Shown: in pieces, positions 1 through 64,000 of the stretch
Layout: the number at the start of each line of letters is the position of its first letter
How positions within the stretch are numbered: the first letter of the stretch is position 1
Origin: Ascidia mentula
Lineage: Eukaryota > Chordata > Ascidiacea > Phlebobranchia > Ascidiidae
DNA length: 64,000 nucleotides
Assembly (NCBI GenBank): GCA_947561715.1
Contig: OX387200.1
Location: 11,720,501-11,784,500 of the forward strand
Reading direction: 5' to 3'
Translations under genes and position numbers: made by a program
The notes under the pieces: model-generated
The model's database searches: none
What the model was told of the DNA's origin: nothing
What the model saw: the letters and a program-made list of their open reading frames with translations, nothing else

Positions 1-271
1 CTGCAAAAAAATATTTTTCATCGAAAAGTCATATACTGCAAAATGGACAAGTGCTGAAATCTCATAGTTACATACGTTGTGCAACCGCAAAAGCAATACT
101 GGAGTATCAGCGTTTTCCACTGTATAATAAAGCTTGTACTGCAAAAAAATATTTTTCATCGAAAAGTCATATACTGCAAATTGGAAAAGTGCTGAAATTG
201 CACAGTTGCATACGTTGTGCAACCGCAAAAGCAATACTGGTGTATCAGCGTTTTCCACTGTATAATAAAGC

Positions 272-2540
272 TTGTACTGCAAAAAATATTTTTCATCGAA
301 AAGTCATATACTGCAAAATGCACAAGTGCTGAAATCGCACAGTTACATACGTTGTGCAACCGCAAAAGCAATACTGGAATATCAGCGTTGTCCACTGTAT
401 AATAAAGCTTGTATTGCAAAAAAATGTTTTTCATCGAAAAGTCATATACTGCAAAATGGACAAGTGCTGAAATCGCATAGTTACATACGTTGTGCAACCG
501 CAAAAGCAATACTGGTGTATCAGCGTTTTCCACTGTATAATAAAGCTTGTACTGCAAAAAATATTTTTCATCGAAAAGTCATATACTGCAAAATGCACAA
601 GTGCTGAAATCGCACAGTTACATACGTTGTGCAACCGCAAAAGCAATACTGGAGTATCAGCGTTTTCCACTGTATAATAAAGCTTGTACTGCAAAAAAAT
701 ATTTTTCATCGAAAAGTCATATACTGCAAAATGGACAAGTGCTGAAATCGCACAGTTGCATACGTTGTGCAACCGCAAAAGCAATACTGGTGTATCAGCG
801 TTTTCCACTGTATAATAAAGCTTGTAGTGCAAAAAAATATTTTTCATCGAAAAGTCATATACTGCAAAATGGACAAGTGCTGAAATCGCATAGTTACATA
901 CGTTGTGCAACCGCAAAAGCAATACTGGAGTATCAGCGTTTTCCACTGTATAATAAAGCTTGTAGTGCAAAAAAATATTTTTCATCGAAAAGTCATATAC
1001 TGCAAAATGGACAAGTGCTGAAATCGCATAGTTACATACGTTGTGCAACCGCAAAAGCAATACTGGAGTATCAGCGTTTTCCACTGTATAATAAAGCTTG
1101 TACTGCAAAAAAATATTTTTCATCGAAAAGTCATATACTGCAAAATGGACAAGTGCTGAAATCGCATAGTTACATACGTTGTGCAACCGCAAAAGCAATA
1201 CTGGAATATCAGCGTTGTCCACTGTATAACAAAGCTTGTACTGAAAAAAATTATTTTTTGTCGAAAAGTCATATACTGCAAAATGGACAAGTGCTGAAAT
1301 CGCATAGTTACATACGTTGTGCAACCGCAAAAGCAATACTGGAATATCAGCGTTGTCCACTGTATAATAAAGCTTGTACTGCAAAAAAATATTTTTCATC
1401 GAAAAGTCATATACTGCAAAATGGACAAGTGCTGAAATCGCATAGTTACATACGTTGTGCAACCGCAAAAGCAATACTGGAGTATCAGCGTTTTCCACTG
1501 TATAATAAAGCTTGTACTGCAAAAAAATATTTTTCATCGAAAAGTCATATACTGCAAAATGGACAAGTGCTGAAATCGCACAGTTACATACGTTGTGCAA
1601 CCGCATAAGCAATACTGGAATATCAGCGTTGTCCACTGTATAACAAAGCTTGTACTGAAAAAAATTATTTTTTGTCGAAAAGTCATATACTGCAAAATGG
1701 ACAAGTGCTGAAATGTCATAGTTACATATGTTGTGCAACCGCAAAAGCAATACTGGAGTATCAGCGTTTTCCACTGTATAATAAAGCTTGCACTGCAAAA
1801 AAATATTTTTCATCGAAAAGTCATATACTGCAAAATGGACAAGTGCTGAAATCTCATAGTTACATACGTTGTGCAACCGCAAAAGCAATACTGGAGTATC
1901 AGCGTTTTCCACTGTACAATAAAGCTTGTACTGAAAAAAAATATTTTTTATCGAAAAGTCATATACTGCAAAATGGACAAGTGCTGAAATCGCATAGTTA
2001 CATACGTTGTGCAACCGCAAAAGCAATACAGGAATATCAGCGTTGTCCACTGTATAATAAAGCTTGTACTGCAAAAAAATATTTTTCATCGAAAAGTCAT
2101 ATACTGCAAAATGGACAAGTGCTGAAATCGCATAGTTACATACGTTGTGCAACCGCAAAAGCAATACTGGAGTATCAGCGTTTTCCACTGTATAATAAAG
2201 CTTGTACTGCAAAAAAATATTTTTCATCGAAAAGTCATATACTGCAAAATGGACAAGTGCTGAAATCGCATAGTTACATACGTTGTGCAACCGCAAAAGC
2301 AATACTGGAATATCAGCGTTGTCCACTGTATAACAAAGCTTGTACTGAAAAAAATTATTTTTTGTCGAAAAGTCATATACTGCAAAATGGACAAGTGCTG
2401 AAATCGCATAGTTACATACGTTGTGCAACCGCAAAAGCAATACTGGAATATCAGCGTTGTCCACTGTATAATAAAGCTTGTACTGAAAAAAATATTTTTC
2501 ATCGAAAAGTCATATACTGCAAAATGGACAAGTGCTGAAA
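272..2540 (+). repeat. Duplicated block, copy 1 (14,057-bp offset; mate at 14329-16597)
   Basis: The order of variant monomers in this 2.3-kb stretch is repeated about 14,057 bp downstream. It includes the local markers ATGCACAAG, TGTATTGCAAAAAAATG and TGTAGTGC. The two copies stay in step over 677 consecutive codon positions of a repeat-wide open frame (431-2464 and 14488-16521). They differ by only a few substitutions, such as CATATG against CATACG near 1728. Confidence 0.87.
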
Positions 2541-5500
2541 TCGCATAGTTACATACGTTGTGCAACCGCAAAAGCAATACTGGAGTATCAGCGTTTTCCA
2601 CTGTATAATAAAGCTTGTACTGCAAAAAATTATTTTTTATCGAAAAGTCATATACTGCAAAACGGACAAGTACTGAAATCTCATAGTTTCATACGTTGTG
2701 CAACCGCAAAAGCAATACTGGAGTATCAGCGTTTTCCACTGTATAATAAAGCTTGTACTGCAAAAAAATATTTTTCATCGAAAAGTCATATACTGCAAAA
2801 TGGACAAGTGCTGAAATCGCATAGTTACATACGTTGTGCAACCGCAAAAGCAATACTGGAATATCAGCGTTGTCCACTGTATAATAAAGCTTGTACTGCA
2901 AAAAAATATTTTTCATCGAAAAGTCATATACTGCAAAATGGACAAGTGCTGAAATCGCATAGTTGCATACGTTGTGCAACCGCAAAAGCAATACTGGAGT
3001 ATCAGCGTTTTCCCCTGTATAATAAAGCTTGTACTGCAAAAAAATATTTTTTATCGAAAAGTCATATACTGCAAAATAGACAAGTGCTGAAATCGCATTG
3101 TTACATACGTTGTGCAACCGCATAAGCAATACTGGAATATCAGCGTTGTCCACTGTATAACAAAGCTTGTACTGAAAAAAATTATTTTTTGTCGAAAAGT
3201 CATATACTGCAAAATGGACAAGTGCTGAAATGTCATAGTTACATACGTTGTGCAACCGCAAAAGCAATACTGGAGTATCAGCGTTTTCCACTGTATAATA
3301 AAGCTTGCACTGCAAAAAAATATTTTTCATCGAAAAGTCATATACTGCAAAATGGACAAGTGCTGAAATCGCATAGTTACATACGTTGTGCAACCGCAAA
3401 AGCAATACTGGAATATCAGCGTTGTCCACTGTATAATAAAGCTTGTACTGCAAAAAAATATTTTTCATCGAAAAGTCATATACTGCAAAATGGACAAGTG
3501 CTGAAATCTCATAGTTACATACGTTGTGCAACCGCAAAAGCAATACTGGAGTATCAGCGTTTTCCACTGTATAATAAAGCTTGTACTGAAAAAAAATATT
3601 TTTTATCGAAAAGTCATATACTGCAAAATGGACAAGTGCTGAAATCGCATAGTTACATACGTTGTGCAACCGCAAAAGCAATACTGGAATATCAGCGTTG
3701 TCCACTGTATAATAAAGCTTGTACTGCAAAAAAATATTTTTCATCGAAAAGTCATATACTGCAAAATGGACAAGTGCTGAAATCGCATAGTTACATACGT
3801 TGTGCAACCGCAAAAGCAATACTGGAGTATCAGCGTTTTCCACTGTATAATAAAGCTTGTACTGCAAAAAAATATTTTTCATCGAAAAGTCATATACTGC
3901 AAAATGGACAAGTGCTGAAATCGCATAGTTACATACGTTGTGCAACCGCAAAAGCAATACTGGAATATCAGCGTTGTCCACTGTATAACAAAGCTTGTAC
4001 TGAAAAAAATTATTTTTTGTCGAAAAGTCATATACTGCAAAATGGACAAGTGCTGAAATCGCATAGTTACATACGTTGTGCAACCGCAAAAGCAATACTG
4101 GAATATCAGCGTTGTCCACTGTATAATAAAGCTTGTACTGAAAAAAATATTTTTCATCGAAAAGTCATATACTGCAAAATGGACAAGTGCTGAAATCGCA
4201 TAGTTACATACGTTGTGCAACCGCAAAAGCAATACTGGAGTATCAGCGTTTTCCACTGTATAATAAAGCTTGTACTGCAAAAAATTATTTTTTATCGAAA
4301 AGTCATATACTGCAAAACGGACAAGTACTGAAATCTCATAGTTTCATACGTTGTGCAACCGCAAAAGCAATACTGGAGTATCAGCGTTTTCCACTGTATA
4401 ATAAAGCTTGTACTGCAAAAAAATATTTTTCATCGAAAAGTCATATACTGCAAAATGGACAAGTGCTGAAATCGCATAGTTACATACGTTGTGCAACCGC
4501 AAAAGCAATACTGGAATATCAGCGTTGTCCACTGTATAATAAAGCTTGTACTGCAAAAAAATATTTTTCATCGAAAAGTCATATACTGCAAAATGGACAA
4601 GTGCTGAAATCGCATAGTTGCATACGTTGTGCAACCGCAAAAGCAATACTGGAGTATCAGCGTTTTCCCCTGTATAATAAAGCTTGTACTGCAAAAAAAT
4701 ATTTTTTATCGAAAAGTCATATACTGCAAAATAGACAAGTGCTGAAATCGCATTGTTACATACGTTGTGCAACCGCATAAGCAATACTGGAATATCAGCG
4801 TTGTCCACTGTATAACAAAGCTTGTACTGAAAAAAATTATTTTTTGTCGAAAAGTCATATACTGCAAAATGGACAAGTGCTGAAATGTCATAGTTACATA
4901 CGTTGTGCAACCGCAAAAGCAATACTGGAGTATCAGCGTTTTCCACTGTATAATAAAGCTTGCACTGCAAAAAAATATTTTTCATCGAAAAGTCATATAC
5001 TGCAAAATGGACAAGTGCTGAAATCGCATAGTTACATACGTTGTGCAACCGCAAAAGCAATACTGGAATATCAGCGTTGTCCACTGTATAATAAAGCTTG
5101 TACTGCAAAAAAATATTTTTCATCGAAAAGTCATATACTGCAAAATGGACAAGTGCTGAAATCGCATAGTTACATACGTTGTGCAACCGCAAAAGCAATA
5201 CTGGAATATCAGCGTTGTCCACTGTATAACAAAGCTTGTACTGAAAAAAATTATTTTTTGTCGAAAAGTCATATACTGCAAAATGGACAAGTGCTGAAAT
5301 CGCATAGTTACATACGTTGTGCAACCGCAAAAGCAATACTGGAATATCAGCGTTGTCCACTGTATAATAAAGCTTGTACTGCAAAAAAATATTTTTCATC
5401 GAAAAGTCATATACTGCAAAATGGACAAGTGCTGAAATCGCATAGTTACATACGTTGTGCAACCGCAAAAGCAATACTGGAGTATCAGCGTTTTCCACTG

Positions 5501-7188
5501 TATAATAAAGCTTGTACTGCAAAAAAATATTTTTCATCGAAAAGTCATATACTGCAAAATGGACAAGTGCTGAAATCGCATAGTTACATACGTTGTGCAA
5601 CCGCAAAAGCAATACTGGAATATCAGCGTTGTCCACTGTATAACAAAGCTTGTACTGAAAAAAATTATTTTTTGTCGAAAAGTCATATACTGCAAAATGG
5701 ACAAGTGCTGAAATCGCATAGTTACATACGTTGTGCAACCGCAAAAGCAATACTGGAATATCAGCGTTGTCCACTGTATAATAAAGCTTGTACTGAAAAA
5801 AATATTTTTCATCGAAAAGTCATATACTGCAAAATGGACAAGTGCTGAAATCGCATAGTTACATACGTTGTGCAACCGCAAAAGCAATACTGGAGTATCA
5901 GCGTTTTCCACTGTATAATAAAGCTTGTACTGCAAAAAATTATTTTTTATCGAAAAGTCATATACTGCAAAACGGACAAGTACTGAAATCTCATAGTTTC
6001 ATACGTTGTGCAACCGCAAAAGCAATACTGGAGTATCAGCGTTTTCCACTGTATAATAAAGCTTGTACTGCAAAAAAATATTTTTCATCGAAAAGTCATA
6101 TACTGCAAAATGGACAAGTGCTGAAATCGCATAGTTACATACGTTGTGCAACCGCAAAAGCAATACTGGAATATCAGCGTTGTCCACTGTATAATAAAGC
6201 TTGTACTGCAAAAAAATATTTTTCATCGAAAAGTCATATACTGCAAAATGGACAAGTGCTGAAATCGCATAGTTGCATACGTTGTGCAACCGCAAAAGCA
6301 ATACTGGAGTATCAGCGTTTTCCCCTGTATAATAAAGCTTGTACTGCAAAAAAATATTTTTTATCGAAAAGTCATATACTGCAAAATAGACAAGTGCTGA
6401 AATCGCATTGTTACATACGTTGTGCAACCGCATAAGCAATACTGGAATATCAGCGTTGTCCACTGTATAACAAAGCTTGTACTGAAAAAAATTATTTTTT
6501 GTCGAAAAGTCATATACTGCAAAATGGACAAGTGCTGAAATGTCATAGTTACATACGTTGTGCAACCGCAAAAGCAATACTGGAGTATCAGCGTTTTCCA
6601 CTGTATAATAAAGCTTGCACTGCAAAAAAATATTTTTCATCGAAAAGTCATATACTGCAAAATGGACAAGTGCTGAAATCGCATAGTTACATACGTTGTG
6701 CAACCGCAAAAGCAATACTGGAATATCAGCGTTGTCCACTGTATAATAAAGCTTGTACTGCAAAAAAATATTTTTCATCGAAAAGTCATATACTGCAAAA
6801 TGGACAAGTGCTGAAATCGCATAGTTACATACGTTGTGCAACCGCAAAAGCAATACTGGAGTATCAGCGTTTTCCACTGTATAATAAAGCTTGTACTGCA
6901 AAAAAATATTTTTCATCGAAAAGTCATATACTGCAAAATGGACAAGTGCTGAAATCGCATAGTTACATACGTTGTGCAACCGCAAAAGCAATACTGGAAT
7001 ATCAGCGTTGTCCACTGTATAACAAAGCTTGTACTGAAAAAAATTATTTTTTGTCGAAAAGTCATATACTGCAAAATGGACAAGTGCTGAAATCGCATAG
7101 TTACATACGTTGTGCAACCGCAAAAGCAATACTGGAATATCAGCGTTGTCCACTGTATAATAAAGCTTGTACTGCAAAAAATATTTTT
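2224..7188 (+). repeat. 1,655-bp higher-order repeat (12 monomers), three tandem copies
   Basis: Marker variants recur at exact 1,655-bp steps, for example the blocks starting at 2532, 4187 and 5842, and those starting at 2224, 3879 and 5534. The unit equals 12 x 138 minus 1, because it includes one monomer whose A tract is one base short. Diagnostic members are the monomers with AACGGACAAGTACTG, the TTGTTACATACG monomer followed by one with CCGCATAAGC, and the AAATGTCATAG monomer with GCTTGCACTGC. The copies differ mainly by one monomer exchanged near 3.5-3.7 kb against 5.1-5.3 kb, and by small end differences in the third. This is the classic organisation of a homogenised higher-order satellite. 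Confidence 0.9.
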
Positions 7189-9610
7189 CATCGAAAAGTC
7201 ATATACTGCAAAATGGACAAGTGCTGAAATCGCATAGTTACATACGTTGTGCAACCGCAAAAGCAATACTGGAGTATCAGCGTTTTCCACTGTATAATAA
7301 AGCTTGTACTGCAAAAAAATATTTTTCATCGAAAAGTCATATACTGCAAAATGGACAAGTGCTGAAATCGCATAGTTACATACGTTGTGCAACCGCAAAA
7401 GCAATACTGGAATATCAGCGTTGTCCACTGTATAATAAAGCTTGTACTGCAAAAAAATATTTTTCATCGAAAAGTCATATACTGCAAAATGGACAAGTGC
7501 TGAAATCGCATAGTTGCATACGTTGTGCAACCGCAAAAGCAATACTGGAGTATCAGCGTTTTCCCCTGTATAATAAAGCTTGTACTGCAAAAATATATTT
7601 TTTATCGAAAAGTCATATACTGCAAAATAGACAAGTGCTGAAATCGCACAGTTGCATACGTTGTGCAACCGCAAAAGCAATACTGGAATACCAGCGTTTT
7701 CCACTGTTAAAGCTTGTTCTGAAAAAAACTATTTTTTATCGAAAAGTCATATACTGCAAAATGGACAAGTACTGAAATCTCATTGTTTCATACGTTGTGC
7801 AACCGCAAAAGCAATACTGGAGTACCAGCGTTTTCCACTGTATAATAAAGCTTGTACTGAAAAAAATTATTTTTTATCGAAAAGTCATATACTGCCAAAT
7901 GGACAAGTACTGAAATCTCATAGTTTCATACGTTGTGCAACCGCAAAAGCAATACTGGAATATCAGCGTTTTCCACTGTATAATAAAGCTTGTACTGCAA
8001 AAAAATATTTTTCATCGAAAAGTCATATACTGCAAAATGGACAAGTGCTGAAATCGCATAGTTACATACGTTGTGCAACCGCAAAAGCAATACTGGAGTA
8101 TCAGCGTTTTCCACTGTATAATAAAGCTTGTACTGCAAAAAAATATTTTTCATCGAAAAGTCATATACTGCAAATTGGAAAAGTGCTGAAATTGCACAGT
8201 TGCATACGTTGTGCAACCGCAAAAGCAATACTGGAATATCAGCGTTGTCCACTGTATAATAAAGCTTGTACTGCAAAAAAATATTTTTCATCGAAAAGTC
8301 ATATACTGCAAAATGGACAAGTGCTGAAATCGCATAGTTACATACGTTGTGCAACCGCATAAGCAATACTGGAATATCAGCGTTGTCCACTGTATAACAA
8401 AGCTTGTACTGAAAAAAATTATTTTTTGTCGAAAAGTCATATACTGCAAAATGGACAAGTGCTGAAATGTCATAATTACATACGTTGTGCAACCGCAAAA
8501 GCAATACTGGAGTATCAGCGTTTTCCACTGTATAATAAAGCTTGCACTGCAAAAAAATATTTTTCATCGAAAAGTCATATACTGCAAAATAGACAAGTGC
8601 TGAAATCTCATAGTTACATACGTTGTGCAACCGCAAAAGCAATACTGGAGTATCAGCGTTTTCCACTGTATAATAAAGCTTGTACTGAAAAAAAATATTT
8701 TTTATCGAAAAGTCATATACTGCAAAATGGACAAGTGCTGAAATCGCATAGTTACATACGTTGTGCAACCGCAAAAGCAATACTGGAATATCAGCTTTGT
8801 CCACTGTATAACAAAGCTTGTACTGAAAAAAATTATTTTTTGTCGAAAAGTCATATACTGCAAAATGGACAAGTGCTGAAATCGCACAGTTACATACGTT
8901 GTGCAACCGCAAAAGCAATACTGGAATATCAGCGTTGTCCACTGTATAATAAAGCTTGTACTGCAAAAAATATTTTTCATCGAAAAGTCATATACTGCAA
9001 AATGCACAAGTGCTGAAATCGCACAGTTACATACGTTGTGCAACCGCAAAAGCAATACTGGAATATCAGCGTTGTCCACTGTATAATAAAGCTTGTATTG
9101 CAAAAAAATGTTTTTCATCGAAAAGTCATATACTGCAAAATGGACAAGTGCTGAAATCGCATAGTTACATACGTTGTGCAACCGCAAAAGCAATACTGGT
9201 GTATCAGCGTTTTCCACTGTATAATAAAGCTTGTACTGCAAAAAATATTTTTCATCGAAAAGTCATATACTGCAAAATGCACAAGTGCTGAAATCGCACA
9301 GTTACATACGTTGTGCAACCGCAAAAGCAATACTGGAGTATCAGCGTTTTCCACTGTATAATAAAGCTTGTACTGCAAAAAAATATTTTTCATCGAAAAG
9401 TCATATACTGCAAAATGGACAAGTGCTGAAATCGCACAGTTGCATACGTTGTGCAACCGCAAAAGCAATACTGGTGTATCAGCGTTTTCCACTGTATAAT
9501 AAAGCTTGTAGTGCAAAAAAATATTTTTCATCGAAAAGTCATATACTGCAAAATGGACAAGTGCTGAAATCGCATAGTTACATACGTTGTGCAACCGCAA
9601 AAGCAATACT
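5130..9610 (+). repeat. Duplicated block, copy 1 (5,373-bp offset; mate at about 10500-14985)
   Basis: Marker monomers recur at a constant 5,373-bp offset (5534 and 10907, 5842 and 11215, 7167 and 12540, 7652 and 13025, 8426 and 13799, 8956 and 14329). The block holds the first 134-bp monomer of the array, with the CTGTTAAAGC deletion near 7706. Block edges are approximate because they are placed by loss of shared variants. Confidence 0.83.
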
Positions 9611-10499
9611 GGAATATCAGCGTTGTCCACTGTATAACAAAGCTTGTACTGAAAAAAATTATTTTTTGTCGAAAAGTCATATACTGCAAAATGGACAAGT
9701 GCTGAAATCGCATAGTTACATACGTTGTGCAACCGCAAAAGCAATACTGGAATATCAGCGTTGTCCACTGTATAATAAAGCTTGTACTGCAAAAAAATAT
9801 TTTTCATCGAAAAGTCATATACTGCAAAATGGACAAGTGCTGAAATCGCATAGTTACATACGTTGTGCAACCGCAAAAGCAATACTGGAGTATCAGCGTT
9901 TTCCACTGTATAATAAAGCTTGTACTGCAAAAAAATATTTTTCATCGAAAAGTCATATACTGCAAAATGCACAAGTGCTGAAATCGCACAGTTACATACG
10001 TTGTGCAACCGCAAAAGCAATACTGGAATATCAGCGTTGTCCACTGTATAATAAAGCTTGTATTGCAAAAAAATGTTTTTCATCGAAAAGTCATATACTG
10101 CAAAATGGACAAGTGCTGAAATCGCATAGTTACATACGTTGTGCAACCGCAAAAGCAATACTGGTGTATCAGCGTTTTCCACTGTATAATAAAGCTTGTA
10201 CTGCAAAAAATATTTTTCATCGAAAAGTCATATACTGCAAAATGCACAAGTGCTGAAATCGCACAGTTACATACGTTGTGCAACCGCAAAAGCAATACTG
10301 GAGTATCAGCGTTTTCCACTGTATAATAAAGCTTGTACTGCAAAAAAATATTTTTCATCGAAAAGTCATATACTGCAAAATGGACAAGTGCTGAAATCGC
10401 ACAGTTGCATACGTTGTGCAACCGCAAAAGCAATACTGGTGTATCAGCGTTTTCCACTGTATAATAAAGCTTGTAGTGCAAAAAAATATTTTTCATCGA

Positions 10500-13400
10500 A
10501 AAGTCATATACTGCAAAATGGACAAGTGCTGAAATCGCATAGTTACATACGTTGTGCAACCGCAAAAGCAATACTGGAATATCAGCGTTGTCCACTGTAT
10601 AACAAAGCTTGTACTGAAAAAAATTATTTTTTGTCGAAAAGTCATATACTGCAAAATGGACAAGTGCTGAAATCGCATAGTTGCATACGTTGTGCAACCG
10701 CAAAAGCAATACTGGAATATCAGCGTTGTCCACTGTATAATAAAGCTTGTACTGCAAAAAAATATTTTTCATCGAAAAGTCATATACTGCAAAATGGACA
10801 AGTGCTGAAATCGCATAGTTACATACGTTGTGCAACCGCAAAAGCAATACTGGAGTATCAGCGTTTTCCACTGTATAATAAAGCTTGTACTGCAAAAAAA
10901 TATTTTTCATCGAAAAGTCATATACTGCAAAATGGACAAGTGCTGAAATCGCATAGTTACATACGTTGTGCAACCGCAAAAGCAATACTGGAATATCAGC
11001 GTTGTCCACTGTATAACAAAGCTTGTACTGAAAAAAATTATTTTTTGTCGAAAAGTCATATACTGCAAAATGGACAAGTGCTGAAATCGCATAGTTACAT
11101 ACGTTGTGCAACCGCAAAAGCAATACTGGAATATCAGCGTTGTCCACTGTATAATAAAGCTTGTACTGAAAAAAATATTTTTCATCGAAAAGTCATATAC
11201 TGCAAAATGGACAAGTGCTGAAATCGCATAGTTACATACGTTGTGCAACCGCAAAAGCAATACTGGAGTATCAGCGTTTTCCACTGTATAATAAAGCTTG
11301 TACTGCAAAAAATTATTTTTTATCGAAAAGTCATATACTGCAAAACGGACAAGTACTGAAATCTCATAGTTTCATACGTTGTGCAACCGCAAAAGCAATA
11401 CTGGAGTATCAGCGTTTTCCACTGTATAATAAAGCTTGTACTGCAAAAAAATATTTTTCATCGAAAAGTCATATACTGCAAAATGGACAAGTGCTGAAAT
11501 CGCATAGTTACATACGTTGTGCAACCGCAAAAGCAATACTGGAATATCAGCGTTGTCCACTGTATAATAAAGCTTGTACTGCAAAAAAATATTTTTCATC
11601 GAAAAGTCATATACTGCAAAATGGACAAGTGCTGAAATCGCATAGTTGCATACGTTGTGCAACCGCAAAAGCAATACTGGAGTATCAGCGTTTTCCCCTG
11701 TATAATAAAGCTTGTACTGCAAAAAAATATTTTTTATCGAAAAGTCATATACTGCAAAATAGACAAGTGCTGAAATCGCATTGTTACATACGTTGTGCAA
11801 CCGCATAAGCAATACTGGAATATCAGCGTTGTCCACTGTATAACAAAGCTTGTACTGAAAAAAATTATTTTTTGTCGAAAAGTCATATACTGCAAAATGG
11901 ACAAGTGCTGAAATGTCATAGTTACATACGTTGTGCAACCGCAAAAGCAATACTGGAGTATCAGCGTTTTCCACTGTATAATAAAGCTTGCACTGCAAAA
12001 AAATATTTTTCATCGAAAAGTCATATACTGCAAAATGGACAAGTGCTGAAATCGCATAGTTACATACGTTGTGCAACCGCAAAAGCAATACTGGAATATC
12101 AGCGTTGTCCACTGTATAATAAAGCTTGTACTGCAAAAAAATATTTTTCATCGAAAAGTCATATACTGCAAAATGGACAAGTGCTGAAATCGCATAGTTA
12201 CATACGTTGTGCAACCGCAAAAGCAATACTGGAGTATCAGCGTTTTCCACTGTATAATAAAGCTTGTACTGCAAAAAAATATTTTTCATCGAAAAGTCAT
12301 ATACTGCAAAATGGACAAGTGCTGAAATCGCATAGTTACATACGTTGTGCAACCGCAAAAGCAATACTGGAATATCAGCGTTGTCCACTGTATAACAAAG
12401 CTTGTACTGAAAAAAATTATTTTTTGTCGAAAAGTCATATACTGCAAAATGGACAAGTGCTGAAATCGCATAGTTACATACGTTGTGCAACCGCAAAAGC
12501 AATACTGGAATATCAGCGTTGTCCACTGTATAATAAAGCTTGTACTGCAAAAAATATTTTTCATCGAAAAGTCATATACTGCAAAATGGACAAGTGCTGA
12601 AATCGCATAGTTACATACGTTGTGCAACCGCAAAAGCAATACTGGAGTATCAGCGTTTTCCACTGTATAATAAAGCTTGTACTGCAAAAAAATATTTTTC
12701 ATCGAAAAGTCATATACTGCAAAATGGACAAGTGCTGAAATCGCATAGTTACATACGTTGTGCAACCGCAAAAGCAATACTGGAATATCAGCGTTGTCCA
12801 CTGTATAATAAAGCTTGTACTGCAAAAAAATATTTTTCATCGAAAAGTCATATACTGCAAAATGGACAAGTGCTGAAATCGCATAGTTGCATACGTTGTG
12901 CAACCGCAAAAGCAATACTGGAGTATCAGCGTTTTCCCCTGTATAATAAAGCTTGTACTGCAAAAATATATTTTTTATCGAAAAGTCATATACTGCAAAA
13001 TAGACAAGTGCTGAAATCGCACAGTTGCATACGTTGTGCAACCGCAAAAGCAATACTGGAATACCAGCGTTTTCCACTGTTAAAGCTTGTACTGAAAAAA
13101 ACTATTTTTTATCGAAAAGTCATATACTGCAAAATGGACAAGTACTGAAATCTCATTGTTTCATACGTTGTGCAACCGCAAAAGCAATACTGGAGTACCA
13201 GCGTTTTCCACTGTATAATAAAGCTTGTACTGAAAAAAATTATTTTTTATCGAAAAGTCATATACTGCCAAATGGACAAGTACTGAAATCTCATAGTTTC
13301 ATACGTTGTGCAACCGCAAAAGCAATACTGGAATATCAGCGTTTTCCACTGTATAATAAAGCTTGTACTGCAAAAAAATATTTTTCATCGAAAAGTCATA

Positions 13401-14985
13401 TACTGCAAAATGGACAAGTGCTGAAATCGCATAGTTACATACGTTGTGCAACCGCAAAAGCAATACTGGAGTATCAGCGTTTTCCACTGTATAATAAAGC
13501 TTGTACTGCAAAAAAATATTTTTCATCGAAAAGTCATATACTGCAAATTGTAAAAGTGCTGAAATTGCACAGTTGCATACGTTGTGCAACCGCAAAAGCA
13601 ATACTGGAATATCAGCGTTGTCCACTGTATAATAAAGCTTGTACTGCAAAAAAATATTTTTCATCGAAAAGTCATATACTGCAAAATGGACAAGTGCTGA
13701 AATCGCATAGTTACATACGTTGTGCAACCGCATAAGCAATACTGGAATATCAGCGTTGTCCACTGTATAACAAAGCTTGTACTGAAAAAAATTATTTTTT
13801 GTCGAAAAGTCATATACTGCAAAATGGACAAGTGCTGAAATGTCATAATTACATACGTTGTGCAACCGCAAAAGCAATACTGGAGTATCAGCGTTTTCCA
13901 CTGTATAATAAAGCTTGCACTGCAAAAAAATATTTTTCATCGAAAAGTCATATACTGCAAAATAGACAAGTGCTGAAATCTCATAGTTACATACGTTGTG
14001 CAACCGCAAAAGCAATACTGGAGTATCAGCGTTTTCCACTGTATAATAAAGCTTGTACTGAAAAAAAATATTTTTTATCGAAAAGTCATATACTGCAAAA
14101 TGGACAAGTGCTGAAATCGCATAGTTACATACGTTGTGCAACCGCAAAAGCAATACTGGAATATCAGCTTTGTCCACTGTATAACAAAGCTTGTACTGAA
14201 AAAAATTATTTTTTGTCGAAAAGTCATATACTGCAAAATGGACAAGTGCTGAAATCGCACAGTTACATACGTTGTGCAACCGCAAAAGCAATACTGGAAT
14301 ATCAGCGTTGTCCACTGTATAATAAAGCTTGTACTGCAAAAAATATTTTTCATCGAAAAGTCATATACTGCAAAATGCACAAGTGCTGAAATCGCACAGT
14401 TACATACGTTGTGCAACCGCAAAAGCAATACTGGAATATCAGCGTTGTCCACTGTATAATAAAGCTTGTATTGCAAAAAAATGTTTTTCATCGAAAAGTC
14501 ATATACTGCAAAATGGACAAGTGCTGAAATCGCATAGTTACATACGTTGTGCAACCGCAAAAGCAATACTGGTGTATCAGCGTTTTCCACTGTATAATAA
14601 AGCTTGTACTGCAAAAAATATTTTTCATCGAAAAGTCATATACTGCAAAATGCACAAGTGCTGAAATCGCACAGTTACATACGTTGTGCAACCGCAAAAG
14701 CAATACTGGAGTATCAGCGTTTTCCACTGTATAATAAAGCTTGTACTGCAAAAAAATATTTTTCATCGAAAAGTCATATACTGCAAAATGGACAAGTGCT
14801 GAAATCGCACAGTTGCATACGTTGTGCAACCGCAAAAGCAATACTGGTGTATCAGCGTTTTCCACTGTATAATAAAGCTTGTAGTGCAAAAAAATATTTT
14901 TCATCGAAAAGTCATATACTGCAAAATGGACAAGTGCTGAAATCGCATAGTTACATACGTTGTGCAACCGCAAAAGCAATACTGG
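10500..14985 (+). repeat. Duplicated block, copy 2 (5,373-bp offset)
   Basis: Copy of 5130-9610. Small differences are visible, for example TTGTAAAAGTG near 13550 against TTGGAAAAGTG near 8177, and AGCTTGTACTG near 13085 against AGCTTGTTCTG near 7712. Confidence 0.83.
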
Positions 14986-16597
14986 AGTATCAGCGTTTTC
15001 CACTGTATAATAAAGCTTGTAGTGCAAAAAAATATTTTTCATCGAAAAGTCATATACTGCAAAATGGACAAGTGCTGAAATCGCATAGTTACATACGTTG
15101 TGCAACCGCAAAAGCAATACTGGAGTATCAGCGTTTTCCACTGTATAATAAAGCTTGTACTGCAAAAAAATATTTTTCATCGAAAAGTCATATACTGCAA
15201 AATGGACAAGTGCTGAAATCGCATAGTTACATACGTTGTGCAACCGCAAAAGCAATACTGGAATATCAGCGTTGTCCACTGTATAACAAAGCTTGTACTG
15301 AAAAAAATTATTTTTTGTCGAAAAGTCATATACTGCAAAATGGACAAGTGCTGAAATCGCATAGTTACATACGTTGTGCAACCGCAAAAGCAATACTGGA
15401 ATATCAGCGTTGTCCACTGTATAATAAAGCTTGTACTGCAAAAAAATATTTTTCATCGAAAAGTCATATACTGCAAAATGGACAAGTGCTGAAATCGCAT
15501 AGTTACATACGTTGTGCAACCGCAAAAGCAATACTGGAGTATCAGCGTTTTCCACTGTATAATAAAGCTTGTACTGCAAAAAAATATTTTTCATCGAAAA
15601 GTCATATACTGCAAAATGGACAAGTGCTGAAATCGCACAGTTACATACGTTGTGCAACCGCATAAGCAATACTGGAATATCAGCGTTGTCCACTGTATAA
15701 CAAAGCTTGTACTGAAAAAAATTATTTTTTGTCGAAAAGTCATATACTGCAAAATGGACAAGTGCTGAAATGTCATAGTTACATACGTTGTGCAACCGCA
15801 AAAGCAATACTGGAGTATCAGCGTTTTCCACTGTATAATAAAGCTTGCACTGCAAAAAAATATTTTTCATCGAAAAGTCATATACTGCAAAATGGACAAG
15901 TGCTGAAATCTCATAGTTACATACGTTGTGCAACCGCAAAAGCAATACTGGAGTATCAGCGTTTTCCACTGTACAATAAAGCTTGTACTGAAAAAAAATA
16001 TTTTTTATCGAAAAGTCATATACTGCAAAATGGACAAGTGCTGAAATCGCATAGTTACATACGTTGTGCAACCGCAAAAGCAATACAGGAATATCAGCGT
16101 TGTCCACTGTATAATAAAGCTTGTACTGCAAAAAAATATTTTTCATCGAAAAGTCATATACTGCAAAATGGACAAGTGCTGAAATCGCATAGTTACATAC
16201 GTTGTGCAACCGCAAAAGCAATACTGGAGTATCAGCGTTTTCCACTGTATAATAAAGCTTGTACTGCAAAAAAATATTTTTCATCGAAAAGTCATATACT
16301 GCAAAATGGACAAGTGCTGAAATCGCATAGTTACATACGTTGTGCAACCGCAAAAGCAATACTGGAATATCAGCGTTGTCCACTGTATAACAAAGCTTGT
16401 ACTGAAAAAAATTATTTTTTGTCGAAAAGTCATATACTGCAAAATGGACAAGTGCTGAAATCGCATAGTTACATACGTTGTGCAACCGCAAAAGCAATAC
16501 TGGAATATCAGCGTTGTCCACTGTATAATAAAGCTTGTACTGAAAAAAATGTTTTTCATCGAAAAGTCATATACTGCAAAATGGACAAGTGCTGAAA
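14329..16597 (+). repeat. Duplicated block, copy 2 (mate at 272-2540)
   Basis: Second copy of the block described at 272-2540, with the same order of variant monomers. Its start coincides with the end of the 5,373-bp-offset duplication, so two duplication histories overlap here. Confidence 0.87.
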
Positions 16598-18072
16598 TCG
16601 CATAGTTACATACGTTGTGCAACCGCAAAAGCAATACTGGTGTATCAGCGTTTTCCACTGTATAATAAAGCTTGTACTGCAAAATATATTTTTCATCGAA
16701 AAGTCATATACTGCAAAATGCACAAGTGCTGAAATCGCACAGTTACATACGTTGTGCAACCGCAAAAGCAATACTGGTGTATCAGCGTTTTCCACTGTAT
16801 AATAAAGCTTGTAGTGCAAAAAAATATTTTTCATCGAAAAGTCATATACTGCAAAATGGACAAGTGCTGAAATCGCATAGTTACATACGTTGTGCAACCG
16901 CAAAAGCAATACTGGAGTATCAGCGTTTTCCACTGTATAATAAAGCTTGCAGTGCAAAAAAATATTTTTCATCGATAAGTCATATACTGCAAAATGGACA
17001 AGTGCTGAAATCGCATAGTTACATACGTTGTGCAACCGCAAAAGCAATACTGGAGTATCAGCGTTTTCCACTGTATAATAAAGCTTGTACTGCAAAAAAA
17101 TATTTTTCATCGAAAAGTCATATACTGCAAAATGGACAAGTGCTGAAATCGCATAGTTACATACGTTGTGCAACCGCAAAAGCAATACTGGAATATCAGC
17201 GTTGTCCACTGTATAACAAAGCTTGTACTGAAAAAAATTATTTTTTGTCGAAAAGTCATATACTGCAAAATGGACAAGTGCTGAAATCGCATAGTTACAT
17301 ACGTTGTGCAACCGCAAAAGCAATACTGGAATATCAGCGTTGTCCACTGTATAATAAAGCTTGTACTGCAAAAAAATATTTTTCATCGAAAAGTCATATA
17401 CTGCAAAATGGACAAGTGCTGAAATCGCATAGTTACATACGTTGTGCAACCGCAAAAGCAATACTGGAGTATCAGCGTTTTCCACTGTATAATAAAGCTT
17501 GTACTGCAAAAAAATATTTTTCATCGAAAAGTCATATACTGCAAAATGGACAAGTGCTGAAATCGCATAGTTACATACGTTGTGCAACCGCATAAGCAAT
17601 ACTGGAATATCAGCGTTGTCCACTGTATAACAAAGCTTGTACTGAAAAAAATTATTTTTTGTCGAAAAGTCATATACTGCAAAATGGACAAGTGCTGAAA
17701 TGTCATAGTTACATACGTTGTGCAACCGCAAAAGCAATACTGGAGTATCAGCGTTTTCCACTGTATAATAAAGCTTGCACTGCAAAAAAATATTTTTCAT
17801 CGAAAAGTCATATACTGCAAAATGGACAAGTGCTGAAATCGCATAGTTACATACGTTGTGCAACCGCAAAAGCAATACTGGAATATCAGCGTTGTCCACT
17901 GTATAATAAAGCTTGTACTGCAAAAAAATATTTTTCATCGAAAAGTCATATACTGCAAAATGGACAAGTGCTGAAATCGCATAGTTACATACGTTGTGCA
18001 ACCGCAAAAGCAATACTGGAGTATCAGCGTTTTCCACTGTATAATAAAGCTTGTACTGCAAAAAAATATTTT

Positions 18073-21000
18073 TCATCGAAAAGTCATATACTGCAAAATG
18101 GACAAGTGCTGAAATCGCATAGTTACATACGTTGTGCAACCGCAAAAGCAATACTGGAATATCAGCGTTGTCCACTGTATAACAAAGCTTGTACTGAAAA
18201 AAATTATTTTTTGTCGAAAAGTCATATACTGCAAAATGGACAAGTGCTGAAATCGCATAGTTACATACGTTGTGCAACCGCAAAAGCAATACTGGAATAT
18301 CAGCGTTGTCCACTGTATAATAAAGCTTGTACTGAAAAAAATATTTTTCATCGAAAAGTCATATACTGCAAAATGGACAAGTGCTGAAATCGCATAGTTA
18401 CATACGTTGTGCAACCGCAAAAGCAATACTGGAGTATCAGCGTTTTCCACTGTATAATAAAGCTTGTACTGCAAAAAATTATTTTTTATCGAAAAGTCAT
18501 ATACTGCAAAACGGACAAGTACTGAAATCTCATAGTTTCATACGTTGTGCAACCGCAAAAGCAATACTGGAGTATCAGCGTTTTCCACTGTATAATAAAG
18601 CTTGTACTGCAAAAAAATATTTTTCATCGAAAAGTCATATACTGCAAAATGGACAAGTGCTGAAATCGCATAGTTACATACGTTGTGCAACCGCAAAAGC
18701 AATACTGGAATATCAGCGTTGTCCACTGTATAATAAAGCTTGTACTGCAAAAAAATATTTTTCATCGAAAAGTCATATACTGCAAAATGGACAAGTGCTG
18801 AAATCGCATAGTTGCATACGTTGTGCAACCGCAAAAGCAATACTGGAGTATCAGCGTTTTCCCCTGTATAATAAAGCTTGTACTGCAAAAAAATATTTTT
18901 TATCGAAAAGTCATATACTGCAAAATAGACAAGTGCTGAAATCGCATTGTTACATACGTTGTGCAACCGCATAAGCAATACTGGAATATCAGCGTTGTCC
19001 ACTGTATAACAAAGCTTGTACTGAAAAAAATTATTTTTTGTCGAAAAGTCATATACTGCAAAATGGACAAGTGCTGAAATGTCATAGTTACATACGTTGT
19101 GCAACCGCAAAAGCAATACTGGAGTATCAGCGTTTTCCACTGTATAATAAAGCTTGCACTGCAAAAAAATATTTTTCATCGAAAAGTCATATACTGCAAA
19201 ATGGACAAGTGCTGAAATCGCATAGTTACATACGTTGTGCAACCGCAAAAGCAATACTGGAATATCAGCGTTGTCCACTGTATAATAAAGCTTGTACTGC
19301 AAAAAAATATTTTTCATCGAAAAGTCATATACTGCAAAATGGACAAGTGCTGAAATCGCATAGTTACATACGTTGTGCAACCGCAAAAGCAATACTGGAA
19401 TATCAGCGTTGTCCACTGTATAACAAAGCTTGTACTGAAAAAAATTATTTTTTGTCGAAAAGTCATATACTGCAAAATGGACAAGTGCTGAAATCGCATA
19501 GTTACATACGTTGTGCAACCGCAAAAGCAATACTGGAATATCAGCGTTGTCCACTGTATAATAAAGCTTGTACTGCAAAAAAATATTTTTCATCGAAAAG
19601 TCATATACTGCAAAATGGACAAGTGCTGAAATCGCATAGTTACATACGTTGTGCAACCGCAAAAGCAATACTGGAGTATCAGCGTTTTCCACTGTATAAT
19701 AAAGCTTGTACTGCAAAAAAATATTTTTCATCGAAAAGTCATATACTGCAAAATGGACAAGTGCTGAAATCGCATAGTTACATACGTTGTGCAACCGCAA
19801 AAGCAATACTGGAATATCAGCGTTGTCCACTGTATAACAAAGCTTGTACTGAAAAAAATTATTTTTTGTCGAAAAGTCATATACTGCAAAATGGACAAGT
19901 GCTGAAATCGCATAGTTACATACGTTGTGCAACCGCAAAAGCAATACTGGAATATCAGCGTTGTCCACTGTATAATAAAGCTTGTACTGAAAAAAATATT
20001 TTTCATCGAAAAGTCATATACTGCAAAATGGACAAGTGCTGAAATCGCATAGTTACATACGTTGTGCAACCGCAAAAGCAATACTGGAGTATCAGCGTTT
20101 TCCACTGTATAATAAAGCTTGTACTGCAAAAAATTATTTTTTATCGAAAAGTCATATACTGCAAAACGGACAAGTACTGAAATCTCATAGTTTCATACGT
20201 TGTGCAACCGCAAAAGCAATACTGGAGTATCAGCGTTTTCCACTGTATAATAAAGCTTGTACTGCAAAAAAATATTTTTCATCGAAAAGTCATATACTGC
20301 CAAATGGACAAGTGCTGAAATCGCATAGTTACATACGTTGTGCAACCGCAAAAGCAATACTGGAATATCAGCGTTGTCCACTGTATAATAAAGCTTGTAC
20401 TGCAAAAAAATATTTTTCATCGAAAAGTCATATACTGCAAAATGGACAAGTGCTGAAATCGCATAGTTGCATACGTTGTGCAACCGCAAAAGCAATACTG
20501 GAGTATCAGCGTTTTCCCCTGTATAATAAAGCTTGTACTGCAAAAAAATATTTTTTATCGAAAAGTCATATACTGCAAAATAGACAAGTGCTGAAATCGC
20601 ATTGTTACATACGTTGTGCAACCGCATAAGCAATACTGGAATATCAGCGTTGTCCACTGTATAACAAAGCTTGTACTGAAAAAAATTATTTTTTGTCGAA
20701 AAGTCATATACTGCAAAATGGACAAGTGCTGAAATGTCATAGTTACATACGTTGTGCAACCGCAAAAGCAATACTGGAGTATCAGCGTTTTCCACTGTAT
20801 AATAAAGCTTGCACTGCAAAAAAATATTTTTCATCGAAAAGTCATATACTGCAAAATGGACAAGTGCTGAAATCGCATAGTTACATACGTTGTGCAACCG
20901 CAAAAGCAATACTGGAATATCAGCGTTGTCCACTGTATAATAAAGCTTGTACTGCAAAAAAATATTTTTCATCGAAAAGTCATATACTGCAAAATGGACA

Positions 21001-21382
21001 AGTGCTGAAATCGCATAGTTACATACGTTGTGCAACCGCAAAAGCAATACTGGAGTATCAGCGTTTTCCACTGTATAATAAAGCTTGTACTGCAAAAAAA
21101 TATTTTTCATCTAAAAGTCATATACTGCAAAATGGACAAGTGCTGAAATCGCATAGTTACATACGTTGTGCAACCGCAAAAGCAATACTGGAATATCAGC
21201 GTTGTCCACTGTATAACAAAGCTTGTACTGAAAAAAATTATTTTTTGTCGAAAAGTCATATACTGCAAAATGGACAAGTGCTGAAATCGCATAGTTACAT
21301 ACGTTGTGCAACCGCAAAAGCAATACTGGAATATCAGCGTTGTCCACTGTATAATAAAGCTTGTACTGCAAAAAATATTTTT
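18073..21382 (+). repeat. 1,655-bp higher-order repeat, two more tandem copies
   Basis: The same 12-monomer unit as at 2.2-7.2 kb, with matching marker variants at 18073 and 19728 and at 18381 and 20036, again 1,655 bp apart. A further single copy of the same marker run begins at 11215. The second copy carries small private changes, such as CTGCCAAATGG near 20300 and CATCTAAAAG near 21110, so it has begun to diverge. Confidence 0.87.
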
Positions 21383-23639
21383 CATCGAAAAGTCATATAC
21401 TGCAAAATGGACAAGTGCTGAAATCGCATAGTTACATACGTTGTGCAACCGCAAAAGCAATACTGGAGTATCAGCGTTTTCCACTGTATAATAAAGCTTG
21501 TACTGCAAAAAAATATTTTTCATCGAAAAGTCATATACTGCAAAATGGACAAGTGCTGAAATCGCATAGTTACATACGTTGTGCAACCGCAAAAGCAATA
21601 CTGGAATATCAGCGTTGTCCACTGTATAATAAAGCTTGTACTGCAAAAAAATATTTTTCATCGAAAAGTCATATACTGCAAAATGGACAAGTGCTGAAAT
21701 CGCATAGTTGCATACGTTGTGCAACCGCAAAAGCAATACTGGAGTATCAGCGTTTTCCCCTGTATAATAAAGCTTGTACTGCAAAAATATATTTTTTATC
21801 GAAAAGTCATATACTGCAAAATAGACAAGTGCTGAAATCGCACAGTTGCATACGTTGTGCAACCGCAAAAGCAATACTGGAATACCAGCGTTTTCCACTG
21901 TTAAAGCTTGTACTGAAAAAAACTATTTTTTATCGAAAAGTCATATACTGCAAAATGGACAAGTACTGAAATCTCATTGTTTCATACGTTGTGCAACCGC
22001 AAAAGCAATACTGGAGTACCAGCGTTTTCCACTGTATAATAAAGCTTGTACTGAAAAAAATTATTTTTTATCGAAAAGTCATATACTGCCAAATGGACAA
22101 GTACTGAAATCTCATAGTTTCATACGTTGTGCAACCGCAAAAGCAATACTGGAATATCAGCGTTTTCCACTGTATAATAAAGCTTGTACTGCAAAAAAAT
22201 ATTTTTCATCGAAAAGTCATATACTGCAAAATGGACAAGTGCTGAAATCGCATAGTTACATACGTTGTGCAACCGCAAAAGCAATACTGGAGTATCAGCG
22301 TTTTCCACTGTATAATAAAGCTTGTACTGCAAAAAAATATTTTTCATCGAAAAGTCATATACTGCAAATTGGAAAAGTGCTGAAATTGCACAGTTGCATA
22401 CGTTGTGCAACCGCAAAAGCAATACTGGAATATCAGCGTTGTCCACTGTATAATAAAGCTTGTACTGCAAAAAAATATTTTTCATCGAAAAGTCATATAC
22501 TGCAAAATGGACAAGTGCTGAAATCGCATAGTTACATACGTTGTGCAACCGCATAAGCAATACTGGAATATCAGCGTTGTCCACTGTATAACAAAGCTTG
22601 TACTGAAAAAAATTATTTTTTGTCGAAAAGTCATATACTGCAAAATGGACAAGTGCTGAAATGTCATAATTACATACGTTGTGCAACCGCAAAAGCAATA
22701 CTGGAGTATCAGCGTTTTCCACTGTATAATAAAGCTTGCACTGCAAAAAAATATTTTTCATCGAAAAGTCATATACTGCAAAATAGACAAGTGCTGAAAT
22801 CTCATAGTTACATACGTTGTGCAACCGCAAAAGCAATACTGGAGTATCAGCGTTTTCCACTGTATAATAAAGCTTGTACTGAAAAAAAATATTTTTTATC
22901 GAAAAGTCATATACTGTAAAATGGACAAGTGCTGAAATCGCATAGTTACATACGTTGTGCAACCGCAAAAGCAATACTGGAATATCAGCTTTGTCCACTG
23001 TATAACAAAGCTTGTACTGAAAAAAATTATTTTTTGTCGAAAAGTCATATACTACAAAATGGACAAGTGCTGAAATCGCATAGTTACATACGTTGTGCAA
23101 CCGCAAAAGCAATACTGGAATATCAGCGTTGTCCACTGTATAATAAAGCTTGTACTGAAAAAAATATTTTTCATCGAAAAGTCATATACTGCAAAATGGA
23201 CAAGTGCTGAAATCGCATAGTTACATACGTTGTGCAACCGCAAAAGCAATACTGGAGTATCAGCGTTTTCCACTGTATAATAAAGCTTGTACTGCAAAAA
23301 ATTATTTTTTATCGAAAAGTCATATACTGCAAAACGGACAAGTACTGAAATCTCATAGTTTCATACGTTGTGCAACCGCAAAAGCAATACTGGAGTATCA
23401 GCGTTTTCCACTGTATAATAAAGCTTGTACTGCAAAAAAATATTTTTCATCGAAAAGTCATATACTGCAAAATGGACAAGTGCTGAAATCGCATAGTTAC
23501 ATACGTTGTGCAACCGCAAAAGCAATACTGGAATATCAGCGTTGTCCACTGTATAATAAAGCTTGTACTGCAAAAAAATATTTTTCATCGAAAAGTCATA
23601 TACTGCAAAATGGACAAGTGCTGAAATCGCATAGTTACA

Positions 23640-26450
23640 TACGTTGTGCAACCGCAAAAGCAATACTGGAATATCAGCGTTGTCCACTGTATAATAAAGC
23701 TTGTACTGCAAAAAATATTTTTCATCGAAAAGTCATATACTGCAAAATGGACAAGTGCTGAAATCGCATAGTTACATACGTTGTGCAACCGCAAAAGCAA
23801 TACTGGAGTATCAGCGTTTTCCACTGTATAATAAAGCTTGTACTGCAAAAAAATATTTTTCATCGAAAAGTCATATACTGCAAAATGGACAAGTGCTGAA
23901 ATCGCATAGTTGCATACGTTGTGCAACCGCAAAAGCAATACTGGAGTATCAGCGTTTTCCCCTGTATAATAAAGCTTGTACTGCAAAAAAATATTTTTTA
24001 TCGAAAAGTCATATACTGCAAAATAGACAAGTGCTGAAATCGCACAGTTGCATACGTTGTGCAACCGCAAAAGCAATACTGGAATACCAGCGTTTTCCAC
24101 TGTTAAAGCTTGTACTGCAAAAAATATTTTTCATCGAAAAGTCATATACTGCAAAATGGACAAGTGCTGAAATCGCATAGTTACATACGTTGTGCAACCG
24201 CAAAAGCAATACTGGAGTATCAGCGTTTTCCACTGTATAATAAAGCTTGTACTGCAAAAAAATATTTTTCATCGAAAAGTCATATACTGCAAAATGGACA
24301 AGTGCTGAAATCGCATAGTTGCATACGTTGTGCAACCGCAAAAGCAATACTGGAGTATCAGCGTTTTCCCCTGTATAATAAAGCTTGTACTGCAAAAAAA
24401 TATTTTTTATCGAAAAGTCATATACTGCAAAATAGACAAGTGCTGAAATCGCACAGTTGCATACGTTGTGCAACCGCAAAAGCAATACTGGAATACCAGC
24501 GTTTTCCACTGTTAAAGCTTGTACTGAAAAAAATTATTTTTTATCGAAAAGTCATATACTGCAAAATGGACAAGTACTGAAATCTCATTGTTTCATACGT
24601 TGTGCAACTGCAAAAGCAATACTGGAGTACCAGCGTTTTCCACTGTATAATAAAGCTTGTACTGAAAAAAAATATTTTTTATCGAAAAGTCATATACTGC
24701 AAAATGGACAAGTACTGAAATCTCATAGTTTCATACGTTGTGCAACCGCAAAAGCAATACTGGAATATCAGCGTTGTCCACTGTATAATAAAGCTTGTAC
24801 TGCAAAAAAATATTTTTCATCGGAAAGTCATATACTGCAAAATGGACAAGTGCTGAAATCGCATAGTTACATACGTTGTGCAACCGCAAAAGCAATACTG
24901 GAATATCAGCGTTGTCCACTGTATAATAAAGCTTGTACTGAAAAAAAATATTTTTCATCGAAAAGTCATATACTGCAAAATGGACAAGTGCTGAAATCGC
25001 ATAGTTACATACGTTGTGCAACCGCAAAAGCAATACTGGAGTATCAGCGTTTTCCACTGTATAATAAAGCTTGTACTGCAAAAAAATATTTTTCATCGAA
25101 AAGTCATATACTGCAAAATGGACAAGTGCTGAAATCGCATAGTTACATACGTTGTGCAACCGCAAAAGCAATACTGGAATATCAGCGTTGTCCACTGTAT
25201 AACAAAGCTTGTACTGAAAAAAATTATTTTTTGTCGAAAAGTCATATACTGCAAAATGGACAAGTGCTGAAATCGCATAGTTACATACGTTGTGCAACCG
25301 CAAAAGCAATACTGGAATATCAGCGTTGTCCACTGTATAATAAAGCTTGTACTGCAAAAAATATTTTTCATCGAAAAGTCATATACTGCAAAATAGACAA
25401 GTGCTGAAATCGCACAGTTGCATACGTTGTGCAACCGCAAAAGCAATACTGGAATACCAGCGTTTTCCACTGTTAAAGCTTGTACTGAAAAAAATTATTT
25501 TTTATCGAAAAGTCATATACTGCAAAATGGACAAGTACTGAAATCTCATTGTTTCATACGTTGTGCAACCGCAAAAGCAATACTGGAGTACCAGCGTTTT
25601 CCACTGTATAATAAAGCTTGTACTGAAAAAAATTATTTTTTATCGAAAAGTCATATACTGCCAAATGGACAAGTACTGAAATCTCATAGTTTCATACGTT
25701 GTGCAACCGCAAAAGCAATACTGGAATATCAGCGTTTTCCACTGTATAATAAAGCTTGTACTGCAAAAAAATATTTTTCATCGAAAAGTCATATACTGCA
25801 AAATGGACAAGTGCTGAAATCGCATAGTTACATACGTTGTGCAACTGCAAAAGCAATACTGGAGTATCAGCGTTTTCCACTGTATAATAAAGCTTGTACT
25901 GCAAAAAAATATTTTTCATCGAAAAGTCATATACTGCAAATTGGAAAAGTGCTGAAATTGCACAGTTGCATACGTTGTGCAACCGCAAAAGCAATACTGG
26001 AATATCAGCGTTGTCCACTGTATAATAAAGCTTGTACTGCAAAAAAATATTTTTCATCGAAAAGTCATATACTGCAAAATGGACAAGTGCTGAAATCGCA
26101 TAGTTACATAGGTTGTGCAACCGCATAAGCAATACTGGAATATCAGCGTTGTCCACTGTATAACAAAGCTTGTACTGAAAAAAATTATTTTTTGTCGAAA
26201 AGTCATATACTGCAAAATGGACAAGTGCTGAAATGTCATAGTTACATACGTTGTGCAACCGCAAAAGCAATACTGGAGTATCAGCGTTTTCCACTGTATA
26301 ATAAAGCTTGCACTGCAAAAAAATATTTTTCATCGAAAAGTCATATACTGCAAAATAGACAAGTGCTGAAATCTCATAGTTACATACGTTGTGCAACCGC
26401 AAAAGCAATACTGGAGTATCAGCGTTTTCCACTGTATAATAAAGCTTGTA
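23640..26450 (+). repeat. Duplicated block, copy 1 (4,952-bp offset; mate at about 28590-31400)
   Basis: Variants stay in step with the region 4,952 bp downstream (23701 and 28653, 24457 and 29409, 25418 and 30370). Diagnostic shared changes include CATCGGAAAG (near 24822 and 29774), TGCAACTGCAAAAGC (near 24603 and 29556) and CATAGGTTGTGC (near 26107 and 31060). Two 134-bp monomers (near 24100 and 24510) fall inside the block. Confidence 0.85.
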
Positions 26451-28589
26451 CTGCAAAAAAATATTTTTCATCGAAAAGTCATATACTGCAAATTGGAAAA
26501 GTGCTGAAATTGCACAGTTGCATACGTTGTGCAACCGCAAAAGCAATACTGGAATATCAGCGTTGTCCACTGTATAATAAAGCTTGTACTGCAAAAAAAT
26601 ATTTTTCATCGAAAAGTCATATACTGCAAAATGGACAAGTGCTGAAATCGCATAGTTACATACGTTGTGCAACCGCATAAGCAATACTGGAATATCAGCG
26701 TTGTCCACTGTATAACAAAGCTTGTACTGAAAAAAATTATTTTTTGTCGAAAAGTCATATACTGCAAAATGGACAAGTGCTGAAATGTCATAATTACATA
26801 CGTTGTGCAACCGCAAAAGCAATACTGGAGTATCAGCGTTTTCCACTGTATAATAAAGCTTGCACTGCAAAAAAATATTTTTCATCGAAAAGTCATATAC
26901 TGCAAAATAGACAAGTGCTGAAATCTCATAGTTACATACGTTGTGCAACCGCAAAAGCAATACTGGAGTATCAGCGTTTTCCACTGTATAATAAAGCTTG
27001 TACTGAAAAAAAATATTTTTTATCGAAAAGTCATATACTGCAAAATGGACAAGTGCTGAAATCGCATAGTTACATACGTTGTGCAACCGCAAAAGCAATA
27101 CTGGAATATCAGCTTTGTCCACTGTATAACAAAGCTTGTACTGAAAAAAATTATTTTTTGTCGAAAAGTCATATACTACAAAATGGACAAGTGCTGAAAT
27201 CGCATAGTTACATACGTTGTGCAACCGCAAAAGCAATACTGGAATATCAGCGTTGTCCACTGTATAATAAAGCTTGTACTGAAAAAAATATTTTTCATCG
27301 AAAAGTCATATACTGCAAAATGGACAAGTGCTGAAATCGCATAGTTACATACGTTGTGCAACCGCAAAAGCAATACTGGAGTATCAGCGTTTTCCACTGT
27401 ATAATAAAGCTTGTACTGCAAAAAATTATTTTTTATCGAAAAGTCATATACTGCAAAACGGACAAGTACTGAAATCTCATAGTTTCATACGTTGTGCAAC
27501 CGCAAAAGCAATACTGGAGTATCAGCGTTTTCCACTGTATAATAAAGCTTGTACTGCAAAAAAATATTTTTCATCGAAAAGTCATATATTGCAAAATGGA
27601 CAAGTGCTGAAATCGCATAGTTACATACGTTGTGCAACCGCAAAAGCAATACTGGAATATCAGCGTTGTCCACTGTATAATAAAGCTTGTACTGCAAACA
27701 AATATTTTTCATCGAAAAGTCATATACTGCAAAATGGACAAGTGCTGAAATCGCATAGTTGCATACGTTGTGCAACCGCAAAAGCAATACTGGAGTATCA
27801 GCGTTTTCCCCTGTATAATAAAGCTTGTACTGCAAAAAAATATTTTTTATCGAAAAGTCATATACTGCAAAATAGACAAGTGCTGAAATCGCATAGTTAC
27901 ATACGTTGTGCAACCGCATAAGCAATACTGGAATATCAGCGTTGTCCACTGTATAACAAAGCTTGTACTGAAAAAAATTATTTTTTGTCGAAAAGTCATA
28001 TACTGCAAAATGGACAAGTGCTGAAATGTCATAGTTACATACGTTGTGCAACCGCAAAAGCAATACTGGAGTATCAGCGTTTTCCACTGTATAATAAAGC
28101 TTGCACTGCAAAAAAATATTTTTCATCGAAAAGTCATATACTGCAAAATGGACAAGTGCTGAAATCGCATAGTTACATACGTTGTGCAACCGCAAAAGCA
28201 ATACTGGAATATCAGCGTTGTCCACTGTATAATAAAGCTTGTACTGCAAAAAAATATTTTTCATCGAAAAGTCATATACTGCAAAATGGACAAGTGCTGA
28301 AATCGCATAGTTACATACGTTGTGCAACCGCAAAAGCAATACTGGAGTATCAGCGTTTTCCACTGTATAATAAAGCTTGTACTGCAAAAAAATATTTTTC
28401 ATCGAAAAGTCATATACTGCAAAATGGACAAGTGCTGAAATCGCATAGTTACATACGTTGTGCAACCGCAAAAGCAATACTGGAATATCAGCGTTGTCCA
28501 CTGTATAACAAAGCTTGTACTGAAAAAAATTATTTTTTGTCGAAAAGTCATATACTGCAAAATGGACAAGTGCTGAAATCGCATAGTTA

Positions 28590-31400
28590 CATACGTTGTG
28601 CAACCGCAAAAGCAATACTGGAATATCAGCGTTGTCCACTGTATAATAAAGCTTGTACTGCAAAAAATATTTTTCATCGAAAAGTCATATACTGCAAAAT
28701 GGACAAGTGCTGAAATCGCATAGTTACATACGTTGTGCAACCGCAAAAGCAATACTGGAGTATCAGCGTTTTCCACTGTATAATAAAGCTTGTACTGCAA
28801 AAAAATATTTTTCATCGAAAAGTCATATACTGCAAAATGGACAAGTGCTGAAATCGCATAGTTGCATACGTTGTGCAACCGCAAAAGCAATACTGGAGTA
28901 TCAGCGTTTTCCCCTGTATAATAAAGCTTGTACTGCAAAAAAATATTTTTTATCGAAAAGTCATATACTGCAAAATAGACAAGTGCTGAAATCGCACAGT
29001 TGCATACGTTGTGCAACCGCAAAAGCAATACTGGAATACCAGCGTTTTCCACTGTTAAAGCTTGTACTGCAAAAAATATTTTTCATCGAAAAGTCATATA
29101 CTGCAAAATGGACAAGTGCTGAAATCGCATAGTTACATACGTTGTGCAACCGCAAAAGCAATACTGGAGTATCAGCGTTTTCCACTGTATAATAAAGCTT
29201 GTACTGCAAAAAAATATTTTTCATCGAAAAGTCATATACTGCAAAATGGACAAGTGCTGAAATCGCATAGTTGCATACGTTGTGCAACCGCAAAAGCAAT
29301 ACTGGAGTATCAGCGTTTTCCCCTGTATAATAAAGCTTGTACTGCAAAAAAATATTTTTTATCGAAAAGTCATATACTGCAAAATAGACAAGTGCTGAAA
29401 TCGCACAGTTGCATACGTTGTGCAACCGCAAAAGCAATACTGGAATACCAGCGTTTTCCACTGTTAAAGCTTGTACTGAAAAAAATTATTTTTTATCGAA
29501 AAGTCATATACTGCAAAATGGACAAGTACTGAAATCTCATTGTTTCATACGTTGTGCAACTGCAAAAGCAATACTGGAGTACCAGCGTTTTCCACTGTAT
29601 AATAAAGCTTGTACTGAAAAAAAATATTTTTTATCGAAAAGTCATATACTGCAAAATGGACAAGTACTGAAATCTCATAGTTTCATACGTTGTGCAACCG
29701 CAAAAGCAATACTGGAATATCAGCGTTGTCCACTGTATAATAAAGCTTGTACTGCAAAAAAATATTTTTCATCGGAAAGTCATATACTGCAAAATGGACA
29801 AGTGCTGAAATCGCATAGTTACATACGTTGTGCAACCGCAAAAGCAATACTGGAATATCAGCGTTGTCCACTGTATAATAAAGCTTGTACTGAAAAAAAA
29901 TATTTTTCATCGAAAAGTCATATACTGCAAAATGGACAAGTGCTGAAATCGCATAGTTACATACGTTGTGCAACCGCAAAAGCAATACTGGAGTATCAGC
30001 GTTTTCCACTGTATAATAAAGCTTGTACTGCAAAAAAATATTTTTCATCGAAAAGTCATATACTGCAAAATGGACAAGTGCTGAAATCGCATAGTTACAT
30101 ACGTTGTGCAACCGCAAAAGCAATACTGGAATATCAGCGTTGTCCACTGTATAACAAAGCTTGTACTGAAAAAAATTATTTTTTGTCGAAAAGTCATATA
30201 CTGCAAAATGGACAAGTGCTGAAATCGCATAGTTACATACGTTGTGCAACCGCAAAAGCAATACTGGAATATCAGCGTTGTCCACTGTATAATAAAGCTT
30301 GTACTGCAAAAAATATTTTTCATCGAAAAGTCATATACTGCAAAATAGACAAGTGCTGAAATCGCACAGTTGCATACGTTGTGCAACCGCAAAAGCAATA
30401 CTGGAATACCAGCGTTTTCCACTGTTAAAGCTTGTACTGAAAAAAATTATTTTTTATCGAAAAGTCATATACTGCAAAATGGACAAGTACTGAAATCTCA
30501 TTGTTTCATACGTTGTGCAACCGCAAAAGCAATACTGGAGTACCAGCGTTTTCCACTGTATAATAAAGCTTGTACTGAAAAAAATTATTTTTTATCGAAA
30601 AGTCATATACTGCCAAATGGACAAGTACTGAAATCTCATAGTTTCATACGTTGTGCAACCGCAAAAGCAATACTGGAATATCAGCGTTTTCCACTGTATA
30701 ATAAAGCTTGTACTGCAAAAAAATATTTTTCATCGAAAAGTCATATACTGCAAAATGGACAAGTGCTGAAATCGCATAGTTACATACGTTGTGCAACTGC
30801 AAAAGCAATACTGGAGTATCAGCGTTTTCCACTGTATAATAAAGCTTGTACTGCAAAAAAATATTTTTCATCGAAAAGTCATATACTGCAAATTGGAAAA
30901 GTGCTGAAATTGCACAGTTGCATACGTTGTGCAACCGCAAAAGCAATACTGGAATATCAGCGTTGTCCACTGTATAATAAAGCTTGTACTGCAAAAAAAT
31001 ATTTTTCATCGAAAAGTCATATACTGCAAAATGGACAAGTGCTGAAATCGCATAGTTACATAGGTTGTGCAACCGCATAAGCAATACTGGAATATCAGCG
31101 TTGTCCACTGTATAACAAAGCTTGTACTGAAAAAAATTATTTTTTGTCGAAAAGTCATATACTGCAAAATGGACAAGTGCTGAAATGTCATAGTTACATA
31201 CGTTGTGCAACCGCAAAAGCAATACTGGAGTATCAGCGTTTTCCACTGTATAATAAAGCTTGCACTGCAAAAAAATATTTTTCATCGAAAAGTCATATAC
31301 TGCAAAATAGACAAGTGCTGAAATCTCATAGTTACATACGTTGTGCAACCGCAAAAGCAATACTGGAGTATCAGCGTTTTCCACTGTATAATAAAGCTTG
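28590..31400 (+). repeat. Duplicated block, copy 2 (4,952-bp offset)
   Basis: Copy of 23640-26450, sharing the rare CATCGGAAAG, TGCAACTGC and CATAGGTTG changes. Part of this block occurs a third time around 58.5-59.9 kb. Confidence 0.85.
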
Positions 31401-34400
31401 TACTGAAAAAAAATATTTTTTATCGAAAAGTCATATACTGCAAAATGGACAAGTGCTGAAATCGCATAGTTACATACGTTGTGCAACCGCAAAAGCAATA
31501 CTGGAATATCAGCTTTGTCCACTGTATAACAAAGCTTGTACTGAAAAAAATTATTTTTTGTCGAAAAGTCATATACTGCAAAATGGACAAGTGCTGAAAT
31601 CGCATAGTTACATACGTTGTGCAACCGCAAAAGCAATACTGGAATATCAGCGTTGTCCACTGTATAATAAAGCTTGTACTGAAAAAAATATTTTTCATCG
31701 AAAAGTCATATACTGCAAAATGGACAAGTGCTGAAATCGCATAGTTACATACGTTGTGCAACCGCAAAAGCAATACTGGAGTATCAGCGTTTTCCACTGT
31801 ATAATAAAGCTTGTACTGCAAAAAATTATTTTTTATCGAAAAGTCATATACTGCAAAACGGACAAGTACTGAAATCTCATAGTTTCATACGTTGTGCAAC
31901 CGCAAAAGCAATACTGGAGTATCAGCGTTTTCCACTGTATAATAAAGCTTGTACTGCAAAAAAATATTTTTCATCGAAAAGTCATATACTGCAAAATGGA
32001 CAAGTGCTGAAATCGCATAGTTACATACGTTGTGCAACCGCAAAAGCAATACTGGAATATCAGCGTTGTCCACTGTATAATAAAGCTTGTACTGCAAAAA
32101 AATATTTTTCATCGAAAAGTCATATACTGCAAAATGGACAAGTGCTGAAATCGCGTAGTTGCATACGTTGTGCAACCGCAAAAGCAATACTGGAGTATCA
32201 GCGTTTTCCCCTGTATAATAAAGCTTGTACTGCAAAAAAATATTTTTTATCGAAAAGTCATATACTGCAAAATAGACAAGTGCTGAAATCGCATAGTTAC
32301 ATACGTTGTGCAACCGCAAAAGCTATACTGGAATAACAGCGTTGTCCACTGTATAACAAAGCTTGTACTGAAAAAAATTATTTTTTGTCGAAAAGTCATA
32401 TACTGCAAAATGGACAAGTGCTGAAATCGCATAGTTACATACGTTGTGCAACCGCAAAAGCAATACTGGAATATCAGCGTTGTCCACTGTATAATAAAGC
32501 TTGTACTGCAAAAAATATTTTTCATCGAAAAGTCATATACTGCAAAATGGACAAGTGCTGAAATCGCATAGTTACATACGTTGTGGAACCGCAAAAGCAA
32601 TACTGGAGTATCAGCGTTTTCCACTGTATAATAAAGCTTGTACTGCAAAAAAATATTTTTCATCGAAAAGTCATATACTGCAAAATGGACAAGTGCTGAA
32701 ATCGCATAGTTACATACGTTGTGCAACCGCAAAAGCAATACTGGAATATCAGCGTTGTCCACTGTATAATAAAGCTTGTACTGCAAAAAAATATTTTTCA
32801 TCGAAAAGTCATATACTGCAAAATGGACAAGTGCTGAAATCGCATAGTTGCATACGTTGTGCAACCGCAAAAGCAATACTGGAGTATCAGCGTTTTCCCC
32901 TGTATAATAAAGCTTGTACTGCAAAAAAATATTTTTTATCGAAAAGTCATATACTGCAAAATAGACAAGTGCTGAAATCGCACAGTTGCATACGTTGTGC
33001 AACCGCAAAAGCAATACTGGAATACCAGCGTTTTCCACTGTTAAAGCTTGCACTGAAAAAAATTATTTTTTATCGAAAAGTCATATACTGCAAAATGGAC
33101 AAGTACTGAAATCTCATTGTTTCATACGTTGTGCAACCGCAAAAGCAATACTGGAGTACCAGCGTTTTCCACTGTATAATAAAGCTTGTACTGAAAAAAA
33201 ATATTTTTTATCGAAAAGTCATATACTGCAAAATGGACAAGTACTGAAATCTCATAGTTTCATACGTTGTGCAACCGCAAAAGCAATACTGGAATATCAG
33301 CGTTTTCCACTGTATAATAAAGCTTGTACTGCAAAAAAATATTTTTCATCGAAAAGTCATATACTGCAAAATGGACAAGTGCTGAAATCGCATAGTTACA
33401 TACGTTGTGCAACCGCAGAAGCAATACTGGAGTATCAGCGTTTTCCACTGTATAATAAAGCTTGTACTGCAAAAAAATATTTTTCATCGAAAAGTCATAT
33501 ACTGCAAATTGGAAAAGTGCTGAAATTGCACAGTTGCATACGTTGTGCAACCGCAAAAGCAATACTGGAATATCAGCGTTGTCCACTGTATAATAAAGCT
33601 TGTACTGCAAAAAAATATTTTTCATCGAAAAGTCATATACTGCAAAATGGACAAGTGCTGAAATCGCATAGTTACATACGTTGTGCAACCGCAAAAGCAA
33701 TACTGGAATATCAGCGTTGTCCACTGTATAATAAAGCTTGTACTGCAAAAAAATATTTTTTATCGAAAATTCAAAAATGCAAAATAGACAAGTGCTGAAA
33801 TCGCATAGTTACATACGTTGTGCAACCGCAAAAGCAATACTGGAGTATCAGCGTTTTCCACTGTATAATAAAGCTTGTACTGCAAAAAAATATTTTTCAT
33901 CGAAAAGTCATATACTGCAAAATGGACAAGTGCTGAAATCGCATAGTTACATACGTTGTGCAACCGCAAAAGCAATACTGGAATATCAGCGTTGTCCACT
34001 GTATAATAAAGCTTGTACTGCAAAAAAATATTTTTCATCGAAAAGTCATATACTGCAAAATGGACAAGTGCTGAAATCGCATAGTTGCATACGTTGTGCA
34101 ACCGAAAAAGCAATACTGGAGTATCAGCGTTTTCCCCTGTATAACAAAGCTTGTACTGCAAAAAAATATTTTTTATCGAAAAGTCATATACTGCAAAATA
34201 GACAAGTGCGGAAATCGCACAGTTGCATACGTTGTGCAACCGCAAAAGCAATACTGGAATACCAGCGTTTTCCACTGTTAAAGCTTGTACTGAAAAAAAT
34301 TATTTTTTATCGAAAAGTCATATACTGCAAAATGGACAAGTACTGAAATCTCATTGTTTCATACGTTGTGCAACCGCAAAAGCAATACTGGAGTACCAGC

Positions 34401-35276
34401 GTTTTCCACTGTATAATAAAGCTTGTACTGAAAAAAAATATTTTTTATCGAAAAGTCATATACTGCAAAATGGACAAGTACTGAAATCTCATAGTTTCAT
34501 ACGTTGTGCAACCGCAAAAGCAATACTGGAATATCAGCGTTTTCCACTGTATAATAAAGCTTGTACTGCAAAAAAATATTTTTCATCGAAAAGTCATATA
34601 CTGCAAAATGGACAAGTGCTGAAATCGCATAGTTACATACGTTGTGCAACCGCAAAAGCAATACTGGAGTATCAGCGTTTTCCACTGTATAATAAAACTT
34701 GTACTGCAAAAAAATATTTTTCATCGAAAAGTCATATACTGCAAATTGGAAAAGTGCTGAAATTGCACAGTTGCATACGTTGTGCAACCGCAAAAGCAAT
34801 ACTGGAATATCAGCGTTGTCCACTGTATAATAAAGCTTGTACTGCAAAAAAATATTTTTCATCGAAAAGTCATATACTGCAAAATGGACAAGTGCTGAAA
34901 TCGCATAGTTACATACGTTGTGCAACCGCAAAAGCAATACTGGAATATCAGCGTTGTCCACTGTATAATAAAGCTTGTACTGCAAAAAAATATTTTTCAT
35001 CGAAAAGTCATATACTGCAAAATGGACAAGTGCTGAAATCGCATACTTGCATACGTTGTGCAACCGCAAAAGCAATACTGGAGTATCAGCGTTTTCCCCT
35101 GTATAATAAAGCTTGTACTGCAAAAAAATATTTTTTATCGCAAATTCAAAAATGCAAAATAGACAAGTGCTGAAATCGCACAGTTGCATACGTTGTGCAA
35201 CCGCAAAAGCAATACTGGAATACCAGCGTTGTCCACTGTATAACAGAGCTTGTACTGAAAAAAATTATTTTTTATC
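31170..35276 (+). repeat. Duplicated block, copy 1 (28,724-bp offset; mate at about 59895-64000)
   Basis: Monomer order and rare variants (GTTGTGGAACCGC near 32583, AAAGCTATACTGGAATAAC near 32320, ACCGCAGAAGC near 33413) reappear 28,724 bp downstream. This shows what the sequence around 33319 looks like without a transposon next to it. The left context of the 10,464-bp block is therefore ordinary, continuous satellite. Confidence 0.85.
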
Positions 35277-38200
35277 GAAAAGTCATATACTGCAAAATGG
35301 ACAAGTACTGAAATCTCATAGTTACATACGTTGTGCAACCGCAAAAGCAATACTGGAGTTCCAGCGTTTTCCACTGTATAATAAAGCTTGTACTGAAAAA
35401 AATTATTTTTTATCGAAAAGTCATATACTGCAAAATGGACAAGTGCTGAAATCTCATAGTTACATACGTTGTGCAACCGCAAAAGCAATACTGGAGTATC
35501 AGCGTTTTCCACTGTATAATAAAGCTTGTACTGAAAAAAAATATTTTTCATCGAAAAGTCATATACTGCAAAATGGACAAGTGCTGAAATCGCACAGTTG
35601 CATACGTTGTGCAACCGCAAAAGCAATACTGGAGTATCAGCGTTTTCCACTGTATAATAAAGCTTGTACTGAAAAAAAATATTTTTTATCGAAAAGTCAT
35701 ATACTGCAAAATGGACAAGTGCTGAAATCGCACAGTTGCATACGTTGTGCAACCGCAAAAGCAATACTGGAATATCAGCGTTGTCCACTGTATAATAAAG
35801 CTTGTACTGAAAAAAAATATTTTTTATCGAAAAGTCATATACTGCAAAATGGACAAGTGCTGAAATCTCATAGTTACATACGTTGTGCAACCGCAAAAGC
35901 AATACTGGAGTACCAGCGTTTTCCACTGTATAATAAAGCTTGTACTGAAAAAAATTATTTTTTATCGAAAAGTCATATATTGCAAAATGGACAAGTGCTG
36001 AAATCTCATAGTTACATACGTTGTGCAACCGCAAAAGCAATACTGGAATATCAGCGTCGTCCACTGCATAATAAAGCTTGTACTGCAAAAAATATTTTTC
36101 ATCGAAAAGTCATATACTGCAAAATGGACAAGTGCTGAAATCGCATAGTTACATACGTTGTGCAACCGCAAAAGCAATACTGGAGTATCAGCGTTTTCCA
36201 CTGTATAATAAAGCTTGTACTGCAAAAAAATATTTTTCATCGAAAAGTCATATACTGCAAAATGGACAAGTGCTGAAATCGCATAGTTAAATACGTTGTG
36301 CAACCGCAAAAGCAATACTGGAGTATCAGCGTTTTCCACTGTATAATAAAGCTTGTACTGCAAAAAAATATTTTTCATCGAAAAGTCATATACTGCAAAA
36401 TGGACAAGTGCTGAAATCGCATAGTTACATACGTTGTGCAACCGCAAAAGCAATACTGGAGTATCAGCGTTTTCCACTGTATAATAAAGCTTGTACTGCA
36501 AAAAAATATTTTTCATCGAAAAGTCATATACTGCAAAATGGACAAGTGCTGAAATCGCATAGTTACCTACGTTGTGCAACCGCAAAAGCAATACTGGAAT
36601 ATCAGCGTTGTCCACTGTATAACAAAGCTTGTACTGAAAAAACATTATTTTTTGTCGAAAAGTCACATACTGCAAAATGGACAAGTGCTGAAATCTCATA
36701 GTTACATACGTTGTGCAACCGCAAAAGCAATACTGGAGTATCAGCGTTTTCCACTGTATAATAAAGCTTGCACTGCAAAAAAATATTTTTCATCGAAAAG
36801 TCATATACTGCAAAATGGACAAGTGCTGAAATCGCATAGTTACATACGTTGTGCAACCGAAAAAGCAATACTGGAGTATCAGCGTTTTCCCTGTATAATA
36901 AAGCTTGTACTGCAAAAAAATATTTTTTATCGAAAAGTCATATACTGCAAAATAGACAAGTGCTGAAATCGCACAGTTGCATACGTTGTGCAACCGCAAA
37001 AGCAATACTGGAATACCAGCGTTTTCCACTGTTAAAGCTTGTACTGAAAAAAATTATTTTTTATCGAAAAGTCATATACTGCAAAATGGACAAGTACTGA
37101 AATCTCATTGTTTCATACGTTGTGCAACCGCAAAAGCAATACTGGAGTACCAGCGTTTTCCACTGTATAATAAAGCTTGTACTGAAAAAAAATATTTTTT
37201 ATCGAAAAGTCATATACTGCAAAATGGACAAGTACTGAAATCTCATAGTTTCATACGTTGTGCAACCGCAAAAGCAATACTGGAATATCAGCGTTTTCCA
37301 CTGTATAATAAAGCTTGTACTGCAAAAAAATATTTTTCATCGAAAAGTCATATACTGCAAAATGGACAAGTGCTGAAATCGCATAGTTACATACGTTGTG
37401 CAACCGCAAAAGCAATACTGGAGTATCAGCGTTTTCCACTGTATAATAAAGCTTGTACTGCAAAAAAATATTTTTCATCGAAAAGTCATATACTGCAAAT
37501 TGGAAAAGTGCTGAAATTGCACAGTTGCATACGTTGTGCAACCGCAAAAGCAATACTGGAATATCAGCGTTGTCCACTGTATAATAAAGCTTGTACTGCA
37601 AAAAAATATTTTTCATCGAAAAGTCATATACTGCAAAATGGACAAGTGCTGAAATCGCATAGTTACATACGTTGTGCAACCGCAAAAGCAATACTGGAAT
37701 ATCAGCGTTGTCCACTGTATAATAAAGCTTGTACTGCAAAAAAATATTTTTCATCGAAAAGTCATATACTGCAAAATGGACAAGTGCTGAAATCGCATAG
37801 TTGCATACGTTGTGCAACCGCAAAAGCAATACTGGAGTATCAGCGTTTTCCCCTGTATAATAAAGCTTGTACTGCAAAAAAATATTTTTTATCGAAAATT
37901 CAAAAATGCAAAATAGACAAGTGCTGAAATCGCATAGTTACATACGTTGTGCAACCGCAAAAGCAATACTGGAATATCAGCGTTGTCCACTGTATAACAA
38001 AGCTTGTACTGAAAAAAATTATTTTTTGTCGAAAAGTCATATACTGCAAAATGGACAAGTGCTGAAATCGCATAGTTACATACGTTGTGCAACCGCAAAA
38101 GCAATACTGGAATATCAGCGTTTTCCACTGTATAATAAAGCTTGTACTGCAAAAAATATTTTTCATCGAAAAGTCATATACTGCAAAATGGACAAGTGCT

Positions 38201-41200
38201 GAAATCGCATAGTTACATACGTTGTGCAACCGCAAAAGCAATACTGGAGTATCAGCGTTTTCCACTGTATAATAAAGCTTGTACTGCAAAAAAATATTTT
38301 TCATCGAAAAGTCATATACTGCAAAATGGACAAGTGCTGAAATCGCATAGTTACGTACGTTGTGCAACCGCAAAAGCAATACTGGAATATCAGCGTTGTC
38401 CAATGTATAATAAAGCTTGTACTGCAAAAAAATATTTTTCATCGAAAAGTCATATACTGCAAAATGGACAAGTGCTGAAATCGCATAGTTGCATACGTTG
38501 TGCAACCGCAAAAGCAATACTGGAGTATCAGCGTTTTCCCCTGTATAATAAAGCTTGTACTGCAAAAAAATATTTTTTATCGAAAAGTCATATACTGCAA
38601 AATAGACAAGTGCTGAAATCGCACAGTTGCATACGTTGTGCAACCGCAAAAGCAATACTGGAATACCAGCGTTTTCCACTGTTAAAGCTTGTACTGAAAA
38701 AAATTATTTTTTATCGAAAAGTCATATACTGCAAAATGGACAAGTACTGAAATCTCATTGTTTCATACGTTGTGCAACCGCAAAAGCAATACTGGAGTAC
38801 CAGCGTTTTCCACTGTATAATAAAGCTTGTACTGAAAAAAAATATTTTTTATCGAAAAGTCATATACTGCAAAATGGACAAGTACTGAAATCTCATAGTT
38901 TCATACGTTGTGCAACCGCAAAAGCAATACTGGAATATCAGCGTTTTCCACTGTATAATAAAGCTTGTACTGCAAAAAAATATTTTTCATCGAAAAGTCA
39001 TATACTGCAAAATGGACAAGTGCTGAAATCGCATAGTTACATACGTTGTGCAACCGCAAAAGCAATACTGGAGTATCAGCGTTTTCCACTGTATAATAAA
39101 GCTTGTACTGCAAAAAAATATTTTTCATCGAAAAGTCATATACTGCAAATTGGAAAAGTGCTGAAATTGCACAGTTGCATACGTTGTGCAACCGCAAAAG
39201 CAATACTGGAATATCAGCGTTGTCCACTGTATAATAAAGCTTGTACTGCAAAAAAATATTTTTCATCGAAAAGTCATATACTGCAAAATGGACAAGTGCT
39301 GAAATCGCATAGTTACATACGTTGTGCAACCGCAAAAGCAATACTGGAATATCAGCGTTGTCCACTGTATAATAAAGCTTGTACTGCAAAAAAATATTTT
39401 TCATCGAAAAGTCATATACTGCAAAATGGACAAGTGCTGAAATCGCATAGTTGCATACGTTGTGCAACCGCAAAAGCAATACTGGAGTATCAGCGTTTTC
39501 CCCTGTATAATAAAGCTTGTACTGCAAAAAAATATTTTTTATCGAAAATTCAAAAATGCAAAATAGACAAGTGCTGAAATCGCACAGTTGCATACGTTGT
39601 GCAACCGCAAAAGCAATACTGGAATACCAGCGTTTTCCACTGTATAACAGAGCTTGTACTGAAAAAAATTATTTTTTATCGAAAAGTCATATACTGCAAA
39701 ATGGACAAGTACTGAAATCTCATAGTTACATACGTTGTGCAACCGCAAAAGCAATACTGGAATATCAGCGTTGTCCACTGTATAATAAAGCTTGTACTGC
39801 AAAAAAATATTTTTCATCGAAAAGTCATATACTGCAAAATGGACAAGTGCTGAAATCGCATAGTTACATACGTTGTGCAACCGCAAAAGCAATACTGGAA
39901 TATCAGCGTTGTCCACTGTATAATAAAGCTTGTACTGCAAAAAAATATTTTTCATCGAAAAGTCATATACTGCAAAATGGACAAGTGCTGAAATCGCATA
40001 GTTGCATACGTTGTGCAACCGCAAAAGCAATACTGGAGTATCAGCGTTTTCCCCTGTATAATAAAGCTTGTACTGCAAAAAAATATTTTTTATCGAAAAT
40101 TCAAAAATGCAAAATAGACAAGTGCTGAAATCGCACAGTTGCATACGTTGTGCAACCGCAAAAGCAATACTGGAATACCAGCGTTTTCCACTGTATAACA
40201 GAGATTGTACTGAAAAAAATTATTTTTTATCGAAAAGTCATATACTGCAAAATGGACAAGTACTGAAATCTCATAGTTACATACGTTGTGCAACCGCAAA
40301 AGCAATACTGGAGTTCCAGCGTTTTCCACTGTATAATAAAGCTTGTACTGAAAAAAATTATTTTTTATCGAAAAGTCATATACTGCAAAATGGACAAGTG
40401 CTGAAATCTCATAGTTACATACGTTGTGCAACCGCAAAAGCAATACTGGAGTATCAGCGTTTTCCACTGTATAATAAAGCTTGTACTGAAAAAAAAATTT
40501 TTCATCGAAAAGTCATATACTGCAAAATGGACAAGTGCTGAAATCGCACAGTTGCATACGTTGTGCAACCGCAAAAGCAATACTGGAGTATCAGCGTTTT
40601 CCACTGTATAATAAAGCTTGTACTGAAAAAAAATATTTTTTATCGAAAAGTCATATACTGCAAAATGGACAAGTGCTGAAATCGCACAGTTGCATACGTT
40701 GTGCAACCGCAAAAGCAATACTGGAATATCAGCGTTGTCCACTGTATAATAAAGCTTGTACTGAAAAAAAATATTTTTTATCGAAAAGTCATATACTGCA
40801 AAATGGACAAGTGCTGAAATCGCATAGTTAAATACGTTGTGCAACCGCAAAAGCAATACTGGAGTATCAGCGTTTTCCACTGTATAATAAAGCTTGTACT
40901 GCAAAAAAATATTTTTCATCGAAAAGTCATATACTGCAAAATGGACAAGTGCTGAAATCGCATAGTTACATACGTTGTGCAACCGCAAAAGCAATACTGG
41001 AGTATCAGCGTTTTCCACTGTATAATAAAGCTTGTACTGCAAAAAAATATTTTTCATCGAAAAGTCATATACTGCAAAATGGACAAGTGCTGAAATCGCA
41101 TAGTTACCTACGTTGTGCAACCGCAAAAGCAATACTGGAATATCAGCGTTGTCCACTGTATAACAAAGCTTGTACTGAAAAAACATTATTTTTTGTCGAA

Positions 41201-43782
41201 AAGTCACATACTGCAAAATGGACAAGTGCTGAAATCTCATAGTTACATACGTTGTGCAACCGCAAAAGCAATACTGGAGTATCAGCGTTTTCCACTGTAT
41301 AATAAAGCTTGTACTGCAAAAAAATATTTTTCATCGAAAAGTCATATACTGCAAAATGGACAAGTGCTGAAATCGCATAGTTGCATACGTTGTGCAACCG
41401 CAAAAGCAATACTGGAGTATCAGCGTTTTCCCCTGTATAATAAAGCTTGTACTGCAAAAAAATATTTTTTATCGAAAAGTCATATACTGCAAAATAGACA
41501 AGTGCTGAAATCGCACAGTTGCATACGTTGTGCAACCGCAAAAGCAATACTGGAATACCAGCGTTTTCCACTGTTAAAGCTTGTACTGAAAAAAATTATT
41601 TTTTATCGAAAAGTCATATACTGCAAAATGGACAAGTACTGAAATCTCATTGTTTCATACGTTGTGCAACTGCAAAAGCAATACTGGAGTACCAGCGTTT
41701 TCCACTGTATAATAAAGCTTGTACTGAAAAAAAATATTTTTTATCGAAAAGTCATATACTGCAAAATGGACAAGTACTGAAATCTCATAGTTTCATACGT
41801 TGTGCAACCGCAAAAGCAATACTGGAATATCAGCGTTGTCCACTGTATAATAAAGCTTGTACTGCAAAAAAATATTTTTCATCGGAAAGTCATATACTGC
41901 AAAATGGACAAGTGCTGAAATCGCATAGTTACATACGTTGTGCAACCGCAAAAGCAATACTGGAATATCAGCGTTGTCCACTGTATAATAAAGCTTGTAC
42001 TGAAAAAAAATATTTTTCATCGAAAAGTCATATACTGCAAAATGGACAAGTGCTGAAATCGCATAGTTACATACGTTGTGCAACCGCAAAAGCAATACTG
42101 GAGTATCAGCGTTTTCCACTGTATAATAAAGCTTGTACTGCAAAAAAATATTTTTCATCGAAAAGTCATATACTGCAAAATGGACAAGTGCTGAAATCGC
42201 ATAGTTGCATACGTTGTGCAACCGCAAAAGCAATACTGGAGTATCAGCGTTTTCCCCTGTATAATAAAGCTTGTACTGCAAAAAAATATTTTTTATCGAA
42301 AATTCAAAAATGCAAAATAGACAAGTGCTGAAATCGCACAGTTGCATACGTTGTGCAACCGCAAAAGCAATACTGGAATACCAGCGTTTTCCACTGTATA
42401 ACAGAGCTTGTACTGAAAAAAATTATTTTTTATCGAAAAGTCATATACTGCAAAATGGACAAGTACTGAAATCTCATAGTTACATACGTTGTGCAACCGC
42501 AAAAGCAATACTGGAATATCAGCGTTGTCCACTGTATAATAAAGCTTGTACTGCAAAAAAATATTTTTCATCGAAAAGTCATATACTGCAAAATGGACAA
42601 GTGCTGAAATCGCATAGTTACATACGTTGTGCAACCGCAAAAGCAATACTGGAATATCAGCGTTGTCCACTGTATAATAAAGCTTGTACTGCAAAAAAAT
42701 ATTTTTCATCGAAAAGTCATATACTGCAAAATGGACAAGTGCTGAAATCGCATAGTTGCATACGTTGTGCAACCGCAAAAGCAATACTGGAGTATCAGCG
42801 TTTTCCCCTGTATAATAAAGCTTGTACTGCAAAAAAATATTTTTTATCGAAAATTCAAAAATGCAAAATAGACAAGTGCTGAAATCGCACAGTTGCATAC
42901 GTTGTGCAACCGCAAAAGCAATACTGGAATACCAGCGTTTTCCACTGTATAACAGAGCTTGTACTGAAAAAAATTATTTTTTATCGAAAAGTCATATACT
43001 GCAAAATGGACAAGTACTGAAATCTCATAGTTACATACGTTGTGCAACCGCAAAAGCAATACTGGAGTTCCAGCGTTTTCCACTGTATAATAAAGCTTGT
43101 ACTGAAAAAAATTATTTTTTATCGAAAAGTCATATACTGCAAAATGGACAAGTGCTGAAATCTCATAGTTACATACGTTGTGCAACCGCAAAAGCAATAC
43201 TGGAGTATCAGCGTTTTCCACTGTATAATAAAGCTTGTACTGAAAAAAAAATTTTTCATCGAAAAGTCATATACTGCAAAATGGACAAGTGCTGAAATCG
43301 CACAGTTGCATACGTTGTGCAACCGCAAAAGCAATACTGGAGTATCAGCGTTTTCCACTGTATAATAAAGCTTGTACTGAAAAAAAATATTTTTTATCGA
43401 AAAGTCATATACTGCAAAATGGACAAGTGCTGAAATCGCACAGTTGCATACGTTGTGCAACCGCAAAAGCAATACTGGAATATCAGCGTTGTCCACTGTA
43501 TAATAAAGCTTGTACTGAAAAAAAATATTTTTTATCGAAAAGTCATATACTGCAAAATGGACAAGTGCTGAAATCTCATAGTTACATACGTTGTGCAACC
43601 GCAAAAGCAATACTGGAGTACCAGCGTTTTCCACTGTATAATAAAGCTTGTACTGAAAAAAATTATTTTTTATCGAAAAGTCATATATTGCAAAATGGAC
43701 AAGTGCTGAAATCTCATAGTTACATACGTTGTGCAACCGCAAAAGCAATACTGGAATATCAGCGTTGTCCACTGCATAATAA
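33319..43782 (+). repeat. 10,464-bp satellite block, copy 1 (mate at 47180-57643)
   Basis: Every marker I compared recurs at an offset of exactly 13,861 bp, which is 10,464 plus the 3,397-bp island. Examples are 34223 and 48084, 36977 and 50838, 40068 and 53929, and 42822 and 56683. Repeat-wide open frames on both strands match over the full length, which checks nearly every base. The only difference I found is C at 34145 against T at 48006. The block is close to 76 monomers, less 24 bp for short variants. Its right edge abuts the transposon. Confidence 0.93.
34223..35173 (+). repeat. Seven-monomer (about 951-bp) unit, one of seven copies
   Basis: A run of seven monomers in fixed order starts just before a 134-bp monomer (CTGTTAAAGC) and ends at a 137-bp monomer with AATTCAAAAATGC. 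It begins at 34223, 36977, 38627, 48084, 50838, 52488 and 62947. Spacings of 1,650 and 2,754 bp are 12- and 20-monomer multiples less 6 bp. The unit is a local higher-order module of the right half and was not seen complete before 33 kb. Confidence 0.82.
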
Positions 43783-43796
43783 CCCAGTCATAAATT
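43783..43796 (+). repeat. Transposon terminal inverted repeat, left end
   Basis: CCCAGTCATAAATT here pairs with CCCAGTCAAAAATT read inward from the right end (47179-47166), with one mismatch in 14. The satellite stops immediately before the first C. Confidence 0.83.
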
Positions 43797-44040
43797 TAGG
43801 CACGGCCCTTGTCACTTTATGTCAAGATACGCTTGGCATCAAGCTTGGGCGACGCATGTTCACCGTACTTAAATGTTGGATATATGTTCGGCGTATGTTC
43901 TACAATTGAACAAATCCAAGCTTGGCCGAGCGAGCTTTCGCCGTGCGTTTACCGAACATAATGATATTGCCTGGCTGCTTTCAAAATATGACCTGATCAA
44001 ACTCGCTACTTCACCGTCTCGCACGTAACACGACTTAAAT
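43797..44040. other. Left subterminal region of the transposon
   Basis: No open frame of note. It is richer in short GC-containing motifs than the core of the element, and several recur near the other end. CCGAACATA at 43952-43960 parallels CCGAACGTA at 47056-47064, TTCGGCGTATG lies near 43888, and AAGCTTGG occurs twice near 43850 and 43919. GGCACGGCC near 43799 has a counterpart, GGCCGTGCC, near 47098. Clusters of such motifs in element ends often serve as transposase binding sites. That role is inferred here. Confidence 0.5.
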
Positions 44041-44051
44041 TAACACAATGT

Positions 44052-44057
44052 TTTATT
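44052..44057 (-). terminator. Polyadenylation signal AATAAA for the transposon transcripts
   Basis: Minus-strand AATAAA lies about 210 bp after the stop codon of the second gene and inside the left end of the element, where a 3' end is expected. Another AATAAA-like string (ATAAATAAAA) lies just upstream near 44070-44080. Confidence 0.6.
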
Positions 44058-44263
44058 GAAAGCAACAACACATAAATAAAAATACAGTGGCAAGCGCAGT
44101 GGAAGTACAGAGTAACTTGAAGTGCACTGTTCGAGGAAACTATGTACTCTGGGACGTGGTGGGCTTTATTGAGGATTGTTTGCCGTTTCTTGATATTCTG
44201 TCGTCACTCCGGCAACAACTCCAGGTAAAACTCGTTTCCCCGCCGTGGCGATTTCTTGGTATT

Positions 44264-45466
44264 TCACTGCCTGCGTCTTGCATCTTTCAATGCGTCTGCA
44301 GAACATAAAACATATGATTTAGTTAAAATTTTGGTAACATTCTGTCGTGCACAGAAATTAAATATTTGACATGTGGGAATTAAATATGTGAAAGTTGTGA
44401 CAACTTCACAATCGGAAGGCTTTACAATGAGGCCCGCAGTGTGGCGTGTCTTGTGAGATTTCCAAAGCAATTTGACTCACCCAACATAAATGCCAACAGA
44501 GGATGTGATTTGAATGGGATTTTTGTTTTCCTGCGCCAAAACAAAATTGAAGAGCCAGGTGTTTTGTCATAAACAGCTTTACAGAATTCCGGAAGGTGCC
44601 ACGAAGTTGGTCCATGTCCATCACTTGGGCAAGTTTTACTTTGTCCTTTTGAAAAGTATCAACATACAAAATGATGAAAATGTATAGCAGATGTCATTTA
44701 CAGTGTAAAGCATGCAGACAAAAGCCTCAGTGCATTAGGGAAAAAGAAAGCTCACATTTGGTTTAGTAAGTAGAGCCATCAGATGTTCTTCGTTGACAGC
44801 TGATTGCGGCAAAAACTTTTCTGCCACACATGTGTTTTTTTTCTGTCAGAGTTTCCATTCTCTGAATTCGGTCACCAATCCTCCGCATTTCTTCCTTCAC
44901 CTTTATTGTTTTGTCGATAAGGATGCCAATGTTTTCAGACAGTTCATGCTCCTGTCATTGTGACATTGTTTTTGCTGCTTGGGTGGCAAGAACCTGTTGA
45001 AAGTAAACTAAAATAAGCAAATGCACAAGCAAAGGTCCCCAGTCAATTAAAAAAATAAAGATGAATAATATGTGCCAGTTTTATGCATAAAAATCAGCAC
45101 AAGGTTTATGGACCTTTTTTTGCAAGAGAGGTATCGTGGAAGAAGAACTGCTTTCAGTGGATTCGCTCATTAGAATGTCCCTTTCCAGATCAGCAGATCT
45201 ACATTTTCTTTTCAAACAACGGGCATTTGTGCCTGAAAAGAACAAAGTGCATGAAACAAAAATGCACAATTATTTGGCACAAATACACAACTTACTCCCT
45301 TCACAAAGAATGGTGGAAGGACATGTCTGCCAAGCTGCATCCACAGAAATTTCATTTTTCAAGAATCTTTATACATCCAAATTGATGGGTGTCCACTTAC
45401 ATGCATTGGTGCCGACCATCCAGCCTTTGGGGATTTTATACAAACAAAATTTTTCATTCTAATGTA
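44264..45466 (-). pseudogene. Second transposon gene: coiled-coil protein with DUF4806-like C-terminus, broken
   Basis: Five exons can be traced on the minus strand with GT-AG borders in matching phase: 45466-45296, 45232-45114, 44993-44756, 44645-44481 and 44295-44264. In order the protein shows KIPKGWMVG, a WQTCPSTI...ARCLKRK segment, a serine-rich acidic linker (ERDILMSESTESSSSS), a coiled coil (ENIGILIDK...KVKEEMRRIGDRIQRME) and a C-terminal domain with LRGTFRNSVKLFMTKHLALQF, ending DALKDARRRQ. This layout is known from small proteins carried by animal DNA transposons, where their role is unclear. It is inactive: in-frame stops lie at 45369-45371 and 44955-44957, and the reading frame slips at two A-runs, after METLTEK in exon 3 and after FGAGK in exon 4. 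Slips at homopolymers could also be sequencing error. The 5' start is not found; exon 1 opens at a splice acceptor 33 bp past the transposase stop. The DUF4806 match is from memory of the domain's pattern. Confidence 0.68.
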
Positions 45467-45498
45467 CTGTGGAAGAAACAAATATACATGCAGATATA

Positions 45499-46587
45499 TC
45501 ATGTGGCATCAAGCAAATTAATGGCAACAAAATGTCCTTTATATGGCAACAGAATGCACCTTCTAATTTGATCATTATCACCATAAAAACCACACACTTT
45601 GTAAATTCCGACATGTTTTAAGTTGACAAGGTTTTTTGAAAAGACGACAATTGTTTTTGAACGACAATATGCAACCAAGAATCAATAGTGTAAATGTCAC
45701 AAAGTCGATAAATATCATTGCTTTGTGAAATGGTCGAGTCGCTGATTTTTGTTGTAAAATTGCTATTGGCCAATCCACAAACCTTGTTATTGTGTGGGAA
45801 AGGAACACTTGGAGGGAAATTTACTATTTGGTTAATTTGCACTATTGCTTTGACAGTTTTTTCGACGGGATATTATATGGAAATTAAGAAACACATAATG
45901 GGAAGTTTGGTTTTCATAAAATGCAAATCTTGCAATTTGTTGCATAGGTTTGTAGCCAGATTTACAACTTTTTTTCAAACAACCCCAGTAATTTTCAAAT
46001 TGAAAACAGCCAATGTTTTCCAATGAACCATGTTTTTCATAATCATTACACAAGTGGATCAAACAATGAACATTGTAACTGACAAATGCTTTACCATAAA
46101 TATGTGAAGATTTGCTAACAAAGTCTTTTAGCATTTTGACACATAACGAAAACTCATGTGTGTTAATGTTTGGCGACAACAAACATCTCATAGCTAAAGA
46201 AAAATGCAGAAAATGACAATACGTTTATGGCACAGCACATTTTTATCTTTTAACAGCACCACTCCCACATACAGCATAAATAGTCTGAATTCTGTTGCTT
46301 TCCAGTAAAGCAAATCAGACAAAGGCCTCGATTTTCTGTTGAACTCAAGCGGTATAAATTCCTTATATTTTGTAAGGTTGTGGTGACGTTAACATGACGA
46401 CAGTTGAAGAAAGCTTAACTTGCAATTGGCGTGGTCTACCCCTCCACCAGATTAACAATCGACGCATTACACCCAAACATGCAAGATGCGTATTCACCCT
46501 TGATCTAAATTTGAGTCGCAAGTATATCAAACAGAAATACCTGACATAAAACAACTGCTGTCGCAAACCACCTGTAAATTTAGACAA
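45499..46587 (-). pseudogene. Transposase-like gene, C-terminal part only, broken
   Basis: On the minus strand, pieces occur in the order expected for a transposase family widespread in arthropods and cnidarians, whose members carry DYMHL.CLGV.R.LL..W. The pieces are HLACLGVMRRLLIWWRG (46500-46437), then SRPLSDLL and WKATEFRLFMLYVG (around 46325-46260), then SYNVHCLIHLCNDYEKHGS and FQFENYWGCLKK (around 46085-45985), and finally RRCILLPYKGHFVAINLLD near the stop at 45499-45501. The segment appears to lack introns. It needs about four single-base frame changes to be read through, so it is a pseudogene. Typical members have several hundred residues before the CLGV motif. Only about 590 bp separates this motif from the element end, and I recognise no coding sequence there, so the N-terminal half has been lost. 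Without it the element cannot make its own transposase. Confidence 0.72.
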
Positions 46588-47165
46588 GGTTTCCCGCCGT
46601 CAAGTCATTACTACAACAAACAACTCATTAATTACGCGGTTAGCCAAGCCTCCTAGCCTGTCCTGCCTGCTTGTTGTTCATCCAACCATGACGAAGCAGC
46701 GCCTCAGCTTCGCTTTGTAATATTTAAAAAAACATTTTAGTTAGCTCGCAAAATCAACAAATAGCCTATTATGGTAAAAATCACTGACAATAATTTGCCC
46801 TCCAAAACTGCAGGTGTCACAACCCCACGGCAGAACTCACCAAGAGAGGTACAACCAAACTACCTCAAAATGAAATAAAATCAACTTCATGCTTCTATGC
46901 CCACCTTATGACAAAACAATATGATATGTGTGACACAGGTATACGCAGAAACACTCCCGCCGACGAAACTCACCTTCAAGCACCGTATTGCACTTCAAAA
47001 TTATTTTGCGCAGGGGGAAATTATGCAAACTTAAGCACGGCGCACCATTCGTAAACCGAACGTATAAGTTTGGCTGACGTCCGAATAAGTGCTGATTGGC
47101 CGTGCCAAGCTTAAACGCACTAAACCGAGCTTAAACCAAGCTAGGCCCATACTAAAGGGGTAGAT
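46588..47165 (-). other. Right end of transposon: possible non-coding first exon and leader
   Basis: About 580 bp without a recognisable coding frame. A strong minus-strand splice donor, AAG|GTGAGT, lies at 46973-46968 and could close a first exon starting in the subterminal region. The outer 150 bp hold several CCGAA and AAGCTT-type motifs (47056-47064, 47106-47111, 47123-47145) shared with the left end. The missing transposase N-terminus would be expected here, so the inner edge near 46590 may mark an old internal deletion. Confidence 0.4.
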
Positions 47166-47179
47166 AATTTTTGACTGGG
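47166..47179 (-). repeat. Transposon terminal inverted repeat, right end
   Basis: On the plus strand this reads AATTTTTGACTGGG, the inverse of the left terminus with one mismatch. Satellite sequence resumes at the next base. Confidence 0.83.
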
Positions 47180-50100
47180 AAAGCTTGTACTGCAAAAAAA
47201 TATTTTTCATCGAAAAGTCATATACTGCAAAATGGACAAGTGCTGAAATCGCATAGTTACATACGTTGTGCAACCGCAGAAGCAATACTGGAGTATCAGC
47301 GTTTTCCACTGTATAATAAAGCTTGTACTGCAAAAAAATATTTTTCATCGAAAAGTCATATACTGCAAATTGGAAAAGTGCTGAAATTGCACAGTTGCAT
47401 ACGTTGTGCAACCGCAAAAGCAATACTGGAATATCAGCGTTGTCCACTGTATAATAAAGCTTGTACTGCAAAAAAATATTTTTCATCGAAAAGTCATATA
47501 CTGCAAAATGGACAAGTGCTGAAATCGCATAGTTACATACGTTGTGCAACCGCAAAAGCAATACTGGAATATCAGCGTTGTCCACTGTATAATAAAGCTT
47601 GTACTGCAAAAAAATATTTTTTATCGAAAATTCAAAAATGCAAAATAGACAAGTGCTGAAATCGCATAGTTACATACGTTGTGCAACCGCAAAAGCAATA
47701 CTGGAGTATCAGCGTTTTCCACTGTATAATAAAGCTTGTACTGCAAAAAAATATTTTTCATCGAAAAGTCATATACTGCAAAATGGACAAGTGCTGAAAT
47801 CGCATAGTTACATACGTTGTGCAACCGCAAAAGCAATACTGGAATATCAGCGTTGTCCACTGTATAATAAAGCTTGTACTGCAAAAAAATATTTTTCATC
47901 GAAAAGTCATATACTGCAAAATGGACAAGTGCTGAAATCGCATAGTTGCATACGTTGTGCAACCGAAAAAGCAATACTGGAGTATCAGCGTTTTCCCCTG
48001 TATAATAAAGCTTGTACTGCAAAAAAATATTTTTTATCGAAAAGTCATATACTGCAAAATAGACAAGTGCGGAAATCGCACAGTTGCATACGTTGTGCAA
48101 CCGCAAAAGCAATACTGGAATACCAGCGTTTTCCACTGTTAAAGCTTGTACTGAAAAAAATTATTTTTTATCGAAAAGTCATATACTGCAAAATGGACAA
48201 GTACTGAAATCTCATTGTTTCATACGTTGTGCAACCGCAAAAGCAATACTGGAGTACCAGCGTTTTCCACTGTATAATAAAGCTTGTACTGAAAAAAAAT
48301 ATTTTTTATCGAAAAGTCATATACTGCAAAATGGACAAGTACTGAAATCTCATAGTTTCATACGTTGTGCAACCGCAAAAGCAATACTGGAATATCAGCG
48401 TTTTCCACTGTATAATAAAGCTTGTACTGCAAAAAAATATTTTTCATCGAAAAGTCATATACTGCAAAATGGACAAGTGCTGAAATCGCATAGTTACATA
48501 CGTTGTGCAACCGCAAAAGCAATACTGGAGTATCAGCGTTTTCCACTGTATAATAAAACTTGTACTGCAAAAAAATATTTTTCATCGAAAAGTCATATAC
48601 TGCAAATTGGAAAAGTGCTGAAATTGCACAGTTGCATACGTTGTGCAACCGCAAAAGCAATACTGGAATATCAGCGTTGTCCACTGTATAATAAAGCTTG
48701 TACTGCAAAAAAATATTTTTCATCGAAAAGTCATATACTGCAAAATGGACAAGTGCTGAAATCGCATAGTTACATACGTTGTGCAACCGCAAAAGCAATA
48801 CTGGAATATCAGCGTTGTCCACTGTATAATAAAGCTTGTACTGCAAAAAAATATTTTTCATCGAAAAGTCATATACTGCAAAATGGACAAGTGCTGAAAT
48901 CGCATACTTGCATACGTTGTGCAACCGCAAAAGCAATACTGGAGTATCAGCGTTTTCCCCTGTATAATAAAGCTTGTACTGCAAAAAAATATTTTTTATC
49001 GCAAATTCAAAAATGCAAAATAGACAAGTGCTGAAATCGCACAGTTGCATACGTTGTGCAACCGCAAAAGCAATACTGGAATACCAGCGTTGTCCACTGT
49101 ATAACAGAGCTTGTACTGAAAAAAATTATTTTTTATCGAAAAGTCATATACTGCAAAATGGACAAGTACTGAAATCTCATAGTTACATACGTTGTGCAAC
49201 CGCAAAAGCAATACTGGAGTTCCAGCGTTTTCCACTGTATAATAAAGCTTGTACTGAAAAAAATTATTTTTTATCGAAAAGTCATATACTGCAAAATGGA
49301 CAAGTGCTGAAATCTCATAGTTACATACGTTGTGCAACCGCAAAAGCAATACTGGAGTATCAGCGTTTTCCACTGTATAATAAAGCTTGTACTGAAAAAA
49401 AATATTTTTCATCGAAAAGTCATATACTGCAAAATGGACAAGTGCTGAAATCGCACAGTTGCATACGTTGTGCAACCGCAAAAGCAATACTGGAGTATCA
49501 GCGTTTTCCACTGTATAATAAAGCTTGTACTGAAAAAAAATATTTTTTATCGAAAAGTCATATACTGCAAAATGGACAAGTGCTGAAATCGCACAGTTGC
49601 ATACGTTGTGCAACCGCAAAAGCAATACTGGAATATCAGCGTTGTCCACTGTATAATAAAGCTTGTACTGAAAAAAAATATTTTTTATCGAAAAGTCATA
49701 TACTGCAAAATGGACAAGTGCTGAAATCTCATAGTTACATACGTTGTGCAACCGCAAAAGCAATACTGGAGTACCAGCGTTTTCCACTGTATAATAAAGC
49801 TTGTACTGAAAAAAATTATTTTTTATCGAAAAGTCATATATTGCAAAATGGACAAGTGCTGAAATCTCATAGTTACATACGTTGTGCAACCGCAAAAGCA
49901 ATACTGGAATATCAGCGTCGTCCACTGCATAATAAAGCTTGTACTGCAAAAAATATTTTTCATCGAAAAGTCATATACTGCAAAATGGACAAGTGCTGAA
50001 ATCGCATAGTTACATACGTTGTGCAACCGCAAAAGCAATACTGGAGTATCAGCGTTTTCCACTGTATAATAAAGCTTGTACTGCAAAAAAATATTTTTCA

Positions 50101-53100
50101 TCGAAAAGTCATATACTGCAAAATGGACAAGTGCTGAAATCGCATAGTTAAATACGTTGTGCAACCGCAAAAGCAATACTGGAGTATCAGCGTTTTCCAC
50201 TGTATAATAAAGCTTGTACTGCAAAAAAATATTTTTCATCGAAAAGTCATATACTGCAAAATGGACAAGTGCTGAAATCGCATAGTTACATACGTTGTGC
50301 AACCGCAAAAGCAATACTGGAGTATCAGCGTTTTCCACTGTATAATAAAGCTTGTACTGCAAAAAAATATTTTTCATCGAAAAGTCATATACTGCAAAAT
50401 GGACAAGTGCTGAAATCGCATAGTTACCTACGTTGTGCAACCGCAAAAGCAATACTGGAATATCAGCGTTGTCCACTGTATAACAAAGCTTGTACTGAAA
50501 AAACATTATTTTTTGTCGAAAAGTCACATACTGCAAAATGGACAAGTGCTGAAATCTCATAGTTACATACGTTGTGCAACCGCAAAAGCAATACTGGAGT
50601 ATCAGCGTTTTCCACTGTATAATAAAGCTTGCACTGCAAAAAAATATTTTTCATCGAAAAGTCATATACTGCAAAATGGACAAGTGCTGAAATCGCATAG
50701 TTACATACGTTGTGCAACCGAAAAAGCAATACTGGAGTATCAGCGTTTTCCCTGTATAATAAAGCTTGTACTGCAAAAAAATATTTTTTATCGAAAAGTC
50801 ATATACTGCAAAATAGACAAGTGCTGAAATCGCACAGTTGCATACGTTGTGCAACCGCAAAAGCAATACTGGAATACCAGCGTTTTCCACTGTTAAAGCT
50901 TGTACTGAAAAAAATTATTTTTTATCGAAAAGTCATATACTGCAAAATGGACAAGTACTGAAATCTCATTGTTTCATACGTTGTGCAACCGCAAAAGCAA
51001 TACTGGAGTACCAGCGTTTTCCACTGTATAATAAAGCTTGTACTGAAAAAAAATATTTTTTATCGAAAAGTCATATACTGCAAAATGGACAAGTACTGAA
51101 ATCTCATAGTTTCATACGTTGTGCAACCGCAAAAGCAATACTGGAATATCAGCGTTTTCCACTGTATAATAAAGCTTGTACTGCAAAAAAATATTTTTCA
51201 TCGAAAAGTCATATACTGCAAAATGGACAAGTGCTGAAATCGCATAGTTACATACGTTGTGCAACCGCAAAAGCAATACTGGAGTATCAGCGTTTTCCAC
51301 TGTATAATAAAGCTTGTACTGCAAAAAAATATTTTTCATCGAAAAGTCATATACTGCAAATTGGAAAAGTGCTGAAATTGCACAGTTGCATACGTTGTGC
51401 AACCGCAAAAGCAATACTGGAATATCAGCGTTGTCCACTGTATAATAAAGCTTGTACTGCAAAAAAATATTTTTCATCGAAAAGTCATATACTGCAAAAT
51501 GGACAAGTGCTGAAATCGCATAGTTACATACGTTGTGCAACCGCAAAAGCAATACTGGAATATCAGCGTTGTCCACTGTATAATAAAGCTTGTACTGCAA
51601 AAAAATATTTTTCATCGAAAAGTCATATACTGCAAAATGGACAAGTGCTGAAATCGCATAGTTGCATACGTTGTGCAACCGCAAAAGCAATACTGGAGTA
51701 TCAGCGTTTTCCCCTGTATAATAAAGCTTGTACTGCAAAAAAATATTTTTTATCGAAAATTCAAAAATGCAAAATAGACAAGTGCTGAAATCGCATAGTT
51801 ACATACGTTGTGCAACCGCAAAAGCAATACTGGAATATCAGCGTTGTCCACTGTATAACAAAGCTTGTACTGAAAAAAATTATTTTTTGTCGAAAAGTCA
51901 TATACTGCAAAATGGACAAGTGCTGAAATCGCATAGTTACATACGTTGTGCAACCGCAAAAGCAATACTGGAATATCAGCGTTTTCCACTGTATAATAAA
52001 GCTTGTACTGCAAAAAATATTTTTCATCGAAAAGTCATATACTGCAAAATGGACAAGTGCTGAAATCGCATAGTTACATACGTTGTGCAACCGCAAAAGC
52101 AATACTGGAGTATCAGCGTTTTCCACTGTATAATAAAGCTTGTACTGCAAAAAAATATTTTTCATCGAAAAGTCATATACTGCAAAATGGACAAGTGCTG
52201 AAATCGCATAGTTACGTACGTTGTGCAACCGCAAAAGCAATACTGGAATATCAGCGTTGTCCAATGTATAATAAAGCTTGTACTGCAAAAAAATATTTTT
52301 CATCGAAAAGTCATATACTGCAAAATGGACAAGTGCTGAAATCGCATAGTTGCATACGTTGTGCAACCGCAAAAGCAATACTGGAGTATCAGCGTTTTCC
52401 CCTGTATAATAAAGCTTGTACTGCAAAAAAATATTTTTTATCGAAAAGTCATATACTGCAAAATAGACAAGTGCTGAAATCGCACAGTTGCATACGTTGT
52501 GCAACCGCAAAAGCAATACTGGAATACCAGCGTTTTCCACTGTTAAAGCTTGTACTGAAAAAAATTATTTTTTATCGAAAAGTCATATACTGCAAAATGG
52601 ACAAGTACTGAAATCTCATTGTTTCATACGTTGTGCAACCGCAAAAGCAATACTGGAGTACCAGCGTTTTCCACTGTATAATAAAGCTTGTACTGAAAAA
52701 AAATATTTTTTATCGAAAAGTCATATACTGCAAAATGGACAAGTACTGAAATCTCATAGTTTCATACGTTGTGCAACCGCAAAAGCAATACTGGAATATC
52801 AGCGTTTTCCACTGTATAATAAAGCTTGTACTGCAAAAAAATATTTTTCATCGAAAAGTCATATACTGCAAAATGGACAAGTGCTGAAATCGCATAGTTA
52901 CATACGTTGTGCAACCGCAAAAGCAATACTGGAGTATCAGCGTTTTCCACTGTATAATAAAGCTTGTACTGCAAAAAAATATTTTTCATCGAAAAGTCAT
53001 ATACTGCAAATTGGAAAAGTGCTGAAATTGCACAGTTGCATACGTTGTGCAACCGCAAAAGCAATACTGGAATATCAGCGTTGTCCACTGTATAATAAAG

Positions 53101-56100
53101 CTTGTACTGCAAAAAAATATTTTTCATCGAAAAGTCATATACTGCAAAATGGACAAGTGCTGAAATCGCATAGTTACATACGTTGTGCAACCGCAAAAGC
53201 AATACTGGAATATCAGCGTTGTCCACTGTATAATAAAGCTTGTACTGCAAAAAAATATTTTTCATCGAAAAGTCATATACTGCAAAATGGACAAGTGCTG
53301 AAATCGCATAGTTGCATACGTTGTGCAACCGCAAAAGCAATACTGGAGTATCAGCGTTTTCCCCTGTATAATAAAGCTTGTACTGCAAAAAAATATTTTT
53401 TATCGAAAATTCAAAAATGCAAAATAGACAAGTGCTGAAATCGCACAGTTGCATACGTTGTGCAACCGCAAAAGCAATACTGGAATACCAGCGTTTTCCA
53501 CTGTATAACAGAGCTTGTACTGAAAAAAATTATTTTTTATCGAAAAGTCATATACTGCAAAATGGACAAGTACTGAAATCTCATAGTTACATACGTTGTG
53601 CAACCGCAAAAGCAATACTGGAATATCAGCGTTGTCCACTGTATAATAAAGCTTGTACTGCAAAAAAATATTTTTCATCGAAAAGTCATATACTGCAAAA
53701 TGGACAAGTGCTGAAATCGCATAGTTACATACGTTGTGCAACCGCAAAAGCAATACTGGAATATCAGCGTTGTCCACTGTATAATAAAGCTTGTACTGCA
53801 AAAAAATATTTTTCATCGAAAAGTCATATACTGCAAAATGGACAAGTGCTGAAATCGCATAGTTGCATACGTTGTGCAACCGCAAAAGCAATACTGGAGT
53901 ATCAGCGTTTTCCCCTGTATAATAAAGCTTGTACTGCAAAAAAATATTTTTTATCGAAAATTCAAAAATGCAAAATAGACAAGTGCTGAAATCGCACAGT
54001 TGCATACGTTGTGCAACCGCAAAAGCAATACTGGAATACCAGCGTTTTCCACTGTATAACAGAGATTGTACTGAAAAAAATTATTTTTTATCGAAAAGTC
54101 ATATACTGCAAAATGGACAAGTACTGAAATCTCATAGTTACATACGTTGTGCAACCGCAAAAGCAATACTGGAGTTCCAGCGTTTTCCACTGTATAATAA
54201 AGCTTGTACTGAAAAAAATTATTTTTTATCGAAAAGTCATATACTGCAAAATGGACAAGTGCTGAAATCTCATAGTTACATACGTTGTGCAACCGCAAAA
54301 GCAATACTGGAGTATCAGCGTTTTCCACTGTATAATAAAGCTTGTACTGAAAAAAAAATTTTTCATCGAAAAGTCATATACTGCAAAATGGACAAGTGCT
54401 GAAATCGCACAGTTGCATACGTTGTGCAACCGCAAAAGCAATACTGGAGTATCAGCGTTTTCCACTGTATAATAAAGCTTGTACTGAAAAAAAATATTTT
54501 TTATCGAAAAGTCATATACTGCAAAATGGACAAGTGCTGAAATCGCACAGTTGCATACGTTGTGCAACCGCAAAAGCAATACTGGAATATCAGCGTTGTC
54601 CACTGTATAATAAAGCTTGTACTGAAAAAAAATATTTTTTATCGAAAAGTCATATACTGCAAAATGGACAAGTGCTGAAATCGCATAGTTAAATACGTTG
54701 TGCAACCGCAAAAGCAATACTGGAGTATCAGCGTTTTCCACTGTATAATAAAGCTTGTACTGCAAAAAAATATTTTTCATCGAAAAGTCATATACTGCAA
54801 AATGGACAAGTGCTGAAATCGCATAGTTACATACGTTGTGCAACCGCAAAAGCAATACTGGAGTATCAGCGTTTTCCACTGTATAATAAAGCTTGTACTG
54901 CAAAAAAATATTTTTCATCGAAAAGTCATATACTGCAAAATGGACAAGTGCTGAAATCGCATAGTTACCTACGTTGTGCAACCGCAAAAGCAATACTGGA
55001 ATATCAGCGTTGTCCACTGTATAACAAAGCTTGTACTGAAAAAACATTATTTTTTGTCGAAAAGTCACATACTGCAAAATGGACAAGTGCTGAAATCTCA
55101 TAGTTACATACGTTGTGCAACCGCAAAAGCAATACTGGAGTATCAGCGTTTTCCACTGTATAATAAAGCTTGTACTGCAAAAAAATATTTTTCATCGAAA
55201 AGTCATATACTGCAAAATGGACAAGTGCTGAAATCGCATAGTTGCATACGTTGTGCAACCGCAAAAGCAATACTGGAGTATCAGCGTTTTCCCCTGTATA
55301 ATAAAGCTTGTACTGCAAAAAAATATTTTTTATCGAAAAGTCATATACTGCAAAATAGACAAGTGCTGAAATCGCACAGTTGCATACGTTGTGCAACCGC
55401 AAAAGCAATACTGGAATACCAGCGTTTTCCACTGTTAAAGCTTGTACTGAAAAAAATTATTTTTTATCGAAAAGTCATATACTGCAAAATGGACAAGTAC
55501 TGAAATCTCATTGTTTCATACGTTGTGCAACTGCAAAAGCAATACTGGAGTACCAGCGTTTTCCACTGTATAATAAAGCTTGTACTGAAAAAAAATATTT
55601 TTTATCGAAAAGTCATATACTGCAAAATGGACAAGTACTGAAATCTCATAGTTTCATACGTTGTGCAACCGCAAAAGCAATACTGGAATATCAGCGTTGT
55701 CCACTGTATAATAAAGCTTGTACTGCAAAAAAATATTTTTCATCGGAAAGTCATATACTGCAAAATGGACAAGTGCTGAAATCGCATAGTTACATACGTT
55801 GTGCAACCGCAAAAGCAATACTGGAATATCAGCGTTGTCCACTGTATAATAAAGCTTGTACTGAAAAAAAATATTTTTCATCGAAAAGTCATATACTGCA
55901 AAATGGACAAGTGCTGAAATCGCATAGTTACATACGTTGTGCAACCGCAAAAGCAATACTGGAGTATCAGCGTTTTCCACTGTATAATAAAGCTTGTACT
56001 GCAAAAAAATATTTTTCATCGAAAAGTCATATACTGCAAAATGGACAAGTGCTGAAATCGCATAGTTGCATACGTTGTGCAACCGCAAAAGCAATACTGG

Positions 56101-57643
56101 AGTATCAGCGTTTTCCCCTGTATAATAAAGCTTGTACTGCAAAAAAATATTTTTTATCGAAAATTCAAAAATGCAAAATAGACAAGTGCTGAAATCGCAC
56201 AGTTGCATACGTTGTGCAACCGCAAAAGCAATACTGGAATACCAGCGTTTTCCACTGTATAACAGAGCTTGTACTGAAAAAAATTATTTTTTATCGAAAA
56301 GTCATATACTGCAAAATGGACAAGTACTGAAATCTCATAGTTACATACGTTGTGCAACCGCAAAAGCAATACTGGAATATCAGCGTTGTCCACTGTATAA
56401 TAAAGCTTGTACTGCAAAAAAATATTTTTCATCGAAAAGTCATATACTGCAAAATGGACAAGTGCTGAAATCGCATAGTTACATACGTTGTGCAACCGCA
56501 AAAGCAATACTGGAATATCAGCGTTGTCCACTGTATAATAAAGCTTGTACTGCAAAAAAATATTTTTCATCGAAAAGTCATATACTGCAAAATGGACAAG
56601 TGCTGAAATCGCATAGTTGCATACGTTGTGCAACCGCAAAAGCAATACTGGAGTATCAGCGTTTTCCCCTGTATAATAAAGCTTGTACTGCAAAAAAATA
56701 TTTTTTATCGAAAATTCAAAAATGCAAAATAGACAAGTGCTGAAATCGCACAGTTGCATACGTTGTGCAACCGCAAAAGCAATACTGGAATACCAGCGTT
56801 TTCCACTGTATAACAGAGCTTGTACTGAAAAAAATTATTTTTTATCGAAAAGTCATATACTGCAAAATGGACAAGTACTGAAATCTCATAGTTACATACG
56901 TTGTGCAACCGCAAAAGCAATACTGGAGTTCCAGCGTTTTCCACTGTATAATAAAGCTTGTACTGAAAAAAATTATTTTTTATCGAAAAGTCATATACTG
57001 CAAAATGGACAAGTGCTGAAATCTCATAGTTACATACGTTGTGCAACCGCAAAAGCAATACTGGAGTATCAGCGTTTTCCACTGTATAATAAAGCTTGTA
57101 CTGAAAAAAAAATTTTTCATCGAAAAGTCATATACTGCAAAATGGACAAGTGCTGAAATCGCACAGTTGCATACGTTGTGCAACCGCAAAAGCAATACTG
57201 GAGTATCAGCGTTTTCCACTGTATAATAAAGCTTGTACTGAAAAAAAATATTTTTTATCGAAAAGTCATATACTGCAAAATGGACAAGTGCTGAAATCGC
57301 ACAGTTGCATACGTTGTGCAACCGCAAAAGCAATACTGGAATATCAGCGTTGTCCACTGTATAATAAAGCTTGTACTGAAAAAAAATATTTTTTATCGAA
57401 AAGTCATATACTGCAAAATGGACAAGTGCTGAAATCTCATAGTTACATACGTTGTGCAACCGCAAAAGCAATACTGGAGTACCAGCGTTTTCCACTGTAT
57501 AATAAAGCTTGTACTGAAAAAAATTATTTTTTATCGAAAAGTCATATATTGCAAAATGGACAAGTGCTGAAATCTCATAGTTACATACGTTGTGCAACCG
57601 CAAAAGCAATACTGGAATATCAGCGTTGTCCACTGCATAATAA
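47180..57643 (+). repeat. 10,464-bp satellite block, copy 2
   Basis: Near-identical copy of 33319-43782. It begins at the base after the transposon and ends inside ordinary satellite, with no transposon at its right edge. Rare markers shared with copy 1 include ACCGCAGAAGC (near 47274), CATACTTGCATACG (near 48903), AGAGATTGTACTG (near 54061) and GTCCACTGCATAATAA (near 57628). Confidence 0.93.
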
Positions 57644-59894
57644 AGCTTGTACTGCAAAAAATATTTTTCATCGAAAAGTCATATACTGCAAAATGGACAA
57701 GTGCTGAAATCGCATAGTTACATACGTTGTGCAACCGCAAAAGCAATACTGGAGTATCAGCGTTTTCCACTGTATAATAAAGCTTGTACTGCAAAAAAAT
57801 ATTTTTCATCGAAAAGTCATATACTGCAAAATGGACAAGTGCTGAAATCGCATAGTTAAATACGTTGTGCAACCGCAAAAGCAATACTGGAGTATCAGCG
57901 TTTTCCACTGTATAATAAAGCTTGTACTGCAAAAAAATATTTTTCATCGAAAAGTCATATACTGCAAAATGGACAAGTGCTGAAATCGCATAGTTACATA
58001 CGTTGTGCAACCGCAAAAGCAATACTGGAGTATCAGCGTTTTCCACTGTATAATAAAGCTTGTACTGCAAAAAAATATTTTTCATCGAAAAGTCATATAC
58101 TGCAAAATGGACAAGTGCTGAAATCGCATAGTTACCTACGTTGTGCAACCGCAAAAGCAATACTGGAATATCAGCGTTGTCCACTGTATAACAAAGCTTG
58201 TACTGAAAAAACATTATTTTTTGTCGAAAAGTCACATACTGCAAAATGGACAAGTGCTGAAATCTCATAGTTACATACGTTGTGCAACCGCAAAAGCAAT
58301 ACTGGAGTATCAGCGTTTTCCACTGTATAATAAAGCTTGTACTGCAAAAAAATATTTTTCATCGAAAAGTCATATACTGCAAAATGGACAAGTGCTGAAA
58401 TCGCATAGTTGCATACGTTGTGCAACCGCAAAAGCAATACTGGAGTATCAGCGTTTTCCCCTGTATAATAAAGCTTGTACTGCAAAAAAATATTTTTTAT
58501 CGAAAAGTCATATACTGCAAAATAGACAAGTGCTGAAATCGCACAGTTGCATACGTTGTGCAACCGCAAAAGCAATACTGGAATACCAGCGTTTTCCACT
58601 GTTAAAGCTTGTACTGAAAAAAATTATTTTTTATCGAAAAGTCATATACTGCAAAATGGACAAGTACTGAAATCTCATTGTTTCATACGTTGTGCAACTG
58701 CAAAAGCAATACTGGAGTACCAGCGTTTTCCACTGTATAATAAAGCTTGTACTGAAAAAAAATATTTTTTATCGAAAAGTCATATACTGCAAAATGGACA
58801 AGTACTGAAATCTCATAGTTTCATACGTTGTGCAACCGCAAAAGCAATACTGGAATATCAGCGTTGTCCACTGTATAATAAAGCTTGTACTGCAAAAAAA
58901 TATTTTTCATCGGAAAGTCATATACTGCAAAATGGACAAGTGCTGAAATCGCATAGTTACATACGTTGTGCAACCGCAAAAGCAATACTGGAATATCAGC
59001 GTTGTCCACTGTATAATAAAGCTTGTACTGAAAAAAAATATTTTTCATCGAAAAGTCATATACTGCAAAATGGACAAGTGCTGAAATCGCATAGTTACAT
59101 ACGTTGTGCAACCGCAAAAGCAATACTGGAGTATCAGCGTTTTCCACTGTATAATAAAGCTTGTACTGCAAAAAAATATTTTTCATCGAAAAGTCATATA
59201 CTGCAAAATGGACAAGTGCTGAAATCGCATAGTTACATACGTTGTGCAACCGCAAAAGCAATACTGGAATATCAGCGTTGTCCACTGTATAACAAAGCTT
59301 GTACTGAAAAAAATTATTTTTTGTCGAAAAGTCATATACTGCAAAATGGACAAGTGCTGAAATCGCATAGTTACATACGTTGTGCAACCGCAAAAGCAAT
59401 ACTGGAATATCAGCGTTGTCCACTGTATAATAAAGCTTGTACTGCAAAAAATATTTTTCATCGAAAAGTCATATACTGCAAAATAGACAAGTGCTGAAAT
59501 CGCACAGTTGCATACGTTGTGCAACCGCAAAAGCAATACTGGAATACCAGCGTTTTCCACTGTTAAAGCTTGTACTGAAAAAAATTATTTTTTATCGAAA
59601 AGTCATATACTGCAAAATGGACAAGTACTGAAATCTCATTGTTTCATACGTTGTGCAACCGCAAAAGCAATACTGGAGTACCAGCGTTTTCCACTGTATA
59701 ATAAAGCTTGTACTGAAAAAAATTATTTTTTATCGAAAAGTCATATACTGCCAAATGGACAAGTACTGAAATCTCATAGTTTCATACGTTGTGCAACCGC
59801 AAAAGCAATACTGGAATATCAGCGTTTTCCACTGTATAATAAAGCTTGTACTGCAAAAAAATATTTTTCATCGAAAAGTCATATACTGCAAAAT

Positions 59895-62800
59895 GGACAA
59901 GTGCTGAAATGTCATAGTTACATACGTTGTGCAACCGCAAAAGCAATACTGGAGTATCAGCGTTTTCCACTGTATAATAAAGCTTGCACTGCAAAAAAAT
60001 ATTTTTCATCGAAAAGTCATATACTGCAAAATAGACAAGTGCTGAAATCTCATAGTTACATACGTTGTGCAACCGCAAAAGCAATACTGGAGTATCAGCG
60101 TTTTCCACTGTATAATAAAGCTTGTACTGAAAAAAAATATTTTTTATCGAAAAGTCATATACTGCAAAATGGACAAGTGCTGAAATCGCATAGTTACATA
60201 CGTTGTGCAACCGCAAAAGCAATACTGGAATATCAGCTTTGTCCACTGTATAACAAAGCTTGTACTGAAAAAAATTATTTTTTGTCGAAAAGTCATATAC
60301 TGCAAAATGGACAAGTGCTGAAATCGCATAGTTACATACGTTGTGCAACCGCAAAAGCAATACTGGAATATCAGCGTTGTCCACTGTATAATAAAGCTTG
60401 TACTGAAAAAAATATTTTTCATCGAAAAGTCATATACTGCAAAATGGACAAGTGCTGAAATCGCATAGTTACATACGTTGTGCAACCGCAAAAGCAATAC
60501 TGGAGTATCAGCGTTTTCCACTGTATAATAAAGCTTGTACTGCAAAAAATTATTTTTTATCGAAAAGTCATATACTGCAAAACGGACAAGTACTGAAATC
60601 TCATAGTTTCATACGTTGTGCAACCGCAAAAGCAATACTGGAGTATCAGCGTTTTCCACTGTATAAAAAAGCTTGTACTGCAAAAAAATATTTTTCATCG
60701 AAAAGTCATATACTGCAAAATGGACAAGTGCTGAAATCGCATAGTTACATACGTTGTGCAACCGCAAAAGCAATACTGGAATATCAGCGTTGTCCACTGT
60801 ATAATAAAGCTTGTACTGCAAAAAAATATTTTTCATCGAAAAGTCATATACTGCAAAATGGACAAGTGCTGAAATCGCATAGTTGCATACGTTGTGCAAC
60901 CGCAAAAGCAATACTGGAGTATCAGCGTTTTCCCCTGTATAATAAAGCTTGTACTGCAAAAAAATATTTTTTATCGAAAAGTCATATACTGCAAAATAGA
61001 CAAGTGCTGAAATCGCATAGTTACATACGTTGTGCAACCGCAAAAGCTATACTGGAATAACAGCGTTGTCCACTGTATAACAAAGCTTGTACTGAAAAAA
61101 ATTATTTTTTGTCGAAAAGTCATATACTGCAAAATGGACAAGTGCTGAAATCGCATAGTTACATACGTTGTGCAACCGCAAAAGCAATACTGGAATATCA
61201 GCGTTGTCCACTGTATAATAAAGCTTGTACTGCAAAAAATATTTTTCATCGAAAAGTCATATACTGCAAAATGGACAAGTGCTGAAATCGCATAGTTACA
61301 TACGTTGTGGAACCGCAAAAGCAATACTGGAGTATCAGCGTTTTCCACTGTATAATAAAGCTTGTACTGCAAAAAAATATTTTTCATCGAAAAGTCATAT
61401 ACTGCAAAATGGACAAGTGCTGAAATCGCATAGTTACATACGTTGTGCAACCGCAAAAGCAATACTGGAATATCAGCGTTGTCCACTGTATAATAAAGCT
61501 TGTACTGCAAAAAAATATTTTTCATCGAAAAGTCATATACTGCAAAATGGACAAGTGCTGAAATCGCATAGTTGCATACGTTGTGCAACCGCAAAAGCAA
61601 TACTGGAGTATCAGCGTTTTCCCCTGTATAATAAAGCTTGTACTGCAAAAAAATATTTTTTATCGAAAAGTCATATACTGCAAAATAGACAAGTGCTGAA
61701 ATCGCACAGTTGCATACGTTGTGCAACCGCAAAAGCAATACTGGAATACCAGCGTTTTCCACTGTTAAAGCTTGCACTGAAAAAAATTATTTTTTATCGA
61801 AAAGTCATATACTGCAAAATGGACAAGTACTGAAATCTCATTGTTTCATACGTTGTGCAACCGCAAAAGCAATACTGGAGTACCAGCGTTTTCCACTGTA
61901 TAATAAAGCTTGTACTGAAAAAAAATATTTTTTATCGAAAAGTCATATACTGCAAAATGGACAAGTACTGAAATCTCATAGTTTCATACGTTGTGCAACC
62001 GCAAAAGCAATACTGGAATATCAGCGTTTTCCACTGTATAATAAAGCTTGTACTGCAAAAAAATATTTTTCATCGAAAAGTCATATACTGCAAAATGGAC
62101 AAGTGCTGAAATCGCATAGTTACATACGTTGTGCAACCGCAGAAGCAATACTGGAGTATCAGCGTTTTCCACTGTATAATAAAGCTTGTACTGCAAAAAA
62201 ATATTTTTCATCGAAAAGTCATATACTGCAAATTGGAAAAGTGCTGAAATTGCACAGTTGCATACGTTGTGCAACCGCAAAAGCAATACTGGAATATCAG
62301 CGTTGTCCACTGTATAATAAAGCTTGTACTGCAAAAAAATATTTTTCATCGAAAAGTCATATACTGCAAAATGGACAAGTGCTGAAATCGCATAGTTACA
62401 TACGTTGTGCAACCGCAAAAGCAATACTGGAATATCAGCGTTGTCCACTGTATAATAAAGCTTGTACTGCAAAAAAATATTTTTTATCGAAAATTCAAAA
62501 ATGCAAAATAGACAAGTGCTGAAATCGCATAGTTACATACGTTGTGCAACCGCAAAAGCAATACTGGAGTATCAGCGTTTTCCACTGTATAATAAAGCTT
62601 GTACTGCAAAAAAATATTTTTCATCGAAAAGTCATATACTGCAAAATGGACAAGTGCTGAAATCGCATAGTTACATACGTTGTGCAACCGCAAAAGCAAT
62701 ACTGGAATATCAGCGTTGTCCACTGTATAATAAAGCTTGTACTGCAAAAAAATATTTTTCATCGAAAAGTCATATACTGCAAAATGGACAAGTGCTGAAA

Positions 62801-64000
62801 TCGCATAGTTGCATACGTTGTGCAACCGAAAAAGCAATACTGGAGTATCAGCGTTTTCCCCTGTATAATAAAGCTTGTACTGCAAAAAAATATTTTTTAT
62901 CGAAAAGTCATATACTGCAAAATAGACAAGTGCGGAAATCGCACAGTTGCATACGTTGTGCAACCGCAAAAGCAATACTGGAATACCAGCGTTTTCCACT
63001 GTTAAAGCTTGTACTGAAAAAAATTATTTTTTATCGAAAAGTCATATACTGCAAAATGGACAAGTACTGAAATCTCATTGTTTCATACGTTGTGCAACCG
63101 CAAAAGCAATACTGGAGTACCAGCGTTTTCCACTGTATAATAAAGCTTGTACTGAAAAAAAATATTTTTTATCGAAAAGTCATATACTGCAAAATGGACA
63201 AGTACTGAAATCTCATAGTTTCATACGTTGTGCAACCGCAAAAGCAATACTGGAATATCAGCGTTTTCCACTGTATAATAAAGCTTGTACTGCAAAAAAA
63301 TATTTTTCATCGAAAAGTCATATACTGCAAAATGGACAAGTGCTGAAATCGCATAGTTACATACGTTGTGCAACCGCAAAAGCAATACTGGAGTATCAGC
63401 GTTTTCCACTGTATAATAAAACTTGTACTGCAAAAAAATATTTTTCATCGAAAAGTCATATACTGCAAATTGGAAAAGTGCTGAAATTGCACAGTTGCAT
63501 ACGTTGTGCAACCGCAAAAGCAATACTGGAATATCAGCGTTGTCCACTGTATAATAAAGCTTGTACTGCAAAAAAATATTTTTCATCGAAAAGTCATATA
63601 CTGCAAAATGGACAAGTGCTGAAATCGCATAGTTACATACGTTGTGCAACCGCAAAAGCAATACTGGAATATCAGCGTTGTCCACTGTATAATAAAGCTT
63701 GTACTGCAAAAAAATATTTTTCATCGAAAAGTCATATACTGCAAAATGGACAAGTGCTGAAATCGCATACTTGCATACGTTGTGCAACCGCAAAAGCAAT
63801 ACTGGAGTATCAGCGTTTTCCCCTGTATAATAAAGCTTGTACTGCAAAAAAATATTTTTTATCGAAAATTCAAAAATGCAAAATAGACAAGTGCTGAAAT
63901 CGCACAGTTGCATACGTTGTGCAACCGCAAAAGCAATACTGGAATACCAGCGTTGTCCACTGTATAACAGAGCTTGTACTGAAAAAAATTATTTTTTATC
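59895..64000 (+). repeat. Duplicated block, copy 2 (28,724-bp offset), cut by window end
   Basis: Copy of 31170-35276. It provides a third version of the start of the 10,464-bp block (about 62043 onward). Differences seen include ATAATAAAGC near 62866 against ATAACAAAGC near 34142, and TTATCGAAAATTC near 63858 against TTATCGCAAATTC near 35137. Confidence 0.83.

Follow-up and report, generated by a model that had tools for sequence, protein, structure and literature searches.

A very recent duplication of 76 satellite monomers with a transposon exactly on its seam: a possible case of hybrid-end transposition

The window, that is, the whole stretch of 64,000 nucleotides that was analysed (C67:11720501-11784500), lies near the midpoint of a 22.7-Mb contig. 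It consists of a 138-bp satellite whose sole interruption is an island at 43783-47179, occupied by a transposon that we call T. The island separates the two copies of a block of satellite, block A; X and Y denote the satellite on the left of the first copy and on the right of the second. Coordinates above 64000 refer to the continuation past the window end. The features are as follows.

1 to 64000, plus strand: 138-bp satellite array, the whole window except the island (TRF: one array, 464 copies, 91% matches).
33318 to 33319, no strand: older outer join of X and A, ordinary satellite, no element; 31147-35357 is continuous with 59871-64081 (4 mismatches).
33319 to 43782, plus strand: copy 1 of block A, 76 monomers, 10,464 bp, 1 mismatch against copy 2, with edges that are sharp by monomer.
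34145, plus strand: sole difference between the copies of block A, a C in copy 1 against a thymine at 48006.
43781 to 43782, no strand: left 2-bp flank AA, the end of block A; removing T and one AA gives the empty site ATAATAAAGCTTG.
43783 to 47179, no strand: transposon T, 3,397 bp, with inverted ends CCCAGTCATAAATT and CCCAGTCAAAAATT (13 of 14 positions match).
45832 to 46224, minus strand: 130-codon open frame that weakly resembles Pfam DUF4218 over nearly the full span (E 0.024; score 14.9 bits, under the cut-off of 27 bits).
47180 to 47181, no strand: right 2-bp flank AA, the start of block A, with the same restoration of the empty site ATAATAAAGCTTG.
47180 to 57643, plus strand: copy 2 of block A, in ungapped alignment to copy 1.
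57643 to 57644, no strand: older outer join of A and Y, ordinary satellite, no element and no excision footprint; 56344-58582 is continuous with 74645-76883 (13 mismatches).

The two copies of block A are the longest near-identical repeat within the window (10,464 bp, 0 gaps, 1 mismatch), and with the element removed the pair amounts to exactly 76 monomers. At the single difference the C of copy 1 is derived; copy 2 and two older relatives carry thymine. The 15 monomer pairs listed on the left of the block differ by 3-13 bases each and the 15 listed on the right by 0-12, the low values on the right arising because a partly similar block comes next. As a baseline, 2,000 random monomer pairs gave a mean of 7.0 differences.

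A reading of this DNA from its letters only, here the sequence-only reading, had proposed that the satellite on the left of the island is the end of copy 2 and that on its right the start of copy 1. For the first of these matches, homology to 57643 ends exactly at 43782. For the second, homology to 33319 begins exactly at 47180, although this is not the sole match: 62043-64081, an older relative of the block start, agrees with the right flank of T at all but 1 of 2,039 bp. The island thus fills precisely the gap between the last base of copy 1 and the first base of copy 2. Once the element is taken out of the sequence, homology at the block shift spans 33314-43800, which leaves a seam interval of 26 bp with T inside it, in agreement with the earlier estimate of about 25 bp. 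The left flank carries the variant CACTGC; in the C67 stretch, 25 of the 28 sites that match the search pattern have a 6-A tract behind this variant, whereas the right flank of T has 7 A. The 50-mer that joins the flanks without T occurs at 515 places with one mismatch; it has no exact match in the genome, and an empty seam that pre-existed elsewhere was rejected on this ground.

Both outer joins lie inside longer and older matches, which implies that X-A-Y is the older order and that A-T-A is the new junction; the ordinary satellite reported earlier at both outer edges was thereby borne out. Over the join of A and Y there is a second match (57112-58585 with 70321-71794, 9 mismatches), and ATAATAAAGCTTG, a usual satellite string, is intact there. 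The island was also correctly seen as joining block end to block start. Its flanks come from two different places, which rules out T as a single insertion in a continuous older monomer. We also rejected, for the window, the possibility that T belongs to a longer periodic array where a seam would seem to lie at every point, as the homology of 10,487 bp compares with a shift of 10,462 bp. The structure, the intact T ends with AA on both sides, the register of the flanks and the older joins are direct observations, as are the rarity of seams and the repeated insertion of the T family at few satellite positions described below.

T is complete at both of its inverted ends, which begin with CCCAGTCA, and carries the 2-bp flanks AA on both sides. 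The longest stop-to-stop frame wholly within it has 130 amino acids, with no long transposase frame, and T is probably non-autonomous, since its own frames are short and the enzyme must come from elsewhere. Relatives of the 130-aa frame outside the T family have about 37-49% identity and lie within open frames of up to 726 aa; where these frames span 701-726 aa, the identity over the shared part is 43-48% (150 of 186 candidates listed in both cases). Among the matches listed, three of these 701-726-aa frames (C67:1855518, C2:17429241, and C73:12253759) have a T-like end, with 3 mismatches, at a distance of about 2.2 kb. Long related frames near T-like ends suggest that an enzyme source for T may exist. 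A search of Rfam gave no match at gathering thresholds.

The same transposon flanked by this satellite was sought genome-wide, as the earlier reading had advised. We found 97 matches to the left end and 97 to the right end (at most 3 mismatches), and most T-like ends on each large contig fall within about 1 Mb. T recurs at regular spacing on C68 (mostly 4,365 bp), C1 (5,945, 4,701, and 3,597 bp), C71 (4,284 bp), and C2 (4,785 bp), which indicates that it belongs to higher-order units of 3.6-5.9 kb there. We read 11 distinct insertion loci (13 rows, two of which are duplicate copies). At nine of them, including the window, the satellite flanks are collinear and carry matching 2-bp duplications, which read AA, AT, TA or TT, and the insertions fall in both orientations at few monomer phases, namely 82/83 (five loci), 1/2 (two, window included), 43/44 (one), and 75/76 (one). 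This pattern points to several independent transpositions of T with favoured satellite targets.

Six other copies of the full 3,397 bp occur on five other contigs, with 2-bp flank duplications at those loci. The local flanks are ordinary at six T loci on other contigs, over about 0.8-1.5 kb read per side (more on C69), a span in which seams could be missed. In the T pair on C69, the edge of homology on one side lies 402 bp away from T, not at T. The insertions on C69 and C73 have a rare variant in common in their nearest flanks, but ungapped comparison of these flanks did not support a shared origin, since about 10 of the first 220 positions differ on one side and differences start as early as positions 5 and 9 on the other. 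In the C67 stretch, three of the five distinct T loci, the window among them, mark a rearrangement. The copy Tb (duplicated as Td) lies exactly at a satellite strand switch, where both flanks begin at reference position 43, and Ta (duplicated as Tc) has no matching flank duplication, with about 30 bp of satellite skipped. An inversion by exchange between Ta and Tb (C67:11669115 and 11686173), which are oppositely oriented, is not a simple account; the other strand switch, at 11672817, lacks a T and lies at a distance of 473 bp from Ta.

We evaluated the chance of a coincidence between T and the seam by scanning 184,051 bp, a stretch that starts 5 kb before the left end of the window, reaches C67:11909296 and had three T copies removed, for ungapped tandem duplications at shifts of 250-15,000 bp. 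There were 20 clean tandem duplications, some of them copies of one another within larger duplications. The seam intervals of all 20 make up 1.2% of positions, those of the sharp seams (up to about 100 bp) 661 bp or 0.36%, and the 26-bp seam of the window 0.014%. The other two T insertions in the scanned stretch are ordinary and not at seams; with three insertions examined, the chance that at least one falls at a sharp seam is about 1% by hand calculation. Chance placement of T at the seam is unlikely, though not negligible, much as the sequence-only reading had judged.

The account that follows from chance, in which block A was duplicated by ordinary unequal exchange and T inserted into the seam later, is unlikely overall, and among the alternatives it survives best. 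It draws on the preference of T for few satellite positions, on the 1.2% of the scanned stretch that lies in seam intervals, and on the finding that 19 of the 20 clean duplications have no T at the seam. It is opposed by the far smaller fractions for sharp seams and for this seam, and by the empty-seam 50-mer without an exact match in the genome. Moreover, the T of the window has two private substitutions in 3,397 bp against the six other copies of equal length, as compared to one difference between the block copies (20,928 bp; P 0.053), weakly suggesting that T is older than the block duplication; these private bases could derive from an unseen source copy. Dating T by divergence is too weak for ordering events. 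The nearest copy to it among those aligned is on C52, with 10 differences.

The best reading, to which we give a probability of about 0.37, is that T made the tandem duplication by hybrid-end (alternative) transposition between chromatids. The starting point would be an array X-A-Y in which one end of A, next to either Y or X, carries T. While the DNA replicates or afterwards, one T end and the other end on the sister (or homologous) chromatid would be taken as a hybrid element, which would insert about 10.5 kb away in the satellite, at an AA target in the same register. The products would be X-A-T-A-Y, a direct duplication with one complete T at the joint and bare outer edges, and the deletion X-T-Y. 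We infer the transposase step, the order of events in time, and the pre-insertion allele from the arrangement at the locus.

This reading is favoured because T occupies a 26-bp seam in an array where seam intervals are rare, and because the T ends are complete, the 2-bp flanks match, and the outer edges are without T or footprint. The strand switch at Tb and the mismatched flanks of Ta also speak for it, since alternative transposition could give rise to such junctions. As the T family inserts at few favoured monomer positions, it is not improbable that a second target would lie in register. On the other side, T is without a long transposase frame and an enzyme would be needed from elsewhere, the two other T copies on the right of the window are ordinary, the homology edge on C69 lies away from T, and the array duplicates without T at 19 of 20 clean seams. 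The prior is low as well, since 3 of 7,611 maize hAT insertions carried such duplications, according to the portion of PMC3744419 that deals with them.

Taking hybrid-end transposition, template-switch repair, and crossover of two T copies jointly, the duplication is probably linked to T by one of these routes. In template-switch repair, a break from T insertion or excision would be repaired by copying T together with no more than about 20 bp of satellite, after which the sister would be re-invaded one block upstream in register and A recopied. Satellite homology would give the register with no need for a second target site, the seam is within 26 bp of the break, and the 20 clean examples make tandem duplications common here. 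However, re-invasion would have to come almost immediately after T, and by its sequence the outcome is the same as that of the other T-linked routes; we rate this repair as slightly less probable than later insertion by chance.

Somewhat further down stands a crossover between two T insertions of the same orientation, one at the X/A boundary on one homologue and one at the A/Y boundary on the other. The T copies look mosaic: the four-gamete test fails for 126 of 780 informative-site pairs among seven copies, corresponding to at least six exchanges, with recurrent mutation as an alternative. In addition, the left junction ATAATAA/CCCAGTC is repeated elsewhere, with 12 of its 13 matches in a C1 array. 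Against this, two segregating insertions would be required that lie about 10 kb from each other and agree in phase and orientation; a classical crossover of two copies that share a chromosome should leave three copies of T, by the argument made for Ac in the relevant part of PMC3744419. Among the causes listed in the sequence-only reading, exchange between T copies stands as plausible in view of the mosaic copies and the two rearranged C67 loci; no cause was singled out, and hybrid-end transposition was missing from that list. Least probable is an assembly artefact, either a join inside T or a collapsed longer array of block and T, for which a 13.9-kb period with one difference is close to long-read length and T-bearing arrays are present on other contigs, but the joins are base-exact at the T ends and in register, the copies differ at one base, and a random misjoin would ignore the T ends unless made within T.

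The arrangement resembles that left by reversed-ends transposition of maize Ac/Ds in the excerpted sections of PMC3744419 in several respects, namely two direct copies with endpoints at the transposon termini and an element at the joint, at least one breakpoint without an element, and a kilobase scale (8,157 bp upward in maize). According to those sections, duplications made by Ac are recognised by endpoints that fall precisely on the transposon termini, and here the joint of the direct copies is at the T termini and the outer edges have neither element nor footprint. The maize reaction described there uses two nearby elements in reverse orientation and leaves 8-bp duplications, whereas our case has one element in about 50 kb, 2-bp duplications, and satellite DNA. 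The T of the window is the only one in it, and the nearest others in the C67 stretch are about 50 kb to the left and 117 kb to the right. A second nearby element is therefore lacking for the reversed-ends reaction, but hybrid insertion needs none.

In Drosophila, the P element can undergo hybrid insertion from a single copy present on two chromatids, which produces a flanking duplication with the element at the joint; its target duplications are 8 bp long. T differs from P in transposase family, and for T hybrid insertion is deduced from structure alone. That P undergoes hybrid element insertion with flanking rearrangements is stated in the excerpt of PMC3744419, and the reaction is also mentioned in that of PMC2775673. 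T is also like Galileo, as presented in the latter excerpt, where chimeric class II copies lie at breakpoints of inversions made by ectopic recombination; Galileo gives inversions with exchanged 7-bp duplications, while T is associated with a direct duplication and 2-bp flanks that are indistinguishable. In the partial texts of open-licence literature that dealt with transposition of the alternative or hybrid kind, or with transposons located within satellites and centromeres, PMC12312487 among them, no such case appeared.

With T exactly on the seam of a 76-monomer duplication that is very recent, the locus lends itself to testing whether transposon chemistry, or the break that a transposon makes, drives array growth. 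The growth of satellite arrays is usually attributed to unequal exchange and replication slippage. A duplication made by T would connect single insertions with the transposon-bearing repeat units on several contigs. It is conceivable, if doubtful, that transposition builds centromere-type satellite architecture in one step, producing a block-T-block unit from which unequal exchange would then generate T-bearing higher-order arrays. If so, the window would represent the first stage, or birth stage, of such higher-order units, and the same reaction would have given, as by-products, the T junctions that show a strand switch or lack a target duplication.

Elements of the CACTA/EnSpm type have CACTA or CACTG termini, a 3-bp target duplication and a transposase of the DUF4218/Tnp2 type. 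T departs from them in its ends, which read CCCAGTC in place of CACTA, and in its 2-bp duplications (AA, AT, TA or TT). Like them, it has short AAGCTTGG-like motifs near both ends, as judged by eye, and its weak, below-cut-off resemblance to DUF4218 would, if genuine, be a likeness to the plant CACTA/EnSpm elements covered in the excerpts of PMC8978399 and PMC7320549.

Several nested duplication layers are present in the 138-bp satellite array of OX387200.1 (contig C67). Left of the window, a 24.5-kb match with a shift of 23,762 and 35 mismatches represents a large tandem duplication, which contains copies of the DNA transposon T (3,397 bp in the window) and satellite in inverted orientation, along with about 10.7 kb of other DNA. 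An older layer lies almost wholly inside the window and was offset by one monomer at a later stage.

C67:11666744-11714988 (window coordinates -53756 to -5512), large tandem duplication, 24.5-kb match
Window 31147-35357 paired with 59871-64081 at a shift of 28,724, the older layer of duplication
C67:11686173-11690155, outside the window, T copy Tb at a satellite strand switch; second copy, C67:11709935-11713917
C67:11669115-11672344, T copy Ta without matching 2-bp flanks; second copy, C67:11692877-11696106
C69:11691380-11703004, pair of T copies 8,228 bp apart

The satellite strand switch coincides exactly with Tb and its second copy. At Tb, the satellite runs in reverse to the left and forward to the right, both flanks start at the same monomer position, and AT is found at either side. 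The 2-bp flanks of Ta and its second copy do not match, and about 30 bp of satellite is absent between the flanks of Ta.

On other contigs of the assembly (C68, C1, C71, and C2), T and satellite recur together as higher-order units, the period of which varies by contig. The two T copies of the C69 pair are identical; their right flanks are identical across all 783 bp compared, while homology of the left flanks ends 402 bp from T.

Relatives of the 130-aa frame of T were found as longer open frames of 701-726 aa:

C67:1855518, open frame
C2:17429241, open frame
C73:12253759, open frame

Each has a T-like inverted end about 2.2 kb away, and these frames are possibly a source of transposase.
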